This document shows positions 1-64,000 of a stretch of DNA of 64,000 nucleotides, piece by piece. The stretch is from Alphaproteobacteria bacterium. Lineage in GTDB: Bacteria; Pseudomonadota; Alphaproteobacteria; UBA6615. Position numbers and translations under genes: made by a program. A model generated the notes under the pieces. It made no database searches and had not been told where the DNA came from. It was given only the letters and a program-made list of their open reading frames with translations. Position 1 is the first letter of the stretch. Each line of letters begins with the position of its first letter. The stretch covers positions 434,001-498,000 of the forward strand of contig JBDXCV010000003.1 in NCBI GenBank assembly GCA_039980135.1. Direction: 5' to 3'.

Positions 1-290
1 GCGATGTGGCGCGCCGGGTCGACCATGCTCGGGGGCAGTGCGTAGCGGGAGGTCAGCCAGTCGGCGATGGCGGCCCGGAGATCATCCGGGCCGTTGGGCG
101 GCGGGTACTTGCCCCACTCGGACATGTCTTGCGTGAGCAGCGGCGCGATGAAGCCGGGTGGCGAGTGCTTGGGTTCGCCGATCTGCATGTGTATGGGCGC
201 ACAGCCGTCCGGTGGCGCGCTGTCGCCGAGCAGCGACCGCAGGCGGTCGAACGGATAATCCGTCAGTGTGTCGAGTACGTCGTTGTGCAT
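1..290 (-). CDS. dapC: Succinyldiaminopimelate transaminase-like aminotransferase (N-terminal part, cut by window edge)
   Basis: This is the first 96 codons of a PLP-dependent class I/II aminotransferase; the rest lies left of the window. The protein opens with PFDRLRSLLG followed by IHMQIGEPKHSPPGF and a segment ending WLTSRYALPP. That arrangement is typical of the proteobacterial DapC group, which transaminates N-succinyl-2-amino-6-ketopimelate in lysine and peptidoglycan precursor synthesis. The ATG at 288-290 is the first good start and has a plausible promoter about 50 bp upstream. The PLP lysine is not in view, so a related aminotransferase with another substrate cannot be excluded. Confidence 0.72.
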   Translation of the reverse strand, partial: MHNDVLDTLTDYPFDRLRSLLGDSAPPDGCAPIHMQIGEPKHSPPGFIAPLLTQDMSEWGKYPPPNGPDDLRAAIADWLTSRYALPPSMVDPARHI

Positions 291-335
291 GCCAGGCGCG
301 TGTTTTTCGCCCCCGAAACGAGCGGAAGCATTAAA

Positions 336-364
336 AGTATACCAAAGTCATGAGGTTGTATCCA
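336..364 (-). promoter_or_regulatory. Candidate sigma-70 promoter for the dapC-like gene
   Basis: Read on the minus strand, a TGGATA -35 box (359-364) is separated by 17 bp from a TATACT -10 box (336-341). The boxes sit in the AT-rich 330-500 stretch and point at the ATG at 290. Predicted only by eye. Confidence 0.45.
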
Positions 365-511
365 TAAGCTAATAAATCACACAAGAAAAATGCCTGTCGG
401 GCCTGTGATTCTGGTTCGAATCGTTTTGCTTAAAGTGACGTATTACGTGGTGATAGTGATAAAAATACACTAATTTCATGGTTCTAGGCGGTTTTTTGGT
501 GTGTTTGGCGC

Positions 512-546
512 AAAAAAGGGGCCCGGCGGAAGAACCGCCGAGCCCC
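512..546 (-). terminator. Rho-independent terminator of the glnK-amtB operon
   Basis: GGGGC-C-CGGCGG pairs with CCGCCG-A-GCCCC around a five-base loop (stem arms 518-529 and 535-546, one mismatch). On the minus strand it is followed by six T residues (512-517). It lies 27 bp beyond the amtB stop codon. Confidence 0.9.
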
Positions 547-572
547 GACCCTGGGAGGTTTGGTTTGACCGG

Positions 573-1928
573 TCAGGCGCGTTGCGAACCGCGTCCGAAT
601 TCGGGATAGGCCTCGAGACCGAGTTCGGCCGAATCGAGCCCCAGATCTTCTTCTTCATCGCTGGCCCGGATGCCCATGGTGTATTTGAGGGCGAGCCAGA
701 CGATCGAGCTCGTCACCACGACGAACACGCCGATGGCGAGGATGCCGACGATCTGCACGAACAGGTCACCGCCGCCGAAGATGCCCACGGCGAGCGTGCC
801 CCAAATGCCGGCCACCAGATGGGCCGAGATCGCGCCGACAACGTCGTCGATCTTCATCTTGTCGAGCAGCGGGATCGCGATCACCACAAGCACACCACCA
901 ATGGCGCCGACGATGATCGACATCAGGTGGTTGGTCAGGTCAGGTCCGGCCGTGATGGACACGAGACCGGCGATCGCGCCGTTGAGCGCCATCGTGAGAT
1001 CGACCTTCTTGTACATGATCTGGGTCATGAGCATCGCGGCCACCACACCGCCCGCGGCAGCGAGATTGGTGTTGGTGAAGACGATGGCCATCCAGGTCGC
1101 GTCCGCAGCAGAGCCCAGCGCCAGCTGAGAACCGCCGTTGAAGCCGAACCAGCCGAGCCAGAGGATGAACGTGCCCAGAGTTGCCAACGGCAGATTTGCG
1201 CCCGGAATCGGGTTTATCTGGCCGTTCGGGCCGTATTTGCCCCGACGCGCGCCGAGGATGATGGCACCGGTCAGTGCGGCCCAGCCGCCCACGGAATGGA
1301 CGATGGTGGAACCCGCGAAGTCCGAGAAGCCCATCTCCGACAACCAGCCGCCGCCCCAGGTCCAGGAGCCCTGGATCGGGTAGATGATCGCGGTCAGCAC
1401 GACGACGAAGATCAGGAACGGCCACAGCTTGATGCGCTCGGCCACGGTGCCCGAGACGATCGAGGCCGCGGTGGCGACGAAGACCATCTGGAAGAACCAG
1501 TCCGAACCCACGGAGTAGCTGTTGTCCACGACAGCCGCGACCATGGCGTCGGTCGCTTCGTCGGCGCCGAGAAGCGCCAGTTCCGCGTCAGACGGGTTGT
1601 AGAGGAAGGAAATCGACCCCATGAAACTGCCGACATCGACATACATGAGATTGTAGCCGACGAGGTAGTAGAGGATGCCCGCGATCGAATAGAGGGCGAT
1701 GTTCTTGAGACAGATCGTGGCCGTGTTCTTGGAACGTACGAGGCCGGATTCCAGCATCGCGAAGCCCGCGGCCATCCACATGACCAGCGCGCCCGAAAAC
1801 AGGAACGAGAAGGTGTTGAATACATAGCCGGTCTCGGCCTCAACCGCCGCCATGGCCGGCGGGGCGGCCAGGAGCGCGGCGCATGCGGCGCCGATGCCGA
1901 CCGCTGTTTTGGTCGTTAAACGAAACAT
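573..1928 (-). CDS. amtB: Ammonium transporter AmtB
   Basis: A 451-residue Amt/MEP/Rh channel that moves ammonium across the inner membrane. It starts with a cleavable-looking signal peptide (hydrophobic run ending APPAMA), as in many Amt proteins, followed by about 11 membrane segments. Visible landmarks are GFAMLESGLVR near the start, the first pore histidine in STIVHSVGGWAAL, GWFGFNGGS, and the second pore histidine in ISAHLVAGIWG. It is the second gene after glnK with a 20-bp gap and ends at a strong terminator, so the two are co-transcribed. GlnK would plug the channel when nitrogen is plentiful. Confidence 0.96.
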   Translation of the reverse strand: MFRLTTKTAVGIGAACAALLAAPPAMAAVEAETGYVFNTFSFLFSGALVMWMAAGFAMLESGLVRSKNTATICLKNIALYSIAGILYYLVGYNLMYVDVGSFMGSISFLYNPSDAELALLGADEATDAMVAAVVDNSYSVGSDWFFQMVFVATAASIVSGTVAERIKLWPFLIFVVVLTAIIYPIQGSWTWGGGWLSEMGFSDFAGSTIVHSVGGWAALTGAIILGARRGKYGPNGQINPIPGANLPLATLGTFILWLGWFGFNGGSQLALGSAADATWMAIVFTNTNLAAAGGVVAAMLMTQIMYKKVDLTMALNGAIAGLVSITAGPDLTNHLMSIIVGAIGGVLVVIAIPLLDKMKIDDVVGAISAHLVAGIWGTLAVGIFGGGDLFVQIVGILAIGVFVVVTSSIVWLALKYTMGIRASDEEEDLGLDSAELGLEAYPEFGRGSQRA

Positions 1929-1948
1929 TGTCTTGATAACTCCTTTGC

Positions 1949-2401
<453 letters not shown>

Positions 2402-2571
2402 TCAACCAGATAGCGCGCGCGCCGCAGAACATGACGGAACGGGCCCGCATAAAAAATGGTCATGGAAAACGATATGCCTGTTTTTTATGCATATAATTTG
2501 TGCGGAAACGCCGCATCACGCGCTCTCCCCGCGGTCTAGACATTGTGCTGGGGGCGGGCCAAGTTTCCGCC

Positions 2572-3828
2572 ATGAGCACGACCCAAACAGTCGAAGCCGT
2601 GATCGTCGGTGCCGGGATGGCCGGTCTGACCCTGGCCCATGCGCTGGCGAGCGCGGGCATCGAAGTCGCGGTCGTGGACCGGGCCGATCCGAAGACTTTC
2701 TCCGATGCTGCCCATGACGGCCGCACGACGGCAATCGCGGCCGGCAGCGCCGCGGTGCTTGACGGGATCGGCATGTGGGGCGCGCTTGCGCCGAAATCCT
2801 GTCCGATCGCAGCGATCCGGGTGAGCGATGGCGATGCGCTAATGTTCATGCATTTCGATCACCGGGAGGTCGGAGATGATCCGCTGGGGCATATCCTCGA
2901 GAACCGGGATATCCGCAGCTACCTGCTGGCCAGCGCCGCGCAGGCGGCATGTATCGAGTTGATCGCGCCGGCCGGCATTGCGTCCATTGTGCGGAATACC
3001 GGCGGCGTTTCGGTCGCGCTCGACACGGGCCGCGAGATACGCGCGCGGGTGATCTTTGCTTGCGACGGGCGGGGTTCGTCCCTGCGGCGCGATGCGCGCA
3101 TTCCGGTCACCGAATGGCGTTACGACCAGTCGAGCTTCGTGTGTACGATTGCGCACGAACACCCGCACCAGAACATCGCCCATGAGCGTTTCCTGCCGGG
3201 CGGGCCGTTCGCGATCCTGCCGATGCGTGATGCGGACGCGCCGATCGAGACCGCATCAGGCAAATTGCGCCATGCGGCTTCCATCGTGTGGAGCGAATCC
3301 AACGAGTTGGTTCCGGCCATACGCGACTTCGATGACGCCGCTTTCATCGCCCAGCTTGGAGAACATGTCGGGGGGTTCCTGGGCGAGATTGCCCTGGCGA
3401 GCCCCCGCTGGGTGCATCCGCTCGGCCTCAGCCATGCGACGCGCTACACCGATCAACGCCTGGCGCTGGTGGGCGATGCGGCGCATGCGATCCATCCGAT
3501 CGCCGGCCAGGGCCTGAACATGGGCATCCGCGATGTGGCAGCACTGGCCGAGGTGGTCGTGGACGCGCGGCGGCTCGGCCGCGATATCGGCGACCCGGAT
3601 ATTCTCGCGGATTACGAGCGCTGGCGGCGCTTCGACAACATGCTGCTGGCGGTGGTGACCGATAACCTGACCCGGCTGTTCTCGAACGACATCGCGCCGG
3701 TGCGCGCCGCGCGCGATCTGGGGTTGGGGATCGTCAACGCGATCCCGGCGGCGCGGAAATTCTCCATGCGCCACGCCATGGGTGTGGTCGGTGACCTACC
3801 GAGGCTGGTGCGCGGCGAGGCGCTTTAG
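2572..3828 (+). CDS. UbiH/UbiF/Coq6-family FAD-dependent hydroxylase
   Basis: A 418-residue flavoprotein monooxygenase of the ubiquinone-hydroxylase family. An ADP-binding fold opens the protein (VGAGMAG, about residues 12-18), a DG motif appears as FACDGRGSSLRR, and the second FAD motif is LVGDAAHAIHPIAGQGLN near residue 300. These enzymes hydroxylate the quinone ring during ubiquinone synthesis. Which carbon is modified cannot be told from sequence; alphaproteobacteria often carry one broad-range enzyme (UbiL type). ATG at 2572 is chosen because the fold begins directly after it. A TATAAT hexamer at 2492-2497 could be its -10 box. It converges with the DUF971 gene. Confidence 0.88.
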   Translation: MSTTQTVEAVIVGAGMAGLTLAHALASAGIEVAVVDRADPKTFSDAAHDGRTTAIAAGSAAVLDGIGMWGALAPKSCPIAAIRVSDGDALMFMHFDHREVGDDPLGHILENRDIRSYLLASAAQAACIELIAPAGIASIVRNTGGVSVALDTGREIRARVIFACDGRGSSLRRDARIPVTEWRYDQSSFVCTIAHEHPHQNIAHERFLPGGPFAILPMRDADAPIETASGKLRHAASIVWSESNELVPAIRDFDDAAFIAQLGEHVGGFLGEIALASPRWVHPLGLSHATRYTDQRLALVGDAAHAIHPIAGQGLNMGIRDVAALAEVVVDARRLGRDIGDPDILADYERWRRFDNMLLAVVTDNLTRLFSNDIAPVRAARDLGLGIVNAIPAARKFSMRHAMGVVGDLPRLVRGEAL

Positions 3829-3834
3829 CGCCGG

Positions 3835-4194
3835 TCAGGGATCGCGGGATAGCCCGCGCGTGTCCAGGTCCGCCAGGTATTGCGCCCACCATTCGGTGTG
3901 GCTGTCCCCCAGTTCGCGCAGATAGGCCCAGGTGAACAGGCCGGTGTCATGCAGATCGTCGAAATGCAGACGAACGGCATAGTTGCCGACCGGCTCGATT
4001 TTCATGATTCCGACATGCCGGCGCCCCGGCACGATCTGGCGTTCGTCGGCCCCGTGGCCGCGAACCTCGGCGGACGGGCTGTAGACACGCATATACTCGG
4101 CCGGAAGCACATGTTCGACCCCGTCATCGAAGGTGACGGTCAGGGTCTTGGTGTCCTTGCTGTAGTGCAGGTCGGTGGGCCAGGGGTCGCTCAA
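3835..4194 (-). CDS. DUF971 (gamma-butyrobetaine hydroxylase N-terminal-like) protein
   Basis: A small protein of 119 residues. I place the start at a TTG (4192-4194) giving MSDPWPTDLHYSKDTKTL, the usual beginning of DUF971 proteins; an ATG at 4285-4287 is in frame but would overlap trm112 in another frame with unrelated residues. Visible family blocks are TVTFDDGVEHVLPAEYMRV, SPSAEVRGHG and the C-terminal YLRELGDSHTEWWAQYL. The domain is known as the N-terminal zinc-binding part of gamma-butyrobetaine hydroxylases, and stand-alone copies have been linked to Fe-S or cofactor handling. It follows trm112 in the minus-strand run. Confidence 0.85.
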   Translation of the reverse strand: MSDPWPTDLHYSKDTKTLTVTFDDGVEHVLPAEYMRVYSPSAEVRGHGADERQIVPGRRHVGIMKIEPVGNYAVRLHFDDLHDTGLFTWAYLRELGDSHTEWWAQYLADLDTRGLSRDP

Positions 4195-4210
4195 CGGGAG
4201 ACCGTCGCCG

Positions 4211-4417
4211 CTACTTGCCGTCGGCGTCGAGTTCGCGGGCCTCGTCGGCCAGCATGATCGGGATGCCGTCGCGGATCGGGTAGGCAAGACCGGCCTGCTT
4301 GCTGATCAGTTCCTGGGCGTTTGCATCATATTCCAGCGGGCCCTTGGTGACCGGGCAGACGAGTATCTCCAGCAGCTTGGGATCGACCTTGGTGGTGTCC
4401 GTGTTCGTCTCAGTCAT
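4211..4417 (-). CDS. Trm112 family protein (UPF0434/YcaR-like)
   Basis: 68 residues with the typical [17 protein letters not shown] start and a [21 protein letters not shown] ending (read in two pieces). The archetype, eukaryotic and archaeal Trm112, activates methyltransferases acting on tRNA, rRNA and release factor; the bacterial version has one CP pair visible here instead of a full zinc site. An AAGGAGCG ribosome site precedes the ATG. It sits 9 bp after the LON-domain gene and is probably co-transcribed with it. Confidence 0.92.
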
Positions 4418-4426
4418 GAACGCTCC

Positions 4427-5116
4427 TTAATTCAGCGCAGTGTTGCCGTTGTCGTTATCGGCACGCAAGGCGGATTCGACGAAACCGATCAGCAGTTTGC
4501 ACCGCTGGGCCAGATCGTCGGCCTCCAGCAGCACCTGTTTCTCGGCCGGGTCGAACGGACAGACCATCGACAGGGTCGTCACCAGCCGCTCGTCCGGTGT
4601 CTTGACCAGGGCCTCCCAGTCGGCCCCGATGCCCTGTTTTTCGAAATAACCCTTGAGACCGCTGAGCAGTCGGTCGCGTTCGATCGTGGCATCGTCGGCG
4701 GGCGTGAGATCTGGGTGATAAGGCGTGAAGTCCGGGCGTATCCGCCGGTATCCGTCGCGAAGCTCGAGTTCCTCGGCGACGTCGAAGCGGCAGATGCCGC
4801 GCAACTCGATGAGGTAGCGGCCGTCCTCGGTCTCCTGGAAACCCGTGATCCGCCCGGCGCATCCGGTGCGGTAGAGGTCGGTGCCGTCCGGCGCACTGAG
4901 CCCGGGTGTGCCGTCGGCGGCGGGCTGGATGATGCCGATCATTCGCCCGCCCGCGAGGGCCCCATCGACCATCGCCAGATAGCGCGGTTCGAACACGTTG
5001 AGCGGCAGCGTGCCGCGCGGCAGCAGCAGGACCCCGTTCAGCGGAAACAGCGGCAGTTCGTCGGGAAGCGCACCCCTTGGCGAATCTGGCGGCGAATCCG
5101 GCGGGGTGTCGGTCAT
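4427..5116 (-). CDS. LON peptidase substrate-binding domain protein
   Basis: 229 residues made almost wholly of the LON N-terminal (PUA-like) domain: LPLFPLNGVLLLPRGTLPLN, then FEPRYLAMVDGAL, and later GCAGRITGFQETEDGRYLI. It lacks the AAA+ and protease parts of Lon. The stand-alone form is widespread in alphaproteobacteria next to a thioredoxin-TPR protein, as here. Its job is not settled; a role in substrate recognition or chaperone work is inferred from the domain and from the neighbouring cnoX. The ATG at 5114-5116 was chosen over upstream in-frame codons, which overlap cnoX with low-complexity arginine-rich sequence. Confidence 0.9.
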   Translation of the reverse strand: MTDTPPDSPPDSPRGALPDELPLFPLNGVLLLPRGTLPLNVFEPRYLAMVDGALAGGRMIGIIQPAADGTPGLSAPDGTDLYRTGCAGRITGFQETEDGRYLIELRGICRFDVAEELELRDGYRRIRPDFTPYHPDLTPADDATIERDRLLSGLKGYFEKQGIGADWEALVKTPDERLVTTLSMVCPFDPAEKQVLLEADDLAQRCKLLIGFVESALRADNDNGNTALN

Positions 5117-5126
5117 GTGGCGCGGC

Positions 5127-6098
5127 CTACGAAAAAAGGATCGATGAAAGCTTGCGCCGCCCGGCGTTGGTGAACGTGTCGGTCGGGCCCAGCGCCTCGA
5201 AAATCTTGAGCAACTCGGTGCGCGCCGCCTCTTCGTTCCACGCGCGGTCCCGCTGGATGATCTCCAGCAGCGCGTCGATGGCGCCTTCCGGGTCGCCAGC
5301 CGCGAATGCCGCGACCGCATAGTCGAAGCGGGCCTGATGGTCGGCCGGGTCGGCCTCGACCTTGGCCTTCAGCGCGTCGATCTCGCCTGCGCTGGCGGAC
5401 CCCGCCTCGGCCAGTTCGACGGCGGAAACCACGCTCTTGAGATCTTCGCTCGCGCGGGCCTCGTCGCTTGCCGCGTCGATCAGTTCGCGGGCCTTGTCGA
5501 TGGCGCCGCCTTTGACGTAGGCCCGGGCCATGCCCGACAACGCCCGGAGATTGTCCGGCTCCTGGTTGAGGATCTGGGCATAAAGCGCGCCGGCGTTGCT
5601 GATGTCGCCGCCCTCCATCGCCGCGTCGGCGGCGTCGAGCGCTTCGTCGAGGGGAGAGGGACCCGCGGCCCCGGCCCCGCCATGAACCTTCACGAGCTGG
5701 TCGACCCAGGCCTTGATCTGGCTTTCGGGCAACGCTCCCTGGAAGCCGTCCACCGGCTGGCCGTCACGGAAGGCGTACACGGTCGGGATCGACTTGATCT
5801 GTAGCTGGGCGGAAATGTCCGGCGCCTTGTCCACATCGACCTTGACCAGGCGCACAGCACCCCCGGCCTCCATGACCACTTTCTCGAGTAGCGGCGTGAG
5901 CTGTTTGCACGGACCGCACCAGGTGGCCCAGAAATCGACAATGACCGGAAACTCGCGCGATGCCTGAATCACGTCGCGGACGAAGCTGTTCTGGTCCGCG
6001 TCGATGATCACCGCGGATGCGCCGCCGGCGGCCGGCAGTTCGCCGGGGGCGGCAGGGGCGGCGGGAGCGGCTGTGGGGTCGATCTGGATCGGGTCCAT
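5127..6098 (-). CDS. cnoX: Thioredoxin-TPR co-chaperone CnoX (YbbN)
   Basis: 323 residues. A proline/alanine-rich leader is followed by a thioredoxin domain with the intact active site WCGPC (Cys61 and Cys64), then tetratricopeptide-like helices and the C-terminal tail RRKLSSILFS. CnoX proteins hold unfolded clients under oxidative (bleach) stress and pass them to GroEL through their C-terminal tail. E. coli CnoX has lost the redox motif, whereas alphaproteobacterial forms such as that of Caulobacter keep it; this one keeps it. The start at 6096-6098 fits the domain. The frame stays open far upstream through the tRNA region, but that part is not coding. Confidence 0.88.
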   Translation of the reverse strand: MDPIQIDPTAAPAAPAAPGELPAAGGASAVIIDADQNSFVRDVIQASREFPVIVDFWATWCGPCKQLTPLLEKVVMEAGGAVRLVKVDVDKAPDISAQLQIKSIPTVYAFRDGQPVDGFQGALPESQIKAWVDQLVKVHGGAGAAGPSPLDEALDAADAAMEGGDISNAGALYAQILNQEPDNLRALSGMARAYVKGGAIDKARELIDAASDEARASEDLKSVVSAVELAEAGSASAGEIDALKAKVEADPADHQARFDYAVAAFAAGDPEGAIDALLEIIQRDRAWNEEAARTELLKIFEALGPTDTFTNAGRRKLSSILFS

Positions 6099-6214
6099 CG
6101 TGTAACTCTGTCTGGTTTGTGTTTTCTTGCGTGCGAGGCAGAAGATGGAGCCTCGATGCCCGGCTATCAAGCCCCGAGTGCGGGACGGAACGCGGAAAGG
6201 CGCCTGTTTCGTCG

Positions 6215-6718
6215 TTAATCGAGGGCGATCATCGTCGGCGGGTGGTCGCATGCCGCCAGGAAATGCAGCAGGTCGTCGCGCGAGATCGCTGCCGTTGCCG
6301 CGTTGTGCAGCGGATGGGCGTTGATCGGGTCGTGATCGAGAATGCCGCGGTCGAGCACCATGGTGACGATGCCTGTCGTGTCGTTCATGACCGCAAACGG
6401 CGTGACGGAACCGGGCGCGACACCGAGCGATGCCTGGAGCAATTCCGCGCTGCCAAAGCTCAGATTGCCGCTGGCGCCCAGCGTATGGCGCAGTGCCTTG
6501 AGGTCGACGGTGGCGTCTTCCAGGACCGTGACCAGCCACTGGTTTCGCTTCTTGTCGCGCAGAAACAGGTTCTTGATATGGCCGCCGGGCAGGGTGCCGC
6601 GCAGTTCGCGGGATTCGGCCACCGTGTGCAGGGGCGGGTGCTGGTGGATCTCCACCGCGATGCCCAACGCATCCAGCCGCGCGCGCAGCGGTGCTTCCGT
6701 TTCGTGATGATCGGTCAT
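6215..6718 (-). CDS. Prolyl-tRNA deacylase (ProX/YbaK-like editing domain)
   Basis: 167 residues, one YbaK/ProRS-insertion editing domain. Visible signatures include HPPLHTVAESRELRG, HIKNLFLRDKK, and GSVTPFAVMND followed by a VLDRGILD-type strand. Proteins of this size hydrolyse mischarged tRNA, chiefly Ala-tRNA(Pro), and so police proline codons. It stands alone between cnoX and the tRNA-Gly gene. ATG at 6716-6718 is the only reasonable start. Confidence 0.9.
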   Translation of the reverse strand: MTDHHETEAPLRARLDALGIAVEIHQHPPLHTVAESRELRGTLPGGHIKNLFLRDKKRNQWLVTVLEDATVDLKALRHTLGASGNLSFGSAELLQASLGVAPGSVTPFAVMNDTTGIVTMVLDRGILDHDPINAHPLHNAATAAISRDDLLHFLAACDHPPTMIALD

Positions 6719-6758
6719 ATTCGCGGATATACCGGGTTTGGCCTTTTGTGGGTAGTTG

Positions 6759-6788
6759 TGGTCCGGCGGAGGGAATCGAACGATTCCG
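6759..6788 (-). other. Truncated tRNA 3' end (CCA-terminated fragment)
   Basis: On the minus strand the sequence ends TTCGATTCCCTCCGCCGGACCA, which has the form of a tRNA T-loop, acceptor 3' strand, discriminator base and CCA. The matching acceptor 5' strand, D arm and anticodon arm are absent, and the T stem is replaced by a GGAATCG/CGATTCC hairpin. It looks like a remnant, antisense to and 55 bp upstream of tRNA-Gly. It may be a scar of tRNA loss or of past site-specific integration. Confidence 0.5.
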
Positions 6789-6842
6789 GTTGATCGGCAC
6801 TTGAAATCGAAGGCCGGTTGCGGTTATGTCCGGCAACTCGTT

Positions 6843-6917
6843 GCGGGAATAGCTCAGTGGTAGAGCATCACGTTGCCAACGTGAGGGTCGCGAGTTCGAA
6901 TCTCGTTTCCCGCTCCA
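6843..6917 (+). tRNA. tRNA-Gly(GCC)
   Basis: A full cloverleaf can be drawn: acceptor GCGGGAA/TTCCCGC, D arm GCTCAGTGGTAGAGC, anticodon stem TCACG/CGTGA with loop TTGCCAA (anticodon GCC at 6875-6877), T arm with TTCGAAT loop, discriminator T, and an encoded CCA (6915-6917). A terminator follows directly. Confidence 0.97.
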
Positions 6918-6926
6918 ATACTTGAA

Positions 6927-6958
6927 GGGTCCGGTCGGATTACCGCCGGGCCCTTTTT
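6927..6958 (+). terminator. Rho-independent terminator after tRNA-Gly
   Basis: GGGTCCGGTCGG pairs with CCGCCGGGCCC around a short ATTA loop and is followed by TTTTTG. It starts 10 bp after the tRNA's CCA. Confidence 0.85.
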
Positions 6959-7073
6959 GTATGCGCACCTGTATCGCTACGCGCCGGTACTTGCCTGCCG
7001 GTGCACGGACACCCTACGCTGCCGGGACTGAACCATGTCCGTGCACTACTTGTCGTACGCGAGGGAGGCCGCC

Positions 7074-7823
7074 ATGCCGTTTTACGAGAAGGGTGATGTT
7101 CGCATCCGATACGAGGAGGCCGGGCGCGGCTTTCCGTTGCTGGTCACGCCGGGCGGCGGTCTCAACTCGCGGGTCGATAACTGGCCGACCGCGGTGTTCA
7201 ACGCGATGGATGCCTTCAAGGATGATTTTCGCTGCATCACGATGGATCAGCGCAATGCCAATGGCGGCGAGAGCACGGGGCCGATCGACATCGACGACCC
7301 CTGGGGCGCCTTCGCCGACGATCAGCTCGGGCTGATGGACCATCTGGGCATCCGCGAATTCGCCTATATGGGTTACTGCATCGGCGGCTGCTTCGCCGGA
7401 ACGCTTCTCAAGCGCGCGCCCGAACGCGTCGTCACTGCGGTGTTCTGTCAGACGGTGGGACACCGGCCCGATGATCCCGATGTGATGTACCGGTCAGGCC
7501 GGGATGTGTGGGCGCCCGATCTGCTCGCCCGGCGGCCGGACCTCGACCAGGACATCATCGACGCGTATCTGCACAGTCTTTACCGGGCGAACCCGGACTT
7601 TCTCTACAGCGTGGCGCGCGATGACATCCGTGACTGTCCCACGCCGATTCTGGTGCTGCCGGACGATGTGCCCTCCCACCCGCTTCAGACATCGGTCGAT
7701 GTTGCCTCGCTGGCGCCGAACGCCGAGATCACGGTCTTTCCATGGGCAGAGCCGCCCGAACTGAAGGCGCGAACGATCGACCGCGTGCGCAAATTCGTCC
7801 GGACGCACGTTGCCGGGCTGTAG
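7074..7823 (+). CDS. Alpha/beta hydrolase with a cysteine nucleophile
   Basis: 249 residues. ATG at 7074 is preceded by GGGAGG at good spacing; an ATG 39 bp earlier is in frame but lacks such a site. The fold begins MPFYEKGDVRIRYEEAG and continues with an oxyanion-type LLVTPGGG strand. The nucleophile elbow reads GYCIGG, so the usual serine is cysteine, as in dienelactone hydrolases. An acid (PDDVPSH region) and downstream histidine are plausible but were not assigned. It lies upstream of a TTT transporter operon on the same strand, so an ester or lactone hydrolysis step in the same pathway is likely but unproven. Confidence 0.82.
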   Translation: MPFYEKGDVRIRYEEAGRGFPLLVTPGGGLNSRVDNWPTAVFNAMDAFKDDFRCITMDQRNANGGESTGPIDIDDPWGAFADDQLGLMDHLGIREFAYMGYCIGGCFAGTLLKRAPERVVTAVFCQTVGHRPDDPDVMYRSGRDVWAPDLLARRPDLDQDIIDAYLHSLYRANPDFLYSVARDDIRDCPTPILVLPDDVPSHPLQTSVDVASLAPNAEITVFPWAEPPELKARTIDRVRKFVRTHVAGL

Positions 7824-7937
7824 CGACGGGACGCGTTCGGCTATCGGTTCCGCCTGGCGATTGTGAAAGACCGGAATAAAATTAAATCGAAATACGGCCC
7901 TTGCCGGGTGGCGACCGGACCCCCTACGGTGCGTTCA

Positions 7938-7952
7938 GTCTGGCCGTCAGAC
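7938..7952. promoter_or_regulatory. Small inverted repeat ahead of the GlcG-TctCBA genes
   Basis: GTCTG-GCCGT-CAGAC forms a 5-5-5 inverted repeat about 80 bp before the GlcG-like gene. It resembles the size of a GntR-type operator. No regulator gene is adjacent; this is a weak, by-eye call. Confidence 0.25.
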
Positions 7953-8030
7953 CTAAGCAATAACGTGCAACACTCGGCCGGAAATAAATGTGCCGCCTCG
8001 GCGGTGCATCGTCTGGGAGGACGAGCAAAA

Positions 8031-8468
8031 ATGTCATTTGCAGATACCAAACGCTTGACCAGTGCGGGCGCCAAACTGATGGTGGCTGCCGCTATCGCCA
8101 AGGCCGAAGAATTCGGCATCGCGGCGACGGTGGTCGTCGTCGATGCGGGCGGACACCCGATGATGCTGGAGCGCATGGATGGTGGCCGTTTCCATACGGT
8201 GCATTCCTCGACCACCAAAGCGGTCACCGCGTCCTCGAATAAACGGATCACGACCACCCAGGGTGCGCAGGGCCAGGATCTCGACACCCTGCACGCGATC
8301 GGCCTGACCCTGGCCGCCGGCCCCGAACGCTGGACGGCCATGGAAGGCGGCTATCCCATTATCCTCGATGGCGAATGCCTCGGTGGCATCGGCGTGAGCG
8401 GAGGTGATTGGCAGCAGGACGCGGATATCGCACAAGCCGCCCTCGAAGCGGTGGGTATCTCGAGTTAG
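8031..8468 (+). CDS. GlcG/HbpS family protein
   Basis: 145 residues of the GlcG/HbpS (DUF336) family: an early long helix, the strand VVVVDAGGHPMMLERMDGG, then KAVTASS and a glycine-rich GGYPIILDGECLGGIGVSGG strand pair. Family members are small, often octameric proteins found beside catabolic and transport genes (glc operon) or binding haem (HbpS). Here it is the gene immediately before TctC with a 45-bp gap, so it probably belongs to the same transcript. Start chosen at the ATG after GGGAGGACGAGCAAAA. The biochemical role is unknown. Confidence 0.85.
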   Translation: MSFADTKRLTSAGAKLMVAAAIAKAEEFGIAATVVVVDAGGHPMMLERMDGGRFHTVHSSTTKAVTASSNKRITTTQGAQGQDLDTLHAIGLTLAAGPERWTAMEGGYPIILDGECLGGIGVSGGDWQQDADIAQAALEAVGISS

Positions 8469-8513
8469 GCAAGACGTAAATCCAATAACCACAGAATCTG
8501 GGAGGATTCCAAC

Positions 8514-9473
8514 ATGAACATGTTTCGCACGATGATGGTCGGCGCTGCCGCGCTCGGCCTTGCGGCGGCGGCGACGCCAGCCCAGGCGTTTCCCGACGGT
8601 CCGATCGAGTTCGTCATTCCCTTCGGCGCCGGCGGCGGTGCCGACATCGAGGGGCGGCTGCTCGCCAAGGAGATGTCGGCCGTCCTCGGGGTGCCTGTGA
8701 CGCCGGTGAACCGTCCCGGTGGCGGCGGTGCTGTGACCTACACCTACATCAAGAACTCCAAACCCGACGGACACACCGTCGGCTGGAATTCCACCTCGGT
8801 GCTGACCACAACCAATCTTGGCAACACGGATTTCGCCTATGACGCGATGGACCATGTGGGACGGGTCGAGTTCCAGCCCCAGCCGTTTGTTGTCAAGGGC
8901 GACGCGAAATGGAATACCTTCGCCGAGTTCGTCGCCGACTGTAAGGCAGCCCCAGGCACGTTGAAGGTCGCCAACTCCGGCACTGGCAGCGCTACGCATA
9001 CCTCCGCGATCCAGTTGATGAACGCGGCGGGCTGCGAGGTCGTGCATCTGCCCAAGGGCATCAAGGGCCGCAACACGTCGGTCCTGAACGGTGAGGCTGA
9101 CGCGATGATCGCGCCGCTGACCGGCGCCGTGAATCTGACGAATGCGGGAAAACTCAAGATCCTGCTGATGCCGACTGCGGAGCGCAGCCCGGTATTCCCG
9201 GATGTCCCGACAGCCAAGGAAGCGGGCTATGATGTCGCGCTCGACTTGTTCCGCGGCCTGTCCGTCGCGCCAAACACGCCCGACGACGTGAAGTCGAAGC
9301 TGGCTGACGCAATGTCCAAGGCGGCGAATTCGCCGGCATTCCTGAAGCTTGCCAAGGACAAGGGTTTCACGGTCGCCCCGCTGGGACATGCGGAGTTTGA
9401 AGTCCTGCTGGCGGAAGAGAATGCGAAGGTGAAGGAAATCTTCGCGAGCGCCGGACTGCTCAAGACCAACTAA
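8514..9473 (+). CDS. tctC: TTT-family solute-binding protein (TctC/Bug type), system 1
   Basis: 319 residues with a clear Sec signal peptide (basic start, hydrophobic core, cleavage after ATPAQA). The mature protein starts FPDGPIEFVIPFGAGGGADI, the usual ligand-loop region of Bug proteins, followed by the VNRPGGGGAV loop and a GTGSATHTS segment. It is a periplasmic receptor for a carboxylated small molecule that hands its ligand to TctBA. The ligand cannot be read from sequence. It is the first transporter gene, and a hairpin separates it from tctB. Confidence 0.93.
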   Translation: MNMFRTMMVGAAALGLAAAATPAQAFPDGPIEFVIPFGAGGGADIEGRLLAKEMSAVLGVPVTPVNRPGGGGAVTYTYIKNSKPDGHTVGWNSTSVLTTTNLGNTDFAYDAMDHVGRVEFQPQPFVVKGDAKWNTFAEFVADCKAAPGTLKVANSGTGSATHTSAIQLMNAAGCEVVHLPKGIKGRNTSVLNGEADAMIAPLTGAVNLTNAGKLKILLMPTAERSPVFPDVPTAKEAGYDVALDLFRGLSVAPNTPDDVKSKLADAMSKAANSPAFLKLAKDKGFTVAPLGHAEFEVLLAEENAKVKEIFASAGLLKTN

Positions 9474-9488
9474 GCCTATCTTTGTGGG

Positions 9489-9521
9489 CCCGCTCCGGGA
9501 GAACACCCTCCCGGGTGCGGG
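9489..9521 (+). promoter_or_regulatory. Intergenic hairpin between tctC and tctB (system 1), probable expression attenuator
   Basis: CCCGC-T-CCGGGAG pairs with CTCCCGG-GT-GCGGG across a short loop, without a T-tract. A hairpin after the binding-protein gene is a common way to keep the receptor more abundant than the membrane subunits, by stabilising the upstream mRNA or partly stopping polymerase. A similar hairpin occurs in the second system at 25055-25085. Confidence 0.6.
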
Positions 9522-9583
9522 TCCCATGCCTTCACGTCCGGCCTTCTGCCGGGCGCCCCGATCCAATTTTTTGCGCGGGTCCC

Positions 9584-10042
9584 ATGCGCCGCCGAAACAT
9601 TCTTGCCGCACTGGTTCTGCTTGCGCTCGGCGTTGGCTACGGCGTTTTCACGTCGCAACTGCCGGTGCGCAGCCTTCCCGACACACCGGGGCCGCCGTTC
9701 TTCCCCTGGATCAACACCGTCGTGATCCTCGCCCTGTCCGCCGCGCTGCTCGTGCAGGGTTTGGTGGGGACGGGCGGGCCGGCGCCGGCACAAGTACAAG
9801 GCCGCTGGCGCGCCGGCTGGGCGTTGGGGGTCTTCGTCGTCTACCTGGCAATTCTGCCGGGCCTCGGCTTCATCCTCGCGACCGCGCCGTTCTTCGCGGC
9901 CCTGATGCTGCTGTTCGGGGAGACCCGGACCCTCCGCGTTGCCGCCGGCGCGATTATCGCCACGGCGCTCCTGTATTTTCTGTTCCGCCACGGATTCAAC
10001 GTGTTTCTGCCGACCGGGGTGCTGAAGGGGATCGTGCCGTGA
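9584..10042 (+). CDS. tctB: TTT transporter small membrane subunit (TctB), system 1
   Basis: 152 residues with four predicted membrane segments; starts MRRRNILAALVLLALGVGY and has the family's LPDTPGPPFFPW segment before helix 2. Together with TctA it forms the secondary transporter driven by an ion gradient. The open frame reaches further upstream, but that part contains the intergenic hairpin and is not membrane-like, so ATG 9584 is preferred. It ends 13 bp before tctA. Confidence 0.88.
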   Translation: MRRRNILAALVLLALGVGYGVFTSQLPVRSLPDTPGPPFFPWINTVVILALSAALLVQGLVGTGGPAPAQVQGRWRAGWALGVFVVYLAILPGLGFILATAPFFAALMLLFGETRTLRVAAGAIIATALLYFLFRHGFNVFLPTGVLKGIVP

Positions 10043-10055
10043 TCGGGTTTGAAAC

Positions 10056-11567
10056 ATGAGTCCGGATGTCCTCGCCGGGATCGCCCAGGCATCGGGTGCG
10101 CTCGTCCTGCTGACGACGGCGGTGGGCGTGTTTATCGGCCTGACCGTTGGCATGATCCCCGGCATGACGATCAGCACCGGCATCATCATCCTGCTGCCGG
10201 TGACGTTCGTGCTGCCGGCGGACATCTCCATCGCGCTTCTGTTGGGCCTCTATGTCGGCGGGATGACCGGCGGGAGTTTTTCGGCGGTCCTGCTCAACAT
10301 TCCCGGGACGCCGTCGGCGTCGGCCACGGCGCTCGACGGCTACCCCATGTCGGCGCGCGGCGAGGCCGGCCGCGCGCTGGGTGTCGCCATCACGGCGAGT
10401 TTCATCGGCGGCATGGTCAGCTTTTTCTGTCTGCTGTTCATTGCACCATTGCTGGCCGACGTCGCGCTGAGTTTCCGCACCGAGGACATGTTCGCGCTTA
10501 TCTTCTTCGGCATCACGATCATCTGCAGCTTCGCGGCCCAATCCCTGGTGAAGGGCCTGCTGTCGGGTGTGATCGGCCTCGCGATTGTCACCATCGGGCA
10601 GGACCCGGTGATGGGCTCCCAGCGTTTCACTTTCGGGCAGGTCAATCTGATCGGCGGCGTTCACTTTCTGACGGCGATGATCGGGCTGTTCGCGATCCCC
10701 CAACTGGTCAGCAATCTGGTGGATGTATCGGGCGGGGCCGCGCGCGTTCAGACGAAGCTGAAATCCGTCCTGCCGCGCCTGTCGGATTTGCGTGCGATCC
10801 GCCTGCCCGTCACGATCGGGTCGCTGACAGGCGCCTTTCTCGGCATCCTGCCGGGCGCGGGCGGGCCTATCGCGGCCTTCATCAGCTACGACTATACACG
10901 GCGTTTCTCGAAGCGTCGGGACGAATTCGGCACCGGCGCGGTCGAGGGGGTGGCGGCGCCGGAATCAGCGAATAATGCCGTCACCGGCGGCGCGCTCATC
11001 CCGATGATGACTCTGGGCATCCCCGGTGATCCGGTGACGGCGATCCTGATCGGCGCGCTGATTATTCACGGCCTGGCTCCGGGTCCGCTGATGTTCATCG
11101 AGCGGGGCGACTTCGCCTTCGGGCTGATCTTCTCGTTCTTCTGGGCGAACATCTTCAACTTCGTCATCGCGCTGACAGCGCTTCGGGTGCTTGTCAGGCT
11201 GCTGGCAACGCCACGGGCGCTGCTGATGCCGACGGTGGCGGTGCTGTGTGTGATCGGCGCCTTTGCGCTGCGCAACAATTTCTTCGATGTCTATGTGATG
11301 CTGTTCTTCGGTTTCGTGGGGCTGGCCATGCGCTGGCTCGACATGCCGGTGGTGCCGTTGCTGCTTGCTCTCGTGCTCGGGGTGCCGCTGGAGGAAAACC
11401 TGCGGGTGGCCCTGACATCGTCCCAGGGCGACATCGCGATCTTCTTCTCGTCGCCGATCAGCGTGGCCTTCCTCGGCCTGTCGGCGCTTTCCATAATCTG
11501 GTCGCTTCGGTCGGCCCGGCGGCGGCGCATGTCGGCGCAACCATCCAACAAGGAGAATTCATCATGA
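10056..11567 (+). CDS. tctA: TTT transporter large permease subunit (TctA), system 1
   Basis: 503 residues, about 11-12 membrane segments. Family blocks are present: GMTGGSFSAVLLNIPGTPSA, the internal repeat GAFLGILPGAGGPIAAFISY, and ESANNAVTGGALIPMMTLG followed by IPGDPVTAI. These conserved glycine/proline loops line the transport path in the TctA family. It is translationally coupled to the next gene through an ATGA overlap. Confidence 0.95.
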   Translation: MSPDVLAGIAQASGALVLLTTAVGVFIGLTVGMIPGMTISTGIIILLPVTFVLPADISIALLLGLYVGGMTGGSFSAVLLNIPGTPSASATALDGYPMSARGEAGRALGVAITASFIGGMVSFFCLLFIAPLLADVALSFRTEDMFALIFFGITIICSFAAQSLVKGLLSGVIGLAIVTIGQDPVMGSQRFTFGQVNLIGGVHFLTAMIGLFAIPQLVSNLVDVSGGAARVQTKLKSVLPRLSDLRAIRLPVTIGSLTGAFLGILPGAGGPIAAFISYDYTRRFSKRRDEFGTGAVEGVAAPESANNAVTGGALIPMMTLGIPGDPVTAILIGALIIHGLAPGPLMFIERGDFAFGLIFSFFWANIFNFVIALTALRVLVRLLATPRALLMPTVAVLCVIGAFALRNNFFDVYVMLFFGFVGLAMRWLDMPVVPLLLALVLGVPLEENLRVALTSSQGDIAIFFSSPISVAFLGLSALSIIWSLRSARRRRMSAQPSNKENSS

Positions 11568-12577
11568 GTAGTTCACCGCTTCGCGTTGCATCCGTTGGCC
11601 TGGGCTGGTGGTCCGATGTGCTGGCCGATGCGGCCGGCCGCACCGATGGCCGGGTCGAGATCGTGTCCTGCTTCACCCGCTCGGAGGACAAGCGTCAGGC
11701 GTTTTCCGAGAAGTATAATTGCGGGGCGGCAGCGAGCCTCGATGAGATCCTGAACGATGATTCGATCGACGCGGTCATCAACACCACGCCGAACCATGTA
11801 CATCTCGAGACCACTGCGGCGGTGGCTCAGGCGGGCAAGCATGTGTTCCTCGACAAACCGGTGGCCAACACCATCGGCGAGGCGCGACAGATCACCAAGG
11901 CCTGCGCGGATGCAGGGGTGGTTCTGTCGGTGGGTTATCAGCGCCGGCGCGAGAATCATTTCCGGTGGATCCAGGAGCGTATCGCAGCCGGCGAGTTCGG
12001 GACCCTTGTGCAGGCGGAGGCGAATATCAGCCGTGACCGGGCCGGCCAGTTCGAACTCGGCCACTGGCGCTATACCGCCGAGGGCATGCCGGGCGGCGTG
12101 ATGCTGCAGATCGGGCTGCATTATGTGGACGTGCTGACGATGCTCCTCGGTCCGGTCGAATCCGTTTCGGGCATGGCCGCCCAGCTGGTTTTGCCGGGGG
12201 ACAATCCGGACGTCGGGACGCTGCTGATGCAGCATGAAAACGGGGCAGTGTCGTCGCTTTCGACCAGCTACGCCTCGGCGTCTGAATATTACCTGATGAA
12301 CATCTACGGCAAGAAGATGAGCGCCTACTACAATCTGTTCGACGGGCTGCGCTCCCTCAGCCAGGGTGACAAGGACCAGACGCCTGTGGCGGTCGAGAAG
12401 AACGACGCCATCGCAGAGCAATTGATCGAGTGGGCCGACGCCATTGCGGGCGACGGGTCACCCGAGGTCGGCGGCGAGAGCGCCATGACGTCGCTGGCCG
12501 TGGTCAAAGCTGGGATCAAGTCGGTCGCCGAGGGGCGGCATGTGACGGTGGCGGAGATTCTCGCGTCGGACGATTGA
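11564..12577 (+). CDS. Gfo/Idh/MocA family oxidoreductase
   Basis: 337 residues. The N-terminal Rossmann domain starts LRVASVGLGWWSDVLADAAG, and the family EKP motif appears as DKP in HVFLDKPVANTIGEA. A C-terminal alpha/beta domain contains the expected GGVMLQIGLHYVDVL helix. These NAD(P) enzymes oxidise or reduce sugars, inositols or related compounds. Its start overlaps the tctA stop (ATGA) and has an AGGAG site, so it is made with the transporter and may act on the imported substrate. The exact substrate is unknown. Confidence 0.9.
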   Translation: MSSSPLRVASVGLGWWSDVLADAAGRTDGRVEIVSCFTRSEDKRQAFSEKYNCGAAASLDEILNDDSIDAVINTTPNHVHLETTAAVAQAGKHVFLDKPVANTIGEARQITKACADAGVVLSVGYQRRRENHFRWIQERIAAGEFGTLVQAEANISRDRAGQFELGHWRYTAEGMPGGVMLQIGLHYVDVLTMLLGPVESVSGMAAQLVLPGDNPDVGTLLMQHENGAVSSLSTSYASASEYYLMNIYGKKMSAYYNLFDGLRSLSQGDKDQTPVAVEKNDAIAEQLIEWADAIAGDGSPEVGGESAMTSLAVVKAGIKSVAEGRHVTVAEILASDD

Positions 12578-12673
12578 TCACGATTTATCGTTGGGACGCC
12601 TGTTTCCACCGATCCGATTCGCGGCAGGCTGTAGGGTCTGTGGGGGAAATGGCCTGGAGAAAGGTGGACCGGA

Positions 12674-12988
12674 ATGTCGCAGGATCATATTGACGAAGAG
12701 CGGGTCGAGGCGGCGTTCAAATCTATTCGTGCCGCACGCGCGAGCGCATGGAACCTGTCGGTCGATGAGGTCGCCGCGCTGGCCGAGCGGGTGCGCCTGG
12801 AGATCATGCTGGAGCGCGGGATGCGCCGGGCGCGCAAGCGCTGGTACCGGGCCTATGCGGACTTCCTCGACGATGTGGTCGAGGAACGGTTGGAGAAGGA
12901 AGGCCGCAGCGCGGATACCTTCCATGCGGGTGTGGTGAATTATGTGCGCGGCATGCTGAGCGATAATGGCGGTTCGGATGACGGGTGA
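12674..12988 (+). CDS. Small charged helical protein of unknown function
   Basis: 104 residues, not recognised. It has a GGAGAAAGGTGGACCGG ribosome-binding region and codon use like its neighbours. The sequence is rich in Arg, Glu and Ala (for example LAERVRLEIMLERGMRRARK) and should be mostly alpha-helical with a possible short coiled coil. No signal peptide, membrane segment or cysteine motif is visible. It sits between the oxidoreductase and the dienelactone-hydrolase-like gene on the same strand. Confidence 0.6.
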   Translation: MSQDHIDEERVEAAFKSIRAARASAWNLSVDEVAALAERVRLEIMLERGMRRARKRWYRAYADFLDDVVEERLEKEGRSADTFHAGVVNYVRGMLSDNGGSDDG

Positions 12989-13028
12989 TCATGTATCACC
13001 GGCACGTGGATGACGGGGGAAGACGACG

Positions 13029-13796
13029 ATGCTTGAAAAGACCGTAAATGTGCACACTGACGACGGCGTGATGGAAACCTTCATCACCCACCCGGAAGCG
13101 GGCGGCCCGTTCGCGCCGGTCATCCTGTACATGGACGTGTGGGGTATCCGCGAGCAGTTGCGCGACATCGCCCGGCAGATCGCCTGCGTCGGCTACACGG
13201 TGGTGCTGCCGAACATCTACTACCGGATGGGCGGCGAGCATTTCGATTATCGGAACCCGGATGGCACGACCACGTCCCTGAAGGATATGCCCGCAGCCGA
13301 GCAGGAAAAAATCCTGGCCTATCGGAGCCATGTGAGCGATCCGATGGCAGTGGCGGACACGGGGTCGCTGATGGCGTTCCTGGCGGGTGAGGACGCCGTG
13401 CGACCAGGCCCCGCCGGGTCGGTCGGCTACTGCATGGGCGGCCGCCACGTCCTGCGGGTCGCCGGCGCGTTCCCGGAAACGTTTGTGGCCAGCGCGTGCC
13501 TGCATGGCACGCGGTTGTTCGTGGAAGAGGGGGATTCACCCCATAGCGAGGCGCCGCGGGTGCGCGGCATGTTCTACAACGGTATCGGCGCGAAGGATCA
13601 CTACGCGCCGGCCGAGACGGTGGCGGCGGTCGAGGCGGCGTTTGTGGGCCAGGATTGCGACTACACCCAGTTCATCCACCCTGGTGCGCCACACGGCTAT
13701 GCCATTCCCGACCGCGACGCCTACGACAAGCAGGCGACGTATCGGGACTGGGAGCATATCTACGCGATGTATGACCGGATGCTGCGGGGGCGGTAG
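13029..13796 (+). CDS. Dienelactone hydrolase family protein
   Basis: 255 residues of the DLH-type alpha/beta hydrolase family. The nucleophile elbow is GYCMGG with cysteine, the hallmark of dienelactone hydrolases; an acid and a histidine lie in the expected late strands (GAKDHYAP and HPGAPHGYAIPDRD). Classical members open dienelactones in chloro- and oxo-aromatic degradation, while others hydrolyse unrelated esters. It closes the plus-strand catabolic run, 40 bp after the small unknown gene, and is followed by a terminator. Confidence 0.9.
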   Translation: MLEKTVNVHTDDGVMETFITHPEAGGPFAPVILYMDVWGIREQLRDIARQIACVGYTVVLPNIYYRMGGEHFDYRNPDGTTTSLKDMPAAEQEKILAYRSHVSDPMAVADTGSLMAFLAGEDAVRPGPAGSVGYCMGGRHVLRVAGAFPETFVASACLHGTRLFVEEGDSPHSEAPRVRGMFYNGIGAKDHYAPAETVAAVEAAFVGQDCDYTQFIHPGAPHGYAIPDRDAYDKQATYRDWEHIYAMYDRMLRGR

Positions 13797-13810
13797 GCGC
13801 AGGGGGACAG

Positions 13811-13849
13811 AACAACCCTGGCCCGAGACGGACCGGGGTTGTTTGTTTT
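13811..13849 (+). terminator. Rho-independent terminator of the plus-strand catabolic run
   Basis: AACAACCC (13811-13818) pairs with GGGTTGTT (13836-13843), extended by TGG/CCG, with TGTTTTC following. It lies between two convergent genes and may act on both strands, though the T-rich side favours the plus strand. Confidence 0.75.
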
Positions 13850-13868
13850 CGGCATGGGCGAACCCGGA

Positions 13869-14417
13869 TCAGGCGGCCTCGGCGCGTGCATTGACGGCTT
13901 TCAGCGCCGCGAGAATATTCTCGGGCGAGGATTCGCCATAAGGGTCGTCCTCGGCGTTGTCGCCATATCCGGGCTCCTCGAACCAGGCCTCGACCACACC
14001 GTCATTGACGATCGCGGCGTAACGCCAGGAACGCATGCCGAAGCCGAGATTGTCCTTGCTCACGAGCATTCCCATCTTGCGGGTGAACTCGCCCGATCCG
14101 TCCGGGATCAGCTTGACGTTCTCGAGGCCCTGCTGCTTGCCCCAGGCATTCATGACAAAGGCGTCGTTGACCGACAGGCAGTAGATCTCGTCGATGCCGT
14201 TCTCGCGGAACTCGCCGGACAGCTTCTCGAAGTTGGGGAGCTGGTAGGTCGAGCAGGTGGGAGTAAAGGCGCCGGGCAGAGAAAAGAGCACGACGCGCTT
14301 GCCCTTGAAGAAGTCCGCCGTATCGCGGATGTCCCAGCGGAACGGGTTGGGGCCTTCGATGGAATCGTCGCGGACGCGGGTTTTCCAGGCCACGGTGGGG
14401 AGGGTTTTGCCGATCAT
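13869..14417 (-). CDS. Peroxiredoxin (Prx5/glutaredoxin-dependent type)
   Basis: 182 residues. The peroxidatic cysteine is Cys55 in SLPGAFTPTCST, the standard Prx5 signature, and the conserved arginine is probably that in FGMRSWRYAAIV. Prx5 enzymes reduce hydrogen and alkyl peroxides using thioredoxin or glutathione/glutaredoxin. The start at 14415-14417 has an AAAGGA site. An Irr-box-like palindrome lies 46 bp upstream of the ATG, which points to iron or haem and oxidative-stress control. It is transcribed alone, convergent with the dienelactone-hydrolase-like gene. Confidence 0.93.
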   Translation of the reverse strand: MIGKTLPTVAWKTRVRDDSIEGPNPFRWDIRDTADFFKGKRVVLFSLPGAFTPTCSTYQLPNFEKLSGEFRENGIDEIYCLSVNDAFVMNAWGKQQGLENVKLIPDGSGEFTRKMGMLVSKDNLGFGMRSWRYAAIVNDGVVEAWFEEPGYGDNAEDDPYGESSPENILAALKAVNARAEAA

Positions 14418-14462
14418 CGGATGTCCTTTCGTTTCGAGCATCATTCAGATGCGATGTTGTTT

Positions 14463-14479
14463 ATTAGAACAATTCTAAT
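14463..14479. promoter_or_regulatory. ICE/Irr-box-like operator upstream of the peroxiredoxin gene
   Basis: ATTAGAA-CAA-TTCTAAT is a perfect 7-3-7 palindrome. Its TTAGAA-N3-TTCTAA core is identical to the iron control element (TTTAGAA-N3-TTCTAAA) bound by the alphaproteobacterial haem-dependent regulator Irr. It sits in an AT-rich gap between the peroxiredoxin and DUF1993 genes, at promoter distance from the former. Confidence 0.65.
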
Positions 14480-14555
14480 GTAATAACGAAGCGCGCGGAA
14501 TCAATGGCGCGCGAGAAATAAACTCACGCGCTGATCGAGGGCCGGAAATCCGGCG

Positions 14556-15089
14556 TTACTTGCCCTGAAAAGCGTCCTTCATGACCTTGCCCAGGAAGTC
14601 GATCTTGCCGATCTGGACCCCCTCGGCGCGCAGCAGATCGTAGGCGGTGGTGCAATGGAAATACACCTGCGCCTGGGCGATCTGCAGGACGAAGTCGATG
14701 GCGGGCAAGGTCAGGTCGCCGAGGCGCACAGTGATCGTCACTTCGCGCGCAGGGTCGCCGTCGATGGCGTCCGGCGCGACGCCGCGAATGAAATCGAGCG
14801 TATCGGCGATCCGCGCCCGCGCGTCCGAGATATCCACCGCCAGCGCCTCGGGCAGGGCCGGCGCGGGGATATCCGCGAGCGTGGCGATGGTCTGGCGGGC
14901 GTGGAAACAGGCCCGATCGACTTGATGACCAAGCGTGAACATGTCGGGCGCGCAACGACGCTCCAGGAGTTCACCCTCCTCGAGCCCCTTTTCCGCCGCA
15001 AAATCCGCGCCCCGGTCGAGGACGAAGTCGAGGTTGGTGAGCATCTGGTCGTAGACCGGAACGGTGATCCGGTGCAGCGATAGGGTCAT
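14556..15089 (-). CDS. DUF1993 family protein
   Basis: 177 residues. It opens MTLSLHRITVPVYDQMLTNL and contains the DUF1993 blocks LGHQVDRACFHARQ and AQAQVYFHCTTAYDLLRAEG near the end, then IGKIDFLG. The family adopts a DinB-like helical bundle; conserved histidines suggest metal or thiol chemistry, but no activity is established. It lies 26 bp after the bicupin gene on the same strand and is likely co-transcribed with it. Confidence 0.9.
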   Translation of the reverse strand: MTLSLHRITVPVYDQMLTNLDFVLDRGADFAAEKGLEEGELLERRCAPDMFTLGHQVDRACFHARQTIATLADIPAPALPEALAVDISDARARIADTLDFIRGVAPDAIDGDPAREVTITVRLGDLTLPAIDFVLQIAQAQVYFHCTTAYDLLRAEGVQIGKIDFLGKVMKDAFQGK

Positions 15090-15115
15090 GTTCTGTGTTC
15101 CTGTGATAAGCGGGT

Positions 15116-16030
15116 TTAGTCGAAGCTGAAGCCGATGGTGCGGCAGCGAAAATAGAGCCCGCCATCCTGAATGACGAGGCTGAGCATCGCCGTGTCACCC
15201 TCATTGTGATGCTCGTGCAGTTCGGCGGGCGGCGTGATCATGAGCGCATGGGGGTGCCAGTCCAGCCGGTTCCCCTCGATGACCGAATACACATTGTCCG
15301 CCGCGATCGGCAGGGTGAGTGCGACCGAATTGTGCCGGTGGGGCCGCTGGACGGAATGTGGGTCGAGCGTGTTCATGGCGAGCTTGATGGACGGGTGTGC
15401 CGCGTCGGCGTTGCCGTTGCGCTCGCTGGTCAGGTGTAGCGCGCGCCCGGATGCGTTGGGGTCGGCGGACTGGTCGGACCGGACCCGGCCCATCTCGGCC
15501 ATGATCTCGGCCATGGGATAGCGTACGGCCCGGGTGGGGGCGGCATCCGGGGTGGGTGCCTCGAGACCATGAAAGGCCAGTTCGGGTTCGTTGGTGACCA
15601 GGAGCAGGACCGCGCCCTCGGCACCGCCGTCGAGGCGGGTCTGGCCGCCACCGGGCAATGTGAATACGTCACCGGATTGCCAGGCGAAACTTTCATTGCC
15701 CTTCGAGGCCCGGCCGTCACCGGAAATCACGTAATAAAACTCGCCGCTTGCGTGGAAAGCGCCGGTCAGGGTCTCGCCCGGCGTGATGCGGGCATAGCGG
15801 GCCAGCATGAGCGGCGTGGTCGCGGGCTCGTCGAGACCGATCTGCTCTCCGATATCGAGCGGAATCCAGCCGGTTGGTGTGTCGGGTGCCATGGCCCGGT
15901 CGCGTTGGGTGACAAACGCCATTTGCGGTATGGGGGGCCGTTCGACCTTGAAGATGTTCGCCGGGCTGTAGTAGCGCGCCCGCGCCTCGACACTCTCTGC
16001 CTGATCCGTGCTGTTGACCGTGCCGTCCAT
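15116..16030 (-). CDS. Cupin-domain (bicupin-like) protein
   Basis: 304 residues with two cupin-like halves. The first has ASGEFYYVISGDGRA, then WQSGDVFTLPGG; the second has RPHRHNSVALTLPI and HEHHNEGDTAMLSLV. The histidines in the second half are well placed for a metal site. Overall organisation recalls gentisate/hydroxynaphthoate dioxygenases, but identity to them cannot be claimed. The start at 16028-16030 has a GGAGGCGGATC site; the frame is open further upstream without coding signs. It is divergent from the acyl-CoA-dehydrogenase-like gene. Confidence 0.82.
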   Translation of the reverse strand: MDGTVNSTDQAESVEARARYYSPANIFKVERPPIPQMAFVTQRDRAMAPDTPTGWIPLDIGEQIGLDEPATTPLMLARYARITPGETLTGAFHASGEFYYVISGDGRASKGNESFAWQSGDVFTLPGGGQTRLDGGAEGAVLLLVTNEPELAFHGLEAPTPDAAPTRAVRYPMAEIMAEMGRVRSDQSADPNASGRALHLTSERNGNADAAHPSIKLAMNTLDPHSVQRPHRHNSVALTLPIAADNVYSVIEGNRLDWHPHALMITPPAELHEHHNEGDTAMLSLVIQDGGLYFRCRTIGFSFD

Positions 16031-16159
16031 GATCCGCCTCCCATGTTGTGTCTGCCAGTCTAGTTCAACCGGACGGGCGCACCAATCGACATGACTCATG
16101 CCCCTTGACCGGACTTGCCACGCAGCATTCACTGGGGACAATCGGGGACAGGACAACGC

Positions 16160-17353
16160 ATGCCGGACACCATCGCCACGACGGCCATAACAGACCTTAA
16201 GTCACGTGCCGCCGCATTTGAGCCTGTACTTGCGGCCCGGGCCCCGGCGACGGAGACCCTGCGCCGCCTGCCCGATGAGACGATCGCGGAACTCAAGGAA
16301 GCGGGGCTTCACCGGATTTGCCAACCCGCACGCTTCGGCGGGGCGGAGGCGTCGCTCGACGAGGCCTGCGACATCGTTGCCACCCTGGCGCGGGGCTGTA
16401 GCTCCACGGGCTGGGTGACGGGTGTCTACACGGACCACCAGATTCTGATCGGCATGTTCGACCCGCGCGCGGCCGACGATGTCTGGGGAGAGAACCCCGA
16501 AGCCCTCGTCTCCGCCGGTTTCACCCCGGGGCGAGACCACGAACAGGTCGAGGGCGGCTGGCGAATCTCGGGCAGTTGGGAGTGGTCGAGCGGCTGCGAT
16601 CATGCCGATTGGCTGATTCTGGGCAGTCTGTTGCCGACCGGCCCGGACGGCGCGATCGAACCGAACTACTGCATCGTATCGCGCGCCGACGTTTCCATCG
16701 AAGACAACTGGTATGTCATGGGGCTGGCCGGAACCGGCAGCAAGAACTTGCATGTCGAGACCGCCTTCGTGCCCGACTATCGCGCGTTGCCGTTTCGGAT
16801 GGCGGGCGCGGGCGGTGCCGAGCGGGCCGCGGCGCGGGGGCTGTCAGATGTACCGGCGCTCTACCGGCTGCCCCATCCGCCTTGTGTGCCGTTCATGCTG
16901 GCTGTCCCGGCTCTGGGCATCGCGGAAAGCCTGCTGGACGCCGTGGTCGAACAGATGGCGGGCCGTCGCTCGCGCGGGGTGCGGGTCGCCGAACATCAGA
17001 CGCTGCAGGTGCATATCGCGGAGGCGGCGGCGCAGATCGATGCGGCGCGGCTGTTGATGCAGCGCGATACCGGCGAGGCGATGGCGGCGATGCATGCCGG
17101 CCGCGAGCTGGGCGACCTGGAACGGGTGCGCAATCGTCGCGATCAGGCCTATCTGGTGCGCGAGTGTCGGGCGGCCGTAGATCGCCTCTTTACCACCCTG
17201 GGCGGCCAGGGGATATTCCTCGACAATGCCCTGCAGCGAAAGTTCCGGGACATGCACGCCATGAGCGGACATTTCGCCCTGAACTGGGATGTCGCCGCGA
17301 CCACCTACGGGCGGGTGGCGCTGGGCCTCGAGCCGACGACCCATCTGAGATGA
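16160..17353 (+). CDS. Acyl-CoA dehydrogenase-fold flavin monooxygenase (HsaA/group D type)
   Basis: 397 residues with the acyl-CoA dehydrogenase fold. It has ELKEAGLHRICQPARFGGAE near the N-terminus, a central GGWRISGSWEWSSGCDHADW block, and a C-terminal helical domain with LGGQGIFLDNALQRKFRDMH. The GCDHADW strand and the ending resemble the flavin-dependent hydroxylases of the HsaA and pigment-hydroxylase group rather than true acyl-CoA dehydrogenases, so hydroxylation of an aromatic substrate with reduced flavin is the favoured idea. No flavin reductase is adjacent. It overlaps the DoxX-like gene by ATGA. Confidence 0.8.
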   Translation: MPDTIATTAITDLKSRAAAFEPVLAARAPATETLRRLPDETIAELKEAGLHRICQPARFGGAEASLDEACDIVATLARGCSSTGWVTGVYTDHQILIGMFDPRAADDVWGENPEALVSAGFTPGRDHEQVEGGWRISGSWEWSSGCDHADWLILGSLLPTGPDGAIEPNYCIVSRADVSIEDNWYVMGLAGTGSKNLHVETAFVPDYRALPFRMAGAGGAERAAARGLSDVPALYRLPHPPCVPFMLAVPALGIAESLLDAVVEQMAGRRSRGVRVAEHQTLQVHIAEAAAQIDAARLLMQRDTGEAMAAMHAGRELGDLERVRNRRDQAYLVRECRAAVDRLFTTLGGQGIFLDNALQRKFRDMHAMSGHFALNWDVAATTYGRVALGLEPTTHLR

Positions 17354-17730
17354 CCGCGATGTTCTACGAGGGCCGCCCGCCGCTTGAAATCGTCGGGCAG
17401 CTGATGATCGCGACGCTGTTTCTGGGGCCGCTGGTGGTCAACGCCGCGACGAAGGAGCAACAGCATGTGGACCGGATGGCGGCGATGAAGATTCCGCTGC
17501 CGCGCGCGACCCTGTGGGCGGGTTTCGCGCTGCAGGCCGCGGGCGGCGTGATGGTCGCGCTCGACTGGCAGGCGAGCCTCGGGGCGGCTCTGCTAATTGT
17601 CTTCACGGTGCTGGCGAGCGCCATCTTCCATCGCTTCTGGACGGTGGGCGACCCGCTGCGCCGTCACCTGCACCTGTCCTTCCTGTTCTCGAATATCGCC
17701 GTCATCGGCGCGCTGTTGCTGCTGATCTGA
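17350..17730 (+). CDS. Small four-helix membrane protein (DoxX-like)
   Basis: 126 residues with about four membrane helices (for example GQLMIATLFLGPLVVNA and ALLLLI at the end). An internal HVDRMAAMKIPLPRATLW loop and HRFWTVGDPLRRHLH resemble the DoxX/TMEM-type superfamily. Translation is coupled to the preceding flavoprotein by an ATGA overlap. DoxX proteins are often encoded beside oxidative enzymes, but no specific role can be assigned. Confidence 0.75.
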   Translation: MTAMFYEGRPPLEIVGQLMIATLFLGPLVVNAATKEQQHVDRMAAMKIPLPRATLWAGFALQAAGGVMVALDWQASLGAALLIVFTVLASAIFHRFWTVGDPLRRHLHLSFLFSNIAVIGALLLLI

Positions 17731-17756
17731 CGCACGTCTTGCTTCGGCGGTGCTCG

Positions 17757-18683
17757 CTAGCGGTCTTTTGCCGCCTTAAGATATGTCGTGTCGATGTAAT
17801 GCGCGGGTCCGTGAAGATCGTCGGGCGCGGGACCGAACTCGCGCCGCAGGTCGAGCACCGTGGCGATACCGGGCAAGTCGAACATGCCGTCGCGGCGTAT
17901 GCCGGTATCGGCATCGAAGAACACGTCGCACGCCCCCGCCGCGACCCCGCGCGGCATCTGGGGCATGTTTTCGGCGATGATGTCGAGGGCGGTCTCGCGG
18001 TTGGCGGGGTCATAGAGCCAGTTCACGGCCTCGAGCCACCCGGCGATGAAGCCGGACAGGTCGTCGGCGTTCTCACGCGCCCAGGCGACGCGGGTCCCGC
18101 CGACGATCCCCTGATAGGACTCCAGCACATCGGCCGCACGGGCGAGCACATGGTGGCCCTTCGAAGCGCCCATGATTTCGAACGGGGTCACCTGCAGCGT
18201 GCCCTTCTGTTCGGGGTGTTCCATCATCGCCTGCCAGCGTTGCAGGACGCCGCCGGTGGACATCCACTCGATCGCGTTCTCGTCGATACCGTTCAGCGCC
18301 AGCATGCGCCGGAGCACGAAGGCGAAGCCGGTGGTGAGCGCGTCAGCGGTCAGGATCTTGCCCGGCAGGTCGGTGAAGGACTTTATGTCTTCCTGGACGA
18401 CGAAACGCAGGAACGCGTCGTCGGACCCCATGAAGGCGAACAGGTCGGTGTCGCCGTCGGCGGGAACCTCTCCCTGGCTCTCCTTGTAGGCGATGATGTT
18501 GTCGATCGCCGTGAGCATGATGTCGAACTCGCCCGCCGCGATCCCGGTCAGCTGCTCGACCGAGTTCGGCGTGAAGATGATCTCCAGATCGAGTTCGCGC
18601 CGGGCGAAGAAACCCTGCTTGAGCCCGGCCCACAGAGGGATATTGATGGCCCCCGGGAACACGTTGATGGTCAGCGTTCGCAT
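17757..18683 (-). CDS. NMT1/THI5-like (SsuA-type) substrate-binding protein without signal peptide
   Basis: 308 residues of the periplasmic-binding-protein type II fold: NVFPGAINIPLWAGLKQGFF, LEIIFTPNSVEQLTGIAAG, FDIMLTAIDNIIAY, and a hinge DLPGKILTADALTTGFAF. Such proteins bind pyrimidines, sulfonates, taurine or aromatic acids for ABC transporters. No ABC permease or ATPase is nearby. The start at 18681-18683 gives no signal peptide and no upstream codon supplies one. It may therefore act in the cytoplasm, as a sensor or enzyme, or the true N-terminus has been lost. Confidence 0.8.
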   Translation of the reverse strand: MRTLTINVFPGAINIPLWAGLKQGFFARRELDLEIIFTPNSVEQLTGIAAGEFDIMLTAIDNIIAYKESQGEVPADGDTDLFAFMGSDDAFLRFVVQEDIKSFTDLPGKILTADALTTGFAFVLRRMLALNGIDENAIEWMSTGGVLQRWQAMMEHPEQKGTLQVTPFEIMGASKGHHVLARAADVLESYQGIVGGTRVAWARENADDLSGFIAGWLEAVNWLYDPANRETALDIIAENMPQMPRGVAAGACDVFFDADTGIRRDGMFDLPGIATVLDLRREFGPAPDDLHGPAHYIDTTYLKAAKDR

Positions 18684-18796
18684 GGTCTTGTTCCCCCGTT
18701 TGTGACCCTTGTCGCCCCAGGCTATTTCGCGCAATGCCGGAGCCGCTCATTTTCCTGTTTGTGTGCGCGCGAAAAAAGCGCTTTGTTCGCGCTGTC

Positions 18797-19315
18797 ATGA
18801 CAACCACCACCATTACCTATGCCGGGCGGCACCAGATCACGGTCCTGCCGGGCCGCGCGCTCCGCCTGTCCGACGGCAATTATCCGTTGTTCAAATCGCC
18901 CGTGCCGGAAACCGTCGCGGCCCCCGACGAATGTCTGGCGTTCCTGCGTGAGCTCAGCGTCAGCTTGGTCGATGTGTTCGATATCGCATCGCGGCGCTGG
19001 CTCAACGCCTATTTCGATGCGGTGATCGCCCGAGCGGATGCCGCGCGCGACGAATTGCCTGTGCCCGGTGGCATGGAGGCGGTGGAGAACGGCTATCGCA
19101 ACTGGTGCTACGGCGCCTATCGGCCGCTGATCCGGGCGAATTTTGAAGACGACGGCCAGACGGTCAGCGCGACGATACTGTTCTGGCTCGACGACGGGCC
19201 GCTGGTTGCCCAGCCCGGCGAGGGGATCGACCCTCGCCTGCTGGATTATCTGACCGGCGTCGCGGCCCCGCACCATCCGTTCGTGCGGCGGCCGCTCGCC
19301 GGGCTGCTAGGCTAG
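18797..19315 (+). CDS. Conserved-looking protein of unknown function
   Basis: 172 residues; not recognised. It starts TITYAGRHQITVLPGRALRL and ends RPLAGLLG, with tryptophans and tyrosines in the middle (NGYRNWCYGAYRPLIRANF). No signal peptide or membrane segment is evident; mixed alpha/beta composition. The ATG at 18797 is selected over in-frame upstream codons because those encode a low-probability hydrophobic stretch. It diverges from the NMT1-like gene (114-bp gap) and overlaps the LVIVD gene tail-to-tail by 4 bp. Confidence 0.6.
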   Translation: MTTTTITYAGRHQITVLPGRALRLSDGNYPLFKSPVPETVAAPDECLAFLRELSVSLVDVFDIASRRWLNAYFDAVIARADAARDELPVPGGMEAVENGYRNWCYGAYRPLIRANFEDDGQTVSATILFWLDDGPLVAQPGEGIDPRLLDYLTGVAAPHHPFVRRPLAGLLG

Positions 19316-20523
19316 ATGTCCAGGGACAGGCAGTAGAGCCCGCCCGCATGGCGATCTACGCAATAGACGATGCGGTTCTCATCGACATAGACATCGTTGA
19401 TCTGGGCCGTCGCGACCGGTGAATTGTCTGGCTTCGGCGGCACGAAATACGCCACTTCCTTGGGCTGCAGCGGGTCCTTGAGATCGAACACCCGCAGGCC
19501 CCCGTTGAAGAAGGTGCCGAAGATCAGATCGTCGGACTGGAAGGACGGGCCGGGCCGGTTTTCATGCAGGTTATGCGCCCCGAATCGACCGCCTCGATTG
19601 CGGAAATCGTCCAGCGGCGGCATCGGCAGGGTACCGATCGGCACGAGATTGTCTTCCACGCGCGCGTCGACGACCCAGGCCAGTTTCGGCCAGTCCATGG
19701 CGTCGTCCCGGATGCTTTCGTCCGTGACGATCAGGATGTCCTTGCTGAACAAGGGCAGCACCGTGTGGGCAAACCCGTTATAGGGCGGACTGGGGTTCCA
19801 ATCGCCGATCACCTTGGGGTCCGATTTGTCGGAGATGTCCATGATGAAGGTGCCGCCATCGAGATAGCCGAGATACATGCGGTCGGGGCGCTGGGGATAG
19901 ACGTTGGTGTTGTGGGCGCGGAAGCCGGAATCGAACGTCGGGTGGCGCGGCGGCGGCGGCACGTTGTCGCCCTCGCGGGTGCCGGGATACCACCAACGAC
20001 CGATTTCGCTCGGTTTCGACGGGTTGCGCACATCGATGCAGCGGTAGAACTGGTCGTCCTTGGGGTGGGTGGGCACGAAATCGTCCGAGCCGCCCGCGAA
20101 ATGGACATATTCGCCGTCGGCGAACCAAAGCTGATGGACGCCGCGCGAGTGGGGACCCGAGCAATCGAAGAAGGAGATCGATTTGGGGTCCTCCGGGGTC
20201 GATAGATCAAACAGCTCGACGCCGACCTTCTGCTCGTTCACGCCGGGCGTCTGGTAGGCGACGGCCATGATATCGCCGGTCACTTCCAGCGAGTTCGAAC
20301 GCATGTTGACGATTGGCAGTTCGGTCTGGATGACAACCTTGGGCTTGCGGGGGTCGGAGACGTCGACGCCGGTGAAGTTCTTCGGCCCGGATTCATGGGC
20401 CAGCCACATGATGCGGCGACCGTCCGGTGCGACTTGCATGGCCATGCCTTCGCCCATGCCGCCATGCCCGACGAGCGTGTCCTGGGACAGCAGTGTCATA
20501 TTTTTGATTTCTGGACCAGCCAT
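19312..20523 (-). CDS. LVIVD-repeat beta-propeller protein
   Basis: 403 residues made of repeated beta-sheet units typical of LVIVD-repeat proteins, such as GVDVSDPRKPKVVIQ, VELFDLSTPEDPKSISFF, YRCIDVRNPSKPSEIGRWW and FIMDISDKSDPKVIGDWN. Each unit is a [IV]DVSDP-like turn followed by a strand, so a propeller is expected. No signal peptide is apparent. It has a GGAGAG ribosome site and follows the molybdopterin hydroxylase subunit by 48 bp, probably as the last gene of that operon. Function is not established. Confidence 0.88.
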   Translation of the reverse strand: MAGPEIKNMTLLSQDTLVGHGGMGEGMAMQVAPDGRRIMWLAHESGPKNFTGVDVSDPRKPKVVIQTELPIVNMRSNSLEVTGDIMAVAYQTPGVNEQKVGVELFDLSTPEDPKSISFFDCSGPHSRGVHQLWFADGEYVHFAGGSDDFVPTHPKDDQFYRCIDVRNPSKPSEIGRWWYPGTREGDNVPPPPRHPTFDSGFRAHNTNVYPQRPDRMYLGYLDGGTFIMDISDKSDPKVIGDWNPSPPYNGFAHTVLPLFSKDILIVTDESIRDDAMDWPKLAWVVDARVEDNLVPIGTLPMPPLDDFRNRGGRFGAHNLHENRPGPSFQSDDLIFGTFFNGGLRVFDLKDPLQPKEVAYFVPPKPDNSPVATAQINDVYVDENRIVYCVDRHAGGLYCLSLDI

Positions 20524-20571
20524 CGTGATTCTCTCCTTGGATTGGAATTTTTGTTGGATTGTTGGTGCCGA

Positions 20572-22917
20572 TTATACGGCGTTTTGGTTGGCGTTTTGAA
20601 TGGCCTGCCAAACTCTTTCCGGCGTGGCAGGCATGTCGATATGGCGTATGCCGAGAGGGCGCAGCGCGTCGCAGACGGCATTCATGACCGATGGCAGCGC
20701 CCCCACGGTGCCGGCCTCGCCCGCACCCTTGAGGCCCATCGGGTTGTTCTTCGACGGGATGTTGTGTTCGTGCACGTCGAAGCTCGGAAAATCATCGGCG
20801 CGCGGCATGGCGTAATCCATGAAGGAGCCGGTCAGCAGCTGGCCGCTATCCGGGTCATAGATCACGCGTTCGAGCAGCGCCTGGCCCGCGCCCTGGACCA
20901 CGCCGCCATGTACCTGGCCCTTGACCATCATCGGGTTCAGGGCGACGCCCACGTCGTCGAATACGGTATAGGCGATGATCTCGACTACGCCGGTGTCGGG
21001 GTCGATCTCGACCTCGCAGGCATGCGCGCCGTTGGGATAGGTCGGCCCGGGTGGCACGATGATGGCGCCCTCGGCGAGGCCCATGTCCATTTCGCGCGGC
21101 ATCTTGGCCGGCAGGTAGGACGCCTTGGCCACGTCCGTAAGTGAAATGGCGCGATCGGTGCCGGACACGGTGAATACGCCGTTGTCGAACTGAATATCGG
21201 CGGCCGCGGCCTCCAGCAAATGGGCGGCAATCAGGGTCGCACGTTCGACGATCTTTTCCGATGCGCGCAGAAGTGCCGCCCCGCCGACGCTGATCGAGCG
21301 TGAGCCGAATGTACCCTTGCCATGATGCACGAGATCGGTGTCGCCATACTGGACCCGGATCGAATCGAACGGAACGCCGAGAGCCTCGGATGCGATCTGG
21401 GCGAACGCCGTCTCATGGCCCTGACCGTGGGAGTGGGTGCCCATCAAAACCGATACGCCGCCATCGGTATCGAAACGCACGGCTGCACTTTCCTCGTTGG
21501 GGTGCGGCAGCGGTCCGCCGGCGATCTCGATTACCGAGGCGATGCCCATGCCGCGCAGCTTGCCACGGGTCGCGGCCTCGGCGCGGCGTGCCTCGAAGCC
21601 GTCACGGTCTGCCGCGCTGATGACATTGTCGAGGCAGCCGGCGAAATCACCGCTGTCGTAGGTGAAGACGAACCCCGTGTCATAGGGCAGAGCCTCGTTG
21701 GGGATCAGGTTGCGCCGGCGTAGCTCGACCGGGTCGATGCCGAGATCATGGGCGGCGGTGTCGATCAGCCGTTCTAGGCCATACGAGGCTTCCGGCCGCC
21801 CGGCACCCCGATAGGTCGCAGTCGGGCTTGTGTGGGTGAACACGCCGCGTGCTTCGACATGGACATGAGGCGTGGTGTAGACGCCCGACAGGCCACCGAG
21901 ATTGTTGGTAGGTGAATGAGGCCCGGAATTGCTGAGATAGCCACCCAGTGCGGCGTCGGTGGAGACCCTGAGGCCGAGAAACCTGCCGTCGTCATCGAGC
22001 GCGAGCGCGGCGTGGGAGACGTTGTCACGGGCATGGTAATCGCTGATCAGCGCCTCGCTTCGGGTTGCCGTGAAACGGACCGGACGCCCCGTGCGTCTTG
22101 CCGCCCACAAGACCAGGGCGTGCTCGACGAAGGGGCTGCCGCGCATGCCGAATCCGCCACCCATGTCGGGCGAGATCACGCGCAGTTTGCCTGCAGGAAT
22201 TCCGAATACGTTCTTCGCGAGGTCGGCGCGCAGCCGGTGCGGCGATTGGCACCCGGCATAGAGTGTGTAGCGTCCCTCAAGCGGGTCGAAGTAGCCGATC
22301 GCCGCGCGCACCTCCATGGTGTTGGTCGACACGCGGCTGATTACATAGTCCAGCTCGACCACATGCGCAGCCGTTGCGAAGGCCGCGTCGGTGGCATCCT
22401 TGTCGCCCAGGGAGAAAACAAAACTTTCGTTTCCGGGTACCGTGTCCCAGACTCCCGCCGCGCCTTCGTCCCGGGCGCGACCGGTCTCGATGACGTGGTC
22501 GCGCGGCGCGTAATCGACCACGATCGCCTCTGTCGCGTCGACCGCCTGGGCGTAGGTTTCGGCGATGACGGCCGCGACGGCCATGCCGACCAGATGGACC
22601 TCGCCGTCGGCCAGCAGCGGGTATGGCGGCTCGACCATGGGGGCGCCGTCGCGTTGTTTGCGTTTCACGCTGCAGGCCAGCCCGCCGATGCCATCCGCCT
22701 TCAGATCTTCAGCCGTCAGCACCTCGATGACGCCGGGCATCGCGGCCGCGGCAGACGTGTCGATTGCGCGGATGTCCGCTGCCGCATGGGGTGAGCGTGC
22801 GATGGCCATATAGGCCGCCCCCGGCACCTTGCGGTCGTCAGTGTAGTTGCCCTTGCCCGTGAGAAGGCGCCGGTCTTCGACCCGCGGCACCGACTGGCCG
22901 ATGCCGTATTCGCGCAT
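20572..22917 (-). CDS. Molybdopterin-binding subunit of a xanthine dehydrogenase-family hydroxylase
   Basis: 781 residues, the usual size of CoxL-type catalytic subunits. It begins IGQSVPRVEDRRLLTGKGNY; the moco region has GGGFGMRGSPFVEHA and ATYRGAGRPEASYGLERL; the C-terminus carries GLKGAGEAGTVGALPS, whose glutamate is the conserved catalytic base. The CO-dehydrogenase active-site loop (VAYRCSFR) is absent, so this is a CO-independent hydroxylase of aldehydes or heterocycles. Oddly, no FAD or 2Fe-2S subunit gene is adjacent. It stands 62 bp after tctA in the same direction. ATG 22915-22917 is preferred to the TTG just before it. Confidence 0.93.
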   Translation of the reverse strand: MREYGIGQSVPRVEDRRLLTGKGNYTDDRKVPGAAYMAIARSPHAAADIRAIDTSAAAAMPGVIEVLTAEDLKADGIGGLACSVKRKQRDGAPMVEPPYPLLADGEVHLVGMAVAAVIAETYAQAVDATEAIVVDYAPRDHVIETGRARDEGAAGVWDTVPGNESFVFSLGDKDATDAAFATAAHVVELDYVISRVSTNTMEVRAAIGYFDPLEGRYTLYAGCQSPHRLRADLAKNVFGIPAGKLRVISPDMGGGFGMRGSPFVEHALVLWAARRTGRPVRFTATRSEALISDYHARDNVSHAALALDDDGRFLGLRVSTDAALGGYLSNSGPHSPTNNLGGLSGVYTTPHVHVEARGVFTHTSPTATYRGAGRPEASYGLERLIDTAAHDLGIDPVELRRRNLIPNEALPYDTGFVFTYDSGDFAGCLDNVISAADRDGFEARRAEAATRGKLRGMGIASVIEIAGGPLPHPNEESAAVRFDTDGGVSVLMGTHSHGQGHETAFAQIASEALGVPFDSIRVQYGDTDLVHHGKGTFGSRSISVGGAALLRASEKIVERATLIAAHLLEAAAADIQFDNGVFTVSGTDRAISLTDVAKASYLPAKMPREMDMGLAEGAIIVPPGPTYPNGAHACEVEIDPDTGVVEIIAYTVFDDVGVALNPMMVKGQVHGGVVQGAGQALLERVIYDPDSGQLLTGSFMDYAMPRADDFPSFDVHEHNIPSKNNPMGLKGAGEAGTVGALPSVMNAVCDALRPLGIRHIDMPATPERVWQAIQNANQNAV

Positions 22918-22979
22918 CAACAGCTCCCGGAACGCGCCGGGGTTGGCAACATGCTTACGCGGGAACTCGGCATCAGGGC

Positions 22980-24509
22980 CTAGTCACCCTTCTGTTCATC
23001 GCCGGCTGCGAGTGCCGCTTCGCCCTGCTCGACGGCCTGGTCCCAGGCCTTTGGTTTGAACGAGTAGTACAGCGCGATGACAATCATGAAGATGATGACG
23101 TCCGAGATCCAACGGCTGAAGATGAAGCTGAGCGGGCTGTCGTCCGAGACGATCAGCACATTGCGCAGCCCTTCTTCGGCGATCGGACCCAGGATGATGC
23201 CCAGCAGGATACCGGCCGGCGAGAAATTATACTTCTGCGCCAGATAGCCGACGATCCCCATGGCGACCATGATCCACACATCCCAGGGGTTTCCGCTGGC
23301 GGCGAAGGTGCCGACGACGCAGAAGATCATGATGATCGGTGCCAGCAGGCCCCGCGGGAACAGGGTCACATAGGCCAGCAAGCGCGCCATCACGGCGGCG
23401 ATCCCGCCCATGAAGAAGTTGGCCAGGATGAAGCCCCAGATCACCGTGAAGATGACTTCGGGCGAGTCCGTAAACAGCCGATCGCCCGGTTGCAGCCCGT
23501 GGATCATCAGCGCGCCGAGAATAACGGCTGCCGAGATGCCGCCGGGAATACCGAGCACAAACATCGGGATCAGGGAGGTGCCCGTCACGCCATTGTTGGA
23601 ACCCTCGGTGGCGGCGAGACCCTTGACCTCGCCCTCGCCGAACTTGTCGCCGGGCTTGCCGCGCTGGATCTCCCAGGCATAGGCGATCCACTGGGCCACA
23701 CTGGCGCCGGCGGCGGGCACGATGCCCATAACCAGGCCGGTCACCCAGCCACGCACCAGCGACCAGCGGCAATGCATGATCTCCGACCAGCGGGGCATGA
23801 TGTTCCAGCTGAGTTTCGCCTTGCCGGAAATATTGGTCCTGGGGCTGCCCTCGCACAGGGTCAGCGCCTGGGCGAATGCGAACAGGCCGATCACGGCGGG
23901 CAGGATACCGACGCCGGACAAAAGACCGGTCATGCCGTAGTTGAATCGCGGATAGGCCGACGCCGCATCGACACCGATGGTGCTGATCAGCAGACCAGCG
24001 AGCCCGGCGATCAGCCCCTTCAGGACGGCCCCGAAGGACACAGCGGCGATCGCCGTCAGGCCGAGCAGGGCGACCACGAAAAATTCAGCCGGACCGAACA
24101 GGAGCGACACCTTGGCCAGCGGCGGCGACAGATAGAGCAAAGCAAATCCGGAGATCAGACCTCCCATCACGGAGGCGAAGGTGGACATGCGGATGGCTTC
24201 GGTCGCGCGGCCGCGCTTGGTCATCTCGTAGCCTTCGATGGCCGAGGCCGCCGACGCCGATGTGCCCGGCGCGCGCAGCAGGATAGCGGTAAACGAGCCG
24301 CCGTAGATACCTGCGGCATAGGTCGAAACCATCAGGATGAGCGCGGTTTCAGCCGGCCATTCGAACGAGATCGGGATCATCAGGGCGATGGCCATGGGCG
24401 GTCCGAGGCCCGGGATGGCGCCGATGATGAGGCCGACGACGATGCCGACGAACATCGCACCGATGTTGGCGAGAGTCAGAACGTTGAGAAGAAAGTCGAT
24501 GCTATCCAT
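22980..24509 (-). CDS. tctA: TTT transporter large permease subunit (TctA), system 2
   Basis: 509 residues, about 11-12 membrane helices. Key loops are GIYGGSFTAILLRAPGTSAS, TGLVMGIVPAAGASVAQWIA and GSNNGVTGTSLIPMFVLGIP. It differs clearly from the first TctA in the window (GTSAS against GTPSA, VPAAGAS against LPGAGGP), so the two systems are not recent copies and probably have different ligands. The C-terminus is charged and cytoplasmic (AALAAGDEQKGD). Confidence 0.95.
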   Translation of the reverse strand: MDSIDFLLNVLTLANIGAMFVGIVVGLIIGAIPGLGPPMAIALMIPISFEWPAETALILMVSTYAAGIYGGSFTAILLRAPGTSASAASAIEGYEMTKRGRATEAIRMSTFASVMGGLISGFALLYLSPPLAKVSLLFGPAEFFVVALLGLTAIAAVSFGAVLKGLIAGLAGLLISTIGVDAASAYPRFNYGMTGLLSGVGILPAVIGLFAFAQALTLCEGSPRTNISGKAKLSWNIMPRWSEIMHCRWSLVRGWVTGLVMGIVPAAGASVAQWIAYAWEIQRGKPGDKFGEGEVKGLAATEGSNNGVTGTSLIPMFVLGIPGGISAAVILGALMIHGLQPGDRLFTDSPEVIFTVIWGFILANFFMGGIAAVMARLLAYVTLFPRGLLAPIIMIFCVVGTFAASGNPWDVWIMVAMGIVGYLAQKYNFSPAGILLGIILGPIAEEGLRNVLIVSDDSPLSFIFSRWISDVIIFMIVIALYYSFKPKAWDQAVEQGEAALAAGDEQKGD

Positions 24510-24530
24510 GATCCTAATCTCCGCGTGGCG

Positions 24531-24980
24531 CTAAAAGAGAATGCCTTCGGGCAGAAACGCGCCGAGGACCAGGGTGAAGAATGCGTAGAGCAGCGGGAAC
24601 AGAATGACGGCGGTGAGCACGATCAGTTTGTGGTCGCGCAGGCCGGTCATGTAGGCCGCGATAAAATAGAAGAAAAAGGAGGTAACGTAGAAGCCGATCT
24701 CGAACACGGCGAAGGTGTAGATAACACCCAGGAGCATGATGTAGACGGGCTTCCAGGCGGTGTAGGAGAAGTCGAACTTCACCATGCCCCGGAGGCGTTC
24801 CTTGTCGCGCGCGGTGAGGGAGCGCACGAGCATGCCGAATGCGAGCACCATGATGCCGATCTCCGCGAATTGCGGAAATGCCCCGGCGCGTTTTGGCCAC
24901 CCGGTCGTCTGGGTGTACATGAAGCCGGCCGCCAGGATCAAACCTATGGCGACGAGCCGCTCAGCCATTAATCGTGTCAT
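24531..24980 (-). CDS. tctB: TTT transporter small membrane subunit (TctB), system 2
   Basis: 149 residues and four membrane segments: an N-terminal helix LVAIGLILAAGFMYTQT, a FPQFAEIGIMVLAFGMLV segment, and two more ending LVLGAFLPEGILF. It is the partner of the TctA encoded 21 bp downstream. The ribosome-binding region contains an uninterrupted run of ten G residues on the sense strand, listed separately. Confidence 0.88.
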   Translation of the reverse strand: MTRLMAERLVAIGLILAAGFMYTQTTGWPKRAGAFPQFAEIGIMVLAFGMLVRSLTARDKERLRGMVKFDFSYTAWKPVYIMLLGVIYTFAVFEIGFYVTSFFFYFIAAYMTGLRDHKLIVLTAVILFPLLYAFFTLVLGAFLPEGILF

Positions 24981-24985
24981 GAAAT

Positions 24986-24995
24986 CCCCCCCCCC
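24986..24995 (-). repeat. Ten-base G homopolymer (sense strand) at the tctB ribosome-binding site
   Basis: Ten C on the plus strand, five bases before the tctB start codon. The run itself acts as the Shine-Dalgarno region; a change in its length would alter SD-start spacing. Confidence 0.85.
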
Positions 24996-25054
24996 AGGAT
25001 ATCTCTTGAACGGAGCGTTCTTGTGTCGCTCTCACATTGTCACGAGCGGGACCA

Positions 25055-25085
25055 CACGCCCCGCCGGATCAACCGACGGGGCGTG
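25055..25085 (-). promoter_or_regulatory. Intergenic hairpin between tctC and tctB (system 2), probable expression attenuator
   Basis: CACGCCCCGCCGG pairs with CCGACGGGGCGTG around ATCAA: a 13-bp stem with one mismatch, no T-tract. Same position relative to the genes as the hairpin at 9489-9521, though the sequences differ. Confidence 0.65.
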
Positions 25086-25129
25086 CATTTGGAAACGGCG
25101 TTTCCGGTACCCGTATAACGTACTGGTGT

Positions 25130-26119
25130 TTACTGGACGCCTTCCTGTTCCCAGTAGGCAGCCTGCTCGGCAACCTTCTGACCTTCACGCAGGAGCGTCC
25201 ACATCTCGTCGCCTTCGGCGAACATGAGATGGTTCTTGTTGGCGGCTTCCTTGGCCATATACTCGGGGTTGGCGATCGCCCGCTTGATGGCGGCGAGATA
25301 GACCGCACGCTTCTCGTCTTCGAGACCGTTGGCAGTCGCCAGCGTACGACCGGCATAGGTGATGTTGCGTTTGCCGGTGATCTCCTCGAACGTCGGGACG
25401 TCGGGCAGCAGGTCCCAGCGGGTCGGATGCAGGACGGCGATCGGCCGCAGCTTCTTTTCCTCGATTGAGGGAATGAAGAAGCCGACGTTGGCGGCGATCA
25501 GGTCGACATGCTTGCCCAGCGCGAGCTGAATCTTGGAGTTGTCGCCACGGCTGGTCACGAACTTCGCCTTGAAGCCCGGAACGGCCTGCTGTGCGAATGC
25601 CACACCGATATGGTCATCACTGCCGAAGCTGCCCGGGGCAACGATGATCGGCTGCTTCTGAGCATAAGCGAGGACGTCGTCCAGATCCTTGAAACGTTCG
25701 TCATCGTAGCGTGTCAGCCACAGGCCCGGATCATAGGAGTGCCAGGCCAGGAAGTTGAAGGATTCCAGCTTCTCTGTACGCTTCATGGCCGGATTCAGGA
25801 ACGAGAAGATGTGCGGAATGTTGACGACGGCCAGCTTGTGATCATCGCGCCGCGCGTTCCAGTCGTTGACGACCTGGCTCCACGAGACCCAACCGCCGCC
25901 GCCGGCGACGTTGGTGACTTTCACCGGCACACCGAGTTCTTCGGCGAGATAGGGAGCAAACAACCGGAACGTCCGGTCCGCGCCGCCACCCGGTGCGAAG
26001 GGCACCTGGAGCTGGACGGGTTTGCTCGGGAAATCCGCGGCGGATGCAGTGCCGGGAGTCACGAATGTGAACCCGAGCACGGCCAGTGCCGCGAAGACAA
26101 ATGATGTAATGCGTTTCAT
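25130..26119 (-). CDS. tctC: TTT-family solute-binding protein (TctC/Bug type), system 2
   Basis: 329 residues with a Sec signal peptide (MKR start, long hydrophobic run, cleavage after GTASA). The mature region has FPSKPVQLQVPFAPGGGADR and the loop VTNVAGGGGWVSW, as in Bug receptors. It contains an unusual number of aromatic residues, e.g. FNFLAWHSYDPGLWLTRYDD. The receptor likely binds a carboxylate, which fits an import role for the surrounding catabolic genes. About 150 bp separate it from the cupin gene upstream, enough for its own promoter. Confidence 0.92.
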   Translation of the reverse strand: MKRITSFVFAALAVLGFTFVTPGTASAADFPSKPVQLQVPFAPGGGADRTFRLFAPYLAEELGVPVKVTNVAGGGGWVSWSQVVNDWNARRDDHKLAVVNIPHIFSFLNPAMKRTEKLESFNFLAWHSYDPGLWLTRYDDERFKDLDDVLAYAQKQPIIVAPGSFGSDDHIGVAFAQQAVPGFKAKFVTSRGDNSKIQLALGKHVDLIAANVGFFIPSIEEKKLRPIAVLHPTRWDLLPDVPTFEEITGKRNITYAGRTLATANGLEDEKRAVYLAAIKRAIANPEYMAKEAANKNHLMFAEGDEMWTLLREGQKVAEQAAYWEQEGVQ

Positions 26120-26275
26120 AAGACGACCATCCCCTGTTTGGATTTTTTGGTTTCTTGTCCGCAAAGCCTATCGCTATCGGGAGCGCGACAGCAAACATTT
26201 TTTCCAAAAGGAAAATAGTACCGCTCCGCAGACAAGGATCGCGTTCCCGCAGGGCGGGGGTGCGGGGTCACAGGG

Positions 26276-26815
26276 TCAAGCGAGAGGCTCGGCGTCGAGC
26301 AGGATGCCGGCGAGCAGGCAGGGCTCCTCCGTCCGGTTCGACCAGGCATGCAGGGTGCCGCGCTGGACGCAGGTGTCCCCGGCTTTCAGGCAGACTTCTT
26401 CATCATCGAGAATCAGCCAGATTTCCCCTGAAATGACGATCAGATAATCGACCGACCGGGTCTTGTGCATACCGGGGTGTTTCTGCCCGTCGAGACGTTT
26501 TCCGGCGCCCATCTGCTCGAAATATTTTTTCATGGTGTCGAAGTTGCGCTGGGAGTCCGGCGGCACCTCGAGGGTGCGGAACACCGCGCCGCCGGCCGGG
26601 GGTTCGAGCGTGACCTTGTCGCCGACGGTGTCGGCGTTGCCGACATTGCTGTCGGGGACATTGCTCGATACCCAGACGTCGGACAGCCGGACATTCGGCT
26701 GACCCTCCGGGGTCAGCACATGGCCCAGGTCCGGGGTCATGGTTTCGTCGATCGTCACGATCGAGTTTCCATTCTCGTCATGGCCGGTAATGACCCGGCG
26801 AATATCGCGCGGCAT
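26276..26815 (-). CDS. Cupin-domain protein
   Basis: 179 residues with a single C-terminal cupin barrel: HKTRSVDYLIVISGEIWLIL, then EEVCLKAGDTCVQRGTLHAW. The motif HxxxxxDY followed later by GTLHAW is the form seen in small cupins that are encoded with ring-cleavage and FAH-family genes. The N-terminal half (DIRRVITGHDENGNSIVTID) is typical of this subfamily. A GAGGAGAACGAC ribosome site precedes the ATG. It lies 10 bp after the FAH-family gene, so the two are co-expressed. Confidence 0.87.
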   Translation of the reverse strand: MPRDIRRVITGHDENGNSIVTIDETMTPDLGHVLTPEGQPNVRLSDVWVSSNVPDSNVGNADTVGDKVTLEPPAGGAVFRTLEVPPDSQRNFDTMKKYFEQMGAGKRLDGQKHPGMHKTRSVDYLIVISGEIWLILDDEEVCLKAGDTCVQRGTLHAWSNRTEEPCLLAGILLDAEPLA

Positions 26816-26825
26816 GTCGTTCTCC

Positions 26826-27851
26826 TCAGTTCTTGTCGGGGTTCTTGCGGTCGCGCCAGTCGGCGGGTTTGACGATCCGGGTGGTCAGCACACCGAGGGA
26901 CTCCACGTCGAGTTCGATCACATCGCCGTCCTCCAGATATCGGTTATGTTCGAGCCCGCAACCGGTCGGCACCGTTCCCGAGCCGAAGACTTCGCCGGCA
27001 TGGATCGTCTGGTTGAGGCTGAGATGTTCGAGCACGCGTTCGAAACGGTGGTCCATCATCGACGAATTGCCGCGGCTCCATTCTTTGCCGTTGATCCGGG
27101 CGCACATTTCCAGATTGTAGGGGTCTGTGATCTCGTCGGCGGTGACGATACAGGGGCCGAAGACGTTGCCGGCGTCGAAATCCTTGCCGGGCCCGCCCAT
27201 GCCGGCACCGCTCCTGATCTCGACCGCCTGGATGTCGCGCGCGCTGATGTCGTTGAAGATCGTGTAGCCAAAAATATGGTCGGCCGCGCCACTGGCCGGG
27301 ATGTTCGATCCGCTGCGGCCGGTGATCATGGCCCATTCGAGCTCATAGTCCATCCGCCGCGCCTCATGAGGCCAGATTGCCACGTCCTCGGGACCTATGA
27401 CGCTCAGGTGATTGCTGTTGAGATAGACGGGTGCGGCGACCCATTCGGGAGGCACATCGAGCGCGCCGGCAGCGCGGTAGCGTTCGAGGGCCGCCTCGGG
27501 GTCGTCGGTGCGGGCCGCCAGACGGGTGTGGCGGATTTCGCGGGCGTTGCGCAGATGCTGCAGGAAACAGGCGCAGTCGCGCAGGCGACGCGGGTTGGGC
27601 AGCGGCGCTTCGAGGCGCACCGCCATGCGTTCAAGCAGTGCCTCCTCGACATCGGCCTCGCAAAGGCGTCGCGCCAGATCCAGAGACGCCGGCCCGCCGT
27701 CAATCAACGCGAGCATCGATGAGAAGACCGAGATGTCGCCGCCGGGAGACACGCGCTGCGCGGCCGCGGCGAGATCGACAATCATGTCGTCGTTGTCGAT
27801 GAAGGCCCCGACGCGGGTGGCACCGGATGTGGAATATGTCACGAGACGCAA
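26826..27851 (-). CDS. Fumarylacetoacetate hydrolase family protein
   Basis: 341 residues. The start is taken as TTG (27849-27851), preceded by an AGGGGGGAT site and giving MRLVTYSTSGATRVGAFID; no ATG fits as well. The FAH fold is shown by the C-terminal half: DYELEWAMITGR, a metal-site EWA, GYTIFNDISARDIQ, and GAGMGGPGKDFDAGNVFGP. FAH enzymes cleave C-C bonds in acylpyruvates, for example fumarylpyruvate in gentisate breakdown. With the adjacent cupin and Mo hydroxylase it suggests aromatic or heteroaromatic acid catabolism. Confidence 0.9.
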   Translation of the reverse strand: MRLVTYSTSGATRVGAFIDNDDMIVDLAAAAQRVSPGGDISVFSSMLALIDGGPASLDLARRLCEADVEEALLERMAVRLEAPLPNPRRLRDCACFLQHLRNAREIRHTRLAARTDDPEAALERYRAAGALDVPPEWVAAPVYLNSNHLSVIGPEDVAIWPHEARRMDYELEWAMITGRSGSNIPASGAADHIFGYTIFNDISARDIQAVEIRSGAGMGGPGKDFDAGNVFGPCIVTADEITDPYNLEMCARINGKEWSRGNSSMMDHRFERVLEHLSLNQTIHAGEVFGSGTVPTGCGLEHNRYLEDGDVIELDVESLGVLTTRIVKPADWRDRKNPDKN

Positions 27852-27952
27852 GGCGATCCCCCCTGAAAAAACCTGAGCCGGTTTCAAGGGTCTCGTAAAT
27901 GGAACGCGGGTACAAGCGTTGCGGGTGGTTTCGTCTCAGCAGGTGCGTCGCG

Positions 27953-28333
27953 TCAGAACTGAAGCACGGAACCCGCGGCGAGGAAGCCCACCAGCCCCAG
28001 CACATAGACGCCGACCAGGCTTGATCCAAGAAAGATGATGTTCCCGATCGTCCGCAGCGGGTGGCGGGTTCGTTCGACCGACCTGCGGGTCTTCGAACGC
28101 CGCTCGGGGCCGGCGAGAACCGAAAGAAACACGGGACGGCCGGGCACCGGTACGGTCACGCGGAGGTCGACAGGGTGCGCCTTCGCCGGCGCGGGTTCCG
28201 TGAAGGCGCTGAACGCATGGCGTTGTTCCGGCGTCAGGCTGGCGCGCAGTGCGTCCGGCAGGCGTTCCAGCAGGGGAACGGCATGATCGTGGCCGGTGTC
28301 GATGTCGGAGTTGCTGATGTCTTGAGCGGTCAT
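27953..28333 (-). CDS. Small protein with one C-terminal membrane helix, unknown function
   Basis: 126 residues, not recognised. A soluble part (LLERLPDALRASLTPEQRHA, then a VDLRVTVPVPGRPVFLSVLAG-like strand) is followed by basic residues (RSVERTRHP) and a single hydrophobic helix reading IIFLGSSLVGVYVLGLVGFL. It may be an inner-membrane anchored protein. It is divergent from the glutamate dehydrogenase gene across 202 bp. Confidence 0.65.
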   Translation of the reverse strand: MTAQDISNSDIDTGHDHAVPLLERLPDALRASLTPEQRHAFSAFTEPAPAKAHPVDLRVTVPVPGRPVFLSVLAGPERRSKTRRSVERTRHPLRTIGNIIFLGSSLVGVYVLGLVGFLAAGSVLQF

Positions 28334-28401
28334 GGTGTGCTTCGTGTTCCGGAAATGCGGCGCCTGTGGCGCAGTTTTCGTCGCACGCCATTATGAAAAG
28401 A

Positions 28402-28437
28402 CATGGTTAACGAATGCTTGCCGGTGTTAACCATGTT
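28402..28437. promoter_or_regulatory. Perfect 11-bp inverted repeat in the divergent gdh promoter region
   Basis: ACATGGTTAAC (28402-28412) and GTTAACCATGT (28427-28437) are exact reverse complements with a 14-bp spacer. The element is AT-richer than its surroundings, 99 bp upstream of the glutamate dehydrogenase start. A dimeric regulator could bind; it could also fold in RNA. Confidence 0.6.
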
Positions 28438-28535
28438 TTACCAATCGGTTCGTATGTTCGACGTGAACAAACCGCGATCGGGGCGACCGTGCCAATTCGG
28501 ACGGCCGACCGCAGGGCATAAAAGGAAATTATTCG

Positions 28536-31500
28536 ATGGCGACGCGCAGCGATACGCGGAAGAAAAATCTGGTCAGCAAGGCGGCCCAACTCGCCAGGAA
28601 ACGCCTCGGCAGCGAAGCCGGCGCGGCCTGCGCGGATTTTCTGCGCGCCTACTACGCCAATGTGCCCCCGGCCGATATCGCCGAGATGGACGCGGAAACG
28701 CTCTATGCCGCCGCGCAGTCATATCTTCAATTCGCGCAGAAGCGATTGCCGGGCGAACCGCTGATCCGCGTGTTCAATCCGCGCCAGGACGACCATGGCT
28801 GGCATGGCTCGCACACGGTGATCGAAATTGTGACGGAGGACATGCCGTTCCTTGTCGATTCCGTCACTGCCGAGCTGAATTATCAGGGCCTGACGGTACA
28901 TCTGGTGATCCACCCGATCTTCCAGGTGACACGCACGGCGGCGGGTACGATGAAGGATTGTGTCGCGCGCACAGCCGACGGGACCGGCGCCGAAAGCTTC
29001 ATGCATTTCGAAGTCAACGAGTTGACCGACCCCAAGACGCTGGCCAACCTCACCGGACGGCTTGAGCAGGTGCTGCAGGATGTCAGCGCGTCCGTCGAAG
29101 ACTGGCAATCCATGCACGGCCAGGTGGCCGGCATTCTGGCCGACCTCGAAGCCCGACCGCCGAAGATTGCCAAGGCCGAGATCGAGGAGACCCGCGCCTT
29201 CATGGAATGGATGCTCGACAATCATTTCACCTTCCTGGGTTATCGCGAATACGACCATGTGGGTACGGGCGCGAAGCAGAAACTGAAGGCGCAACCGGGA
29301 GGTCTCGGTCTGTTGCGCGATGCCGGACGGGAGATATTCGAGAACTGGGCCGACGATGCGCCGCTTCCCGAGGAGGTACGGTCGTTCATTCGCCAGCCTC
29401 ATCTGGTGATGATCACCAAGGCGAACCAGCGCGCGACGGTACATCGGCGCGTGCATATGGATGTGGTTGGCGTGAAGAAGTTCGATGAATCCGGCAAGGT
29501 GACGGGCGAACGGATGATCGTCGGCCTGTTCACGTCCGGCGCCTACAGTCTTTCCCCGTCGCGCATCCCCATATTGCGGCGGAAGATAACGACGGCGATC
29601 GAGGGTGCCGGCTTCCCGCCGTCGAGCCATGATTCCAAGGCGCTCGCCCACATCCTCGAAACCTATCCGCGCGACGAGTTGCTGCAGATCGACGATGACC
29701 TGCTACTGGAACATGCGCTGGGCATTCTGCATCTGCAGGAGCGTCAGCGCACGGCGCTGTTCGTCCGCGAGGATCCGTTCCAGCGTTACATCACCGCGCT
29801 TGTGTTTGTGCCGAGCGACCATTTCGATACCGAACTGCGCGAGAAACTCGCCAGGATTCTGGAAGATTCTTTCGACGGAAGCTGCGTCGCATTCTTCCCG
29901 GATTTCGGCACGGATTCGGTCCTCGCGCGCATCCTTTTTGTCATCAAAACGGGCGCGGACCGAATTCCGCCGTACCGGATTGAAGAGATCGAGGCGGCGT
30001 TGCGCGAGGCGACACGTTCCTGGGAAGACCGTTTGCGTGACGCGCTGGTCGAGACACGCGGCGAAGAGGTTGGCCTGGTCATGCATCAACGCTACGGGAA
30101 TGCCTTCACCGCGGCCTATCGCGACCGCTATCTTCCCGACGCGGCCGTCGGCGATATCGCTTCAATCGACGCGGCGCGGATTTCGGAGAAATTGCAACTG
30201 AACCTGTATCGTCCCGACGGCGATGAGGCTCAGACGGTGCATCTGAAACTCTATCATGCGACGCGGGCACTGCCCCTGTCCGACGTGATTCCGATGCTCG
30301 AGAATATGGGCCTCAAGGTGATCGGAGAGGAACCGTTCGAGGTTGAGTACCAGTATGGCGATGGGGCCGGCACCGTCTGGGTGCACGATTTCCAGATGGA
30401 ATCGCGGTCCGGCGCCGATATCGATCTTGCGACAGTGCGAGAATCCTTCCACGAAGGTTTTGCCCGGGTCTTCGACGGGTCGATCGCGGATGACGGCTTC
30501 AACAAGCTGATTTTGGGTGCCGGCCTGGAATGGCGTGAAATCCTGGTGCTGCGCGCCTATTGCAAGTTCCTTCTGCAGAGCCGGATCGCCTACTCCCAGA
30601 CCTATATGGAAGAGACGCTTGCCAACAATCCGGGCCTCGCGCGCGTCATCGTCGAACAGTTCATGGCGCGGTTCGATCCGGCTGTCGCCGGGACGCCGGC
30701 AAGCGCGCGCCGGGTCAAGAAATTGACCAAGGATCTGGCGGACGGACTCGACGCCGTCTCGAATCTGGACGAAGACCGGATCATCCGCCGGTTTGCCAAC
30801 GCGGTCGATGTGACCCTGCGTACCAACTTCTTCACCACAGCCGAGGATGGCGGCTTCAAACCCTACGCGTCATTCAAGATCGATAGCGCGAATGTCGATG
30901 AACTTCCCGAGCCGCGGCCGAAGAAGGAAATCTTCGTCTACAGTCCGCGCATGGAGGGTTGTCACCTGCGTGGCGGCGATGTCGCGCGCGGCGGCATCCG
31001 CTGGTCGGACCGGCGCGAGGATTTCCGCACGGAAATCCTGGGGCTGCAGAAGGCCCAGATGGTCAAGAATTCGGTGATCGTACCCGTCGGCGCCAAGGGC
31101 GGCTTCGTGTGCAAGAACCTGCCGGTGCCGACCGGTGACCCCCAGGCGGACCGCGCGGCGACACAGGAAGAGGTGATTGCCTGCTACAGCACATTGATTC
31201 GCGGTTTGCTGGATGTGACCGACAATCTGGTTGGCGGCAAACTCGTGCCGCCCGAGACCGTCGTGCGCTACGATGCGGACGACCCGTATCTGGTGGTGGC
31301 TGCGGACAAGGGCACGGCGACTTTTTCCGACATCGCCAATGGTTTGAGCCAGGAATATGGCTTCTGGCTGGGTGACGCCTTCGCGTCGGGCGGGTCGGTC
31401 GGGTACGACCACAAAAAAATGGGCATCACGGCCAAGGGCGCGTGGGAATCGGTCAAACGCCATTTCCGCGAGATCGGACATGACACCCAAGCGCAGGATT

Positions 31501-33410
31501 TCACCACGGTCGGCGTCGGCGATATGTCGGGTGATGTGTTTGGCAACGGGATGCTGCTGTCGAAGCACATCAAGCTGGTTGCCGCGTTCAACCATATGCA
31601 CATCTTCATCGATCCGAACCCGGACCCGGCAAAGAGTTTCGCCGAGCGCAAGCGCCTGTTCGCGCTCCCGCGGTCGAGCTGGACCGACTATGAGACGAAG
31701 CTGATCTCGAAGGGTGGCGGGATTTTCGAGCGTTCGGCCAAGTCGATCAAGCTCAGCGCCGAGATCAAGCGGTTGCTTGGTGTGGCGCGTGACCAGATGC
31801 CCCCGAACGAGCTGATCCGGGCGCTTCTTGTTGCCGAGATCGACCTGCTCTGGTTTGGCGGGATCGGCACCTACATCAAGGCGACAAGCGAAAGCCAGGC
31901 CGACGCGGATGACCGGTCGAACGACGCGGTGCGCGTCGATGCGAAGACCCTGCGTTGCAAGGTCATCGGTGAAGGTGCGAACCTGGGCGTGACCCAGCGG
32001 GGCCGGATCGAATATGCCCGCACCGGTGGACGAATCAACACCGACTTCATCGACAATTCGGCCGGGGTGGATTGTTCGGATCACGAGGTGAATATCAAGA
32101 TCGCGCTCGACGATGTGGTGTCGGGCGGTGACATGAACCTGAAGCAGCGCGACGCACTTCTGGTCGAGATGACGGACGAGGTCTCGGACCTGGTCCTGAA
32201 CGACAATTACCTGCAGACCCAGGCGATTTCCCAGGCGGAGCGCCGCGCTCCCGAACTCCTCGAATCCCAATGGCGGGTGATGCGTTCGCTGGAGCGGCGC
32301 GGCCTGCTGGATCGCCCGATCGAGCACCTGCCGGACGATGAACGTATGGCCGATCTCCAGGCTGACGGGCTGGGCCTGACCCGGCCTGAATATGCCGTTC
32401 TGTTCTCGCACGCCAAGATCGCGCTCTATGGTGATCTGCTGCCGACCGACGTCCCGGACGATGCCTATCTGGTCAAGGATCTGGCCCGCTATTTCCCGCG
32501 CCCCCTGCGCAAGCGTTTCGAGACGCAGGTTACGCGCCATCGTCTGCGTCGGGAAATCGTCGCGACCTATGTGACCAACTCGCTGATCAACCGGGTCGGG
32601 GCCGCGTTCGTCCATGACCTGACCGAACGGTCGGGGGCGTCCGCCGATGATGTCGCAAGAGCCTATGTCATCGCGCGGGATGTCTTCGACCTGCGTCCAT
32701 TGTGGCGCGACATCGAGGCGCTCGACCTCAAGGTGACAGCCGACACGCAGAACGAGATGGCTCATGAGCTGGAGGAGCTGGTCGAGCGGTTGACGATCTG
32801 GTTCCTGTCCCATGCCCGGCGGCCGCTCGATATCTCGGCGACGATCGAGCGCTATGCGCCCGGAATTCGCGAGCTGGCGAAGAAGCTGCCGGACATCGTG
32901 GCGGCGGAGGACCGGCAAAGCATCGACCGTCATATCGAACGGCTCACCGGCGGGGGTGTTCCCGCCGCGCTGGCGCAACGGATTGCGAGCCTGGACATCC
33001 TCGCGGCGGGTGGCGATGTTGTCCGTATCGCCCGGGATTCCGGCGTGCCCGTGCTGGATACGGGCCGGGTTTACTTCGAACTCGGCGCCCGGCTCGGGAT
33101 CGATTGGGTGCGCCACGCATCCAAGGAGATTGCGCCGGAGAGCGAGTGGGAAAAGATCGCGATCGATTCCATTGTGGATGACAGCTATCGCCATCAATCG
33201 GCACTGACCAACCGGGTCCTCGATGTCGCCGGCGGCGGCAAGCTCGGCGCGAAGGTCGCGGCCGGGGTGATCGAGACCTGGATCGGATCGCGCAACGGCG
33301 CGGTGGAACGCACCTGTCAGCTTCTGGATGACATGCGCGCCGGTGAAACCGTCGACCTGGCGATGCTTTCGGTCGCCAACGGGCAATTGCGAAATCTGCT
33401 TGCCGGGTAA
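28536..33410 (+). CDS. NAD-specific glutamate dehydrogenase, large (180 kDa) type
   Basis: 1,624 residues, matching the GDH-180 class found in many proteobacteria and actinomycetes. It catalyses oxidative deamination of glutamate to 2-oxoglutarate and ammonia with NAD, feeding amino-acid catabolism. The long N-terminal half carries ACT-like regulatory segments; the catalytic domain includes RGGIRWSDRREDFRTEILG and VPVGAKGGFVCKNLP with the active-site lysine near residue 850, followed by GVGDMSGDVFGNGML for nucleotide binding and GEGANLGVTQRGRIE. The ATG at 28536 has an AAAGGAAATTATTCG leader. It is a single gene with its own promoter region. Confidence 0.97.
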   Translation: MATRSDTRKKNLVSKAAQLARKRLGSEAGAACADFLRAYYANVPPADIAEMDAETLYAAAQSYLQFAQKRLPGEPLIRVFNPRQDDHGWHGSHTVIEIVTEDMPFLVDSVTAELNYQGLTVHLVIHPIFQVTRTAAGTMKDCVARTADGTGAESFMHFEVNELTDPKTLANLTGRLEQVLQDVSASVEDWQSMHGQVAGILADLEARPPKIAKAEIEETRAFMEWMLDNHFTFLGYREYDHVGTGAKQKLKAQPGGLGLLRDAGREIFENWADDAPLPEEVRSFIRQPHLVMITKANQRATVHRRVHMDVVGVKKFDESGKVTGERMIVGLFTSGAYSLSPSRIPILRRKITTAIEGAGFPPSSHDSKALAHILETYPRDELLQIDDDLLLEHALGILHLQERQRTALFVREDPFQRYITALVFVPSDHFDTELREKLARILEDSFDGSCVAFFPDFGTDSVLARILFVIKTGADRIPPYRIEEIEAALREATRSWEDRLRDALVETRGEEVGLVMHQRYGNAFTAAYRDRYLPDAAVGDIASIDAARISEKLQLNLYRPDGDEAQTVHLKLYHATRALPLSDVIPMLENMGLKVIGEEPFEVEYQYGDGAGTVWVHDFQMESRSGADIDLATVRESFHEGFARVFDGSIADDGFNKLILGAGLEWREILVLRAYCKFLLQSRIAYSQTYMEETLANNPGLARVIVEQFMARFDPAVAGTPASARRVKKLTKDLADGLDAVSNLDEDRIIRRFANAVDVTLRTNFFTTAEDGGFKPYASFKIDSANVDELPEPRPKKEIFVYSPRMEGCHLRGGDVARGGIRWSDRREDFRTEILGLQKAQMVKNSVIVPVGAKGGFVCKNLPVPTGDPQADRAATQEEVIACYSTLIRGLLDVTDNLVGGKLVPPETVVRYDADDPYLVVAADKGTATFSDIANGLSQEYGFWLGDAFASGGSVGYDHKKMGITAKGAWESVKRHFREIGHDTQAQDFTTVGVGDMSGDVFGNGMLLSKHIKLVAAFNHMHIFIDPNPDPAKSFAERKRLFALPRSSWTDYETKLISKGGGIFERSAKSIKLSAEIKRLLGVARDQMPPNELIRALLVAEIDLLWFGGIGTYIKATSESQADADDRSNDAVRVDAKTLRCKVIGEGANLGVTQRGRIEYARTGGRINTDFIDNSAGVDCSDHEVNIKIALDDVVSGGDMNLKQRDALLVEMTDEVSDLVLNDNYLQTQAISQAERRAPELLESQWRVMRSLERRGLLDRPIEHLPDDERMADLQADGLGLTRPEYAVLFSHAKIALYGDLLPTDVPDDAYLVKDLARYFPRPLRKRFETQVTRHRLRREIVATYVTNSLINRVGAAFVHDLTERSGASADDVARAYVIARDVFDLRPLWRDIEALDLKVTADTQNEMAHELEELVERLTIWFLSHARRPLDISATIERYAPGIRELAKKLPDIVAAEDRQSIDRHIERLTGGGVPAALAQRIASLDILAAGGDVVRIARDSGVPVLDTGRVYFELGARLGIDWVRHASKEIAPESEWEKIAIDSIVDDSYRHQSALTNRVLDVAGGGKLGAKVAAGVIETWIGSRNGAVERTCQLLDDMRAGETVDLAMLSVANGQLRNLLAG

Positions 33411-33490
33411 ACGACTGCGGGTCCATGGTCGCCCCGCGCGCCGGTCGTTGATGCGGCGCGGTGTTTGACCTCGCCTCGACCGGACACCTT

Positions 33491-34408
33491 GTGAGCCGAT
33501 ACTTCAATCCTACCGCCAGCAATCTGGCGATTGTCGCGGCGCTCGCCGCGTGCCTGTCGACGGCATTGGGCGGCTCGGGGTTTGTCGCCATGCGGTTCCT
33601 CGTGACCGAGACCGATCCGGTGACCGTTGCCTTTCTGCGCAATGTCATCGCGGCGGTCATCCTGACGGCGATTGCATTGGTGATCGTCCGGCGCTGGCCG
33701 TCGCCGCGCGATATACTGATCCTCGGTTTCATGGGGGCGATTTTCTTCGGGGTCCTGCAATTCATCTTTGCCAATGCGCTGACCTACACCACCTCGTCGC
33801 GTGGTGCGCTGGCCTATATGACCGCACCATTCCTGACACTCCTGATCGCGGCGGTGTTCGGGATCGAGCGACCGACGCGCCAGAAGTTCGCCGGAATCCT
33901 GCTGGCGACGCTGGGTATCGTCGTCGCACTCGGGCAGAGCGCGGGGGCGCCGCCGGATGCATGGATCGGCGACGGGCTTGTACTTATCGGCGCTTTGATT
34001 ACGTCGGTGTATGGCGTCTGGTCGAACCGTTGGCTCCGGCGCCATCCGCCCCTGGTCGCGGTGGTGTCGGGGGTCGTGCCTGGTTCGGCGTTTCTCTACG
34101 TGGTTGCGCTGGCGACGGATGCGCCGGCCTTCACGCCGGAACTCTCGCGCATGGGCTGGATGGCGATCGCCTATCTCGGGGTCGGTCCGGCGGCGATTTC
34201 CTATACACTCTGGCTCTGGGCGCTGCGTCACACGACACCGACACTGGTGGCTGTCGCGCTGCCGATGAACCCGCTGATGGCACTGTTCTGGGGGGCGCTG
34301 CTTCTGGGTGAGCAGATCACGCTCGCGATTCTCATCGGTTTCGCATTGGTGATCGCCGGAATCGCCGTCGCCAACTGGCCGAAGAAGTCCGGGGCTGAGC
34401 CGGTATGA
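33491..34408 (+). CDS. EamA-family (DMT) transporter 1
   Basis: 305 residues with about ten membrane helices and two EamA repeats; landmarks are GGSGFVAMRFLVTETDPVTV in helix 2 and PMNPLMALFWGALLLGEQIT in the last repeat. Drug/metabolite transporters of this type export amino acids or other metabolites. I take the GTG at 33491 as start since it leaves 14 residues ahead of the first helix; a GTG at 33461 is an alternative. It overlaps the next EamA gene by ATGA. Confidence 0.88.
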   Translation: MSRYFNPTASNLAIVAALAACLSTALGGSGFVAMRFLVTETDPVTVAFLRNVIAAVILTAIALVIVRRWPSPRDILILGFMGAIFFGVLQFIFANALTYTTSSRGALAYMTAPFLTLLIAAVFGIERPTRQKFAGILLATLGIVVALGQSAGAPPDAWIGDGLVLIGALITSVYGVWSNRWLRRHPPLVAVVSGVVPGSAFLYVVALATDAPAFTPELSRMGWMAIAYLGVGPAAISYTLWLWALRHTTPTLVAVALPMNPLMALFWGALLLGEQITLAILIGFALVIAGIAVANWPKKSGAEPV

Positions 34409-35343
34409 CCGGCGGCATGGCCCCGACCCACAGACTTGCGTTGCTGGCGGCGATCGCCGCCGTGGTCGCGCCGTTTGCGGCAGGAACCACGCTTGGGGCC
34501 ATTCGGTTCGTCGCCGCCGATATCGACCCGTTGACCATCACCATCCTGCGTTTGGGGATCGGTGCGGCGGTGCTGTTGCCCCTGGCGCTGGTCTTCGCGC
34601 GCGGCTGGCCGCGGGGTCGTGAATTCTGGATTGTCATCGGGTTTGGTGTTTTGATTTTCGGTGTCGGCCAACTTCTGGTATCCGCGTCGCTGGCATACAC
34701 CACGGCTGCACGGGGCGGCATTCTCGCCTCGACCGTGCCGTTCATGACTCTCGCGTTGGCGGCCGGCATTCGGGCCGAGCAACTTACCTGGCTCAAGGTG
34801 GCCGGGGTCGGGGTCGCGACCCTGGGTGTGGGGTTCGCACTCTGGCAGGACGCGAGTGCGATACCGGGTGGGTGGCGCGGTGATCTCCTGATGTTTGCCT
34901 CGTCACTCATGCTCTCGATCTACAACGTGGCGACACGAAGAATCATTCGCCGCTATCCGCCGTTGATATTTGTGATCTGCAACCTGCTCCCGGGCGCGGT
35001 TTTTCTCGGCATTGTCGGAACACTTACAGGGACGATCAGTGCGGCGTCGTTTGCGAATGTTGTCGCGACGCAAGACGGTATTCTGGCCGTGCTTTACATC
35101 GGGGTTGTCGGCAGTGCGTTTACCTATTTTCTCTGGCTCTGGGCGCTTCGTCACACGAGCCCGACCCGCGTGGCGATTGGCCTGACCATGAATCCGGTGG
35201 GGGCATTGGTCGCGGCGGTGATCGTTCTGGGCGAGACCGTCACCTTCGGTGTGTGGGTGGGCCTGATCTGTATTGTTGGCGGCATACTGGCGACGAACTG
35301 GCGCCTGCAGGACCGTGACGGGGATGGGGTCGATGGCGGCTGA
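34405..35343 (+). CDS. EamA-family (DMT) transporter 2
   Basis: 312 residues, ten helices, again two EamA repeats. It is clearly related to transporter 1 (both have SYT/YTT..RG at the same position and end with ALRHT(T/S)PT followed by a GE-motif helix), so the pair probably arose by tandem duplication. The genes overlap by four bases, which suggests they are made in equal amounts and could act as a heteromer. Confidence 0.9.
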   Translation: MTGGMAPTHRLALLAAIAAVVAPFAAGTTLGAIRFVAADIDPLTITILRLGIGAAVLLPLALVFARGWPRGREFWIVIGFGVLIFGVGQLLVSASLAYTTAARGGILASTVPFMTLALAAGIRAEQLTWLKVAGVGVATLGVGFALWQDASAIPGGWRGDLLMFASSLMLSIYNVATRRIIRRYPPLIFVICNLLPGAVFLGIVGTLTGTISAASFANVVATQDGILAVLYIGVVGSAFTYFLWLWALRHTSPTRVAIGLTMNPVGALVAAVIVLGETVTFGVWVGLICIVGGILATNWRLQDRDGDGVDGG

Positions 35344-36625
35344 TTCACAGCGGAATCTCGACCGCAAGTCCGTGGCGGGTTGGTGCACCTATGACTGGGC
35401 CAATTCGCCCTTCCCCGCGATCGTCCTGACTTTCGTCATCCCGGCCTACTTTACCCAGGCCGTGGTCGGTGATCCTGCGACCGCGACCACCTGGTGGGCG
35501 ATCATGACCGGGACGGCGGCGCTCGCGATCGCGATCCTCAGCCCCATACTCGGCGCCGTCGCGGATCAGGGCCGTCGCCGCAAGCCGTGGCTCGGGGTCT
35601 TCACGATCATCATGGCGCTGGGCTCGGCCCTGCTCTGGTTCGTCCAGCCGGTCCCGACCGACGCAATGTTGCTGCTGGTCCTCGTGGGGGTCAGCATCGT
35701 CGCGTTTGAATTGTCGATGGTGTTCTACAACGCGTTGTTGCCCACGCTCGTACCGCAAAACTGGCTCGGGCGAATTTCGGGCTGGGCCTGGGGGCTTGGC
35801 TACTTCGGTGGCGTCGGCGGCCTGCTGCTTGTGCTGTTCGGCTTTGTGCTGGCAGACCCGCTGCCATTTGGCCTGGATGGCTCCCGGGCCGAGCATATCC
35901 GGCTCTCGGGTCCGATCGTCGCGCTCTGGCTATTGGTCTTCTGCCTGCCGTTGTTCATCTGGACGCGCGATCCGCGTGGGCGTGGCCTGACGGCTGGTGC
36001 TGCGGTACGGGCGGGCCTCTGGGAACTGCGCACCACCCTCGCCGGTCTGCGCGCGCACCCACAATTGTGGCGTTATCTGCTGGCGCGCATGATCTTCACC
36101 GACGGGCTGAACACGCTGTTTGCGTTTGGTGGGGTTTTCGCCGCGGGGACGTTCGGGATGCCCGTCGCGGAGGTGATCATGTTCGGCCTGATCCTGAATG
36201 TGACGGCGGGGACCGGCGCCTTCGCGTTCGGCTGGATCGACGACCGGATCGGTGCGAAGCGAACCGTTCTTCTGGGGCTCTGCGGGCTCGTGATCGTGGG
36301 TGTGCCGCTGTTGCTGGTCGAGTCCAAGCTCGCCTTTATTGTTCTCGGCTCGATCCTCGGCATTTTCTTCGGACCGGTCCAGGCGGCCAGTCGCTCGCTG
36401 ATGGCGCGCATTATTCCCGAAGGAACCGAGGGCGAGATGTTCGGTCTCTATGCGCTTTCAGGCAAGGCCACGGCGTTCGTCGGCCCCTGGCTGGTCGCCC
36501 TGATCACGGCGATCACCGGCAGTCAGCGCTGGGGGATGGCGAGCGTCCTGCCGTTCCTTGTCATCGGCGGGCTGCTGCTCTGGCTGACCGTGCGCGATGT
36601 CCCGCCCGACCGCCAGAGCCGCTAG
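35333..36625 (+). CDS. MFS transporter, UMF1 (Atg22-like) family
   Basis: 430 residues and 12 membrane helices. The UMF1 signature near the start is WCTYDWANSPFPAIVLTFVI; the helix 2-3 loop reads GAVADQGRRRKPWL. Bacterial members are putative efflux permeases of unknown substrate; yeast Atg22 exports amino acids from the vacuole. It overlaps the second EamA gene by 11 bp; start codons at 35324 and 35333 are both possible, and the second has GGGG at a suitable distance. Confidence 0.9.
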   Translation: MAADSQRNLDRKSVAGWCTYDWANSPFPAIVLTFVIPAYFTQAVVGDPATATTWWAIMTGTAALAIAILSPILGAVADQGRRRKPWLGVFTIIMALGSALLWFVQPVPTDAMLLLVLVGVSIVAFELSMVFYNALLPTLVPQNWLGRISGWAWGLGYFGGVGGLLLVLFGFVLADPLPFGLDGSRAEHIRLSGPIVALWLLVFCLPLFIWTRDPRGRGLTAGAAVRAGLWELRTTLAGLRAHPQLWRYLLARMIFTDGLNTLFAFGGVFAAGTFGMPVAEVIMFGLILNVTAGTGAFAFGWIDDRIGAKRTVLLGLCGLVIVGVPLLLVESKLAFIVLGSILGIFFGPVQAASRSLMARIIPEGTEGEMFGLYALSGKATAFVGPWLVALITAITGSQRWGMASVLPFLVIGGLLLWLTVRDVPPDRQSR

Positions 36626-36642
36626 TCCGCATACCCGCGGGC

Positions 36643-38229
36643 CTAGTGCCGGAAATGGCGCATGCCCGTGAAGACCATCACGATACCGGCTTCGTCGGCC
36701 GCCGCGATGACCTCGTCGTCGCGCACCGAGCCGCCGGGCTGGATCACCGCCGTCGCGCCGGCCTCCACCGTGGTCAGGAGCCCGTCGGGGAACGGGAAGA
36801 ACGCATCTGATGCGGCCACGGAACCGGTCGTCAGACGTTCGGTCTCGCCCGCCGCCTCGGCGGCTTCGCCCGACTTGTGGGCGGCGATGCGGGCCGCGTC
36901 GACGCGGCTCATCTGGCCTGCCCCGATGCCGACCGTGGCGCCGTCTTTGGCATAGACGATAGTGTTCGATTTCACATGCTTGCCGACGGTGAAGGCGAAC
37001 AGCATGTCCGCGATCTCCTGGTCGCTCGGCTGGCGTTTGGTGACGATCTTCAGATCGTCGCGGGTGATGTGCCCGGCATCGCGGTCCTGGAGCAGGAACC
37101 CGCCAGCCAGCGGCTTCAGCAGGCGTCCGGCTGCGCGCGGGTCGGGCATCTCGCCGGTGAGTAGCAGCCGTAGGTTTTCCTTCCCGGCAAACACGGCGCG
37201 GGCATCGGTGTCGGCGGCGGGGGCGATGACCACCTCTGTGAAAATTTCCGTGATCGCCTCGGCCAGCGCGCCGTCGAGTGGGCGGTTGGCGGCGACGATG
37301 CCCCCGAAGGCGCTGACCGGATCGCATTTGCGTGCCGCGCGATATGTCGCGACCAGATCGTCCCCGGTGGCGACGCCGCAGGGGTTGGCATGCTTGATGA
37401 TGGCAATCGAGGGGGCGTCGAATTCGGCCACCAACTCGAAGGCCGCATCCGCGTCACCCAGATTATTGTAGCTGAGTTCCTTGCCCTGGATCTGTTCGGC
37501 CTGGGCCACGCCGGGCCGCGGTGCACCGCCGATGTAGAGCGCGGCCTCCTGATGGGGGTTTTCGCCGTAACGCAGGACGCTGGCGCGGCGACCAGCGGTC
37601 ACATGGGTTTCGGGAAAGGCGTCTCCGAGTTCGCCCGACAGCCAGGTCGTGATGGCGCCGTCATAGGCCGCGGTCCGGGCGTAGGCCTTGGCCGCGAGGC
37701 TGCGGCGGAGATCAGGCGGGAGTGCGCCTTTGTTGGCATCGAGGGCCGAGATCACGTCGTCATAGTCCCCCGGGTCCGTGACCACTGCGACATGGGCGTG
37801 GTTCTTCGCCGCCGCCCGGATCATCGCCGGGCCGCCGATGTCGATATTCTCGACGCAATCGTCATAGCCGGCGCCGGATGCGACGGTGGCCTCGAAGGGG
37901 TAGAGGTTGATAACGATCAGGTCGATGGGCCCGATTCCGTGTTCGGCCATCGCGGCCTGGTCGTCGGGATGGTCGCGCCGGGCGAGGATGCCACCGTGGA
38001 TCTTCGGGTGCAGGGTCTTGACCCGTCCGTCCATGATCTCGGGGAAGCCAGTGTGGTCGGCGACCTCGATGACGGGGATGCCCGCCGCGGCGAGCGCCTT
38101 GGCGGAACCACCCGTGGACAGGATTTCAACACCGTGCCCGGTGAGCGCCTGGCCGAGTTCGGCGAGACGGGACTTGTCGGAGACAGAGATGATTGCACGC
38201 GTGATCGGCGTGTCGTGATTGCTTGGCAC
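36643..38229 (-). CDS. purH: Bifunctional AICAR formyltransferase/IMP cyclohydrolase PurH
   Basis: 528 residues, normal length. It catalyses the last two steps of IMP synthesis. The N-terminal cyclohydrolase has [12 protein letters not shown] and [15 protein letters not shown]; the transformylase has [32 protein letters not shown] and the C-terminal GMRHFRH. The start is GTG at 38227-38229 with AAGGA upstream. It converges with the UMF1 transporter (18-bp gap). Confidence 0.98.
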
Positions 38230-38290
38230 CGGTCTGGTTGTCCTTCATTAAGTGCTTGAGGTGGAGGTTCTATCCGGGCCAGGGGTGAAC

Positions 38291-40207
38291 CTATTGCGCC
38301 GACGCGGCGCCGGTGTCGGGTGCGCCGGACTGAAATTCCGGCACCAGATGGGTCAACAGGCTGCGGCAGCTGTCATTGTTGTTCTCGCGCGCGGCGGCGC
38401 AGATCTCATCGATGGCACGCTCCAGAACTTCGCGGTCGGCGACGCGCGGCGTCGCGAGACGGATGGCGGCGTTGCCGGTCGGTGCCAGGCTCTCGGCGTC
38501 GTGGAAGAGCTCTTCATGGAGTTTCTCACCGGCGCGCAATCCGACATAGGTGATGTCTATATCCTCATGGGGTCGCTTGCCAGCGAGGCGGATCATCTGT
38601 TCGGCGAGGTCGAGAATTTTGACCGGCTCGCCCATGTCGAGCACCATGATTCCGCCGGCCGCCGTATTCTCGGATCGGCTGAGGGTCGAGGCCTGGAGTA
38701 CCAGTTCGACGGCCTCGCGGGTGGTCATGAAATAGCGGGTGATATCCGGGTGGGTCACCGTGATCGGCCCGCCGGCGGCGAGCTGGCGCTCGAACAGCGG
38801 CACCACCGAACCGGTCGAGCCCAGAACATTGCCGAACCGGACCGTCAGAAAGCGGCAGCCGTCTTCGCCGCGGGCGCGATCGAGCGCCTGGCAATAGCTC
38901 TCCGCCACCCGCTTGGTCGCGCCCATCGCGCTCGACGGGTTGACCGCCTTGTCTGTCGAAATCAGGACCATGATCCGGGCGCCATGCTCGTGGCACAGAT
39001 CAGCGACGTTGCGGGACCCGGCGATGTTGGTCTGCACGGCTTCGGCGACATGTTCCTCGACAATCGGGACATGTTTCAGGGCGGCGGCGTGGAAGACGAG
39101 CTCGGGTTTGAGCCCGGCGAAAACCGATGCCATGGCGGTCGGGCTGCGGACATCGGCGAGGTGGGCATGCCGGGTGATGTCCGGTGCCAGCTCGGCGATT
39201 TCGAGATCGATCGAGTAGAGATTGAATTCCGAGCTGTCGACAAGCGCGAGCTCGGCGGGTTCCAGTGCGACGATCTGGCGGGCGAGTTCGCCGCCGATGG
39301 TGCCGCCCGCGCCGGTAATCAGGACCCGACGACCGGCAACCAGAGTCTGCATGGCGGGGCGATCCAGGACCGCCTGGGGGCGACCCAGCAGGTCTTCGAC
39401 GGCAACCGGTTTTACCTCGATCTCGTCCCCCAGCCCGGCCTGGAATGCCGTGAGCCGCGGCAAGCGGGCCATGGTCATGCCCTGGGCCTCCGCCAGATCG
39501 AGCAGTTTCCGCATCAGGGCGGGATCGAGCCCGGCCTTTGTGACGATCAGGCGCTGGGGACGTTCGCCGCGCAGGGCAATCCGGCGCATGATCGCATCGA
39601 GATCATCGGGTGTGCCCAACACGGTCACGTCGCGTATCTGGCGACCGACGCGGCGGCCTTTTTCATCGAGCACACCGACGATCCGGTACGCGGCGCCGGG
39701 TTGGCGGCGAATGGCGCGGATGAAAGTCTCGGCCTCATCGCCCGCACCCATCAGGAGCACGGGAATGCCGGGTTTTCCGCTGCTGTCCGCCGAAAGCTCG
39801 AAATGCCGATCCTTGACCAGGCGGTAGATGAAGCGGGGCCCGCCGAGCAGGGCCATCAGGACAAACCAGTTGATCGCCGGCAGGGAGCGCGGCAGGAACT
39901 CCGACCGCGAGACGACGAACAGGATCAGGGAGAAAACCAGAACCGCCAGGGTCACTGCCTTGGTGATCTGGATCAGGTCGTTCATCGACGCGTAGCGCCA
40001 GATGCCCTTGTAGAGGCCCATGGGCAGGAAGATCGCGGCTGCGATGACCGCGAACATTGCCGTGCCCTGAAGGATGAAATCGATCGGCACGGAATCGATC
40101 GACTGTCCCATGCGCAGCCACAGCGACAATGGCAGCGAAACCGCCGCCATGAAGATGTCGTGCGCATAGGCGATATTCGCCCGACTCAGTCGAATTTTTC
40201 CGCGCAT
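38291..40207 (-). CDS. FlaA1/WbpM-like nucleotide-sugar 4,6-dehydratase (membrane-anchored long form)
   Basis: 638 residues: an N-terminal membrane part with four helices, a first nucleotide-binding-like domain (VLLMGAGDEAE near 150), then the extended short-chain dehydrogenase domain opening RVLITGAGGTIGGELARQ near 300. The triad in ISTDKAVNPSSAMGATKR is Ser-Met-Lys, as in UDP-GlcNAc 4,6-dehydratases such as WbpM, rather than Ser-Tyr-Lys. It makes 4-keto-6-deoxy sugars (precursors of QuiNAc, FucNAc or bacillosamine). Bordetella wlbL encodes a homologue next to wlbABCD. It is the last gene of the polysaccharide run. Confidence 0.92.
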   Translation of the reverse strand: MRGKIRLSRANIAYAHDIFMAAVSLPLSLWLRMGQSIDSVPIDFILQGTAMFAVIAAAIFLPMGLYKGIWRYASMNDLIQITKAVTLAVLVFSLILFVVSRSEFLPRSLPAINWFVLMALLGGPRFIYRLVKDRHFELSADSSGKPGIPVLLMGAGDEAETFIRAIRRQPGAAYRIVGVLDEKGRRVGRQIRDVTVLGTPDDLDAIMRRIALRGERPQRLIVTKAGLDPALMRKLLDLAEAQGMTMARLPRLTAFQAGLGDEIEVKPVAVEDLLGRPQAVLDRPAMQTLVAGRRVLITGAGGTIGGELARQIVALEPAELALVDSSEFNLYSIDLEIAELAPDITRHAHLADVRSPTAMASVFAGLKPELVFHAAALKHVPIVEEHVAEAVQTNIAGSRNVADLCHEHGARIMVLISTDKAVNPSSAMGATKRVAESYCQALDRARGEDGCRFLTVRFGNVLGSTGSVVPLFERQLAAGGPITVTHPDITRYFMTTREAVELVLQASTLSRSENTAAGGIMVLDMGEPVKILDLAEQMIRLAGKRPHEDIDITYVGLRAGEKLHEELFHDAESLAPTGNAAIRLATPRVADREVLERAIDEICAAARENNNDSCRSLLTHLVPEFQSGAPDTGAASAQ

Positions 40208-40293
40208 GAACGGGCCCCGTTGGATAGCCCGCTTATACCATTCCGGAGACTCGGGCCAAGACTCCCATCATGCGATGGGCGTGGATTACTCGA

Positions 40294-41352
40294 TCAATTC
40301 TTCGTCGCGTCGCGCGGGCCCGCAAGCCAGGCCAGGAGCAGGACGACCAGTATCCCCGCCGCGAGCAATGCGAGCCACGCCAACAGCGTGCCGGGGCCCG
40401 CCAGGACGCTAATCACCGCCAGGACGACCAACAGCAGGTTGGTGACCGCAATCGCGGTGCTGACACGGGCGTGGGAGAGGCCCTGCTTGATCGCCGCCTG
40501 GTAGAAATGATCACGATGGGCGTGCCAGAACTTCTCCCCCCGCGCAATCCGGCGGAACAGCGTGATGGTCGCGTCGGCGAGATAGTAGAGCGGCAGAATG
40601 GCCGCCGCCTGCCAGAGCCCGTTTGCCGCGAGCGAGAGCAACAGCCAGCCGAGCAGATAGCCGAGGGGCACGCTGCCGCTGTCGCCGAGGAAAATCCGCG
40701 CCGGGGGCCAGTTCCAGACGAGAAAGCCGATGGCCGCCGCCGCGACGGTGAGCGCCTGACCGTGGGTCTGGTCGAGGGGTTGCGAACCGACAACGCCGAT
40801 CAGGAAAAGCCCGACGCCGATCGCGACGGCCTCGACCCCGCTGATGCCGTCGATCCCGTCCATGAAATTGAACAGGTTCATGAACCAAACCCAGCCGATC
40901 GCCGCAACGAGCGCATCGATCGGGCCGGGCAGCAGACCCTGGAAAACCGCCCCTTCGATCAGGAATACACCGACCAGCGCCGCAAAAAACTGGGCGGCGA
41001 GCCGAGGTAGTGGCCCGATCGTCATGAGGTCGTCGATCCACGACACGCCGGCGAGCAGCAGGGCGGCCAGGGGGATCATCCATTGGGAAATCGCGGCACC
41101 GTCCGTCGGTGAAGAGGTGGGCAAGAAGAACGCGATGGCGACCCAGGCCGGCAACAGGGCCGCCAGAACACCCAGCCCGCCGCCGCGCGGTGTGGGGGCG
41201 TCGTGGGAGCTGCGTGCGTTGGGCCGGTCGAGGATGTCGTGGCGCAAGAGTTGAATCCGGACCAGCCCGACCAACGCGGTGGATGCGAGCGCCGTGGCGG
41301 CGGCGATGATAGCGAGAGTCCAGATCACGTCTTGGCTTCCACGAGGCGGCAT
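40294..41352 (-). CDS. Undecaprenyl-phosphate sugar-phosphate transferase (WecA/MraY-like GT4 family)
   Basis: 352 residues with about ten membrane helices. Family motifs are DRPNARSSHDAPTPRGGGLG, NLFNFMDGIDGISGVEAV, IFLGDSGSVPLGYLLG and HRDHFYQAA. Enzymes of this kind start glycan synthesis by transferring a HexNAc-1-phosphate to the lipid carrier. A GTG 24 bp downstream of the ATG is an alternative start. The gene lies next to the dehydratase, a pairing that is common in O-antigen and exopolysaccharide loci. Confidence 0.92.
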   Translation of the reverse strand: MPPRGSQDVIWTLAIIAAATALASTALVGLVRIQLLRHDILDRPNARSSHDAPTPRGGGLGVLAALLPAWVAIAFFLPTSSPTDGAAISQWMIPLAALLLAGVSWIDDLMTIGPLPRLAAQFFAALVGVFLIEGAVFQGLLPGPIDALVAAIGWVWFMNLFNFMDGIDGISGVEAVAIGVGLFLIGVVGSQPLDQTHGQALTVAAAAIGFLVWNWPPARIFLGDSGSVPLGYLLGWLLLSLAANGLWQAAAILPLYYLADATITLFRRIARGEKFWHAHRDHFYQAAIKQGLSHARVSTAIAVTNLLLVVLAVISVLAGPGTLLAWLALLAAGILVVLLLAWLAGPRDATKN

Positions 41353-41386
41353 TCGGCTGGGTCGTTCGATCCTGCTTGTAACGGCA

Positions 41387-41416
41387 AAAACAAAGGCCCG
41401 GCAAGGTGCCGGGCCT
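41387..41416 (-). terminator. Rho-independent terminator after the GT4 gene
   Basis: AGGCCCGGC (41394-41402) pairs with GCCGGGCCT (41408-41416) with a five-base loop; on the minus strand it is followed by TTGTTTTTG. It separates the 41441-49064 operon from the WecA-like gene, which lies inside its own short unit. Confidence 0.85.
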
Positions 41417-41440
41417 GGATTTGGCGGTCTGTACGGGAAA

Positions 41441-42580
41441 TCAGGTCGTGCGCAGGCCGAGATGGTCGAGCTGTCGGTCGATCACGAGGCGTTCGTCATA
41501 CAGGCGGCGTCCACGTTCCAGTCCAGCGGCCCCCAGGGCCTGGCGGCGTGCGGGGTCCTGCGCCAGGGCTTGCAGGGCGCGGGCCAATGCGGCCGCGTCA
41601 CGGACCGGCACGAGCAGCCCGGTTTCCCCGTCGACAACTTCCTCGCGGCTGCCGCGAACATCGGTGGCCACGACCGGGAGCCCGGTCAGCATCGCCTCAA
41701 TGATGGAGCGCGGCATGCCTTCGCGGTGGGAGGGCAGGGTGAAGATATCGGCGGCGCGCATGAGGTCCGCCATGTCGTCGCGGTAGCCGAGAAAGCGAAT
41801 GCGGTCCCGCAAGGCAGGGTCTGCCTCGATCTCCCGGATCGCGTCGTTGATCCCTGCCGCATGGTCGCTGCTCAGCCGGGCGCCGACGGCCCAGAGTTCG
41901 GCATCCACATTGCGCATGGCGGAGACCAGTTCGCCATAGCCTTTCTCGGCGACCAGGCGCCCGGCCATGAGAATGACCAGCCGGTCGTCTGCGGTGCCGA
42001 TTGCCGCGCGGGTGGCGGAACGCGCCGCCGGATCGTCGGACGGCTTGAAGACCTCCGGGTCGCTGCCGTTGCCGATGGCCAGTATGTCGCCCGTCCGGCA
42101 CAGGCCGAGGCGTCGCGCCGTTCGGGCGTCTTCTTCCGACTGGGTCATGAGCGTGTGGGTGAACCGACCGGCGAACCATTCGGCCGCAATATGGGCCTGG
42201 CGGCGGGGCAGCGGCATGTTCTCGTGAAAGTAAAAACCGTGCGCGGTGTAGACGATCCGGGGCACACCGGCGCGGGCGGCGGCGAGACGCCCGACGAACG
42301 CCGCGACGGGCGTATGCACATGAACGATATCGAACTTCTCGCGGCGAAAGAGATCGCGAAGTGCCTTCCCGCCGCGCCAGTTGCGGGCCGGATTGGCGGA
42401 TCGTGTCAGCGGTACCGTTTCGATGCGAAACCCGTCTGCCCGGACTGACGCGATCAGGTTGCCGTCGGCGCAAACCCCAACGACGTCATGGCCCTGCTCG
42501 CGCATCGCCCGCATGAGCGGGTGCAGCAGATGGTAGAGCGTGAAGTCCACCGTACAGAGCTGACAGATCTTTTGCGGCAT
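41441..42580 (-). CDS. Glycosyltransferase family 4 protein
   Basis: 379 residues with the GT-B fold. The acceptor domain begins KICQLCTVDFTLYHLLHPLM, and the donor domain has the GT4 signature SHREGMPRSIIEAMLTGLPV with both glutamates of the EX7E motif. It transfers an activated sugar to the growing lipid-linked glycan at the cytoplasmic membrane face. Sugar and linkage cannot be predicted. The ATG start is well placed ahead of the first strand. Confidence 0.9.
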   Translation of the reverse strand: MPQKICQLCTVDFTLYHLLHPLMRAMREQGHDVVGVCADGNLIASVRADGFRIETVPLTRSANPARNWRGGKALRDLFRREKFDIVHVHTPVAAFVGRLAAARAGVPRIVYTAHGFYFHENMPLPRRQAHIAAEWFAGRFTHTLMTQSEEDARTARRLGLCRTGDILAIGNGSDPEVFKPSDDPAARSATRAAIGTADDRLVILMAGRLVAEKGYGELVSAMRNVDAELWAVGARLSSDHAAGINDAIREIEADPALRDRIRFLGYRDDMADLMRAADIFTLPSHREGMPRSIIEAMLTGLPVVATDVRGSREEVVDGETGLLVPVRDAAALARALQALAQDPARRQALGAAGLERGRRLYDERLVIDRQLDHLGLRTT

Positions 42581-42664
42581 CGTGGTTTTGCGAACTCGAT
42601 CGTCGACGATATCTGAGCGTATCGGCTGGTGACGGCGATGCTGCCGCCAGCCGTCGTGGATAAG

Positions 42665-43906
42665 CTAGGCCGGGTCGGGCGGTACGCCCGCTCGGGTCGG
42701 TGTCACCAGGGCCGTCATTACAATAGCGAACAATGCCAGGCAGGAAAGCCACCAGCCCTGCCAGATTCCGAAACTCAGCTCGGCGTTGACGAACGCCGCT
42801 GCCACGGCGGCGCATGCGGCCGACCGCTCGAACGTCCCCGCGACGCCGCGCCGGATTGCCAGAACGGCGCTGGCAAACAGGCCGGCGAGGATGAGGGCGC
42901 CGGGAACCCCGAGCTCGAGCCAGGCCTGGATGAGGGCGTTGTGGGGATGCAGGGGCAGGGCGTCGACTGCGCGGGATCCGAGATTGGGGGCGTCATCGAC
43001 GGAGACAATCTGCCCGCTGCCGACGCTGCGTGCCGCATCGAGCCCCCAGCCGATGATAGGCTGGGCGAGCACACGTTCGGAGGCAAACTCCCAGATCGCC
43101 ATACGATGCAGCTGCGAGAACTCGCTATACCCGAGACCGCGTACCAGATCCGTCACGATCGGTGTGAGTTCCGCGATGAAGGGGATCATGATGAGCGACG
43201 CGGCCACGGTCGCCAGCAATAGGGTGAATGCCAGGCGCGGCAGGAACCATGCGACGGCGAAGAATCCGGCGCCGACGATGAGCGCCAGGAAGGGTGAGCC
43301 GGGCTGGAGTTGCGAAATCACGAAACCCGACACCAATATGAGCACGGCAGCTCCCAACCAGCCGAAACGTCGCCAGACGGGAACGATGGCGACCCACGCG
43401 GCGATGGAAATCACGCTCGAGGCGCGGTTCAGTTCGAACAGATTCTTGACCGGATTTTTTTCGAAGCCGTTCAGGGCGCCGTGCACGAGGCCGCCGGTCG
43501 CCAGCTCGAACAGCATGAACAGCAAGCCGAAGGCGACGCCGGCGATGACAAAGGATTCGAGGGTCTTTCGGCCGGCCGGATCGAGGCTGACCGCCGCAGA
43601 CAGCAGGAAAATCGTACCGCCGGCGATCAGGAACAGGCGCAGGGCCTGCGAAGCGCTTCGATCCGGGACGATCGACCAGACCATGCTTATGGCACCCCAG
43701 ACCACGAGTGCGGCCAGAAGCCAGGTGACTGTCCGGTGCAGGCGCGGCCACTCGCCCCGACCTGCGCATCCGAGGATCGCGGCGAATGCCGCCAAGGCTG
43801 CAATGATGGAAAGCCAGAGGGGCTGCAAGGCCGCGACGGGAACAATTAAAACCGCGGCCACAGACAGGATGGCGTAGGCGGGAAGGTATCGCTGAAGGGC
43901 ATGCAT
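42665..43906 (-). CDS. O-antigen polymerase/ligase (Wzy/WaaL-type) membrane protein
   Basis: 413 residues with about 12 hydrophobic segments and a large periplasmic loop containing HPHNALIQAWLELGVPGALI, the motif of the Wzy_C / WaaL family. Such proteins join repeat units in the periplasm or ligate the glycan to lipid A core. Presence of a WecA-like initiator and glycosyltransferases favours Wzy-dependent synthesis. The ATG at 43904-43906 was preferred to an upstream in-frame codon. Confidence 0.85.
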   Translation of the reverse strand: MHALQRYLPAYAILSVAAVLIVPVAALQPLWLSIIAALAAFAAILGCAGRGEWPRLHRTVTWLLAALVVWGAISMVWSIVPDRSASQALRLFLIAGGTIFLLSAAVSLDPAGRKTLESFVIAGVAFGLLFMLFELATGGLVHGALNGFEKNPVKNLFELNRASSVISIAAWVAIVPVWRRFGWLGAAVLILVSGFVISQLQPGSPFLALIVGAGFFAVAWFLPRLAFTLLLATVAASLIMIPFIAELTPIVTDLVRGLGYSEFSQLHRMAIWEFASERVLAQPIIGWGLDAARSVGSGQIVSVDDAPNLGSRAVDALPLHPHNALIQAWLELGVPGALILAGLFASAVLAIRRGVAGTFERSAACAAVAAAFVNAELSFGIWQGWWLSCLALFAIVMTALVTPTRAGVPPDPA

Positions 43907-43965
43907 GGGTGACGCCCTTGTGCCGGAAAACACGTTAGGCGGCAAGGCGGGTCCCGGGGCGCCAA

Positions 43966-45066
43966 TCAGGCGCCGGAATTGGCAATATCCGCCAGATGTT
44001 CAGCGGTCCGCTGCGCGGCTGTGCCGCCGCCATAAATGTCGTCGGGCGCGTCGGTCGGTTTTTCACGCATAGCGTTTTCTACGCCGGAGACGATCGCGTC
44101 GGTGTCGCCCGGCGGGACGAGGCGATTCCAGCCGCATTCGACCAGCTCAACCCATTCGGTCTCGGTGCGCACGGTGATGCAAGGCACCCGGTGGAAGAAG
44201 GCCTCCTTCTGGACGCCGCCGGAATCGGTGACGATCGCGACCGCGTGGCGTTCGAGGGCCTGCATGTCGAGATAGCCGGCCGGCGGAATTCGCTGTACGT
44301 CCGAGAGGCGATCTTCGAGGCCGAACTCGGCCAGCCGCGCTGTCGTGCGGGGGTGGATCGGCATGACGACGGGCCGGTCATGCGCCAGCACGGACAAGGC
44401 ATCGGCGATGGCCGTCAGCCGCTCGCGCGAATCGGTGTTCTCGGCGCGGTGGATGGTGGCAAGGATGAAGGTCCCCGGCTCCCGCGAAAGTCGTGCGAGG
44501 ATATCGCTGTCCCGCTCGGCACGGGCACCATAGTAAAGCGACGCGTCATACATGACGTCGCCGACCAGATGGATGTGCCGGGGGTCGATGCCCTCACGGG
44601 CGAGATTCGTATCGGCGGTGACGGTCGGCGTGAAAAGATGCGCGCTCAGATGATCGGTCAGCACCCGGTTGATCTCTTCGGGCATGGCGCGGTTGAACGA
44701 GCGCATCCCCGCCTCGACATGGGCGATGGGGATGTTGAGCTTCGCGGCGGTGAGCGCGCCGGCCAGCGTGCTGTTGGTGTCGCCATAGACGAGCACCAGT
44801 CCGGGGTCTTCCTCGAGGAGGACTGATTCAAGGCCCTCCAGCATGCGGGCGGTCTGGCTGGCGTGGGACCCGCCGCCGATTCCCAGCGCGTGCTCGGGCG
44901 GGGCGATCTCGAGCTCGTCGAAGAAGATATCCGACATGTCAGCGTCATAGTGCTGGCCGGTATGGACGAGCACCTCGGCGATGCCGGAATGTTCGCGCAG
45001 CCGGTGCGACACGATCGCGGCCTTGATGAACTGGGGCCTGGCGCCGACGATGGTGACGATTTTCAT
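43966..45066 (-). CDS. wlbD: UDP-GlcNAc3NAcA 2-epimerase (WbpI/WlbD-like), WecB superfamily
   Basis: 366 residues of the nonhydrolysing UDP-HexNAc 2-epimerase family. The N-terminus IVGARPQFIKAAIVSHRLRE and the stretch VHTGQHYDADMSDIFFDEL resemble WbpI and WlbD more than WecB. VLVYGDTNSTLAGALTA and HVEAGMRSFNRAMPEEINR are the active-site blocks. It would turn UDP-2,3-diacetamido-glucuronate into the mannuronate form. This assignment depends on the upstream wlbABC-like genes, with which it is in one operon; a plain UDP-GlcNAc epimerase (WecB) is the alternative. Confidence 0.85.
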   Translation of the reverse strand: MKIVTIVGARPQFIKAAIVSHRLREHSGIAEVLVHTGQHYDADMSDIFFDELEIAPPEHALGIGGGSHASQTARMLEGLESVLLEEDPGLVLVYGDTNSTLAGALTAAKLNIPIAHVEAGMRSFNRAMPEEINRVLTDHLSAHLFTPTVTADTNLAREGIDPRHIHLVGDVMYDASLYYGARAERDSDILARLSREPGTFILATIHRAENTDSRERLTAIADALSVLAHDRPVVMPIHPRTTARLAEFGLEDRLSDVQRIPPAGYLDMQALERHAVAIVTDSGGVQKEAFFHRVPCITVRTETEWVELVECGWNRLVPPGDTDAIVSGVENAMREKPTDAPDDIYGGGTAAQRTAEHLADIANSGA

Positions 45067-45084
45067 TCGGGAATCCGGAGACGC

Positions 45085-46224
45085 TCAGGCCGCATTGTCT
45101 GCTGCGGCGGTGCGCACGGCGGCGATGATGCGGTCCTGGGTGGCCGCGTCGAGATAGGGATGCATCGGCAGGCTGATGACCTCCGCGGCTGCCGCGTCGG
45201 ACACCGGGATGCCGCCGGGTGCGAGCGGGTAGCCCGTGTAGGCGGTCAGGCGCGGCAGGGGGTTTGGGTAGTAGATCGCGGTCGGAATACCCTGATCCTT
45301 CAATGTTTTCTGGAGCGGGTCGCGGCCTGCAATGCGGATGGTGTACTGGGCCCAGGCGCTGACGGCGTCGTCGGCGATCACGGGCACGTCCGCGATATCG
45401 GCCAGCGCGTCGCTGTAGCGTTGGGCCACAGCCTGGCGCGCGTCGATCTCGGAACCGAGGATCGAAAGCTTCTCGATGAGGATCGCGGCCTGAATCGTGT
45501 CGAGGCGGCTGTTGGTGCCGATCACGACGTTGTCGTACTTGTCGCGTCCCTGGCCGTGCATGCGCAACGACCGAAGGGCTGCTGCGAGCGTGTCGTCATT
45601 GGTGAGAATGGCACCGCCATCGCCATAGGCACCCAGAGGCTTGGCCGGGAAGAAGCTTGTGGCCGCCATGCGACCATGCGCCCCCGCCGCCGTTGCCCCG
45701 AGGCGCGCGCCCATGGATTGGGCCGCGTCCGAGAAGACCCAGAGATCATGTTTGTCCGCGACTTCCTGAATCGCGGGATAGTTCGCGGGGTTCCCGAACA
45801 GGTCGACAGGGATGATGCCGGCCGGCTGCAGCGCCCCGTCGGCCAGGGTCGCGGCAATGGCGCTGTCCAGGCTATGCGGGTCCATATTGTAGCTGTCACG
45901 TTCGATATCGACGAACACCGGTGTGGCGCCCACCAGACAGACGATCTCCGCCGTCGCGGCAAATGTGAAGGCGGGCACAAAGACCGCGTCACCCGGTCCG
46001 ATGTCCAGAGCGCGCAACCCGAGCTGCAGGGCGTCGGTACCGTTGGCACAGGACACGACATGGGACACACCGTTCTCGGCGGCAAGCCGTTCTTCGAACG
46101 CCGCGACTTCGGGGCCGAGAATGAAACGCCCATGTTCGAGGACGCGGGCGATTGCCGCGTCGATCGCGTCGCCGATCCGGGCGCGTTGTGCCTGGAGGTC
46201 GATGAAGGGGATCGGTTCACTCAT
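45085..46224 (-). CDS. wlbC: DegT/DnrJ/EryC1 aminotransferase (WbpE/WlbC-like)
   Basis: 379 residues, a PLP-dependent sugar aminotransferase. MSEPIPFIDLQAQRARI is the typical start and the PLP lysine lies in FFPAKPLGAYGDGGAI near residue 195. In the wlb/wbp pathway it transfers an amino group to C3 of the 3-keto-uronic acid nucleotide. The start at 46222-46224 follows AAGGACAAATAAC; the frame upstream belongs to the acetyltransferase gene. Confidence 0.9.
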   Translation of the reverse strand: MSEPIPFIDLQAQRARIGDAIDAAIARVLEHGRFILGPEVAAFEERLAAENGVSHVVSCANGTDALQLGLRALDIGPGDAVFVPAFTFAATAEIVCLVGATPVFVDIERDSYNMDPHSLDSAIAATLADGALQPAGIIPVDLFGNPANYPAIQEVADKHDLWVFSDAAQSMGARLGATAAGAHGRMAATSFFPAKPLGAYGDGGAILTNDDTLAAALRSLRMHGQGRDKYDNVVIGTNSRLDTIQAAILIEKLSILGSEIDARQAVAQRYSDALADIADVPVIADDAVSAWAQYTIRIAGRDPLQKTLKDQGIPTAIYYPNPLPRLTAYTGYPLAPGGIPVSDAAAAEVISLPMHPYLDAATQDRIIAAVRTAAADNAA

Positions 46225-46225
46225 G

Positions 46226-46816
46226 TTATTTGTCCTTCGGAGCGACGGCCTGCAGGCCGGCCTCCGTTTCGCTGTAACGCCGGTCGGTGCGTGGGCAAAC
46301 ATACTGTCCCGTCGCGCCATCCCGGGTCAGCCGTTCGCCGGCATGACCGACCCAGCCGATCTGTTTCGCGGGCACGCCGACCACGAGTGCGTGGGGCGGA
46401 ACATCGCCCGCAACGACCGCGCCCGCGCCGACAAAGGCGAAGGCGCCGACCGTGCTGCCGCATATGATGGTGGCGTTCGCGCCGATGCTGGCGCCGCGCG
46501 CCACGCGGGTTTCGGACAGTTCGTCCATCCGGTTGATATCGGCGCGCGGCGTGTTGACGTTGGTGAATACCGCGGATGGCCCGACGAAGACGTCGTCTTC
46601 GAGGGTCACACCCTTGTAGACGCTGACATTGTTCTGAATCTTGCAGCGGTCGCCGATCCGCACGTCCGGGCCGGCCATGACATTCTGGCCGAGGGAGCAG
46701 CCGACGCCGATCCAGGTGCCGGTGATGATGTGGCTGAAGTGCCAGATGCGCGTGTCGTCGCCAATCTCGACGCCATCGTCGACATAGGCCGATTCATGAA
46801 TAACGGGTGCCGCCAC
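46226..46816 (-). CDS. wlbB: Left-handed beta-helix N-acetyltransferase (WbpD/WlbB-like)
   Basis: 196 residues with hexapeptide repeats ([LIV]GxxxxI units such as IGDDTRIWHFSHI, IGVGCSLGQNVMAG, IGANATIICGS). The C-terminus has YVCPRTDRRYSE, which is found in WbpD/WlbB relatives. It acetylates the 3-amino group of UDP-GlcNAc(3NH2)A. The start is GTG (46814-46816) with a strong AGGAGGACGGATC site; the open frame continues upstream inside the dehydrogenase gene but is not real there. Confidence 0.88.
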   Translation of the reverse strand: MAAPVIHESAYVDDGVEIGDDTRIWHFSHIITGTWIGVGCSLGQNVMAGPDVRIGDRCKIQNNVSVYKGVTLEDDVFVGPSAVFTNVNTPRADINRMDELSETRVARGASIGANATIICGSTVGAFAFVGAGAVVAGDVPPHALVVGVPAKQIGWVGHAGERLTRDGATGQYVCPRTDRRYSETEAGLQAVAPKDK

Positions 46817-46827
46817 GATCCGTCCTC

Positions 46828-47859
46828 CTAGATATTGCCGCCGCCCAGGGCGTTCTCGGCCGCGTGCAGAACCTGCAATACCCGCAGGCCCTCGGCACCG
46901 TCGGTGCGCGGGGTCGCGCCGGTTGCGACGCAGGTGAGGAAATGTGCGCACTCCTCGCGCAGAGGCTCCTGCTCGGTCAACGGGATGGCTTCGGCGTCGG
47001 CGCGTTCGGCCACCGGCGCCTGCCCGCCCAGCTCCACCTTGTGCGGGTACAGGACGAGTTTTCCGGCCCATGGCTGAGTATCGTCGAACACGGCCATGCC
47101 GTTCTCTCCGATCACGACGAGCTTCTGGTCCTTGAACGGATGCAGCCAGGAGACATAGATGTGCGCGTTGACCCCGTTGGGAAAGCCGAGATGGGTCGTC
47201 GTCGTATCCGCAACACCCGCCTGTAGATAGCTGTGTCCGATGGCGCTGACATTGTCGGGGGCGACACCGGTGAGCGACAGGATCATCGAAATATCATGCG
47301 GGGCGAAGCTCCAGAGGATGTTTTCCTCATGGCGCATTTTCCCGAAATTCAACCGGTTGGAATAGATGTACTGGAGCGTGCCCAGGCGGCCGTCCGATGC
47401 GAGTTCCTGCAGCGCGAGGAACGCCGGATGATATTGCAGCAGATGGCCCACCATGAGGGTTCGCGCCGCGGCTTTCGCCGCCGCAATCAGGCTTTCCGCA
47501 GTTTCGATATCCAGCGCCATGGGCTTTTCGACGAACACATGCTTGCCGGCCGCGAAAGCCGCGCCGGCCATCTCGCCATGGGTCGCCGCGGGGGTGGCGA
47601 TCGCAACGGCGGAAATATCAGGGTCGTCGAGGATATCCTGCCAGGAACGCGCGGTGGTACCGTGAGCCTGCGCCATGACGTCGGCCGCCGCGGCATTCGC
47701 GTCACAGACCGCATCCAGCGCCCCGAGTTCCGCGAAGTTCCGGACCAGATTGCGGCCCCAGTAGCCGCAGCCGGCGACCGCGATGCGGACGGCAGAGATG
47801 TCGGCATTTGCTTCGGACGATGGCATCGATGGTTCACCCTTGCTTGTGCCGCCGGTCAT
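46828..47859 (-). CDS. wlbA: Gfo/Idh/MocA dehydrogenase (WbpB/WlbA-like UDP-GlcNAcA 3-dehydrogenase)
   Basis: 343 residues. A Rossmann domain (IAVAGCGYWGRNLVRNF) and the EKP motif VEKPMALDIETAESLI mark the family; the MVGHLLQYHPAF segment is characteristic of WbpB/WlbA. It oxidises C3 of UDP-GlcNAc-uronic acid with NAD. The start overlaps the preceding glycosyltransferase stop (ATGA at 47856-47859); an internal ATG at 47824-47826 with an AAGGGTGA site is the alternative. It is the first wlb-type gene in the direction of transcription. Confidence 0.88.
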   Translation of the reverse strand: MTGGTSKGEPSMPSSEANADISAVRIAVAGCGYWGRNLVRNFAELGALDAVCDANAAAADVMAQAHGTTARSWQDILDDPDISAVAIATPAATHGEMAGAAFAAGKHVFVEKPMALDIETAESLIAAAKAAARTLMVGHLLQYHPAFLALQELASDGRLGTLQYIYSNRLNFGKMRHEENILWSFAPHDISMILSLTGVAPDNVSAIGHSYLQAGVADTTTTHLGFPNGVNAHIYVSWLHPFKDQKLVVIGENGMAVFDDTQPWAGKLVLYPHKVELGGQAPVAERADAEAIPLTEQEPLREECAHFLTCVATGATPRTDGAEGLRVLQVLHAAENALGGGNI

Positions 47860-49064
47860 GATGCGTGGCCTTTGGCTTCCAGAAGCATTTCGTACAGCCG
47901 TGTATAGGCGTTCGTACAGGCCTCCAGTGAATGAAGTTCGCGTGCGCGCGCCTGCCCGGCCTGCCCCATCGCCGCGCGGCGCGCCGGGTCACGCACCAAA
48001 GTACGGATCGCCGTGGCGATCGCGCTCGAATCATTCATCGGCGCCACAAGCCCGGTAACGCCGTCGGCGACCGCCTCTGCCGTGCCGCCAGCATCGGTCA
48101 CGACCATGGGCAAACCGGCGGCCATGCTCTCGAGCACGCTGTTCGGCGACCCTTCCTGGTGGGAGCAGAGCAGGCCCAGATCGCTCGATGCGAGGACATC
48201 GGCAATATTGGCCTGGCCGCCGAGAAATCGGATATGGGATGCGATGCCAGCCTGTGTGGCCTGTGCTTCCAGTGTGGTGCCGATGCCGTCATCGCGGCCT
48301 GCGAGCAAGAGCCGCCAGTCGTCGGGCATCGCGTCCGCGCATAATGCCAGTGCGTCGATGAGGTCGGCATGGCCCTTGTACGGAATCAGGTTCGCGACGC
48401 AGGTCATCACGAGTGCCTCGTCGGACAGATCCAGTTTCGCCCGCGCTTGCGCCTTCGGGATCGGGTCGAACATTTCATCCGGGACACCATTGCGGATGAC
48501 ATGCAGGCGCGTGTCGGGAACGCCTTCGGCGCTGAGTTCGTGCCGTACCGCGTCGCTGTTGGCTACCAGGGCCGTCATGCGCCGGTGCAGAAACTTCTCC
48601 AACCGGGCGACCCAGGGGCGGCCGAATTGATAATTATTCAGGCTGCGCCGGCTCATGGTGAGGCGTGGGTGGCGGAGCAGCCATGCCGTCAGACCCCCGA
48701 GAATATAGGCCTCCGGCAGAAAAAAATGGACGATGTCCGGTCGCCAGCTGCGAATCTGCCGCCCTATGTTGATGCAGGCCGCGAGTTGGCGCAGGGGTGA
48801 GGGCCGCCAGGCGTGCGTGTTGAAAACCGGAACGCCGGCGTCGCGCAAACCCTGGTCGAGGACAGCCTGTGGTCGTGCGGTGACGATCCGGATGTCGAAG
48901 CCGCTCGCACGCAGGCGGGGATACACGGTGGCGATGTGCTTCTCCGCGCCACCCACGGCCAGCAGCGGTACGACCACGAGCACGCGCGCCGCGCGCGGCG
49001 AATCGTCTCGAATGCCAGCTTGTTTCGAGGGTGCCGGATGTGAATCTGTTAGGCTGTCGTTCAC
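47856..49064 (-). CDS. Glycosyltransferase family 4 protein
   Basis: 402 residues, GT-B fold. VVVPLLAVGGAEKHIATVYP starts the acceptor domain and HQEGSPNSVLESMAAGLPMV is the EX7E donor-site motif. It heads the wlbABCD operon and overlaps wlbA, so it probably handles the sugar that the module makes or a neighbour of it. The start is uncertain: the GTG at 49062-49064 lies in a palindrome and a later GTG near the first strand is possible. Confidence 0.87.
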   Translation of the reverse strand: MNDSLTDSHPAPSKQAGIRDDSPRAARVLVVVPLLAVGGAEKHIATVYPRLRASGFDIRIVTARPQAVLDQGLRDAGVPVFNTHAWRPSPLRQLAACINIGRQIRSWRPDIVHFFLPEAYILGGLTAWLLRHPRLTMSRRSLNNYQFGRPWVARLEKFLHRRMTALVANSDAVRHELSAEGVPDTRLHVIRNGVPDEMFDPIPKAQARAKLDLSDEALVMTCVANLIPYKGHADLIDALALCADAMPDDWRLLLAGRDDGIGTTLEAQATQAGIASHIRFLGGQANIADVLASSDLGLLCSHQEGSPNSVLESMAAGLPMVVTDAGGTAEAVADGVTGLVAPMNDSSAIATAIRTLVRDPARRAAMGQAGQARARELHSLEACTNAYTRLYEMLLEAKGHAS

Positions 49065-49070
49065 GTGAAC
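49059..49070. promoter_or_regulatory. 12-bp perfect palindrome between divergent coding regions
   Basis: GTTCACGTGAAC, centred between 49064 and 49065. Candidate GTG start codons of the two divergent genes lie within its halves. Possibly a small operator; may be coincidental. Confidence 0.35.
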
Positions 49071-49082
49071 CGGAGCATTTCT

Positions 49083-49853
49083 GTGCGGACGTTATTCGAT
49101 ATCTTCGTGGTCTGGCCGATGCCGGCGCTCTGGGTTTTGGTGCCGGGGGTCATTCTGTTGCGCCGGCGGATCGGGCGGCTGCTTGTTCTGCTGGGGGGAA
49201 TCTCGCTCCTCGCCGGCACGACCCCGTTCGTTGGAAACGCCCTTCTGGGCATACTCGAGCGCGGGGCCCCCATGTTCGATGCCAGTACGATGTCGGCGGA
49301 AAAATTCGACGCCATCATCGTGCCCCTGGCGGGTGCGTATGAAGATCCGGCGGGCCGTTGGTGGCCTTTGCCCGGTTCGGTCGATCGCACGGTTCGTGGC
49401 CAGCAGGTGCAGGCGGAGACGGGTTTTCGGTTGATCATCCTCGGCGGCGCACCGCTTCCCGGACAGACCGAACCGGAGGTCGTCGCACTCCAGCGCGTCA
49501 TCACGCTTGGCCCCGAGACAGTGGTCGAATCCACGGCGCGGAACACCTTCGAGACCGCCCGGGCGGTCTCCGGAATGTTGCAGGGTCCGGCGTTCGCCGG
49601 ACGTTCGCCCCGGGTGGTCCTTGTTACCGGCGGGTCGCATGTGATGCGCATGGCGGCGTCGCTGCGCCGGTTCGGGATCGATGTGGCGGCGGTGCCGCCG
49701 CGCCGGTACGAGGATGTGAGGATCGCGCGCAATTTCTGGCTCGACCTTGTGCCGAGCGCGCGGGGTGCGGGGCGTGTGCGCCGCGCCGCGCATGAATTCA
49801 CGGGCATTGGCCTGTATCTCGTCACCGGGCGTATCCGGCTGCAGGATCTGTAG
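49083..49853 (+). CDS. YdcF/SanA-like DUF218 membrane protein
   Basis: 256 residues, the only plus-strand gene in the polysaccharide locus. Two N-terminal hydrophobic segments (FDIFVVWPMPALWVLVPGV and LLVLLGGISLLAGTTPF) anchor it, and the DUF218 domain shows AIIVPLAGAYED, ESTARNTFETARAVSGML and VVLVTGGSHVMRMAASLRRF. This ElyC/SanA family contributes to envelope integrity and glycan-lipid handling in E. coli. I prefer GTG at 49083 (GGAG upstream) over GTG at 49065. It overlaps the asnB tail by 32 bp on the opposite strand. Confidence 0.85.
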   Translation: MRTLFDIFVVWPMPALWVLVPGVILLRRRIGRLLVLLGGISLLAGTTPFVGNALLGILERGAPMFDASTMSAEKFDAIIVPLAGAYEDPAGRWWPLPGSVDRTVRGQQVQAETGFRLIILGGAPLPGQTEPEVVALQRVITLGPETVVESTARNTFETARAVSGMLQGPAFAGRSPRVVLVTGGSHVMRMAASLRRFGIDVAAVPPRRYEDVRIARNFWLDLVPSARGAGRVRRAAHEFTGIGLYLVTGRIRLQDL

Positions 49854-51807
49854 CTGTCGTGCGGGGTTCCGCGCGCCATGCCTCGAACATCAGGACCGGC
49901 CACAACAGGTATTGATGGTTGCGGCTGCCGGCCAGGTGCTCGTGCCAGATGGCGGTGATGGCCCCGGCGTCGATAATTTCGCTCTCCCGCAGACGTTGCG
50001 GTGACAGCAGGGATTCCGCCCATTCACGCAGGTCACCGCGCAACCAGTCGCCGACAGGAACGCCGAATCCCATCTTGGGCCGCTCGAACATTTCGCGCGG
50101 GACGTGGCGCGCGAGCACTTCGCGCAGGATCCACTTTCGGGTACCGCCGCGTATCTTCTGCGACATCGGCAGCCGCCATGCGAAGGCGTAGAGCGCATGA
50201 TCGAGATAGGGCACGCGACTTTCCAGGCTGACGGCCATGCTGGCCCGGTCGAGTTTCACCAGGATATCGTCGGGCAGGTAGCTGATCGCGTCCAGCAGCA
50301 TCAGTTGCTCACTGCGCGACGGCAGCGCGGGCCAGGATTCGGGATCGTCGACAAGGTGGCCGGGCATGCCGGCCCCCGGCACCGCGCGTTCGGGTTTCTT
50401 CCATTGGGAGACGAGGCGGGCATAGATCGCCGCGAAATCCCGCGCGTCCAGCACTTCCGCCAGCTTGTGCAGCTTGTCGCCGAACTGGGCCGGCCGATAA
50501 CGCCCCGGGATCATCGCGGCCAGCCTGTCCCAGTGCCGGGGTGCGACGGATTCAAGCCCGCCCCGCATCAGCCGGCGCAGCGCCGTCGGGACCGGGCCGA
50601 AGGCGCGTGCCAGGTTGTTGGCCCATGTGTAGCGGTTGTACCCGCCGAAGACCTCGTCGCCGCCGTCCCCCGACAGGCTGACCGTCACCTGTTGGCGCGC
50701 CAGCTGCGAGACGAGATAGGTCGGGATCTGGGAGGAATCGGCGAATGGCTCGTCATACATCGCCGGCAGGGACGGAATGACCGCCTGGGCGTCTGCCGGG
50801 GTCACCATCAGTTCGGTGTGGTCCGTTCCCAGGTGCCTGGCGATCTCGGCCGCCGCGTCGGCCTCGTTATAGTCGGCCTCGGAAAAACCGATCGAGAAGG
50901 TCTTGATCGCCCGGTCGCTCAGCCCCTGCATTGTTGCGACGACCGCCGTCGAATCGATGCCCCCTGACAGGAACGCGCCGAGCGGGACATCGGACACCAT
51001 GCAGGCGCCAACGGCGCGCTGGAGTTCCGTCTCGAGGGCGGAAACCGCATCGGTATCCGGCAGGTTCAACGGATCGTGTGTACCGGCCATTGCGGTCCCG
51101 GCGGCAGACCAGTAGGCGACGGGTTCGGGCAGGGCGCGCCGTTCGACCGCGGCGGTGTCGATCGTCAGTATCGTTCCCGGCAGGAGCTTCCAGCAGCCGG
51201 GATGAATCGTGTGGGGGGCCGGGATCATCGCGAAGCGCATTAGTTGCGTCACGGCCGACGGATCGATCGCGGTGTCGAATCCCGGCAGGCCCGTCAGCGC
51301 CTTGAGTTCGGAGCCGAATGCGAGATTTTTCCCGGCCCAGCCATAGTAGAGCGGCTTTTGCCCGAACCGGTCGCGCGCCAGTTGCAGTGTCCGGGTCTCC
51401 CGGTCCCACAGGCCAAAGGCGAACATGCCGTTCGCGTCGGCCAAGGCCGCCTCGAGCCCGAAAGCCGCGATGGATTCGAGCAGAGCTTCGGTGTCCGAAC
51501 GGGTGCGCAGGCCGACGCCCCTTTCCGACAGGCGCTTGCGCAGCTCCTCGAAATTGTAGATCTCGCCGTTATAGACGATCACATAACGCCCGCAGGCAGA
51601 GACCATCGGCTGGCGCGCGCCGGCCGAAAGATCGATGATCGACAGACGACGGTGCCCGAAACCGACGCCGGCTTCCGGGTCGGCCCACGCGCCACTGTCG
51701 TCGGGACCGCGATGCACCAGGGTCGATGCCGCGGCTTGCGCCAGCCCGGTCAACCGGGCTGCCGAGTATCCCTCATGGGGCGCGAACAAGCCCGCGATTC
51801 CGCACAT
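49822..51807 (-). CDS. Asparagine synthase (glutamine-hydrolysing)-type amidotransferase 1
   Basis: 661 residues with a class II glutamine amidotransferase domain (MCGIAGLF, catalytic Cys2; VYNGEIYNFEELR) and an AsnB-type synthetase domain (FLSGGIDSTAVVATM near 280, SLSGDGGDEVFGGYNRYTW). True AsnB makes asparagine, but relatives in glycan loci amidate uronic acids or form other amides. Being the last of a long minus-strand glycan run, it is likely a glycan-modifying enzyme. The start at 51805-51807 exposes the required N-terminal cysteine. Confidence 0.9.
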   Translation of the reverse strand: MCGIAGLFAPHEGYSAARLTGLAQAAASTLVHRGPDDSGAWADPEAGVGFGHRRLSIIDLSAGARQPMVSACGRYVIVYNGEIYNFEELRKRLSERGVGLRTRSDTEALLESIAAFGLEAALADANGMFAFGLWDRETRTLQLARDRFGQKPLYYGWAGKNLAFGSELKALTGLPGFDTAIDPSAVTQLMRFAMIPAPHTIHPGCWKLLPGTILTIDTAAVERRALPEPVAYWSAAGTAMAGTHDPLNLPDTDAVSALETELQRAVGACMVSDVPLGAFLSGGIDSTAVVATMQGLSDRAIKTFSIGFSEADYNEADAAAEIARHLGTDHTELMVTPADAQAVIPSLPAMYDEPFADSSQIPTYLVSQLARQQVTVSLSGDGGDEVFGGYNRYTWANNLARAFGPVPTALRRLMRGGLESVAPRHWDRLAAMIPGRYRPAQFGDKLHKLAEVLDARDFAAIYARLVSQWKKPERAVPGAGMPGHLVDDPESWPALPSRSEQLMLLDAISYLPDDILVKLDRASMAVSLESRVPYLDHALYAFAWRLPMSQKIRGGTRKWILREVLARHVPREMFERPKMGFGVPVGDWLRGDLREWAESLLSPQRLRESEIIDAGAITAIWHEHLAGSRNHQYLLWPVLMFEAWRAEPRTTATDPAAGYAR

Positions 51808-51811
51808 GGAG

Positions 51812-52546
51812 TCAGCCCTCTCCGGTCTTTTCAAGCACGGCGAACAAACGAAATCCCATGAGTGGCCCGAGGATCGGGCAGATCAGGCGTTCGAACCCGA
51901 TCAGCGTCGGCGCGAGTATGGCGGGCAGCGCGCTCCAGGACCTGAAGCCGCCTGACAGGGGGTAGGCGAACAGGCTGAGCCAGGTTTTTTGCAGCAGCCG
52001 CAGGTTCGGGTGGGTGGCGGCGAGGCGGTGCCGGTCACGGCCGAACAGGCGGGTGGGGAGCGCCTGGTTCCCCTCGAACGGGTCCTTGGCAGGCGGCGGA
52101 CTCGGGTCGAGCGGGTCTTCGTGCATGTCCACCGGTTCGTCATGGAACAGGCGAAAGAAGATCAAACTCAATGGCGTGATCCCGGGTTCGACCATGATGA
52201 CGCGGCCACCGGGCCTCAGCACCCGTTCCGCTTCGGCGAGGAAACGGGCCGGGCGGGCGATGTGGTGGAGCACGTCGACCATCACGATGTTGGCGAAACA
52301 GGCATCGGCGAACGGCAGCGCCTGGGCGTCGCAAACCGTGTCGAGCCAGGCGGCGGGGACGATGTCGGTGGACACCACGTCCCGGGCGAAGTCCTTCATG
52401 TTGCCGGAGCCGCCGCCGATCTCGAGGGTCGGTCCGGCGACACAGGCGGCCCTCATCCGGGCGTAGTAATCCGTATAAACCGCGCGCAGGACGGGTTTGT
52501 CCGACCAGATCGCACGATAGTCGGCGGGTCTCAGTTCGGCATCCAT
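51812..52546 (-). CDS. SAM-dependent methyltransferase (type 11)
   Basis: 244 residues; the cofactor fold shows GPTLEIGGGSGNMKDFARDV then VVSTDIVPA, ANIVMVDVLHHIARPARFL, and RPGGRVIMVEPG. A C-terminal stretch rich in aromatic and hydrophobic residues (SLFAYPLSGGFRSWSALP) may contact the membrane. The acceptor is probably a sugar or lipid-linked glycan. The start at 52544-52546 lies 10 bp after the previous gene; the next gene begins 4 bp later. Confidence 0.85.
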   Translation of the reverse strand: MDAELRPADYRAIWSDKPVLRAVYTDYYARMRAACVAGPTLEIGGGSGNMKDFARDVVSTDIVPAAWLDTVCDAQALPFADACFANIVMVDVLHHIARPARFLAEAERVLRPGGRVIMVEPGITPLSLIFFRLFHDEPVDMHEDPLDPSPPPAKDPFEGNQALPTRLFGRDRHRLAATHPNLRLLQKTWLSLFAYPLSGGFRSWSALPAILAPTLIGFERLICPILGPLMGFRLFAVLEKTGEG

Positions 52547-52556
52547 GCGGGCGGGG

Positions 52557-54029
52557 CTACAGCGCCTTGAGCTTCCGGAAGGCGAAGACGACCATGCGGA
52601 GCAACTGCCAGCCATCGCGGAATCGCGAGATCTGGGTCTCGCCATACAGGCGCGCGGCATATCGGACAGGTACTTCGGAGATCTTCAGGTTGAGCTTCGC
52701 GGCCCCGAAGATCAGGTCGTAGTCGCCGAAGGGGTCGAAATCGCCGAAGTAGCTGCGCCCATCGCGCAGGCGCGCGTAATTCTCGCGCGACAGAACCTTG
52801 GTGCCGCAAAGCGTGTCGGTGAAACGTTCGTTCAGCAGATAGGAGAAGATCCGCGAGAAGGTGCGATTGGCAAGGAAGTTCAGGAGCCGCATCGCCTCGG
52901 GTTCCATCGGGTAGACCAGGCGCGAGCCATTGACGAACTCCGCCTTGCCGGATGTGATCATGTTGTAGAACTTCGGCATTTCCTCGGGGATCACGGTCAT
53001 GTCTGCATCGAGGATCATCAGGATGTCGCCGCTGGCGTTATCGAAACCTTTCCAGACCGCGTCGGCCTTGCCGCGCCCTTCCTGGTGCAGCAGCCGGATG
53101 TTGCGGTCGGGATAGGCGGCGATCACGCGCTCCACCTCTGCGGCGGTGCCGTCGCTGCTATTGCCCTCGACGAACATGATTTCGAGCGACGTGCCGAATT
53201 CCGGCAAACGCTGGACCAGGGGCTCCACATTGCCGCGCTCGTTGCGTGCGGGCACGACAACCGTTACCGATTTGGGGGTAGGCTGCTGGGCGCGGCGCGA
53301 GCGGGCGACCAGATAGTAGCGCAGGCAGAACCGCCGGATGATCGGCAGCGGCGCGATGAACCGGTTGATCAACCGCCCGATCCCGAACATGTTGCGGGGC
53401 ACGAGCTGGCGCCATTCCCGCTTGATGACATCATAGTCGGCGGCCTCGAGCATGTTCTCGATGTCGCCGGTCCCCAGCCAGTTGAGGCGCCGTCCCTGGG
53501 GCATGCGCAGACCGAGCGCGCCGCCGACCTTGAGCAGCGGTTCCCAGAGTTTGGAGTAGTAGGCGATGACGATGCGGGTGTCGGGGTTGCACAGCGTCTG
53601 CATGGCCTCGAAGCCGGCCGCGATGTCTTCCATCCAGCCGACCGTGTCCGACACGATGACCGCGTCGAAGGTCTCGCCGAGGTCCGCCAATGCGGTCGCA
53701 TCCTCGATGTCGGCTTCCACGAAATGAAGATCTGGATGGTTCTGTTGCGCGCGAGCGACCATCTTCGGGCTGATATCGACGCCCACCCCGCGTGACGGTT
53801 TCAGGGCTGCCAGCAGCTGGCCCGTGCCGCTGCCGAGTTCGATCACGCGGCTGCCTTCGGGAATGAGGAACCGCATGTAGCGCTGGTCGTCGGCATAATA
53901 GGCGCGATTGCGTTCGATCCATCCGTCGCGCGCATCCGCCATTTCGTCGGCATGGTTGCGCACGTCGCGCTTGTGGGCGGACGGTTCGGTGGGGCCGGGC
54001 GTATCGGTGGTGGGAGCAGGCTGGTTCAT
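52557..54029 (-). CDS. Fusion of SAM methyltransferase and family-2 glycosyltransferase
   Basis: 490 residues in two parts. Residues 1-230 form a class I methyltransferase (VIELGSGTGQLLAALKP, VGVDISPKMVARA, DAVIVSDTVGWMED). From about residue 245 a GT2 domain of the dolichol-phosphate-mannose synthase type follows: VTVVVPARNERGNVEPLV, VEGNSSDGTAAEVERV, and GDILMILDADMTVIPEEMP with the DxD. The GT part therefore probably loads a sugar on the carrier lipid or extends it. The frame is continuous, so this appears to be a real fusion. Confidence 0.88.
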   Translation of the reverse strand: MNQPAPTTDTPGPTEPSAHKRDVRNHADEMADARDGWIERNRAYYADDQRYMRFLIPEGSRVIELGSGTGQLLAALKPSRGVGVDISPKMVARAQQNHPDLHFVEADIEDATALADLGETFDAVIVSDTVGWMEDIAAGFEAMQTLCNPDTRIVIAYYSKLWEPLLKVGGALGLRMPQGRRLNWLGTGDIENMLEAADYDVIKREWRQLVPRNMFGIGRLINRFIAPLPIIRRFCLRYYLVARSRRAQQPTPKSVTVVVPARNERGNVEPLVQRLPEFGTSLEIMFVEGNSSDGTAAEVERVIAAYPDRNIRLLHQEGRGKADAVWKGFDNASGDILMILDADMTVIPEEMPKFYNMITSGKAEFVNGSRLVYPMEPEAMRLLNFLANRTFSRIFSYLLNERFTDTLCGTKVLSRENYARLRDGRSYFGDFDPFGDYDLIFGAAKLNLKISEVPVRYAARLYGETQISRFRDGWQLLRMVVFAFRKLKAL

Positions 54030-54042
54030 TGTGGGCGATCAC

Positions 54043-54744
54043 TCATTCCGGGGCCCGGAAAACAAAGGTTTCGGTTTCCGCGTTCCAGCGCGGCGGTTTC
54101 TTCGCGACATAGGCAGCCAGGTACGGGTCGGGCAGTTCGAAATTGTCGATACATTCGACCGACGCGAAGCCGGCCGCCAGTCCCGCGGCGCGCATGCAGG
54201 CGATGTCATAGAGGAAGCGGTGACCGAATGCGCGCATGGTGAGATTGATCTGCTGCGCCTCGGAATGGAACGGCTCGGGATAGAAGCGGGTGCCCGCCTC
54301 CATCAGCATGGCCTTCGCCTCGCTGTCCGGCCCGTACAGGGTGCGGGCGATTTTCTCCACCGACGGCGTGGCGACGATGTGCAGCCCGCCGGGTTTCAGG
54401 GCGCGCAGGCTCTCGGCCAGGAAGCGTTCGAATTGCAGCCGGTGAATATGTTCCACCAGATGGGAGGAATAGATCATCACGAAGGAATTGTCGGGCAGCG
54501 GCAGGCGGCGGGTCACGTCGATCGGGACATGGCCGAGTATCTGCGAGTTCAGCCAGCCGTCGAGTGGCTGGGATGCGCCGAGGTGCAGCTTTCCGTCGGC
54601 GTGGTCGCGGGTGTAGGCGCTGATCGCGCGGCGTTGCACGACATGGCCGTGGCGCAACCAGGTCAGCGCTGCGCGGGCACGAAATCCGGCCAGCGCGCGG
54701 GCCCCGCGGTAGAGAAAGTTAAGTTCGGATGTGGCGTTGATCAC
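54043..54744 (-). CDS. Class I SAM methyltransferase-like protein
   Basis: 233 residues, GTG start overlapping the previous stop (GTGA). It begins with a membrane-near segment (ELNFLYRGARALAGFRARA) and contains LHLGASQPLDGWLNSQI, a degenerate cofactor strand, then VMIYSSHLVEHIHRLQFERF and ALKPGGLHIVATP, the post-core motif. This is the type often encoded in glycan clusters without known acceptor. One of three methyltransferase domains in a row here. Confidence 0.82.
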   Translation of the reverse strand: MINATSELNFLYRGARALAGFRARAALTWLRHGHVVQRRAISAYTRDHADGKLHLGASQPLDGWLNSQILGHVPIDVTRRLPLPDNSFVMIYSSHLVEHIHRLQFERFLAESLRALKPGGLHIVATPSVEKIARTLYGPDSEAKAMLMEAGTRFYPEPFHSEAQQINLTMRAFGHRFLYDIACMRAAGLAAGFASVECIDNFELPDPYLAAYVAKKPPRWNAETETFVFRAPE

Positions 54745-55817
54745 AGAAACGATGATCCTTGGTGGCGCCCGGCGTCATCTTCGAGCGCGCGGGCCAGGTC
54801 TTTCTTTCGGCTGAATGTCTCGTGCCAACGCGTCTTGAACGGCAGATCGCGCAGGGTCAGGGTGCGGTATATCTCCATAACACGCAGGAGGAAGCCCGGT
54901 AGCCCGTCGACGATATTCGTGAATCGACGGCCAAGCGCCAGCCGCCGCTGCAGCTTGGCGGAACCGGATTCCAGTCCCGGGGCCTGCCGTGCGGCCCCAT
55001 CGTCTGGGGCGAGGCCCATCATCTCCAGCCCGCGCCGGTTCCAGTCCGCCTTGTCCTGGAAAAGCGGGAAGCTGTCGTCCGAACTGCGGCTGGCATGATA
55101 GATGCGGATCTGCGTTCCGCCCTTCACGCGCCACTTTCCGTCGTCGTCCTGATAGGGCGCGAGCAGCTTGAGGAAGGTCTGTGAGATATTGATGCCGGGA
55201 TCATGCACCAGCGCGACGCCGGGCAGATTCAGGAACGGGTCGAGATATTTCTGTTCGTAGTAAATGCCGGATAACGGCACCGCGGTGCAGGCGTTGAAAC
55301 AGGCGGCCTTCCAGATTGCGACTTCGCGGAGCGTGCTGCGCGAGAGGCCCAGAACGCCGGCCGAGAACAACCCGAACCGGCCGGCCTTGCTCCATTCATC
55401 GACCCCATGGCGGCCGGTGACGAGGACGGCCGGATGGTCCTCGAGCAGCTCGACGATGTCGTCGGTGCGGTCGAGAAACAGGAGATCGCTGTCAAGCAAC
55501 AGGAGGGATCGCGCTTGCGTCTCCAGCGTCCAGGCACAGATCGCGGACTTCGTGGCAAACGCGCGTTCGGCACGGGTCATGCGTGCGGTCATGTTCCGCC
55601 AGCAATCCGGACCCCAGACCGTTTCGGCCGTGACCGTTACGAGATGGGAGTCTTCGATGGCCTCGAATGCCGCCGCCGCGCCATCGTCGAGCGCACAGAT
55701 CACCACCGTCGTATCCGGGTAATATTCGCGCAGGTTCAGGAGCAGGCCGGCGGTCTGATCCACATATCCCTGGGAGGTGACGGTCGCGAAGGCGAAATCG
55801 GGCGCGTTGTCAGGCAT
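54741..55817 (-). CDS. Nucleotide-diphospho-sugar transferase-like protein (GT8/GT77-like, GT-A fold)
   Basis: 358 residues. It opens FAFATVTSQGYVDQTAGLLL, has VVICALDDGAAA, a DSD metal site in SLLLLDSDLLFLDRTDDIV, and a loop SAGVLGLSRSTL. These match the GT-A folds of the GT8/GT77 type, not GT2. C-terminal residues are less conserved. The start overlaps the end of the GT39-like gene by eight bases, so expression is coupled. Confidence 0.75.
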   Translation of the reverse strand: MPDNAPDFAFATVTSQGYVDQTAGLLLNLREYYPDTTVVICALDDGAAAAFEAIEDSHLVTVTAETVWGPDCWRNMTARMTRAERAFATKSAICAWTLETQARSLLLLDSDLLFLDRTDDIVELLEDHPAVLVTGRHGVDEWSKAGRFGLFSAGVLGLSRSTLREVAIWKAACFNACTAVPLSGIYYEQKYLDPFLNLPGVALVHDPGINISQTFLKLLAPYQDDDGKWRVKGGTQIRIYHASRSSDDSFPLFQDKADWNRRGLEMMGLAPDDGAARQAPGLESGSAKLQRRLALGRRFTNIVDGLPGFLLRVMEIYRTLTLRDLPFKTRWHETFSRKKDLARALEDDAGRHQGSSFL

Positions 55818-57216
55818 CGGCCGTCATGGCGTCATTTCGGTTTCGTCGAGCGGTAATCCAATCGATGGCCCATTGCAGGCCCATCGCTGTGAATATGATC
55901 AACGCCGGTTCCGCCGGTATCCGATATTTCGGGTTGCCGATGGGGCCGTTGATGGCGAGGAAGTAGACGACCGTCATGGCGAGGAAGATGGTGTAGGGGC
56001 GGGTCCGGCGATCGGCGAGGCCACCGAGGATGCCGCCGAGTTGCACCAGCCGGGATGCGAACAGGGCGATCTGGGCAAGCACCCATACGCCCATGAAGAC
56101 GTTGTTGCGATTTTGGCTGACGAAGTTTGAGAACCGCTCTCCCAGGGTATTGCCCGGCATGGCCGAGAAGAAAGTGGCGGGCTGGTTGAACTGGGAAAGG
56201 CTCTCGTAGACGCCGGTTTGAATGACATTCTTGATGGCGCCGATCGTCATGCCCTTGATGATCTGTACGATTCCGAGTTCCCATATCCGTTCGGTGCCGA
56301 CCTCGCGCATGATGACATCGCGCGCGAACCTGTTCTCCTGTTCGGCCTCTGGCAACGCCGCCAGGCGGGTGGCGATGGTCGGCGCGTTCTCCTCCCAGGC
56401 CTCGCCATGGCTCGCGCAGGACCAGGGCGTACGCAAGCAGGGATAAACCCATTTGACGATGTGGGCGCCGGACTGGCTGGTGAATACGGCGTGCCCGAAC
56501 TCCGCCTGGTGGCTCGCCACACGGGGTGCGGCGGCGGCGAAGATCACCAGAACCGGGATGGCGGCCAGGAAAAGACTGCGTTTCAGGCTCGCCGCGCGGC
56601 TGGCCGTGAGCGCATAGACCAGCGTCGGGAACAGGAACAGGGGGAAGAACATCATCACCGGCCGCGTGTAAAGCGACAGGGCGAACAGCAACCCCGCCCC
56701 GAGCAGCAGCCAGGGGGGACGATAGCCGCGCATGGCCCAGAGGATGGCGCACATGCCCCAGACAAAGAAGAGCAGGAACAGGTTCTCGTTCAGCACATAG
56801 GCGGTGTGCACGAGGAAGTTCGGAATTACGGCCGCTATCAGGGCGGTCGGGATCACCAGCCTTCGATCAATCGCCATGGCGGCCAGGGCCAGGCCCACAA
56901 TCGTGATCAGTTCGACAAAAATCTGGACCCGTGCGACGGCCTGCAGGTTTCCGGTGCCAAAGACATTGAACACACCGGCCAGGAAGTAGGGGTAGACCGG
57001 CATCCGGTTGAGCTCGCGCCGGACCCCGTTCTCGGTCATGCGTCCGTACTCCCCGGTCTCGACAATGGTCTCGGCGATCACGATGTATTTTCCGGAGTCG
57101 CTCCCGTTGTGGAAACTCCCGCCGTAGGACAGCATTCCCTCCTGGTAACCGAAGCGCAGCACAGCCGCCAGAATCAGGACAAGTACCAGCCAGCGGTTCA
57201 TCGCATGCATCCGCAT
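55810..57216 (-). CDS. Polytopic glycosyltransferase, GT39/ArnT-like
   Basis: 468 residues with about 11 membrane helices. The first periplasmic loop has HNGSDSGKYIVIAE and RRELNRMPVYPYFLAGV; the aspartate and RxPxYP are typical of ArnT/PMT-type GT-C enzymes, which use polyprenyl-phosphate sugars as donors. It may decorate the glycan outside the cytoplasm, using the donor made by the GT2 domain. ATG codons at 57216 and 57201 are both possible. Confidence 0.82.
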   Translation of the reverse strand: MRMHAMNRWLVLVLILAAVLRFGYQEGMLSYGGSFHNGSDSGKYIVIAETIVETGEYGRMTENGVRRELNRMPVYPYFLAGVFNVFGTGNLQAVARVQIFVELITIVGLALAAMAIDRRLVIPTALIAAVIPNFLVHTAYVLNENLFLLFFVWGMCAILWAMRGYRPPWLLLGAGLLFALSLYTRPVMMFFPLFLFPTLVYALTASRAASLKRSLFLAAIPVLVIFAAAAPRVASHQAEFGHAVFTSQSGAHIVKWVYPCLRTPWSCASHGEAWEENAPTIATRLAALPEAEQENRFARDVIMREVGTERIWELGIVQIIKGMTIGAIKNVIQTGVYESLSQFNQPATFFSAMPGNTLGERFSNFVSQNRNNVFMGVWVLAQIALFASRLVQLGGILGGLADRRTRPYTIFLAMTVVYFLAINGPIGNPKYRIPAEPALIIFTAMGLQWAIDWITARRNRNDAMTADA

Positions 57217-57245
57217 GTCGTTGTCCGTGTCCCGTTGTTCATTAC

Positions 57246-59093
57246 TTACGGCGCTCCCGGTGCGGCGGTGTCGGTCATGGGTGCACTGATGTCGCGCAGC
57301 CAGAGTTCGATGTTGATGAGGTGTACCAGTACGCGTGCGCCGGTGGAATCACCTGCGCGGAAACGTTCCACCATCGTGCGGATGCCCGCCTTGTCACCGA
57401 ATTCGGCCAGTTTCGCGCCCGGTTCGACCAAACCGTCCAGATACCGGCCCAAACCGCTGCTGTCGGAGAGCCATTCCGCGAGCGGCAGGGTCAGGCCGAC
57501 CTTCCGCCGGTGCACGAAATCGTGCGGGAAGTATCGTTCCGCGACCGATTTCAGGACCGGTTTCGTGATGCCCCCGGGCACCCGCAGCGCGTGGGGCAAT
57601 GCGTTGGCGGCATTGACCACCGGTTTGTGTACGAAAGGAACCCGCGCCTCGACCGACGCGGCCATCGCCATCTTGTCCTGACGCAACAGCAGAGATTCGA
57701 GATAGGCGGTCTGGTCGACGGCGAATATGCGGTCGCGGAAATCGCGAAAGCGGCCGGCGGCGGCCTCGCGTGCGCCGGGCACGGGCACAAGCTCGGGGAA
57801 GATCCGGTTCAGCCCGAGATAGTCGGCATAGACGCCGGCATAGACCGCGGGATCATGGTCGGCGTAGATGCGGATCGCCCGATAGCGGTGCAGCAGCGGC
57901 CAGAGCGCCCCCGGGACCATCCGGGCGAAGCGCCGGTATTTGACGAGATCACGCCAGATCCCGTAGCGCGAATAGCCGCCGAACATCTCGTCGGCACCCT
58001 CACCCGTCAGCACGACCTTGGTCACGTCGCGCACGGCGTCGCACAGCACCATCAGGAGAATACAGCCGAGATGGGGGCTCGGTCCCTCCATGTGATGGAC
58101 CGCGCGGGGAAACGCGTCGGCGAACACCCGGCCGTCGACGGCGACCTCATGATGCTGCAGGCCGGTCTGCGCCACCACGGTGTCACGATAGGGCCTCTCG
58201 TCATGGGGGTTGTCGCCGAGATAGAGCCCGAAACTGTGCACGTCCGCGCCGCCGGTTTCGCTGGCAAGTTGCGCGATCAGGCTGGAATCGATTCCACCGG
58301 AAAGCTGCAACGCGTAGCCTACATCGCTTGCGAGATGGTCCGTGACCGACGCGCGCATGACGTCGTCGATTTGCGCGGTGGCGGCGTCGGCGGAGATGTT
58401 GGGCCGCGGGGTGGCGATACTGTCGCCGATATCGGCGTATCGGCGCTCGCGGTAACCGGACCCATCCAGCTTCACGTTCACGACGGTCCCGGCGGGAATG
58501 CGATCGATCCCCCGGAGATTGCTCAGGCGCCCGGCGGCGAACCGAAAAAGCAGGAGTTCCGCCAGCGCGGTCGGATCGGCCTCGCTTCCGACCAGGCGGC
58601 GGAGTGGCCGGGCTTCGCTCGCGAATGCGATGAGGCCCCCCTTGCGGCACGCGTATAGCGGCTTGATACCGTACGGGTCGCGGGCGGCGGTGACGCTGTT
58701 GGTCTGGCGGTCATAGACCACGAAGGCGAACATGCCTTCGAGTTTGTCCAGGACCCCCGCGCCCCATTCGGCAAAGCCCTGCAACAGCACCTCGGTGTCG
58801 CCGGTTGTGCGAAACCGGCGGCCGGCCGCCTCGAGTTCGGCGCGCAGCCGCCGGTAGTTGTAGATCTCGCCATTGAAGACCAACAGATAGCGACCGTCCG
58901 GGTCCTGCATCGGCTGGTCGGCGACGTCCCGCGTGTCGAGGATCGACAGGCGGCGGAACACAAGCGCGAGGCCCGGCTCGGAGACAAGTCCGGCGGAATC
59001 CGGCCCGCGATGGAACAGGTCGGTATCGATACGCGCGAGCAGGTCCGGCGCGAAACGCCTGCCCGCCTGAAACAAAGCCGCGAAACCGCACAT
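57246..59093 (-). CDS. Asparagine synthase-type amidotransferase 2
   Basis: 615 residues: N-terminal MCGFAALF (Cys2), LVFNGEIYNYRRLRAELE, and the synthetase PP-loop LQLSGGIDSSLIAQLA near 265, then LTGEGADEMFGGYSRYG. It differs from copy 1 in length and many blocks, so it is not a recent duplicate. The start at 59091-59093 is set by the required cysteine. It lies between a GT-C protein and a putative glycosyltransferase, which supports a glycan-amide role. Confidence 0.9.
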   Translation of the reverse strand: MCGFAALFQAGRRFAPDLLARIDTDLFHRGPDSAGLVSEPGLALVFRRLSILDTRDVADQPMQDPDGRYLLVFNGEIYNYRRLRAELEAAGRRFRTTGDTEVLLQGFAEWGAGVLDKLEGMFAFVVYDRQTNSVTAARDPYGIKPLYACRKGGLIAFASEARPLRRLVGSEADPTALAELLLFRFAAGRLSNLRGIDRIPAGTVVNVKLDGSGYRERRYADIGDSIATPRPNISADAATAQIDDVMRASVTDHLASDVGYALQLSGGIDSSLIAQLASETGGADVHSFGLYLGDNPHDERPYRDTVVAQTGLQHHEVAVDGRVFADAFPRAVHHMEGPSPHLGCILLMVLCDAVRDVTKVVLTGEGADEMFGGYSRYGIWRDLVKYRRFARMVPGALWPLLHRYRAIRIYADHDPAVYAGVYADYLGLNRIFPELVPVPGAREAAAGRFRDFRDRIFAVDQTAYLESLLLRQDKMAMAASVEARVPFVHKPVVNAANALPHALRVPGGITKPVLKSVAERYFPHDFVHRRKVGLTLPLAEWLSDSSGLGRYLDGLVEPGAKLAEFGDKAGIRTMVERFRAGDSTGARVLVHLINIELWLRDISAPMTDTAAPGAP

Positions 59094-59094
59094 C

Positions 59095-60219
59095 TCAGAC
59101 AACTGCCTTTCTGCCAGTATCGTCGGCAGGTAGCAGCGTTTCCTCGATCATGCGGGCGAAGCGCGCGGCGAACAATTGCCCGGCCTCCGGGCCGCTGACG
59201 TGGCGCAGATACTCGTCCTGGCCGTGCGCGGCGATCGCGCTGGCGCTCTGTCGGTCGTCTTCAATCTGCGTCAGTACATCATCCAGGTCGGTGAGGTCCC
59301 AGCGAAACGTGCGGATGGTCTCGCCGTCGCGATACATATCGGGCCAGGTTTCGAGGTGCCGCATGTCCGGCTTGACGAGCAGACCGCCTGTCACGAAGAC
59401 CTCGAAATCCTTCAGCGTGATCTCGCCGAGCCCGAAGGGCGAGAGGACCGCGCGACTTGATTTGAGCTCGGCAAAGTACCCGCCCCGGCGAAGCTTGTCG
59501 GAACGTATCCGGCTCGCCAACCGGTCACGGATAAGCCGCCGCTGATGGGCCACACTGTTGCGCGTATAGCCGATACCCATGCGACAGGACAAAGCGATCT
59601 GACGTGGTGCGTCTGCCGGCCGCGCGGCCCGGGGTTGCCCGAGAAGGCAGGAAAACGGCAGGCGCCCGTAAAGCGCCATGCGTGCGGGCCCGAAGCGGGA
59701 ATAGTCGGCCAGGCCGGAGTTCCAGCCCAGGCGGATGCGTTCGAGCAGCGCCGGGTCGTCGATCTGTGGCGTATCGGTGGCCTGGTCGTCGGTCACCCCA
59801 TCTTCGCGGTGGTAGAAGTCGGCGTAGGCGCGGCGCGCATACATCGGGCGCAGATAGGCCGCACGGTCGCGCAGCAGCTGGCTCTTGAAGTAGCGGCGCA
59901 CCAGCGGCAGCACACCACCGACGACCCAGCCCGCGCTGTCGGTCGAGTCGTACCAGGCAAGTGTGATACCGGACGCGGCGAAGCCCGCCAGCGCATCCTG
60001 CACGAAGGCGAGTTGGCCACGGACGGGGCCCTGGAAATGCTTGCTGTCCACAAGCAGGACGTCGCACGCCGTCAATTCACTTTCGACACGGTCGAACGTG
60101 CGAACCGAAATGCCGGCCTCCGCCAGGGCGCGCCGGTGCATGATGAGCGGGTAGAGCAACGCCCGCGCATTGGGCGCCTTGAAGCCGTCCGAGAGGACGT
60201 GGACGCGGCGGGCGGTCAT
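59095..60219 (-). CDS. Putative glycosyltransferase-like protein of uncertain family
   Basis: 374 residues, not firmly recognised. A Rossmann-like start (RVHVLSDGFKAPNARALLYP) and a donor-domain-like end with LSPFGLGEITLKDFEVFVTG and GGLLVKPDMRHLETWPDMY resemble exostosin and GT1-type acceptance of a UDP-sugar. The FEVFVTGGLLVKP segment takes the place of the usual EX7E motif. It is translated next to the GT4 gene (ATGA overlap) and the asnB copy, so membership in the glycan pathway is fairly sure. Confidence 0.65.
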   Translation of the reverse strand: MTARRVHVLSDGFKAPNARALLYPLIMHRRALAEAGISVRTFDRVESELTACDVLLVDSKHFQGPVRGQLAFVQDALAGFAASGITLAWYDSTDSAGWVVGGVLPLVRRYFKSQLLRDRAAYLRPMYARRAYADFYHREDGVTDDQATDTPQIDDPALLERIRLGWNSGLADYSRFGPARMALYGRLPFSCLLGQPRAARPADAPRQIALSCRMGIGYTRNSVAHQRRLIRDRLASRIRSDKLRRGGYFAELKSSRAVLSPFGLGEITLKDFEVFVTGGLLVKPDMRHLETWPDMYRDGETIRTFRWDLTDLDDVLTQIEDDRQSASAIAAHGQDEYLRHVSGPEAGQLFAARFARMIEETLLPADDTGRKAVV

Positions 60220-61349
60220 GCGGGGTTGTCCGAAAGTGCGGACGTGAAATCAACCGCGGCGTCCCACCGCGTGAATGCATCGTCGTTGTAGCGTCGGGCC
60301 TGCATGCTTGTGCGGGCGGCGTTACCGAGCGTCTCGCGCAAGTCCCGGTCGTCGATCAGACGTTGCAGGGCGCGGGTCAGCGCGGCCACGTCACCGGCGG
60401 GCGTGACCAGCCCGTTCGTGCCGTTCGTGATCAGGTCGAGCGGCCCGGGCGAGGCATCGCTGACGATGGCCGCCATGCCGTAGCTCATGGCTTCCATCAG
60501 GGCGTTGGGCGTTCCCTCGTGGCGGGACGGCAGCGCGAAGATATCCGCGGCGCGAAAATAGTCGGCCGGGTTGGAGACAGTGCCCGTGAACCTTACCCGG
60601 CCACTGATTCCAAGCGTGTCGGCCTGAGCCGACAAACGCGCACGCTCGTTGCCCTCGCCGACGATCACCAGGTTCCAGGCGGGCCGCTCGAGCGCGGCGA
60701 AGGCGTTCAGCAACAGGTCGAGCCCCTTCTGCGGATGCAACCGCGCGACGGCGAGGATGCAGGGGCCGGGGATGTCGGCCGTCGCGCCGTCGATGGGGTG
60801 CGGCATGGGGTTGGGTGTGTAGATCAGGCGGTCGGGTTGCACGATGCTTCGTAATGCGTTTGCCGCGCCGGTCGAATTTATTGTCACCCTGTCGGCGCGG
60901 CGGTAGGCCCAGCGGCGCAGGCGATCCCACATGCGCCCGAAACTTTGTCGTGCCGGGTCGTTGCGTTCGGCCGCAACGGTGTGGATGCCGGTGCCCATGG
61001 CCGCGGCGACCAGAAGCACGGCGTTGGGGCCGACGAAGGCGACCGCGACGGCGGGACGGAGCTCGCGCAGAACCCGTCGCAGATGGCGGATACGCGCAAC
61101 GTTGCGCAACAATCCGCCGACGGGAGATCGCGATCGGGCGTTCAGGTTGATCGCGCGGCGTTGCACGTCGGCGGGCAGGGTGAAGAAATCCTGGTCCGGC
61201 GATGAAAGTGTCGCTACGGCGACACGCCGCCCGGCCCCCGACCAATGTTCCGCAAGGCGGCACAGGACACGCTGCGCGCCGCCGCTACCCAGGTCGCTGA
61301 TGAACAGCAGGATATCCACGCGCTCTTCGTGCAGGGCCGATTCGGTCAT
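60216..61349 (-). CDS. Glycosyltransferase family 4 protein
   Basis: 377 residues, GT-B fold. LLFISDLGSGGAQRVLCRLA is a classical acceptor-domain start; VIVGEGNERARLSAQADTLG and SRHEGTPNALMEAMSYG (EX7E intact) mark the donor domain. It overlaps both neighbouring genes by four bases. Confidence 0.92.
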   Translation of the reverse strand: MTESALHEERVDILLFISDLGSGGAQRVLCRLAEHWSGAGRRVAVATLSSPDQDFFTLPADVQRRAINLNARSRSPVGGLLRNVARIRHLRRVLRELRPAVAVAFVGPNAVLLVAAAMGTGIHTVAAERNDPARQSFGRMWDRLRRWAYRRADRVTINSTGAANALRSIVQPDRLIYTPNPMPHPIDGATADIPGPCILAVARLHPQKGLDLLLNAFAALERPAWNLVIVGEGNERARLSAQADTLGISGRVRFTGTVSNPADYFRAADIFALPSRHEGTPNALMEAMSYGMAAIVSDASPGPLDLITNGTNGLVTPAGDVAALTRALQRLIDDRDLRETLGNAARTSMQARRYNDDAFTRWDAAVDFTSALSDNPA

Positions 61350-62599
61350 GGCTTCCGGCCCGTGAGTTCGCCGATCAATGCGAATTCTTCGGCGACGCGG
61401 GCATCCCAGCTTTGCACCAGCTTGTCCGCGGTCGCCTTCATGTTGGCGCGCAGGGCGTTCCGGCGTTCCGGGTCTGACGTCAGGGTGCGCAGTGCGTCTG
61501 CCAGCGCATCGGTCTGGTTGACCCAGGGCAGGCGCAGAACGGCGCTTTCGTCGACCAGCGCCTCGGTTGCCAGATCGATCCCGCGCTCGGGCTGCGCGGC
61601 GGGGACGATCATGCAGGCGCCCATCGACATGGCCTCGAGGTTGGCGTTGCTCAACTGCCCCAGTCGGTTGAGTGAGACATAGATGTCGGACCGGCGATGG
61701 GCCTCGGGCACCTGATCATGGTTGAGCCTGTCGATGAAGGTGAACATGTCCGCCGCGCCGGCCTCGGTGACGCGTGTCTGGACGCCGTCACGCAGCCGGC
61801 CGGTACCGATCATCACGGCGTGGATGTCCTGCCGGCCTTCTGCGTGGAGCTGAATCAGCGCGTCGGCGAATTCCTCACATCCCTTGATTGATTCGAACCG
61901 CCCGACGAAAAGCACGATTGTCTTGTCGGCGGGTATCGCCTCAAACCGCGGGTCGGTCTCGGCGGAACGTGCGCTGCCGTCGAACCCGTTAAGCAGCATG
62001 CGGAACGGTGTGCCGGGGTGTAGCGCCTCGGGCAGCCAGCGTTCGCCGCCGCTGCCGTCCTGCGTACACAGCGCCAGCGCGAAGGGCGCGCGATAGGCCC
62101 AGCGCGCGACACGGGCGCCGCGGGACCGTTCGGTCAGCGCGTCCCACATCGAGGGGTAGACGCCCATGACCCGCAGGACCACGGGAATACGTGTGAGCCG
62201 CGCGATCAACGCGCCGGCGAGAACATTCGAGCGGTCGACATATACCAGATCGGGCCGGGTCTTCCGGACGGTGCGCCAGGTGCGCCAGAGGTGCCGCAGA
62301 TTGGTCAACGGCCCGCGCAAGCGGCCCAGCCAGGCGGGGTAACGATGCTCGCTGGCGAGAACGTGAACCGGCCGGCTCAGGCCTTCCAGTTCGACTTCCC
62401 GGTCCGCCGGGTCGGTCCAGTCCGTGCGATAGTCGGCGCCGACACCACGACACGTCATCAGGAAGGTGACCTCATGGTCGGTCCGGTCGAGCGCTTCGAT
62501 GACGCGGTAGATGGTCGGAGCACCGGTCGGCTGCCAGCGGCGCCGTTCGAGGCTGGTCTCGAACCCGCTGAAGACCCGACAGAGATAAAGCATGCGCAT
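61346..62599 (-). CDS. Glycosyltransferase family 4-like protein with altered donor motif
   Basis: 417 residues. The acceptor domain begins MLYLCRVFSGFETSLERRRW and the donor domain has IVLFVGRFESIKGCEEFA and VMIGTGRLRDGVQTRV. The EX7E region reads LGQLSNANLEAMSMGACMIV, so the second glutamate is present but the first position is glycine. Activity may be altered or use another residue. It is coupled to the next GT4 gene by an ATGA overlap. Confidence 0.85.
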   Translation of the reverse strand: MRMLYLCRVFSGFETSLERRRWQPTGAPTIYRVIEALDRTDHEVTFLMTCRGVGADYRTDWTDPADREVELEGLSRPVHVLASEHRYPAWLGRLRGPLTNLRHLWRTWRTVRKTRPDLVYVDRSNVLAGALIARLTRIPVVLRVMGVYPSMWDALTERSRGARVARWAYRAPFALALCTQDGSGGERWLPEALHPGTPFRMLLNGFDGSARSAETDPRFEAIPADKTIVLFVGRFESIKGCEEFADALIQLHAEGRQDIHAVMIGTGRLRDGVQTRVTEAGAADMFTFIDRLNHDQVPEAHRRSDIYVSLNRLGQLSNANLEAMSMGACMIVPAAQPERGIDLATEALVDESAVLRLPWVNQTDALADALRTLTSDPERRNALRANMKATADKLVQSWDARVAEEFALIGELTGRKP

Positions 62600-62611
62600 G
62601 ACTGCGGTTGC

Positions 62612-64000
62612 TCAGGCCCGGGCGATGGCATCGACATCGACGCCCTCGCGTTCGAGCCATTCGCGGGCATACAGCGATGCCGGGTTTCGCATGTCGTGCA
62701 TGTGCCGCTTGAAGGTGGAGAATCCGAACATCCGGTAGTGGTCGCTGAACCGGTCGAAATAGTTGAGATATCGGAACAGGCGATCGCGGCGCGCGCGGCC
62801 GGCGAGCAGGCGGGTGGCGACGGCAACGGGTGCGAGGACGGCGCTGAGCGCGCGCGGCCAGGCGGTGATGCGGCTCGAGATGGTGGAGAAGACCTGCGTG
62901 TGGTCCCAGTCGAAGAGCCAGTCGCGGTATAGCGCCTGGTTGTACTTGTCTGCCAGCGGTGCGTCGCGCCAGAAGGCGGTGAAGTCCCGATCCCACAGGG
63001 GCAGATCCCAGTCGAGGCCGAGAAAATCATAGATGCGCTGGCCGCCGACCACATACTTGGCCTGCCGTTCGCGATATTCCCAGAGCTCAAAAAATGCTGC
63101 GGCCTCTGCCGCACTCACAGGGCGTGTCGCACTGTCTGCGATGCCGAGGCGATCCGCGATCCGCGCACGAATGGCGGTGATGTTCGCCGGGGTGAGCAGC
63201 GAACGCCAGAGGCCATAATGCTTGTCCAGGATGGCCGTGATCACCGTTTCGAGCGGGATGGTCTCGTCAGACATCAACGCGGCCGGGATGTGCCCGCCGG
63301 TAACGAAGTCACCGGTCTGGCCGTTGACGATCATCGCGTCGGCCGGGAGCCGACCTCGCTGCCGGAGCACGGACAGGGCGAGCAAATCCTGGTGATTGGG
63401 CACCGCGCACAACCCGTCGGCGAAGTGGCCATATTCCTGGCGCAGGACATCGGGCAGTGCCGCGCGCGCCCCGCGACTGCCGGTCGCGATGAACTCCCAT
63501 TCCACGCCCAGGCGCGCCGCGACACGCTGCGCGACCGCGGCGTCGGCATTGCGGCCGGGGCCATAGGAAAAAGCCCGCAGATTCCTGGCGCCGTGTTCGG
63601 CCAGCTTGGCCAGCACGAGGCGTGAATCGAGCCCGCCACTGAGGGGGACGATAATTGTCCGCCCGTTGGCTTTCGTGATTGTCCGCGCGAATGCGATGTC
63701 GGCGATGTCCGACAACCGGGCGCGGGCCTGTTCCGGCGAACACGCATCGCGCGCGTCCGGCCAATGGCGGTAGGACGACGCTTGCGTGGAGGTGTCAGCG
63801 CCGCTTTGCCAAACCCTGACGTCGCCGGCCTCCATCTGCGCGATTGCCGGCACGAGAGTGTCGGCGCCGGTGACATAACCCGCCATCGCAAACTCGCGGA
63901 CCGCGTCCGGGTCGAACGGCGGCTGCCCGGCCGTCAACGCACGCGCATCGGTTGAAACAGGCGCCTGTCCGTCCGTGACCGGGCCACGGCAATAGAAGAG
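62612..64000 (-). CDS. Asparagine synthase-type amidotransferase 3 (5' end outside window)
   Basis: At least 462 codons; the reading frame is open to the right edge without a start, so the N-terminal part is missing from the window. The residues preceding the inner region (LFYCRGPVTDGQAPVST) fit the end of a glutaminase domain. The synthetase domain has the PP-loop IVPLSGGLDSRLVLAKLAE, then AFSYGPGRNADAAVAQRVA and a VSAAEAAAFFELWEYRERQ block. SGGLDSR with Arg, and a long C-terminal part lacking the AsnB core blocks of copies 1 and 2, set it apart as a different subfamily. Confidence 0.8.
   Translation of the reverse strand, partial: LFYCRGPVTDGQAPVSTDARALTAGQPPFDPDAVREFAMAGYVTGADTLVPAIAQMEAGDVRVWQSGADTSTQASSYRHWPDARDACSPEQARARLSDIADIAFARTITKANGRTIIVPLSGGLDSRLVLAKLAEHGARNLRAFSYGPGRNADAAVAQRVAARLGVEWEFIATGSRGARAALPDVLRQEYGHFADGLCAVPNHQDLLALSVLRQRGRLPADAMIVNGQTGDFVTGGHIPAALMSDETIPLETVITAILDKHYGLWRSLLTPANITAIRARIADRLGIADSATRPVSAAEAAAFFELWEYRERQAKYVVGGQRIYDFLGLDWDLPLWDRDFTAFWRDAPLADKYNQALYRDWLFDWDHTQVFSTISSRITAWPRALSAVLAPVAVATRLLAGRARRDRLFRYLNYFDRFSDHYRMFGFSTFKRHMHDMRNPASLYAREWLEREGVDVDAIARA

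Follow-up and report, generated by a model that had tools for sequence, protein, structure and literature searches.

The known pathway to UDP-2,3-diacetamido-2,3-dideoxy-D-mannuronic acid (UDP-ManNAc3NAcA) is represented by the wlbABCD genes of Bordetella and by the WbpA-B-E-D-I proteins of P. aeruginosa. In Bordetella the wlb genes are arranged in the order A-B-C-D. One class of WbpB/WlbA enzymes reportedly regenerates NAD+ from its own NADH with 2-oxoglutarate. A related pair of enzymes, GnnA and GnnB, converts UDP-GlcNAc to UDP-GlcNAc3N for 2,3-diamino lipid A; the GnnA of A. ferrooxidans is reportedly specific for UDP-GlcNAc.

Here we compare these systems with a four-gene module from a 64,000-nucleotide stretch of alphaproteobacterial DNA (hereafter the window). 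The module resembles the Bordetella and P. aeruginosa routes in its set of activities, in a WlbB/WbpD-type acetyltransferase and in a WlbD/WbpI-type epimerase with uronate-type residues, and it shares the gene order of Bordetella. However, its dehydrogenase belongs to another clade, its aminotransferase falls in a branch that holds GnnB-type enzymes, its presumed C6-dehydrogenase lies outside the cluster, and most of the relatives that we examined have the dehydrogenase and acetyltransferase fused. It resembles GnnA/GnnB in that GnnA is the closest characterised dehydrogenase structure and the aminotransferases are intermixed in the tree. That said, the GnnA types form a sister clade with a different residue at position 184 (Asp instead of Ser), and no WlbB-type acetyltransferase or epimerase is listed for GnnA-type loci within a flank of about 1.5 kb. 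Gene content, descent, fusion pattern and diagnostic residues are reported below as observed.

Gene content of the locus

Four closely spaced genes are found on the minus strand within 47859-43966. In the order of transcription they encode a dehydrogenase, a hexapeptide acetyltransferase, a DegT aminotransferase and a 2-epimerase, consecutive and in the same order as the initial annotation had it. The module and its neighbours are as follows.

47856..49064, minus strand: GT4-family glycosyltransferase; its 3' end overlaps the first bases of the dehydrogenase gene
46828..47859, minus strand: Gfo/Idh/MocA dehydrogenase of the GnnA branch, occupying the place of WlbA; 343 aa; catalytic positions K112 and H188; motif WSFAPHD with S184
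46226..46816, minus strand: hexapeptide N-acetyltransferase of the WlbB/WbpD type; 196 aa; starts with GTG at 46816
45085..46224, minus strand: sugar aminotransferase of the DegT family, occupying the place of WlbC, from the branch holding GnnB-type enzymes; 379 aa; ATG start at 46224
43966..45066, minus strand: WlbD/WbpI-type non-hydrolysing 2-epimerase; 366 aa; A16, Y94, W305 and catalytic D96
42665..43945, minus strand: O-antigen ligase-like membrane protein (Wzy_C), the next gene past the epimerase
41441..42580, minus strand: GT4-family glycosyltransferase
40294..41352, minus strand: WecA/WbpL-type phosphoglycosyltransferase (Glycos_transf_4)
38291..40207, minus strand: WbpM-type UDP-sugar dehydratase (Polysacc_synt_2); PF02719, 348 bits

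The open reading frame list placed the starts of the acetyltransferase (46226-47071) and the aminotransferase (45085-46320) too far upstream, and these were corrected to 46816 and 46224. All four are genuine genes, beyond chance frames: the aminotransferase, epimerase and acetyltransferase have strong Pfam and PDB matches, and the dehydrogenase belongs to the GFO_IDH_MocA family. The same four functions occur together elsewhere, e.g. as a dehydrogenase-acetyltransferase fusion, an aminotransferase and an epimerase, in that order, in loci L079, L146, L166 and L175. The glycosyltransferase at 47856..49064 is probably part of the same operon. A WbpM-type dehydratase had also been noted beyond the module, and it is indeed present, 3.8 kb from the epimerase and separated from it by the O-antigen-ligase-like gene, a glycosyltransferase and the WecA-like phosphotransferase. 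We rejected it as a step of the four-gene route and place it in a separate sugar branch.

The G+C content of the module is 0.652 and that of the window 0.642, so composition is uninformative on recent acquisition of foreign DNA. Among the genomes searched, 6 from the same genus and 17 from the same family, none had a match to the dehydrogenase as high as 92 bits. Two Asn-synthase-like genes match TIGR03108, below its cut-off. The link to an exosortase/PEP-CTERM system that these scores prompted was discarded, the exosortase family being without a match in the genome.

Descent of the dehydrogenase

The dehydrogenase had been read as WlbA-like, a reading that has to be replaced: by descent the protein is on the GnnA side, and is neither WlbA nor WbpB. 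It scores just 46 bits against WlbA (3q2k) and 44 bits against 3q2i, where a WlbA-type protein scores 525 and 557 bits. In the trees, WlbA and WbpB are supported clades separate from the window dehydrogenase, with WbpB rows present in only one of the two trees. The window type, its near relatives and the GnnA type (50 rows) are split from 10 WlbA rows and 8 paralogues from the same genome with support of 97/95. Within this group the GnnA types are a sister clade, with the window protein outside the GnnA clade itself. A search of the organism's own genome found no WbpB or WlbA orthologue.

The fold comparison gave GnnA (7bvk) as the best match, with a Z score of 39.4 and 1.6 A over 300 residues; Bordetella WlbA has a Z score of 33.9. 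GnnA is only 2.8 Z above the next entry, and many other sugar dehydrogenases lie at Z 34-37. There is no WbpB entry among the 50 matches listed, which says nothing for or against WbpB. The best match to a solved chain by sequence is 3c1a (133 bits), a Magnetospirillum oxidoreductase without an assigned function; this protein is 36% identical and has, by alignment, an Asp at position 184. The best NCBIfam model, NF040723 (archaeal UDP-GlcNAc 3-dehydrogenase), gives 147.6 bits, far under its cut-off of 450. The nearest characterised relative is GnnA, whose substrate is UDP-GlcNAc and not the uronate.

K112, the Lys of the EKP motif, and H188, the His that follows it, are the catalytic residues of this superfamily. 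Neither varies across 54 aligned window-type proteins, and the WbpB, WlbA and GnnA types have both. The types differ four residues before the catalytic His. Position 184 is Ser in 95/95 window-type dehydrogenases, Asn in all 26 WbpB and WlbA proteins (16/16 and 10/10, respectively) and Asp in 28/28 GnnA types. This pattern suggests a separate switch toward a uronate substrate, in which Ser184 would influence substrate choice. Residue 184 is an imperfect marker, since locus L183 has D184 with a C6-dehydrogenase adjoining. Further exceptions are Asn in paralogues of L048 and L067 and Cys in the plasmid match L264, while in L261 and L262 S184 occurs without a WlbB-type acetyltransferase.

The acetyltransferase, aminotransferase and epimerase

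The acetyltransferase is, on its matches and signature residues, of the WlbB/WbpD type, in agreement with the initial annotation. Its best solved chain is 3mqg, a WlbB, at 218 bits, the next scoring 118. Seven residues (G43, Q44, Q61, N62, N63, V83 and C119) are identical in 26/26 acetyltransferases of WbpB and WlbA loci and in 91/91 of those in window-type loci, whereas more distant enzymes have them in 0 to 6 of 17 cases. Wherever 25 or more of the 26 WbpB/WlbA-locus enzymes share a residue, the window protein has it too, with the exception of positions 78, 97 and 157.

The proposal of a WlbC-like DegT aminotransferase stands in part. The protein is a DegT-family enzyme (PF01041, 1.6e-101) that scores 351 bits against WbpE (3nyu). 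A perosamine type was rejected, with 164 bits to perosamine synthase, as was a PseC type (218 bits; cut-off 423). However, the tree places it in a branch of 78 rows (support 96) that includes all 14 GnnB-type rows and only 3/25 of the WbpE-labelled rows. By phylogeny it groups with GnnB-type enzymes, not with the clade of most WbpE-type ones.

The epimerase (PF02350, 1.6e-103) is, as judged from residues and solved relatives, a WlbD/WbpI-type enzyme, as had been suggested. Among solved structures, the UDP-GlcNAc3NAcA 2-epimerase of T. thermophilus scores highest against it, at 455 bits, with E. coli WecB at 149. Thoden et al. found that an Ala, a Tyr and a Trp adapt the 2-epimerase to UDP-GlcNAc3NAcA, and all three are present in the window protein (A16, Y94 and W305). 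The Tyr and Trp occur in all 20 other epimerases scoring above 300 bits, including 3 that come from WbpB loci. A paralogous epimerase in the same genome (L002) has V/V/R at these positions. Epimerases that lack the triad are that of L148, a WbpB locus, both epimerases of the WlbA loci L159 and L173, and low-scoring ones in the window-type loci L050, L075 and L087. The protein passes the WecB model TIGR00236 (314 bits, cut-off 210), but its residues and solved relatives favour WlbD, so a grouping of the epimerase with WecB, like that of the aminotransferase with perosamine enzymes, was not borne out.

Fusion and probable fission

Of 41 places with a WlbB-type acetyltransferase, 13 have the window type of dehydrogenase beside it, 16 WbpB, 9 WlbA and 3 none. 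The dehydrogenase is fused to the acetyltransferase in 13/13 places for the window type and in 0/25 for WbpB or WlbA. The fusion is present in 85/97 core rows; fused relatives include Azospirillum ramasamyi WP_111068228.1 and Chelatococcus albus L034. There are 6 real splits among the 97 rows, window included, and 4 of the other 5 have overlapping genes. One fused plasmid protein is annotated only as a 'Gfo/Idh/MocA family oxidoreductase', leaving the acetyltransferase half unnamed. In a literature search that covered few subscription papers, no title or abstract opening describing the fused protein was found; absence from print is not claimed.

In the window the two proteins are encoded in different frames, with the acetyltransferase GTG start 11 bases past the dehydrogenase stop codon. 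An AGGAGG overlaps the stop codon and looks like the ribosome-binding site of the acetyltransferase. Given that most core rows are fused, could the split be an artefact of sequencing or assembly, the true gene being fused? The AGGAGG, the nearby GTG, the two frames and the real splits in five other genomes all argue against this, and we regard an error as very improbable. The split in the window would instead reflect fission of a once-fused gene.

Proposed pathway and its alternatives

The substrates, the product and the source of UDP-GlcNAcA that we infer are these. A TviB-like C6-dehydrogenase would supply UDP-GlcNAcA, which the NAD-dependent dehydrogenase would oxidise at C3. The PLP aminotransferase would then aminate C3, the acetyltransferase would N-acetylate the amino sugar, and epimerisation at C2 would yield UDP-ManNAc3NAcA for a surface polysaccharide. 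The C3-dehydrogenase would be a third type, from the GnnA branch, with Ser replacing the Asp found four positions ahead of the catalytic His. We consider this route probable. There is no C6-dehydrogenase beside the module. The genome does encode a TviB-like protein on the same contig (C3, 546.1 kb), 64 kb away, which scores 388 bits with the TviB model against a curated cut-off of 592, and this candidate may be the missing UDP-GlcNAc 6-dehydrogenase. The initial annotation mentioned neither the missing C6-dehydrogenase nor the fusion seen in relatives. The likely product is the one initially proposed; the epimerase and acetyltransferase back it, but since the dehydrogenase groups with GnnA and the aminotransferase with GnnB types, the first two steps would be carried out by non-orthologues of WlbA and of the main WbpE clade.

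The same two enzymes are what a non-uronate product would call for, with a GnnA/GnnB-like pair acting on UDP-GlcNAc to give UDP-GlcNAc3NAc and then UDP-ManNAc3NAc, without C6 oxidation. The archaeal UDP-GlcNAc 3-dehydrogenase model, even at its low score, points the same way, as does the lack of a C6-dehydrogenase within 4 kb in 40/61 window-type loci with full flanks. Nevertheless, 21/61 of these loci do have one, a proportion that is 19/34 (none in 15/34) for loci that have 3.5 kb flanks and an aminotransferase close by, and in the 3 annotated of the 4 plasmid loci found it is directly upstream. The epimerase residues suit a uronate-using enzyme, and the acetyltransferase carries nearly all the residues fixed in WbpB/WlbA loci. 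On balance a non-uronate product is unlikely.

A different order of steps, with amination and acetylation on UDP-GlcNAc, then C6 oxidation and finally epimerisation, would reconcile the GnnA/GnnB-like pair with the uronate-type epimerase. We find this distinctly less credible still: the acetyltransferase signature is that of WbpB/WlbA loci, whose substrate is already a uronate, and we know of no C6-dehydrogenase for UDP-GlcNAc3NAc. A plain wlbABCD system with an ordinary WlbA/WbpB orthologue, in no way different from that of Bordetella, would fit the gene order and the functions of the neighbours, but is contradicted by the trees and by the score against WlbA, and we give it almost no credence.

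Implications

The preferred route from UDP-GlcNAcA is, going by the sequences, likely a variant of the known UDP-ManNAc3NAcA pathway that is new in its C3-dehydrogenase. Whether this enzyme is a third independent UDP-GlcNAcA 3-dehydrogenase, derived from the GnnA branch by a change of substrate from UDP-GlcNAc to UDP-GlcNAcA with an Asp to Ser change (Asn in WlbA and WbpB), joined to a WlbB-type acetyltransferase in one bifunctional protein that occurs in several bacterial phyla, and re-split more than once, probably also here, is in our opinion an evenly balanced question. If so, the C3-oxidation step toward a rare diamino uronic acid would have arisen on three occasions, and the third type of enzyme would be widespread in alphaproteobacteria and delta-type bacteria, where annotation can hide it. 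Recognising it would help to tell the proteins of uronic-acid antigens from those of lipid A, and residue 184 would provide one testable site for the switch between UDP-GlcNAc and UDP-GlcNAcA.

Module layout

The initial annotation had described four consecutive minus-strand genes in a wlbABCD-like order, and four open reading frames are arranged in this way:

47859-43966, minus strand: Gfo/Idh/MocA dehydrogenase, hexapeptide acetyltransferase, DegT aminotransferase and 2-epimerase, in that order

The acetyltransferase starts at a GTG (46816), 11 bases 3' of the dehydrogenase stop codon, and an AGGAGG overlapping this stop codon is likely its ribosome-binding site. A single base then separates the acetyltransferase from the aminotransferase, which begins at 46224. 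Downstream, on the same strand, lie an O-antigen-ligase-like gene, a second GT4 glycosyltransferase, a WecA-type transferase and the WbpM-type dehydratase that had been noted beyond the module; the first GT4 gene overlaps the dehydrogenase start. Because of these same-strand neighbours and this overlap, the module and its flanking genes look, from their spacing, like one surface-polysaccharide operon.

The enzyme in the WlbA slot

The first gene had been taken for a WlbA-like dehydrogenase, a reading that we abandon: the protein filling this slot comes from another branch of the superfamily. It scores 46 (3q2k) and 44 bits (3q2i) against solved WlbA, versus 133 bits against 3c1a and 96 against GnnA (7bvj), the UDP-GlcNAc 3-dehydrogenase of lipid A. 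In other genomes, proteins in the same slot reach 626 bits to WbpB (3oa2) and 557 bits to WlbA (3q2i), so both known types can be found and distinguished. The module's own genome, searched for orthologues of WbpB and WlbA, yielded none (best scores 28 and 93 bits). The best solved match, 3c1a, has no assigned function and may become nameable.

In a tree of 128 dehydrogenases, WbpB (16 rows, support 100) and WlbA (10 rows, 93) stand apart from 102 rows of the window type and its relatives (97). A second tree of 68 rows, from which WbpB was left out for its very long branch, separates the window type, its near relatives and the GnnA types (50 rows) from 10 WlbA and eight own-genome paralogues (97/95). 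The window type forms one group (99/97) with four near relatives that have no WlbB-type acetyltransferase (L182, L183, L199 and L202), and inside this group it is weakly separate (75/52). The AlphaFold2 model (mean pLDDT 90) has GnnA as its best fold match, with Z 39.4 and 1.6 A across 300 residues. The runner-up reaches Z 36.6; sugar dehydrogenases of other kinds score 34-37, and WlbA 3q2k, at 33.9, falls with them.

The other three enzymes

The acetyltransferase is of the WlbB type, as first proposed, with 3mqg its best solved match (218 bits, next chain 118). Seven residues, G43, Q44, Q61, N62, N63, V83 and C119, are identical in 26/26 acetyltransferases of WbpB/WlbA loci and in 91/91 from loci with the window-type dehydrogenase; more distant acetyltransferases match them in at most 6 of 17. 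The window protein deviates at three positions where 25 or all 26 of the WbpB/WlbA-locus proteins agree: it has V at 78 (Cys in WbpB/WlbA loci and 89/91 window-type rows), M at 97 (Lys in WbpB/WlbA loci; 58 K and 29 M among the 91) and G at 157 (Ser in WbpB/WlbA loci; 46 S, 35 C and 10 G).

The epimerase likewise bears out its WlbD-like assignment, matching the Thermus thermophilus UDP-GlcNAc3NAcA 2-epimerase with 455 bits, versus 300 for 4neq (a UDP-GlcNAc 2-epimerase). A grouping with WecB was also considered, and E. coli WecB (1f6d) reaches only 149 bits. According to Thoden et al. 2023 (PMC10622841), Trp307, Ala18 and Tyr96 are the changes that adapt the T. thermophilus enzyme to UDP-GlcNAc3NAcA; W305, A16 and Y94 of the window epimerase align with them, its numbering being two lower. 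We compared 30 epimerases, the window's included. The 20 others above 300 bits, three of them from WbpB loci, all carry the Tyr and the Trp; the third position is Ala in 18 and Ser in two (L097 and L146). The triad is absent from the epimerases of one WbpB locus (L148) and two WlbA loci (L159 and L173), and from lower-scoring ones of window-type loci (L075, the first of L087 and the second of L050, whose other epimerase has a gap at the Trp position). An own-genome paralogue, L002, has V, V and R; another protein, L003, fell below the cut-offs. At L262 (9045-9464) an unannotated piece after the aminotransferase, just before transposition genes, shares 65% identity with residues 1-140 of the window epimerase and may be an interrupted epimerase gene.

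The aminotransferase, first read as WlbC-like, matches WbpE with 351 bits (4qgr, 451) and lies outside the main WbpE clade: in a 113-row tree it falls in a 78-row branch (96) with 42/54 partners of the window type, 14/14 GnnB-type rows and only 3/25 WbpE-labelled rows (L141, L142 and L191). The window-type partners are not one clade, with 23 changes on the tree. "GnnA type" and "GnnB type" are labels that we assigned; the GnnA-type query, L193, is a 319-residue dehydrogenase adjoining a GnnB-type aminotransferase. An adjoining aminotransferase is listed for 15/28 GnnA-type relatives, and one relative, L217, matches GnnA better than any other solved chain (113 bits). The entry 4qgr, with no assigned function, is also the best solved match (418 bits) of an aminotransferase beside a GnnA type, and may become nameable.

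Occurrence and fusion

The window acetyltransferase, searched against 398 genomes from the phylum, gave matches in 86 at 1e-20 or below, and neighbourhoods were read at the best 41 places after the window's own (all E <=8.4e-58). The adjacent dehydrogenase is of the window type in 13 (including L138, identical in sequence to L035 of the named set), WbpB in 16, WlbA in nine and none in three. It forms one reading frame with the acetyltransferase in 13/13 window-type cases versus 0/25 WbpB/WlbA cases. Four plasmid records carry dehydrogenases 48-56% identical. Fusion to a WlbB-type acetyltransferase is seen in only one of them, from Azospirillum ramasamyi; in the other three such an acetyltransferase was looked for and not found.

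Across two collections, 85 of 97 core window-type rows are fused, not counting two duplicates, five distant rows and L050, which has an internal stop in its dehydrogenase part. Six of the 12 non-fused rows are real splits (the window, L040, L062, L085, L095 and L099), and in the last four the two genes overlap. Reading continues into an acetyltransferase at the contig end in L060, the gene stops at the contig end in L052 and L092, and no adjoining WlbB-type acetyltransferase is listed for L182, L183 and L033. Since L040 groups with three fused rows (support 100), at least its split looks like fission. One annotated fused protein carries no name beyond "Gfo/Idh/MocA family oxidoreductase". The fused gene of L043 is on a metagenomic contig labelled Bifidobacterium breve, which is probably mis-binned.

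Residue 184

Four residues before His188, residue 184 is Ser in 95/95 window-type rows and Asn in 16/16 WbpB and 10/10 WlbA. It is Asp in 28/28 GnnA-type rows (query counted), by alignment in solved GnnA and 3c1a, in L182, L183, L199 and L202, in L163, L184 and L185, and in L248, beside a distant acetyltransferase. By this distribution, all three dehydrogenase types tied to a WlbB-type acetyltransferase lack the acidic residue, a correlation that may bear on what the first enzyme uses as substrate, through a hypothetical contact with C6. Some proteins fit poorly: L183 has Asp beside a C6-dehydrogenase, L264 has Cys, and L261 and L262 have Ser without a WlbB-type acetyltransferase.

Besides the fused enzyme, two loci encode a second GnnA-branch dehydrogenase, with Asn184, after the aminotransferase (L048, 7751-8746; L067, 2894-3895). 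Locus L163 (3735-9188) encodes a C6-dehydrogenase, WbpB, acetyltransferase and aminotransferase, followed by a further acetyltransferase (46%) and a dehydrogenase of the GnnA branch, possibly making two 3-amino sugars.

Possible supply of UDP-GlcNAcA

A C6-dehydrogenase lies within 4 kb in 21 of the 61 window-type loci that are flanked by 3.5 kb at each end, including 19 of the 34 with a close aminotransferase; it is present in 19/25 WbpB/WlbA loci (up to 6 kb of flank) and listed in 0/28 GnnA-type loci (only about 1.5 kb), figures that are not strictly comparable between the three types as flank lengths differ. In all three annotated plasmid loci the gene immediately upstream is a "nucleotide sugar dehydrogenase", and a search of the fourth record, unannotated there, gave no match.

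The module's own genome has three UDP-sugar 6-dehydrogenases above the Pfam cut-off. One is best described by the UDP-glucose type model (TuaD, 549 bits, cut-off 700) and another is more divergent. The one at C3:546093-547394, on the same contig 64 kb from the module, has the UDP-GlcNAc 6-dehydrogenase TviB as best model (388 bits, cut-off 592), and shares 64% identity with a C6-dehydrogenase whose gene adjoins the fused one of L047.

The polysaccharide and its sugar

The same polysaccharide region holds further candidate modification genes:

49822-51834, minus strand: asparagine-synthase-like amidotransferase
57246-59102, minus strand: asparagine-synthase-like amidotransferase
62612-63937, minus strand: weak Asn_synthase match (42 bits), no glutaminase domain listed

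We take WbpS to be a member of this amidotransferase family. Because WbpS is described (PMC7468200) as acting on the uronic acid in a sugar of the Wbp pathway, the window's sugar might, by analogy, be amidated. Adjoining the window, L009 (C3 498001-517000) encodes three sulfotransferase-family proteins and an MBOAT acyltransferase, and the gene beside the TviB-like dehydrogenase resembles CysD, its translation judged by eye; the sulfotransferases and the CysD-like gene make a sulfated polysaccharide possible.

We consider UDP-ManNAc3NAcA the reasonably likely product of the module. The pathway is known, and the module is a new variant of it. Its significance lies in a recurrent fused enzyme, known here from sequence and models, that comes with a testable one-residue hypothesis.
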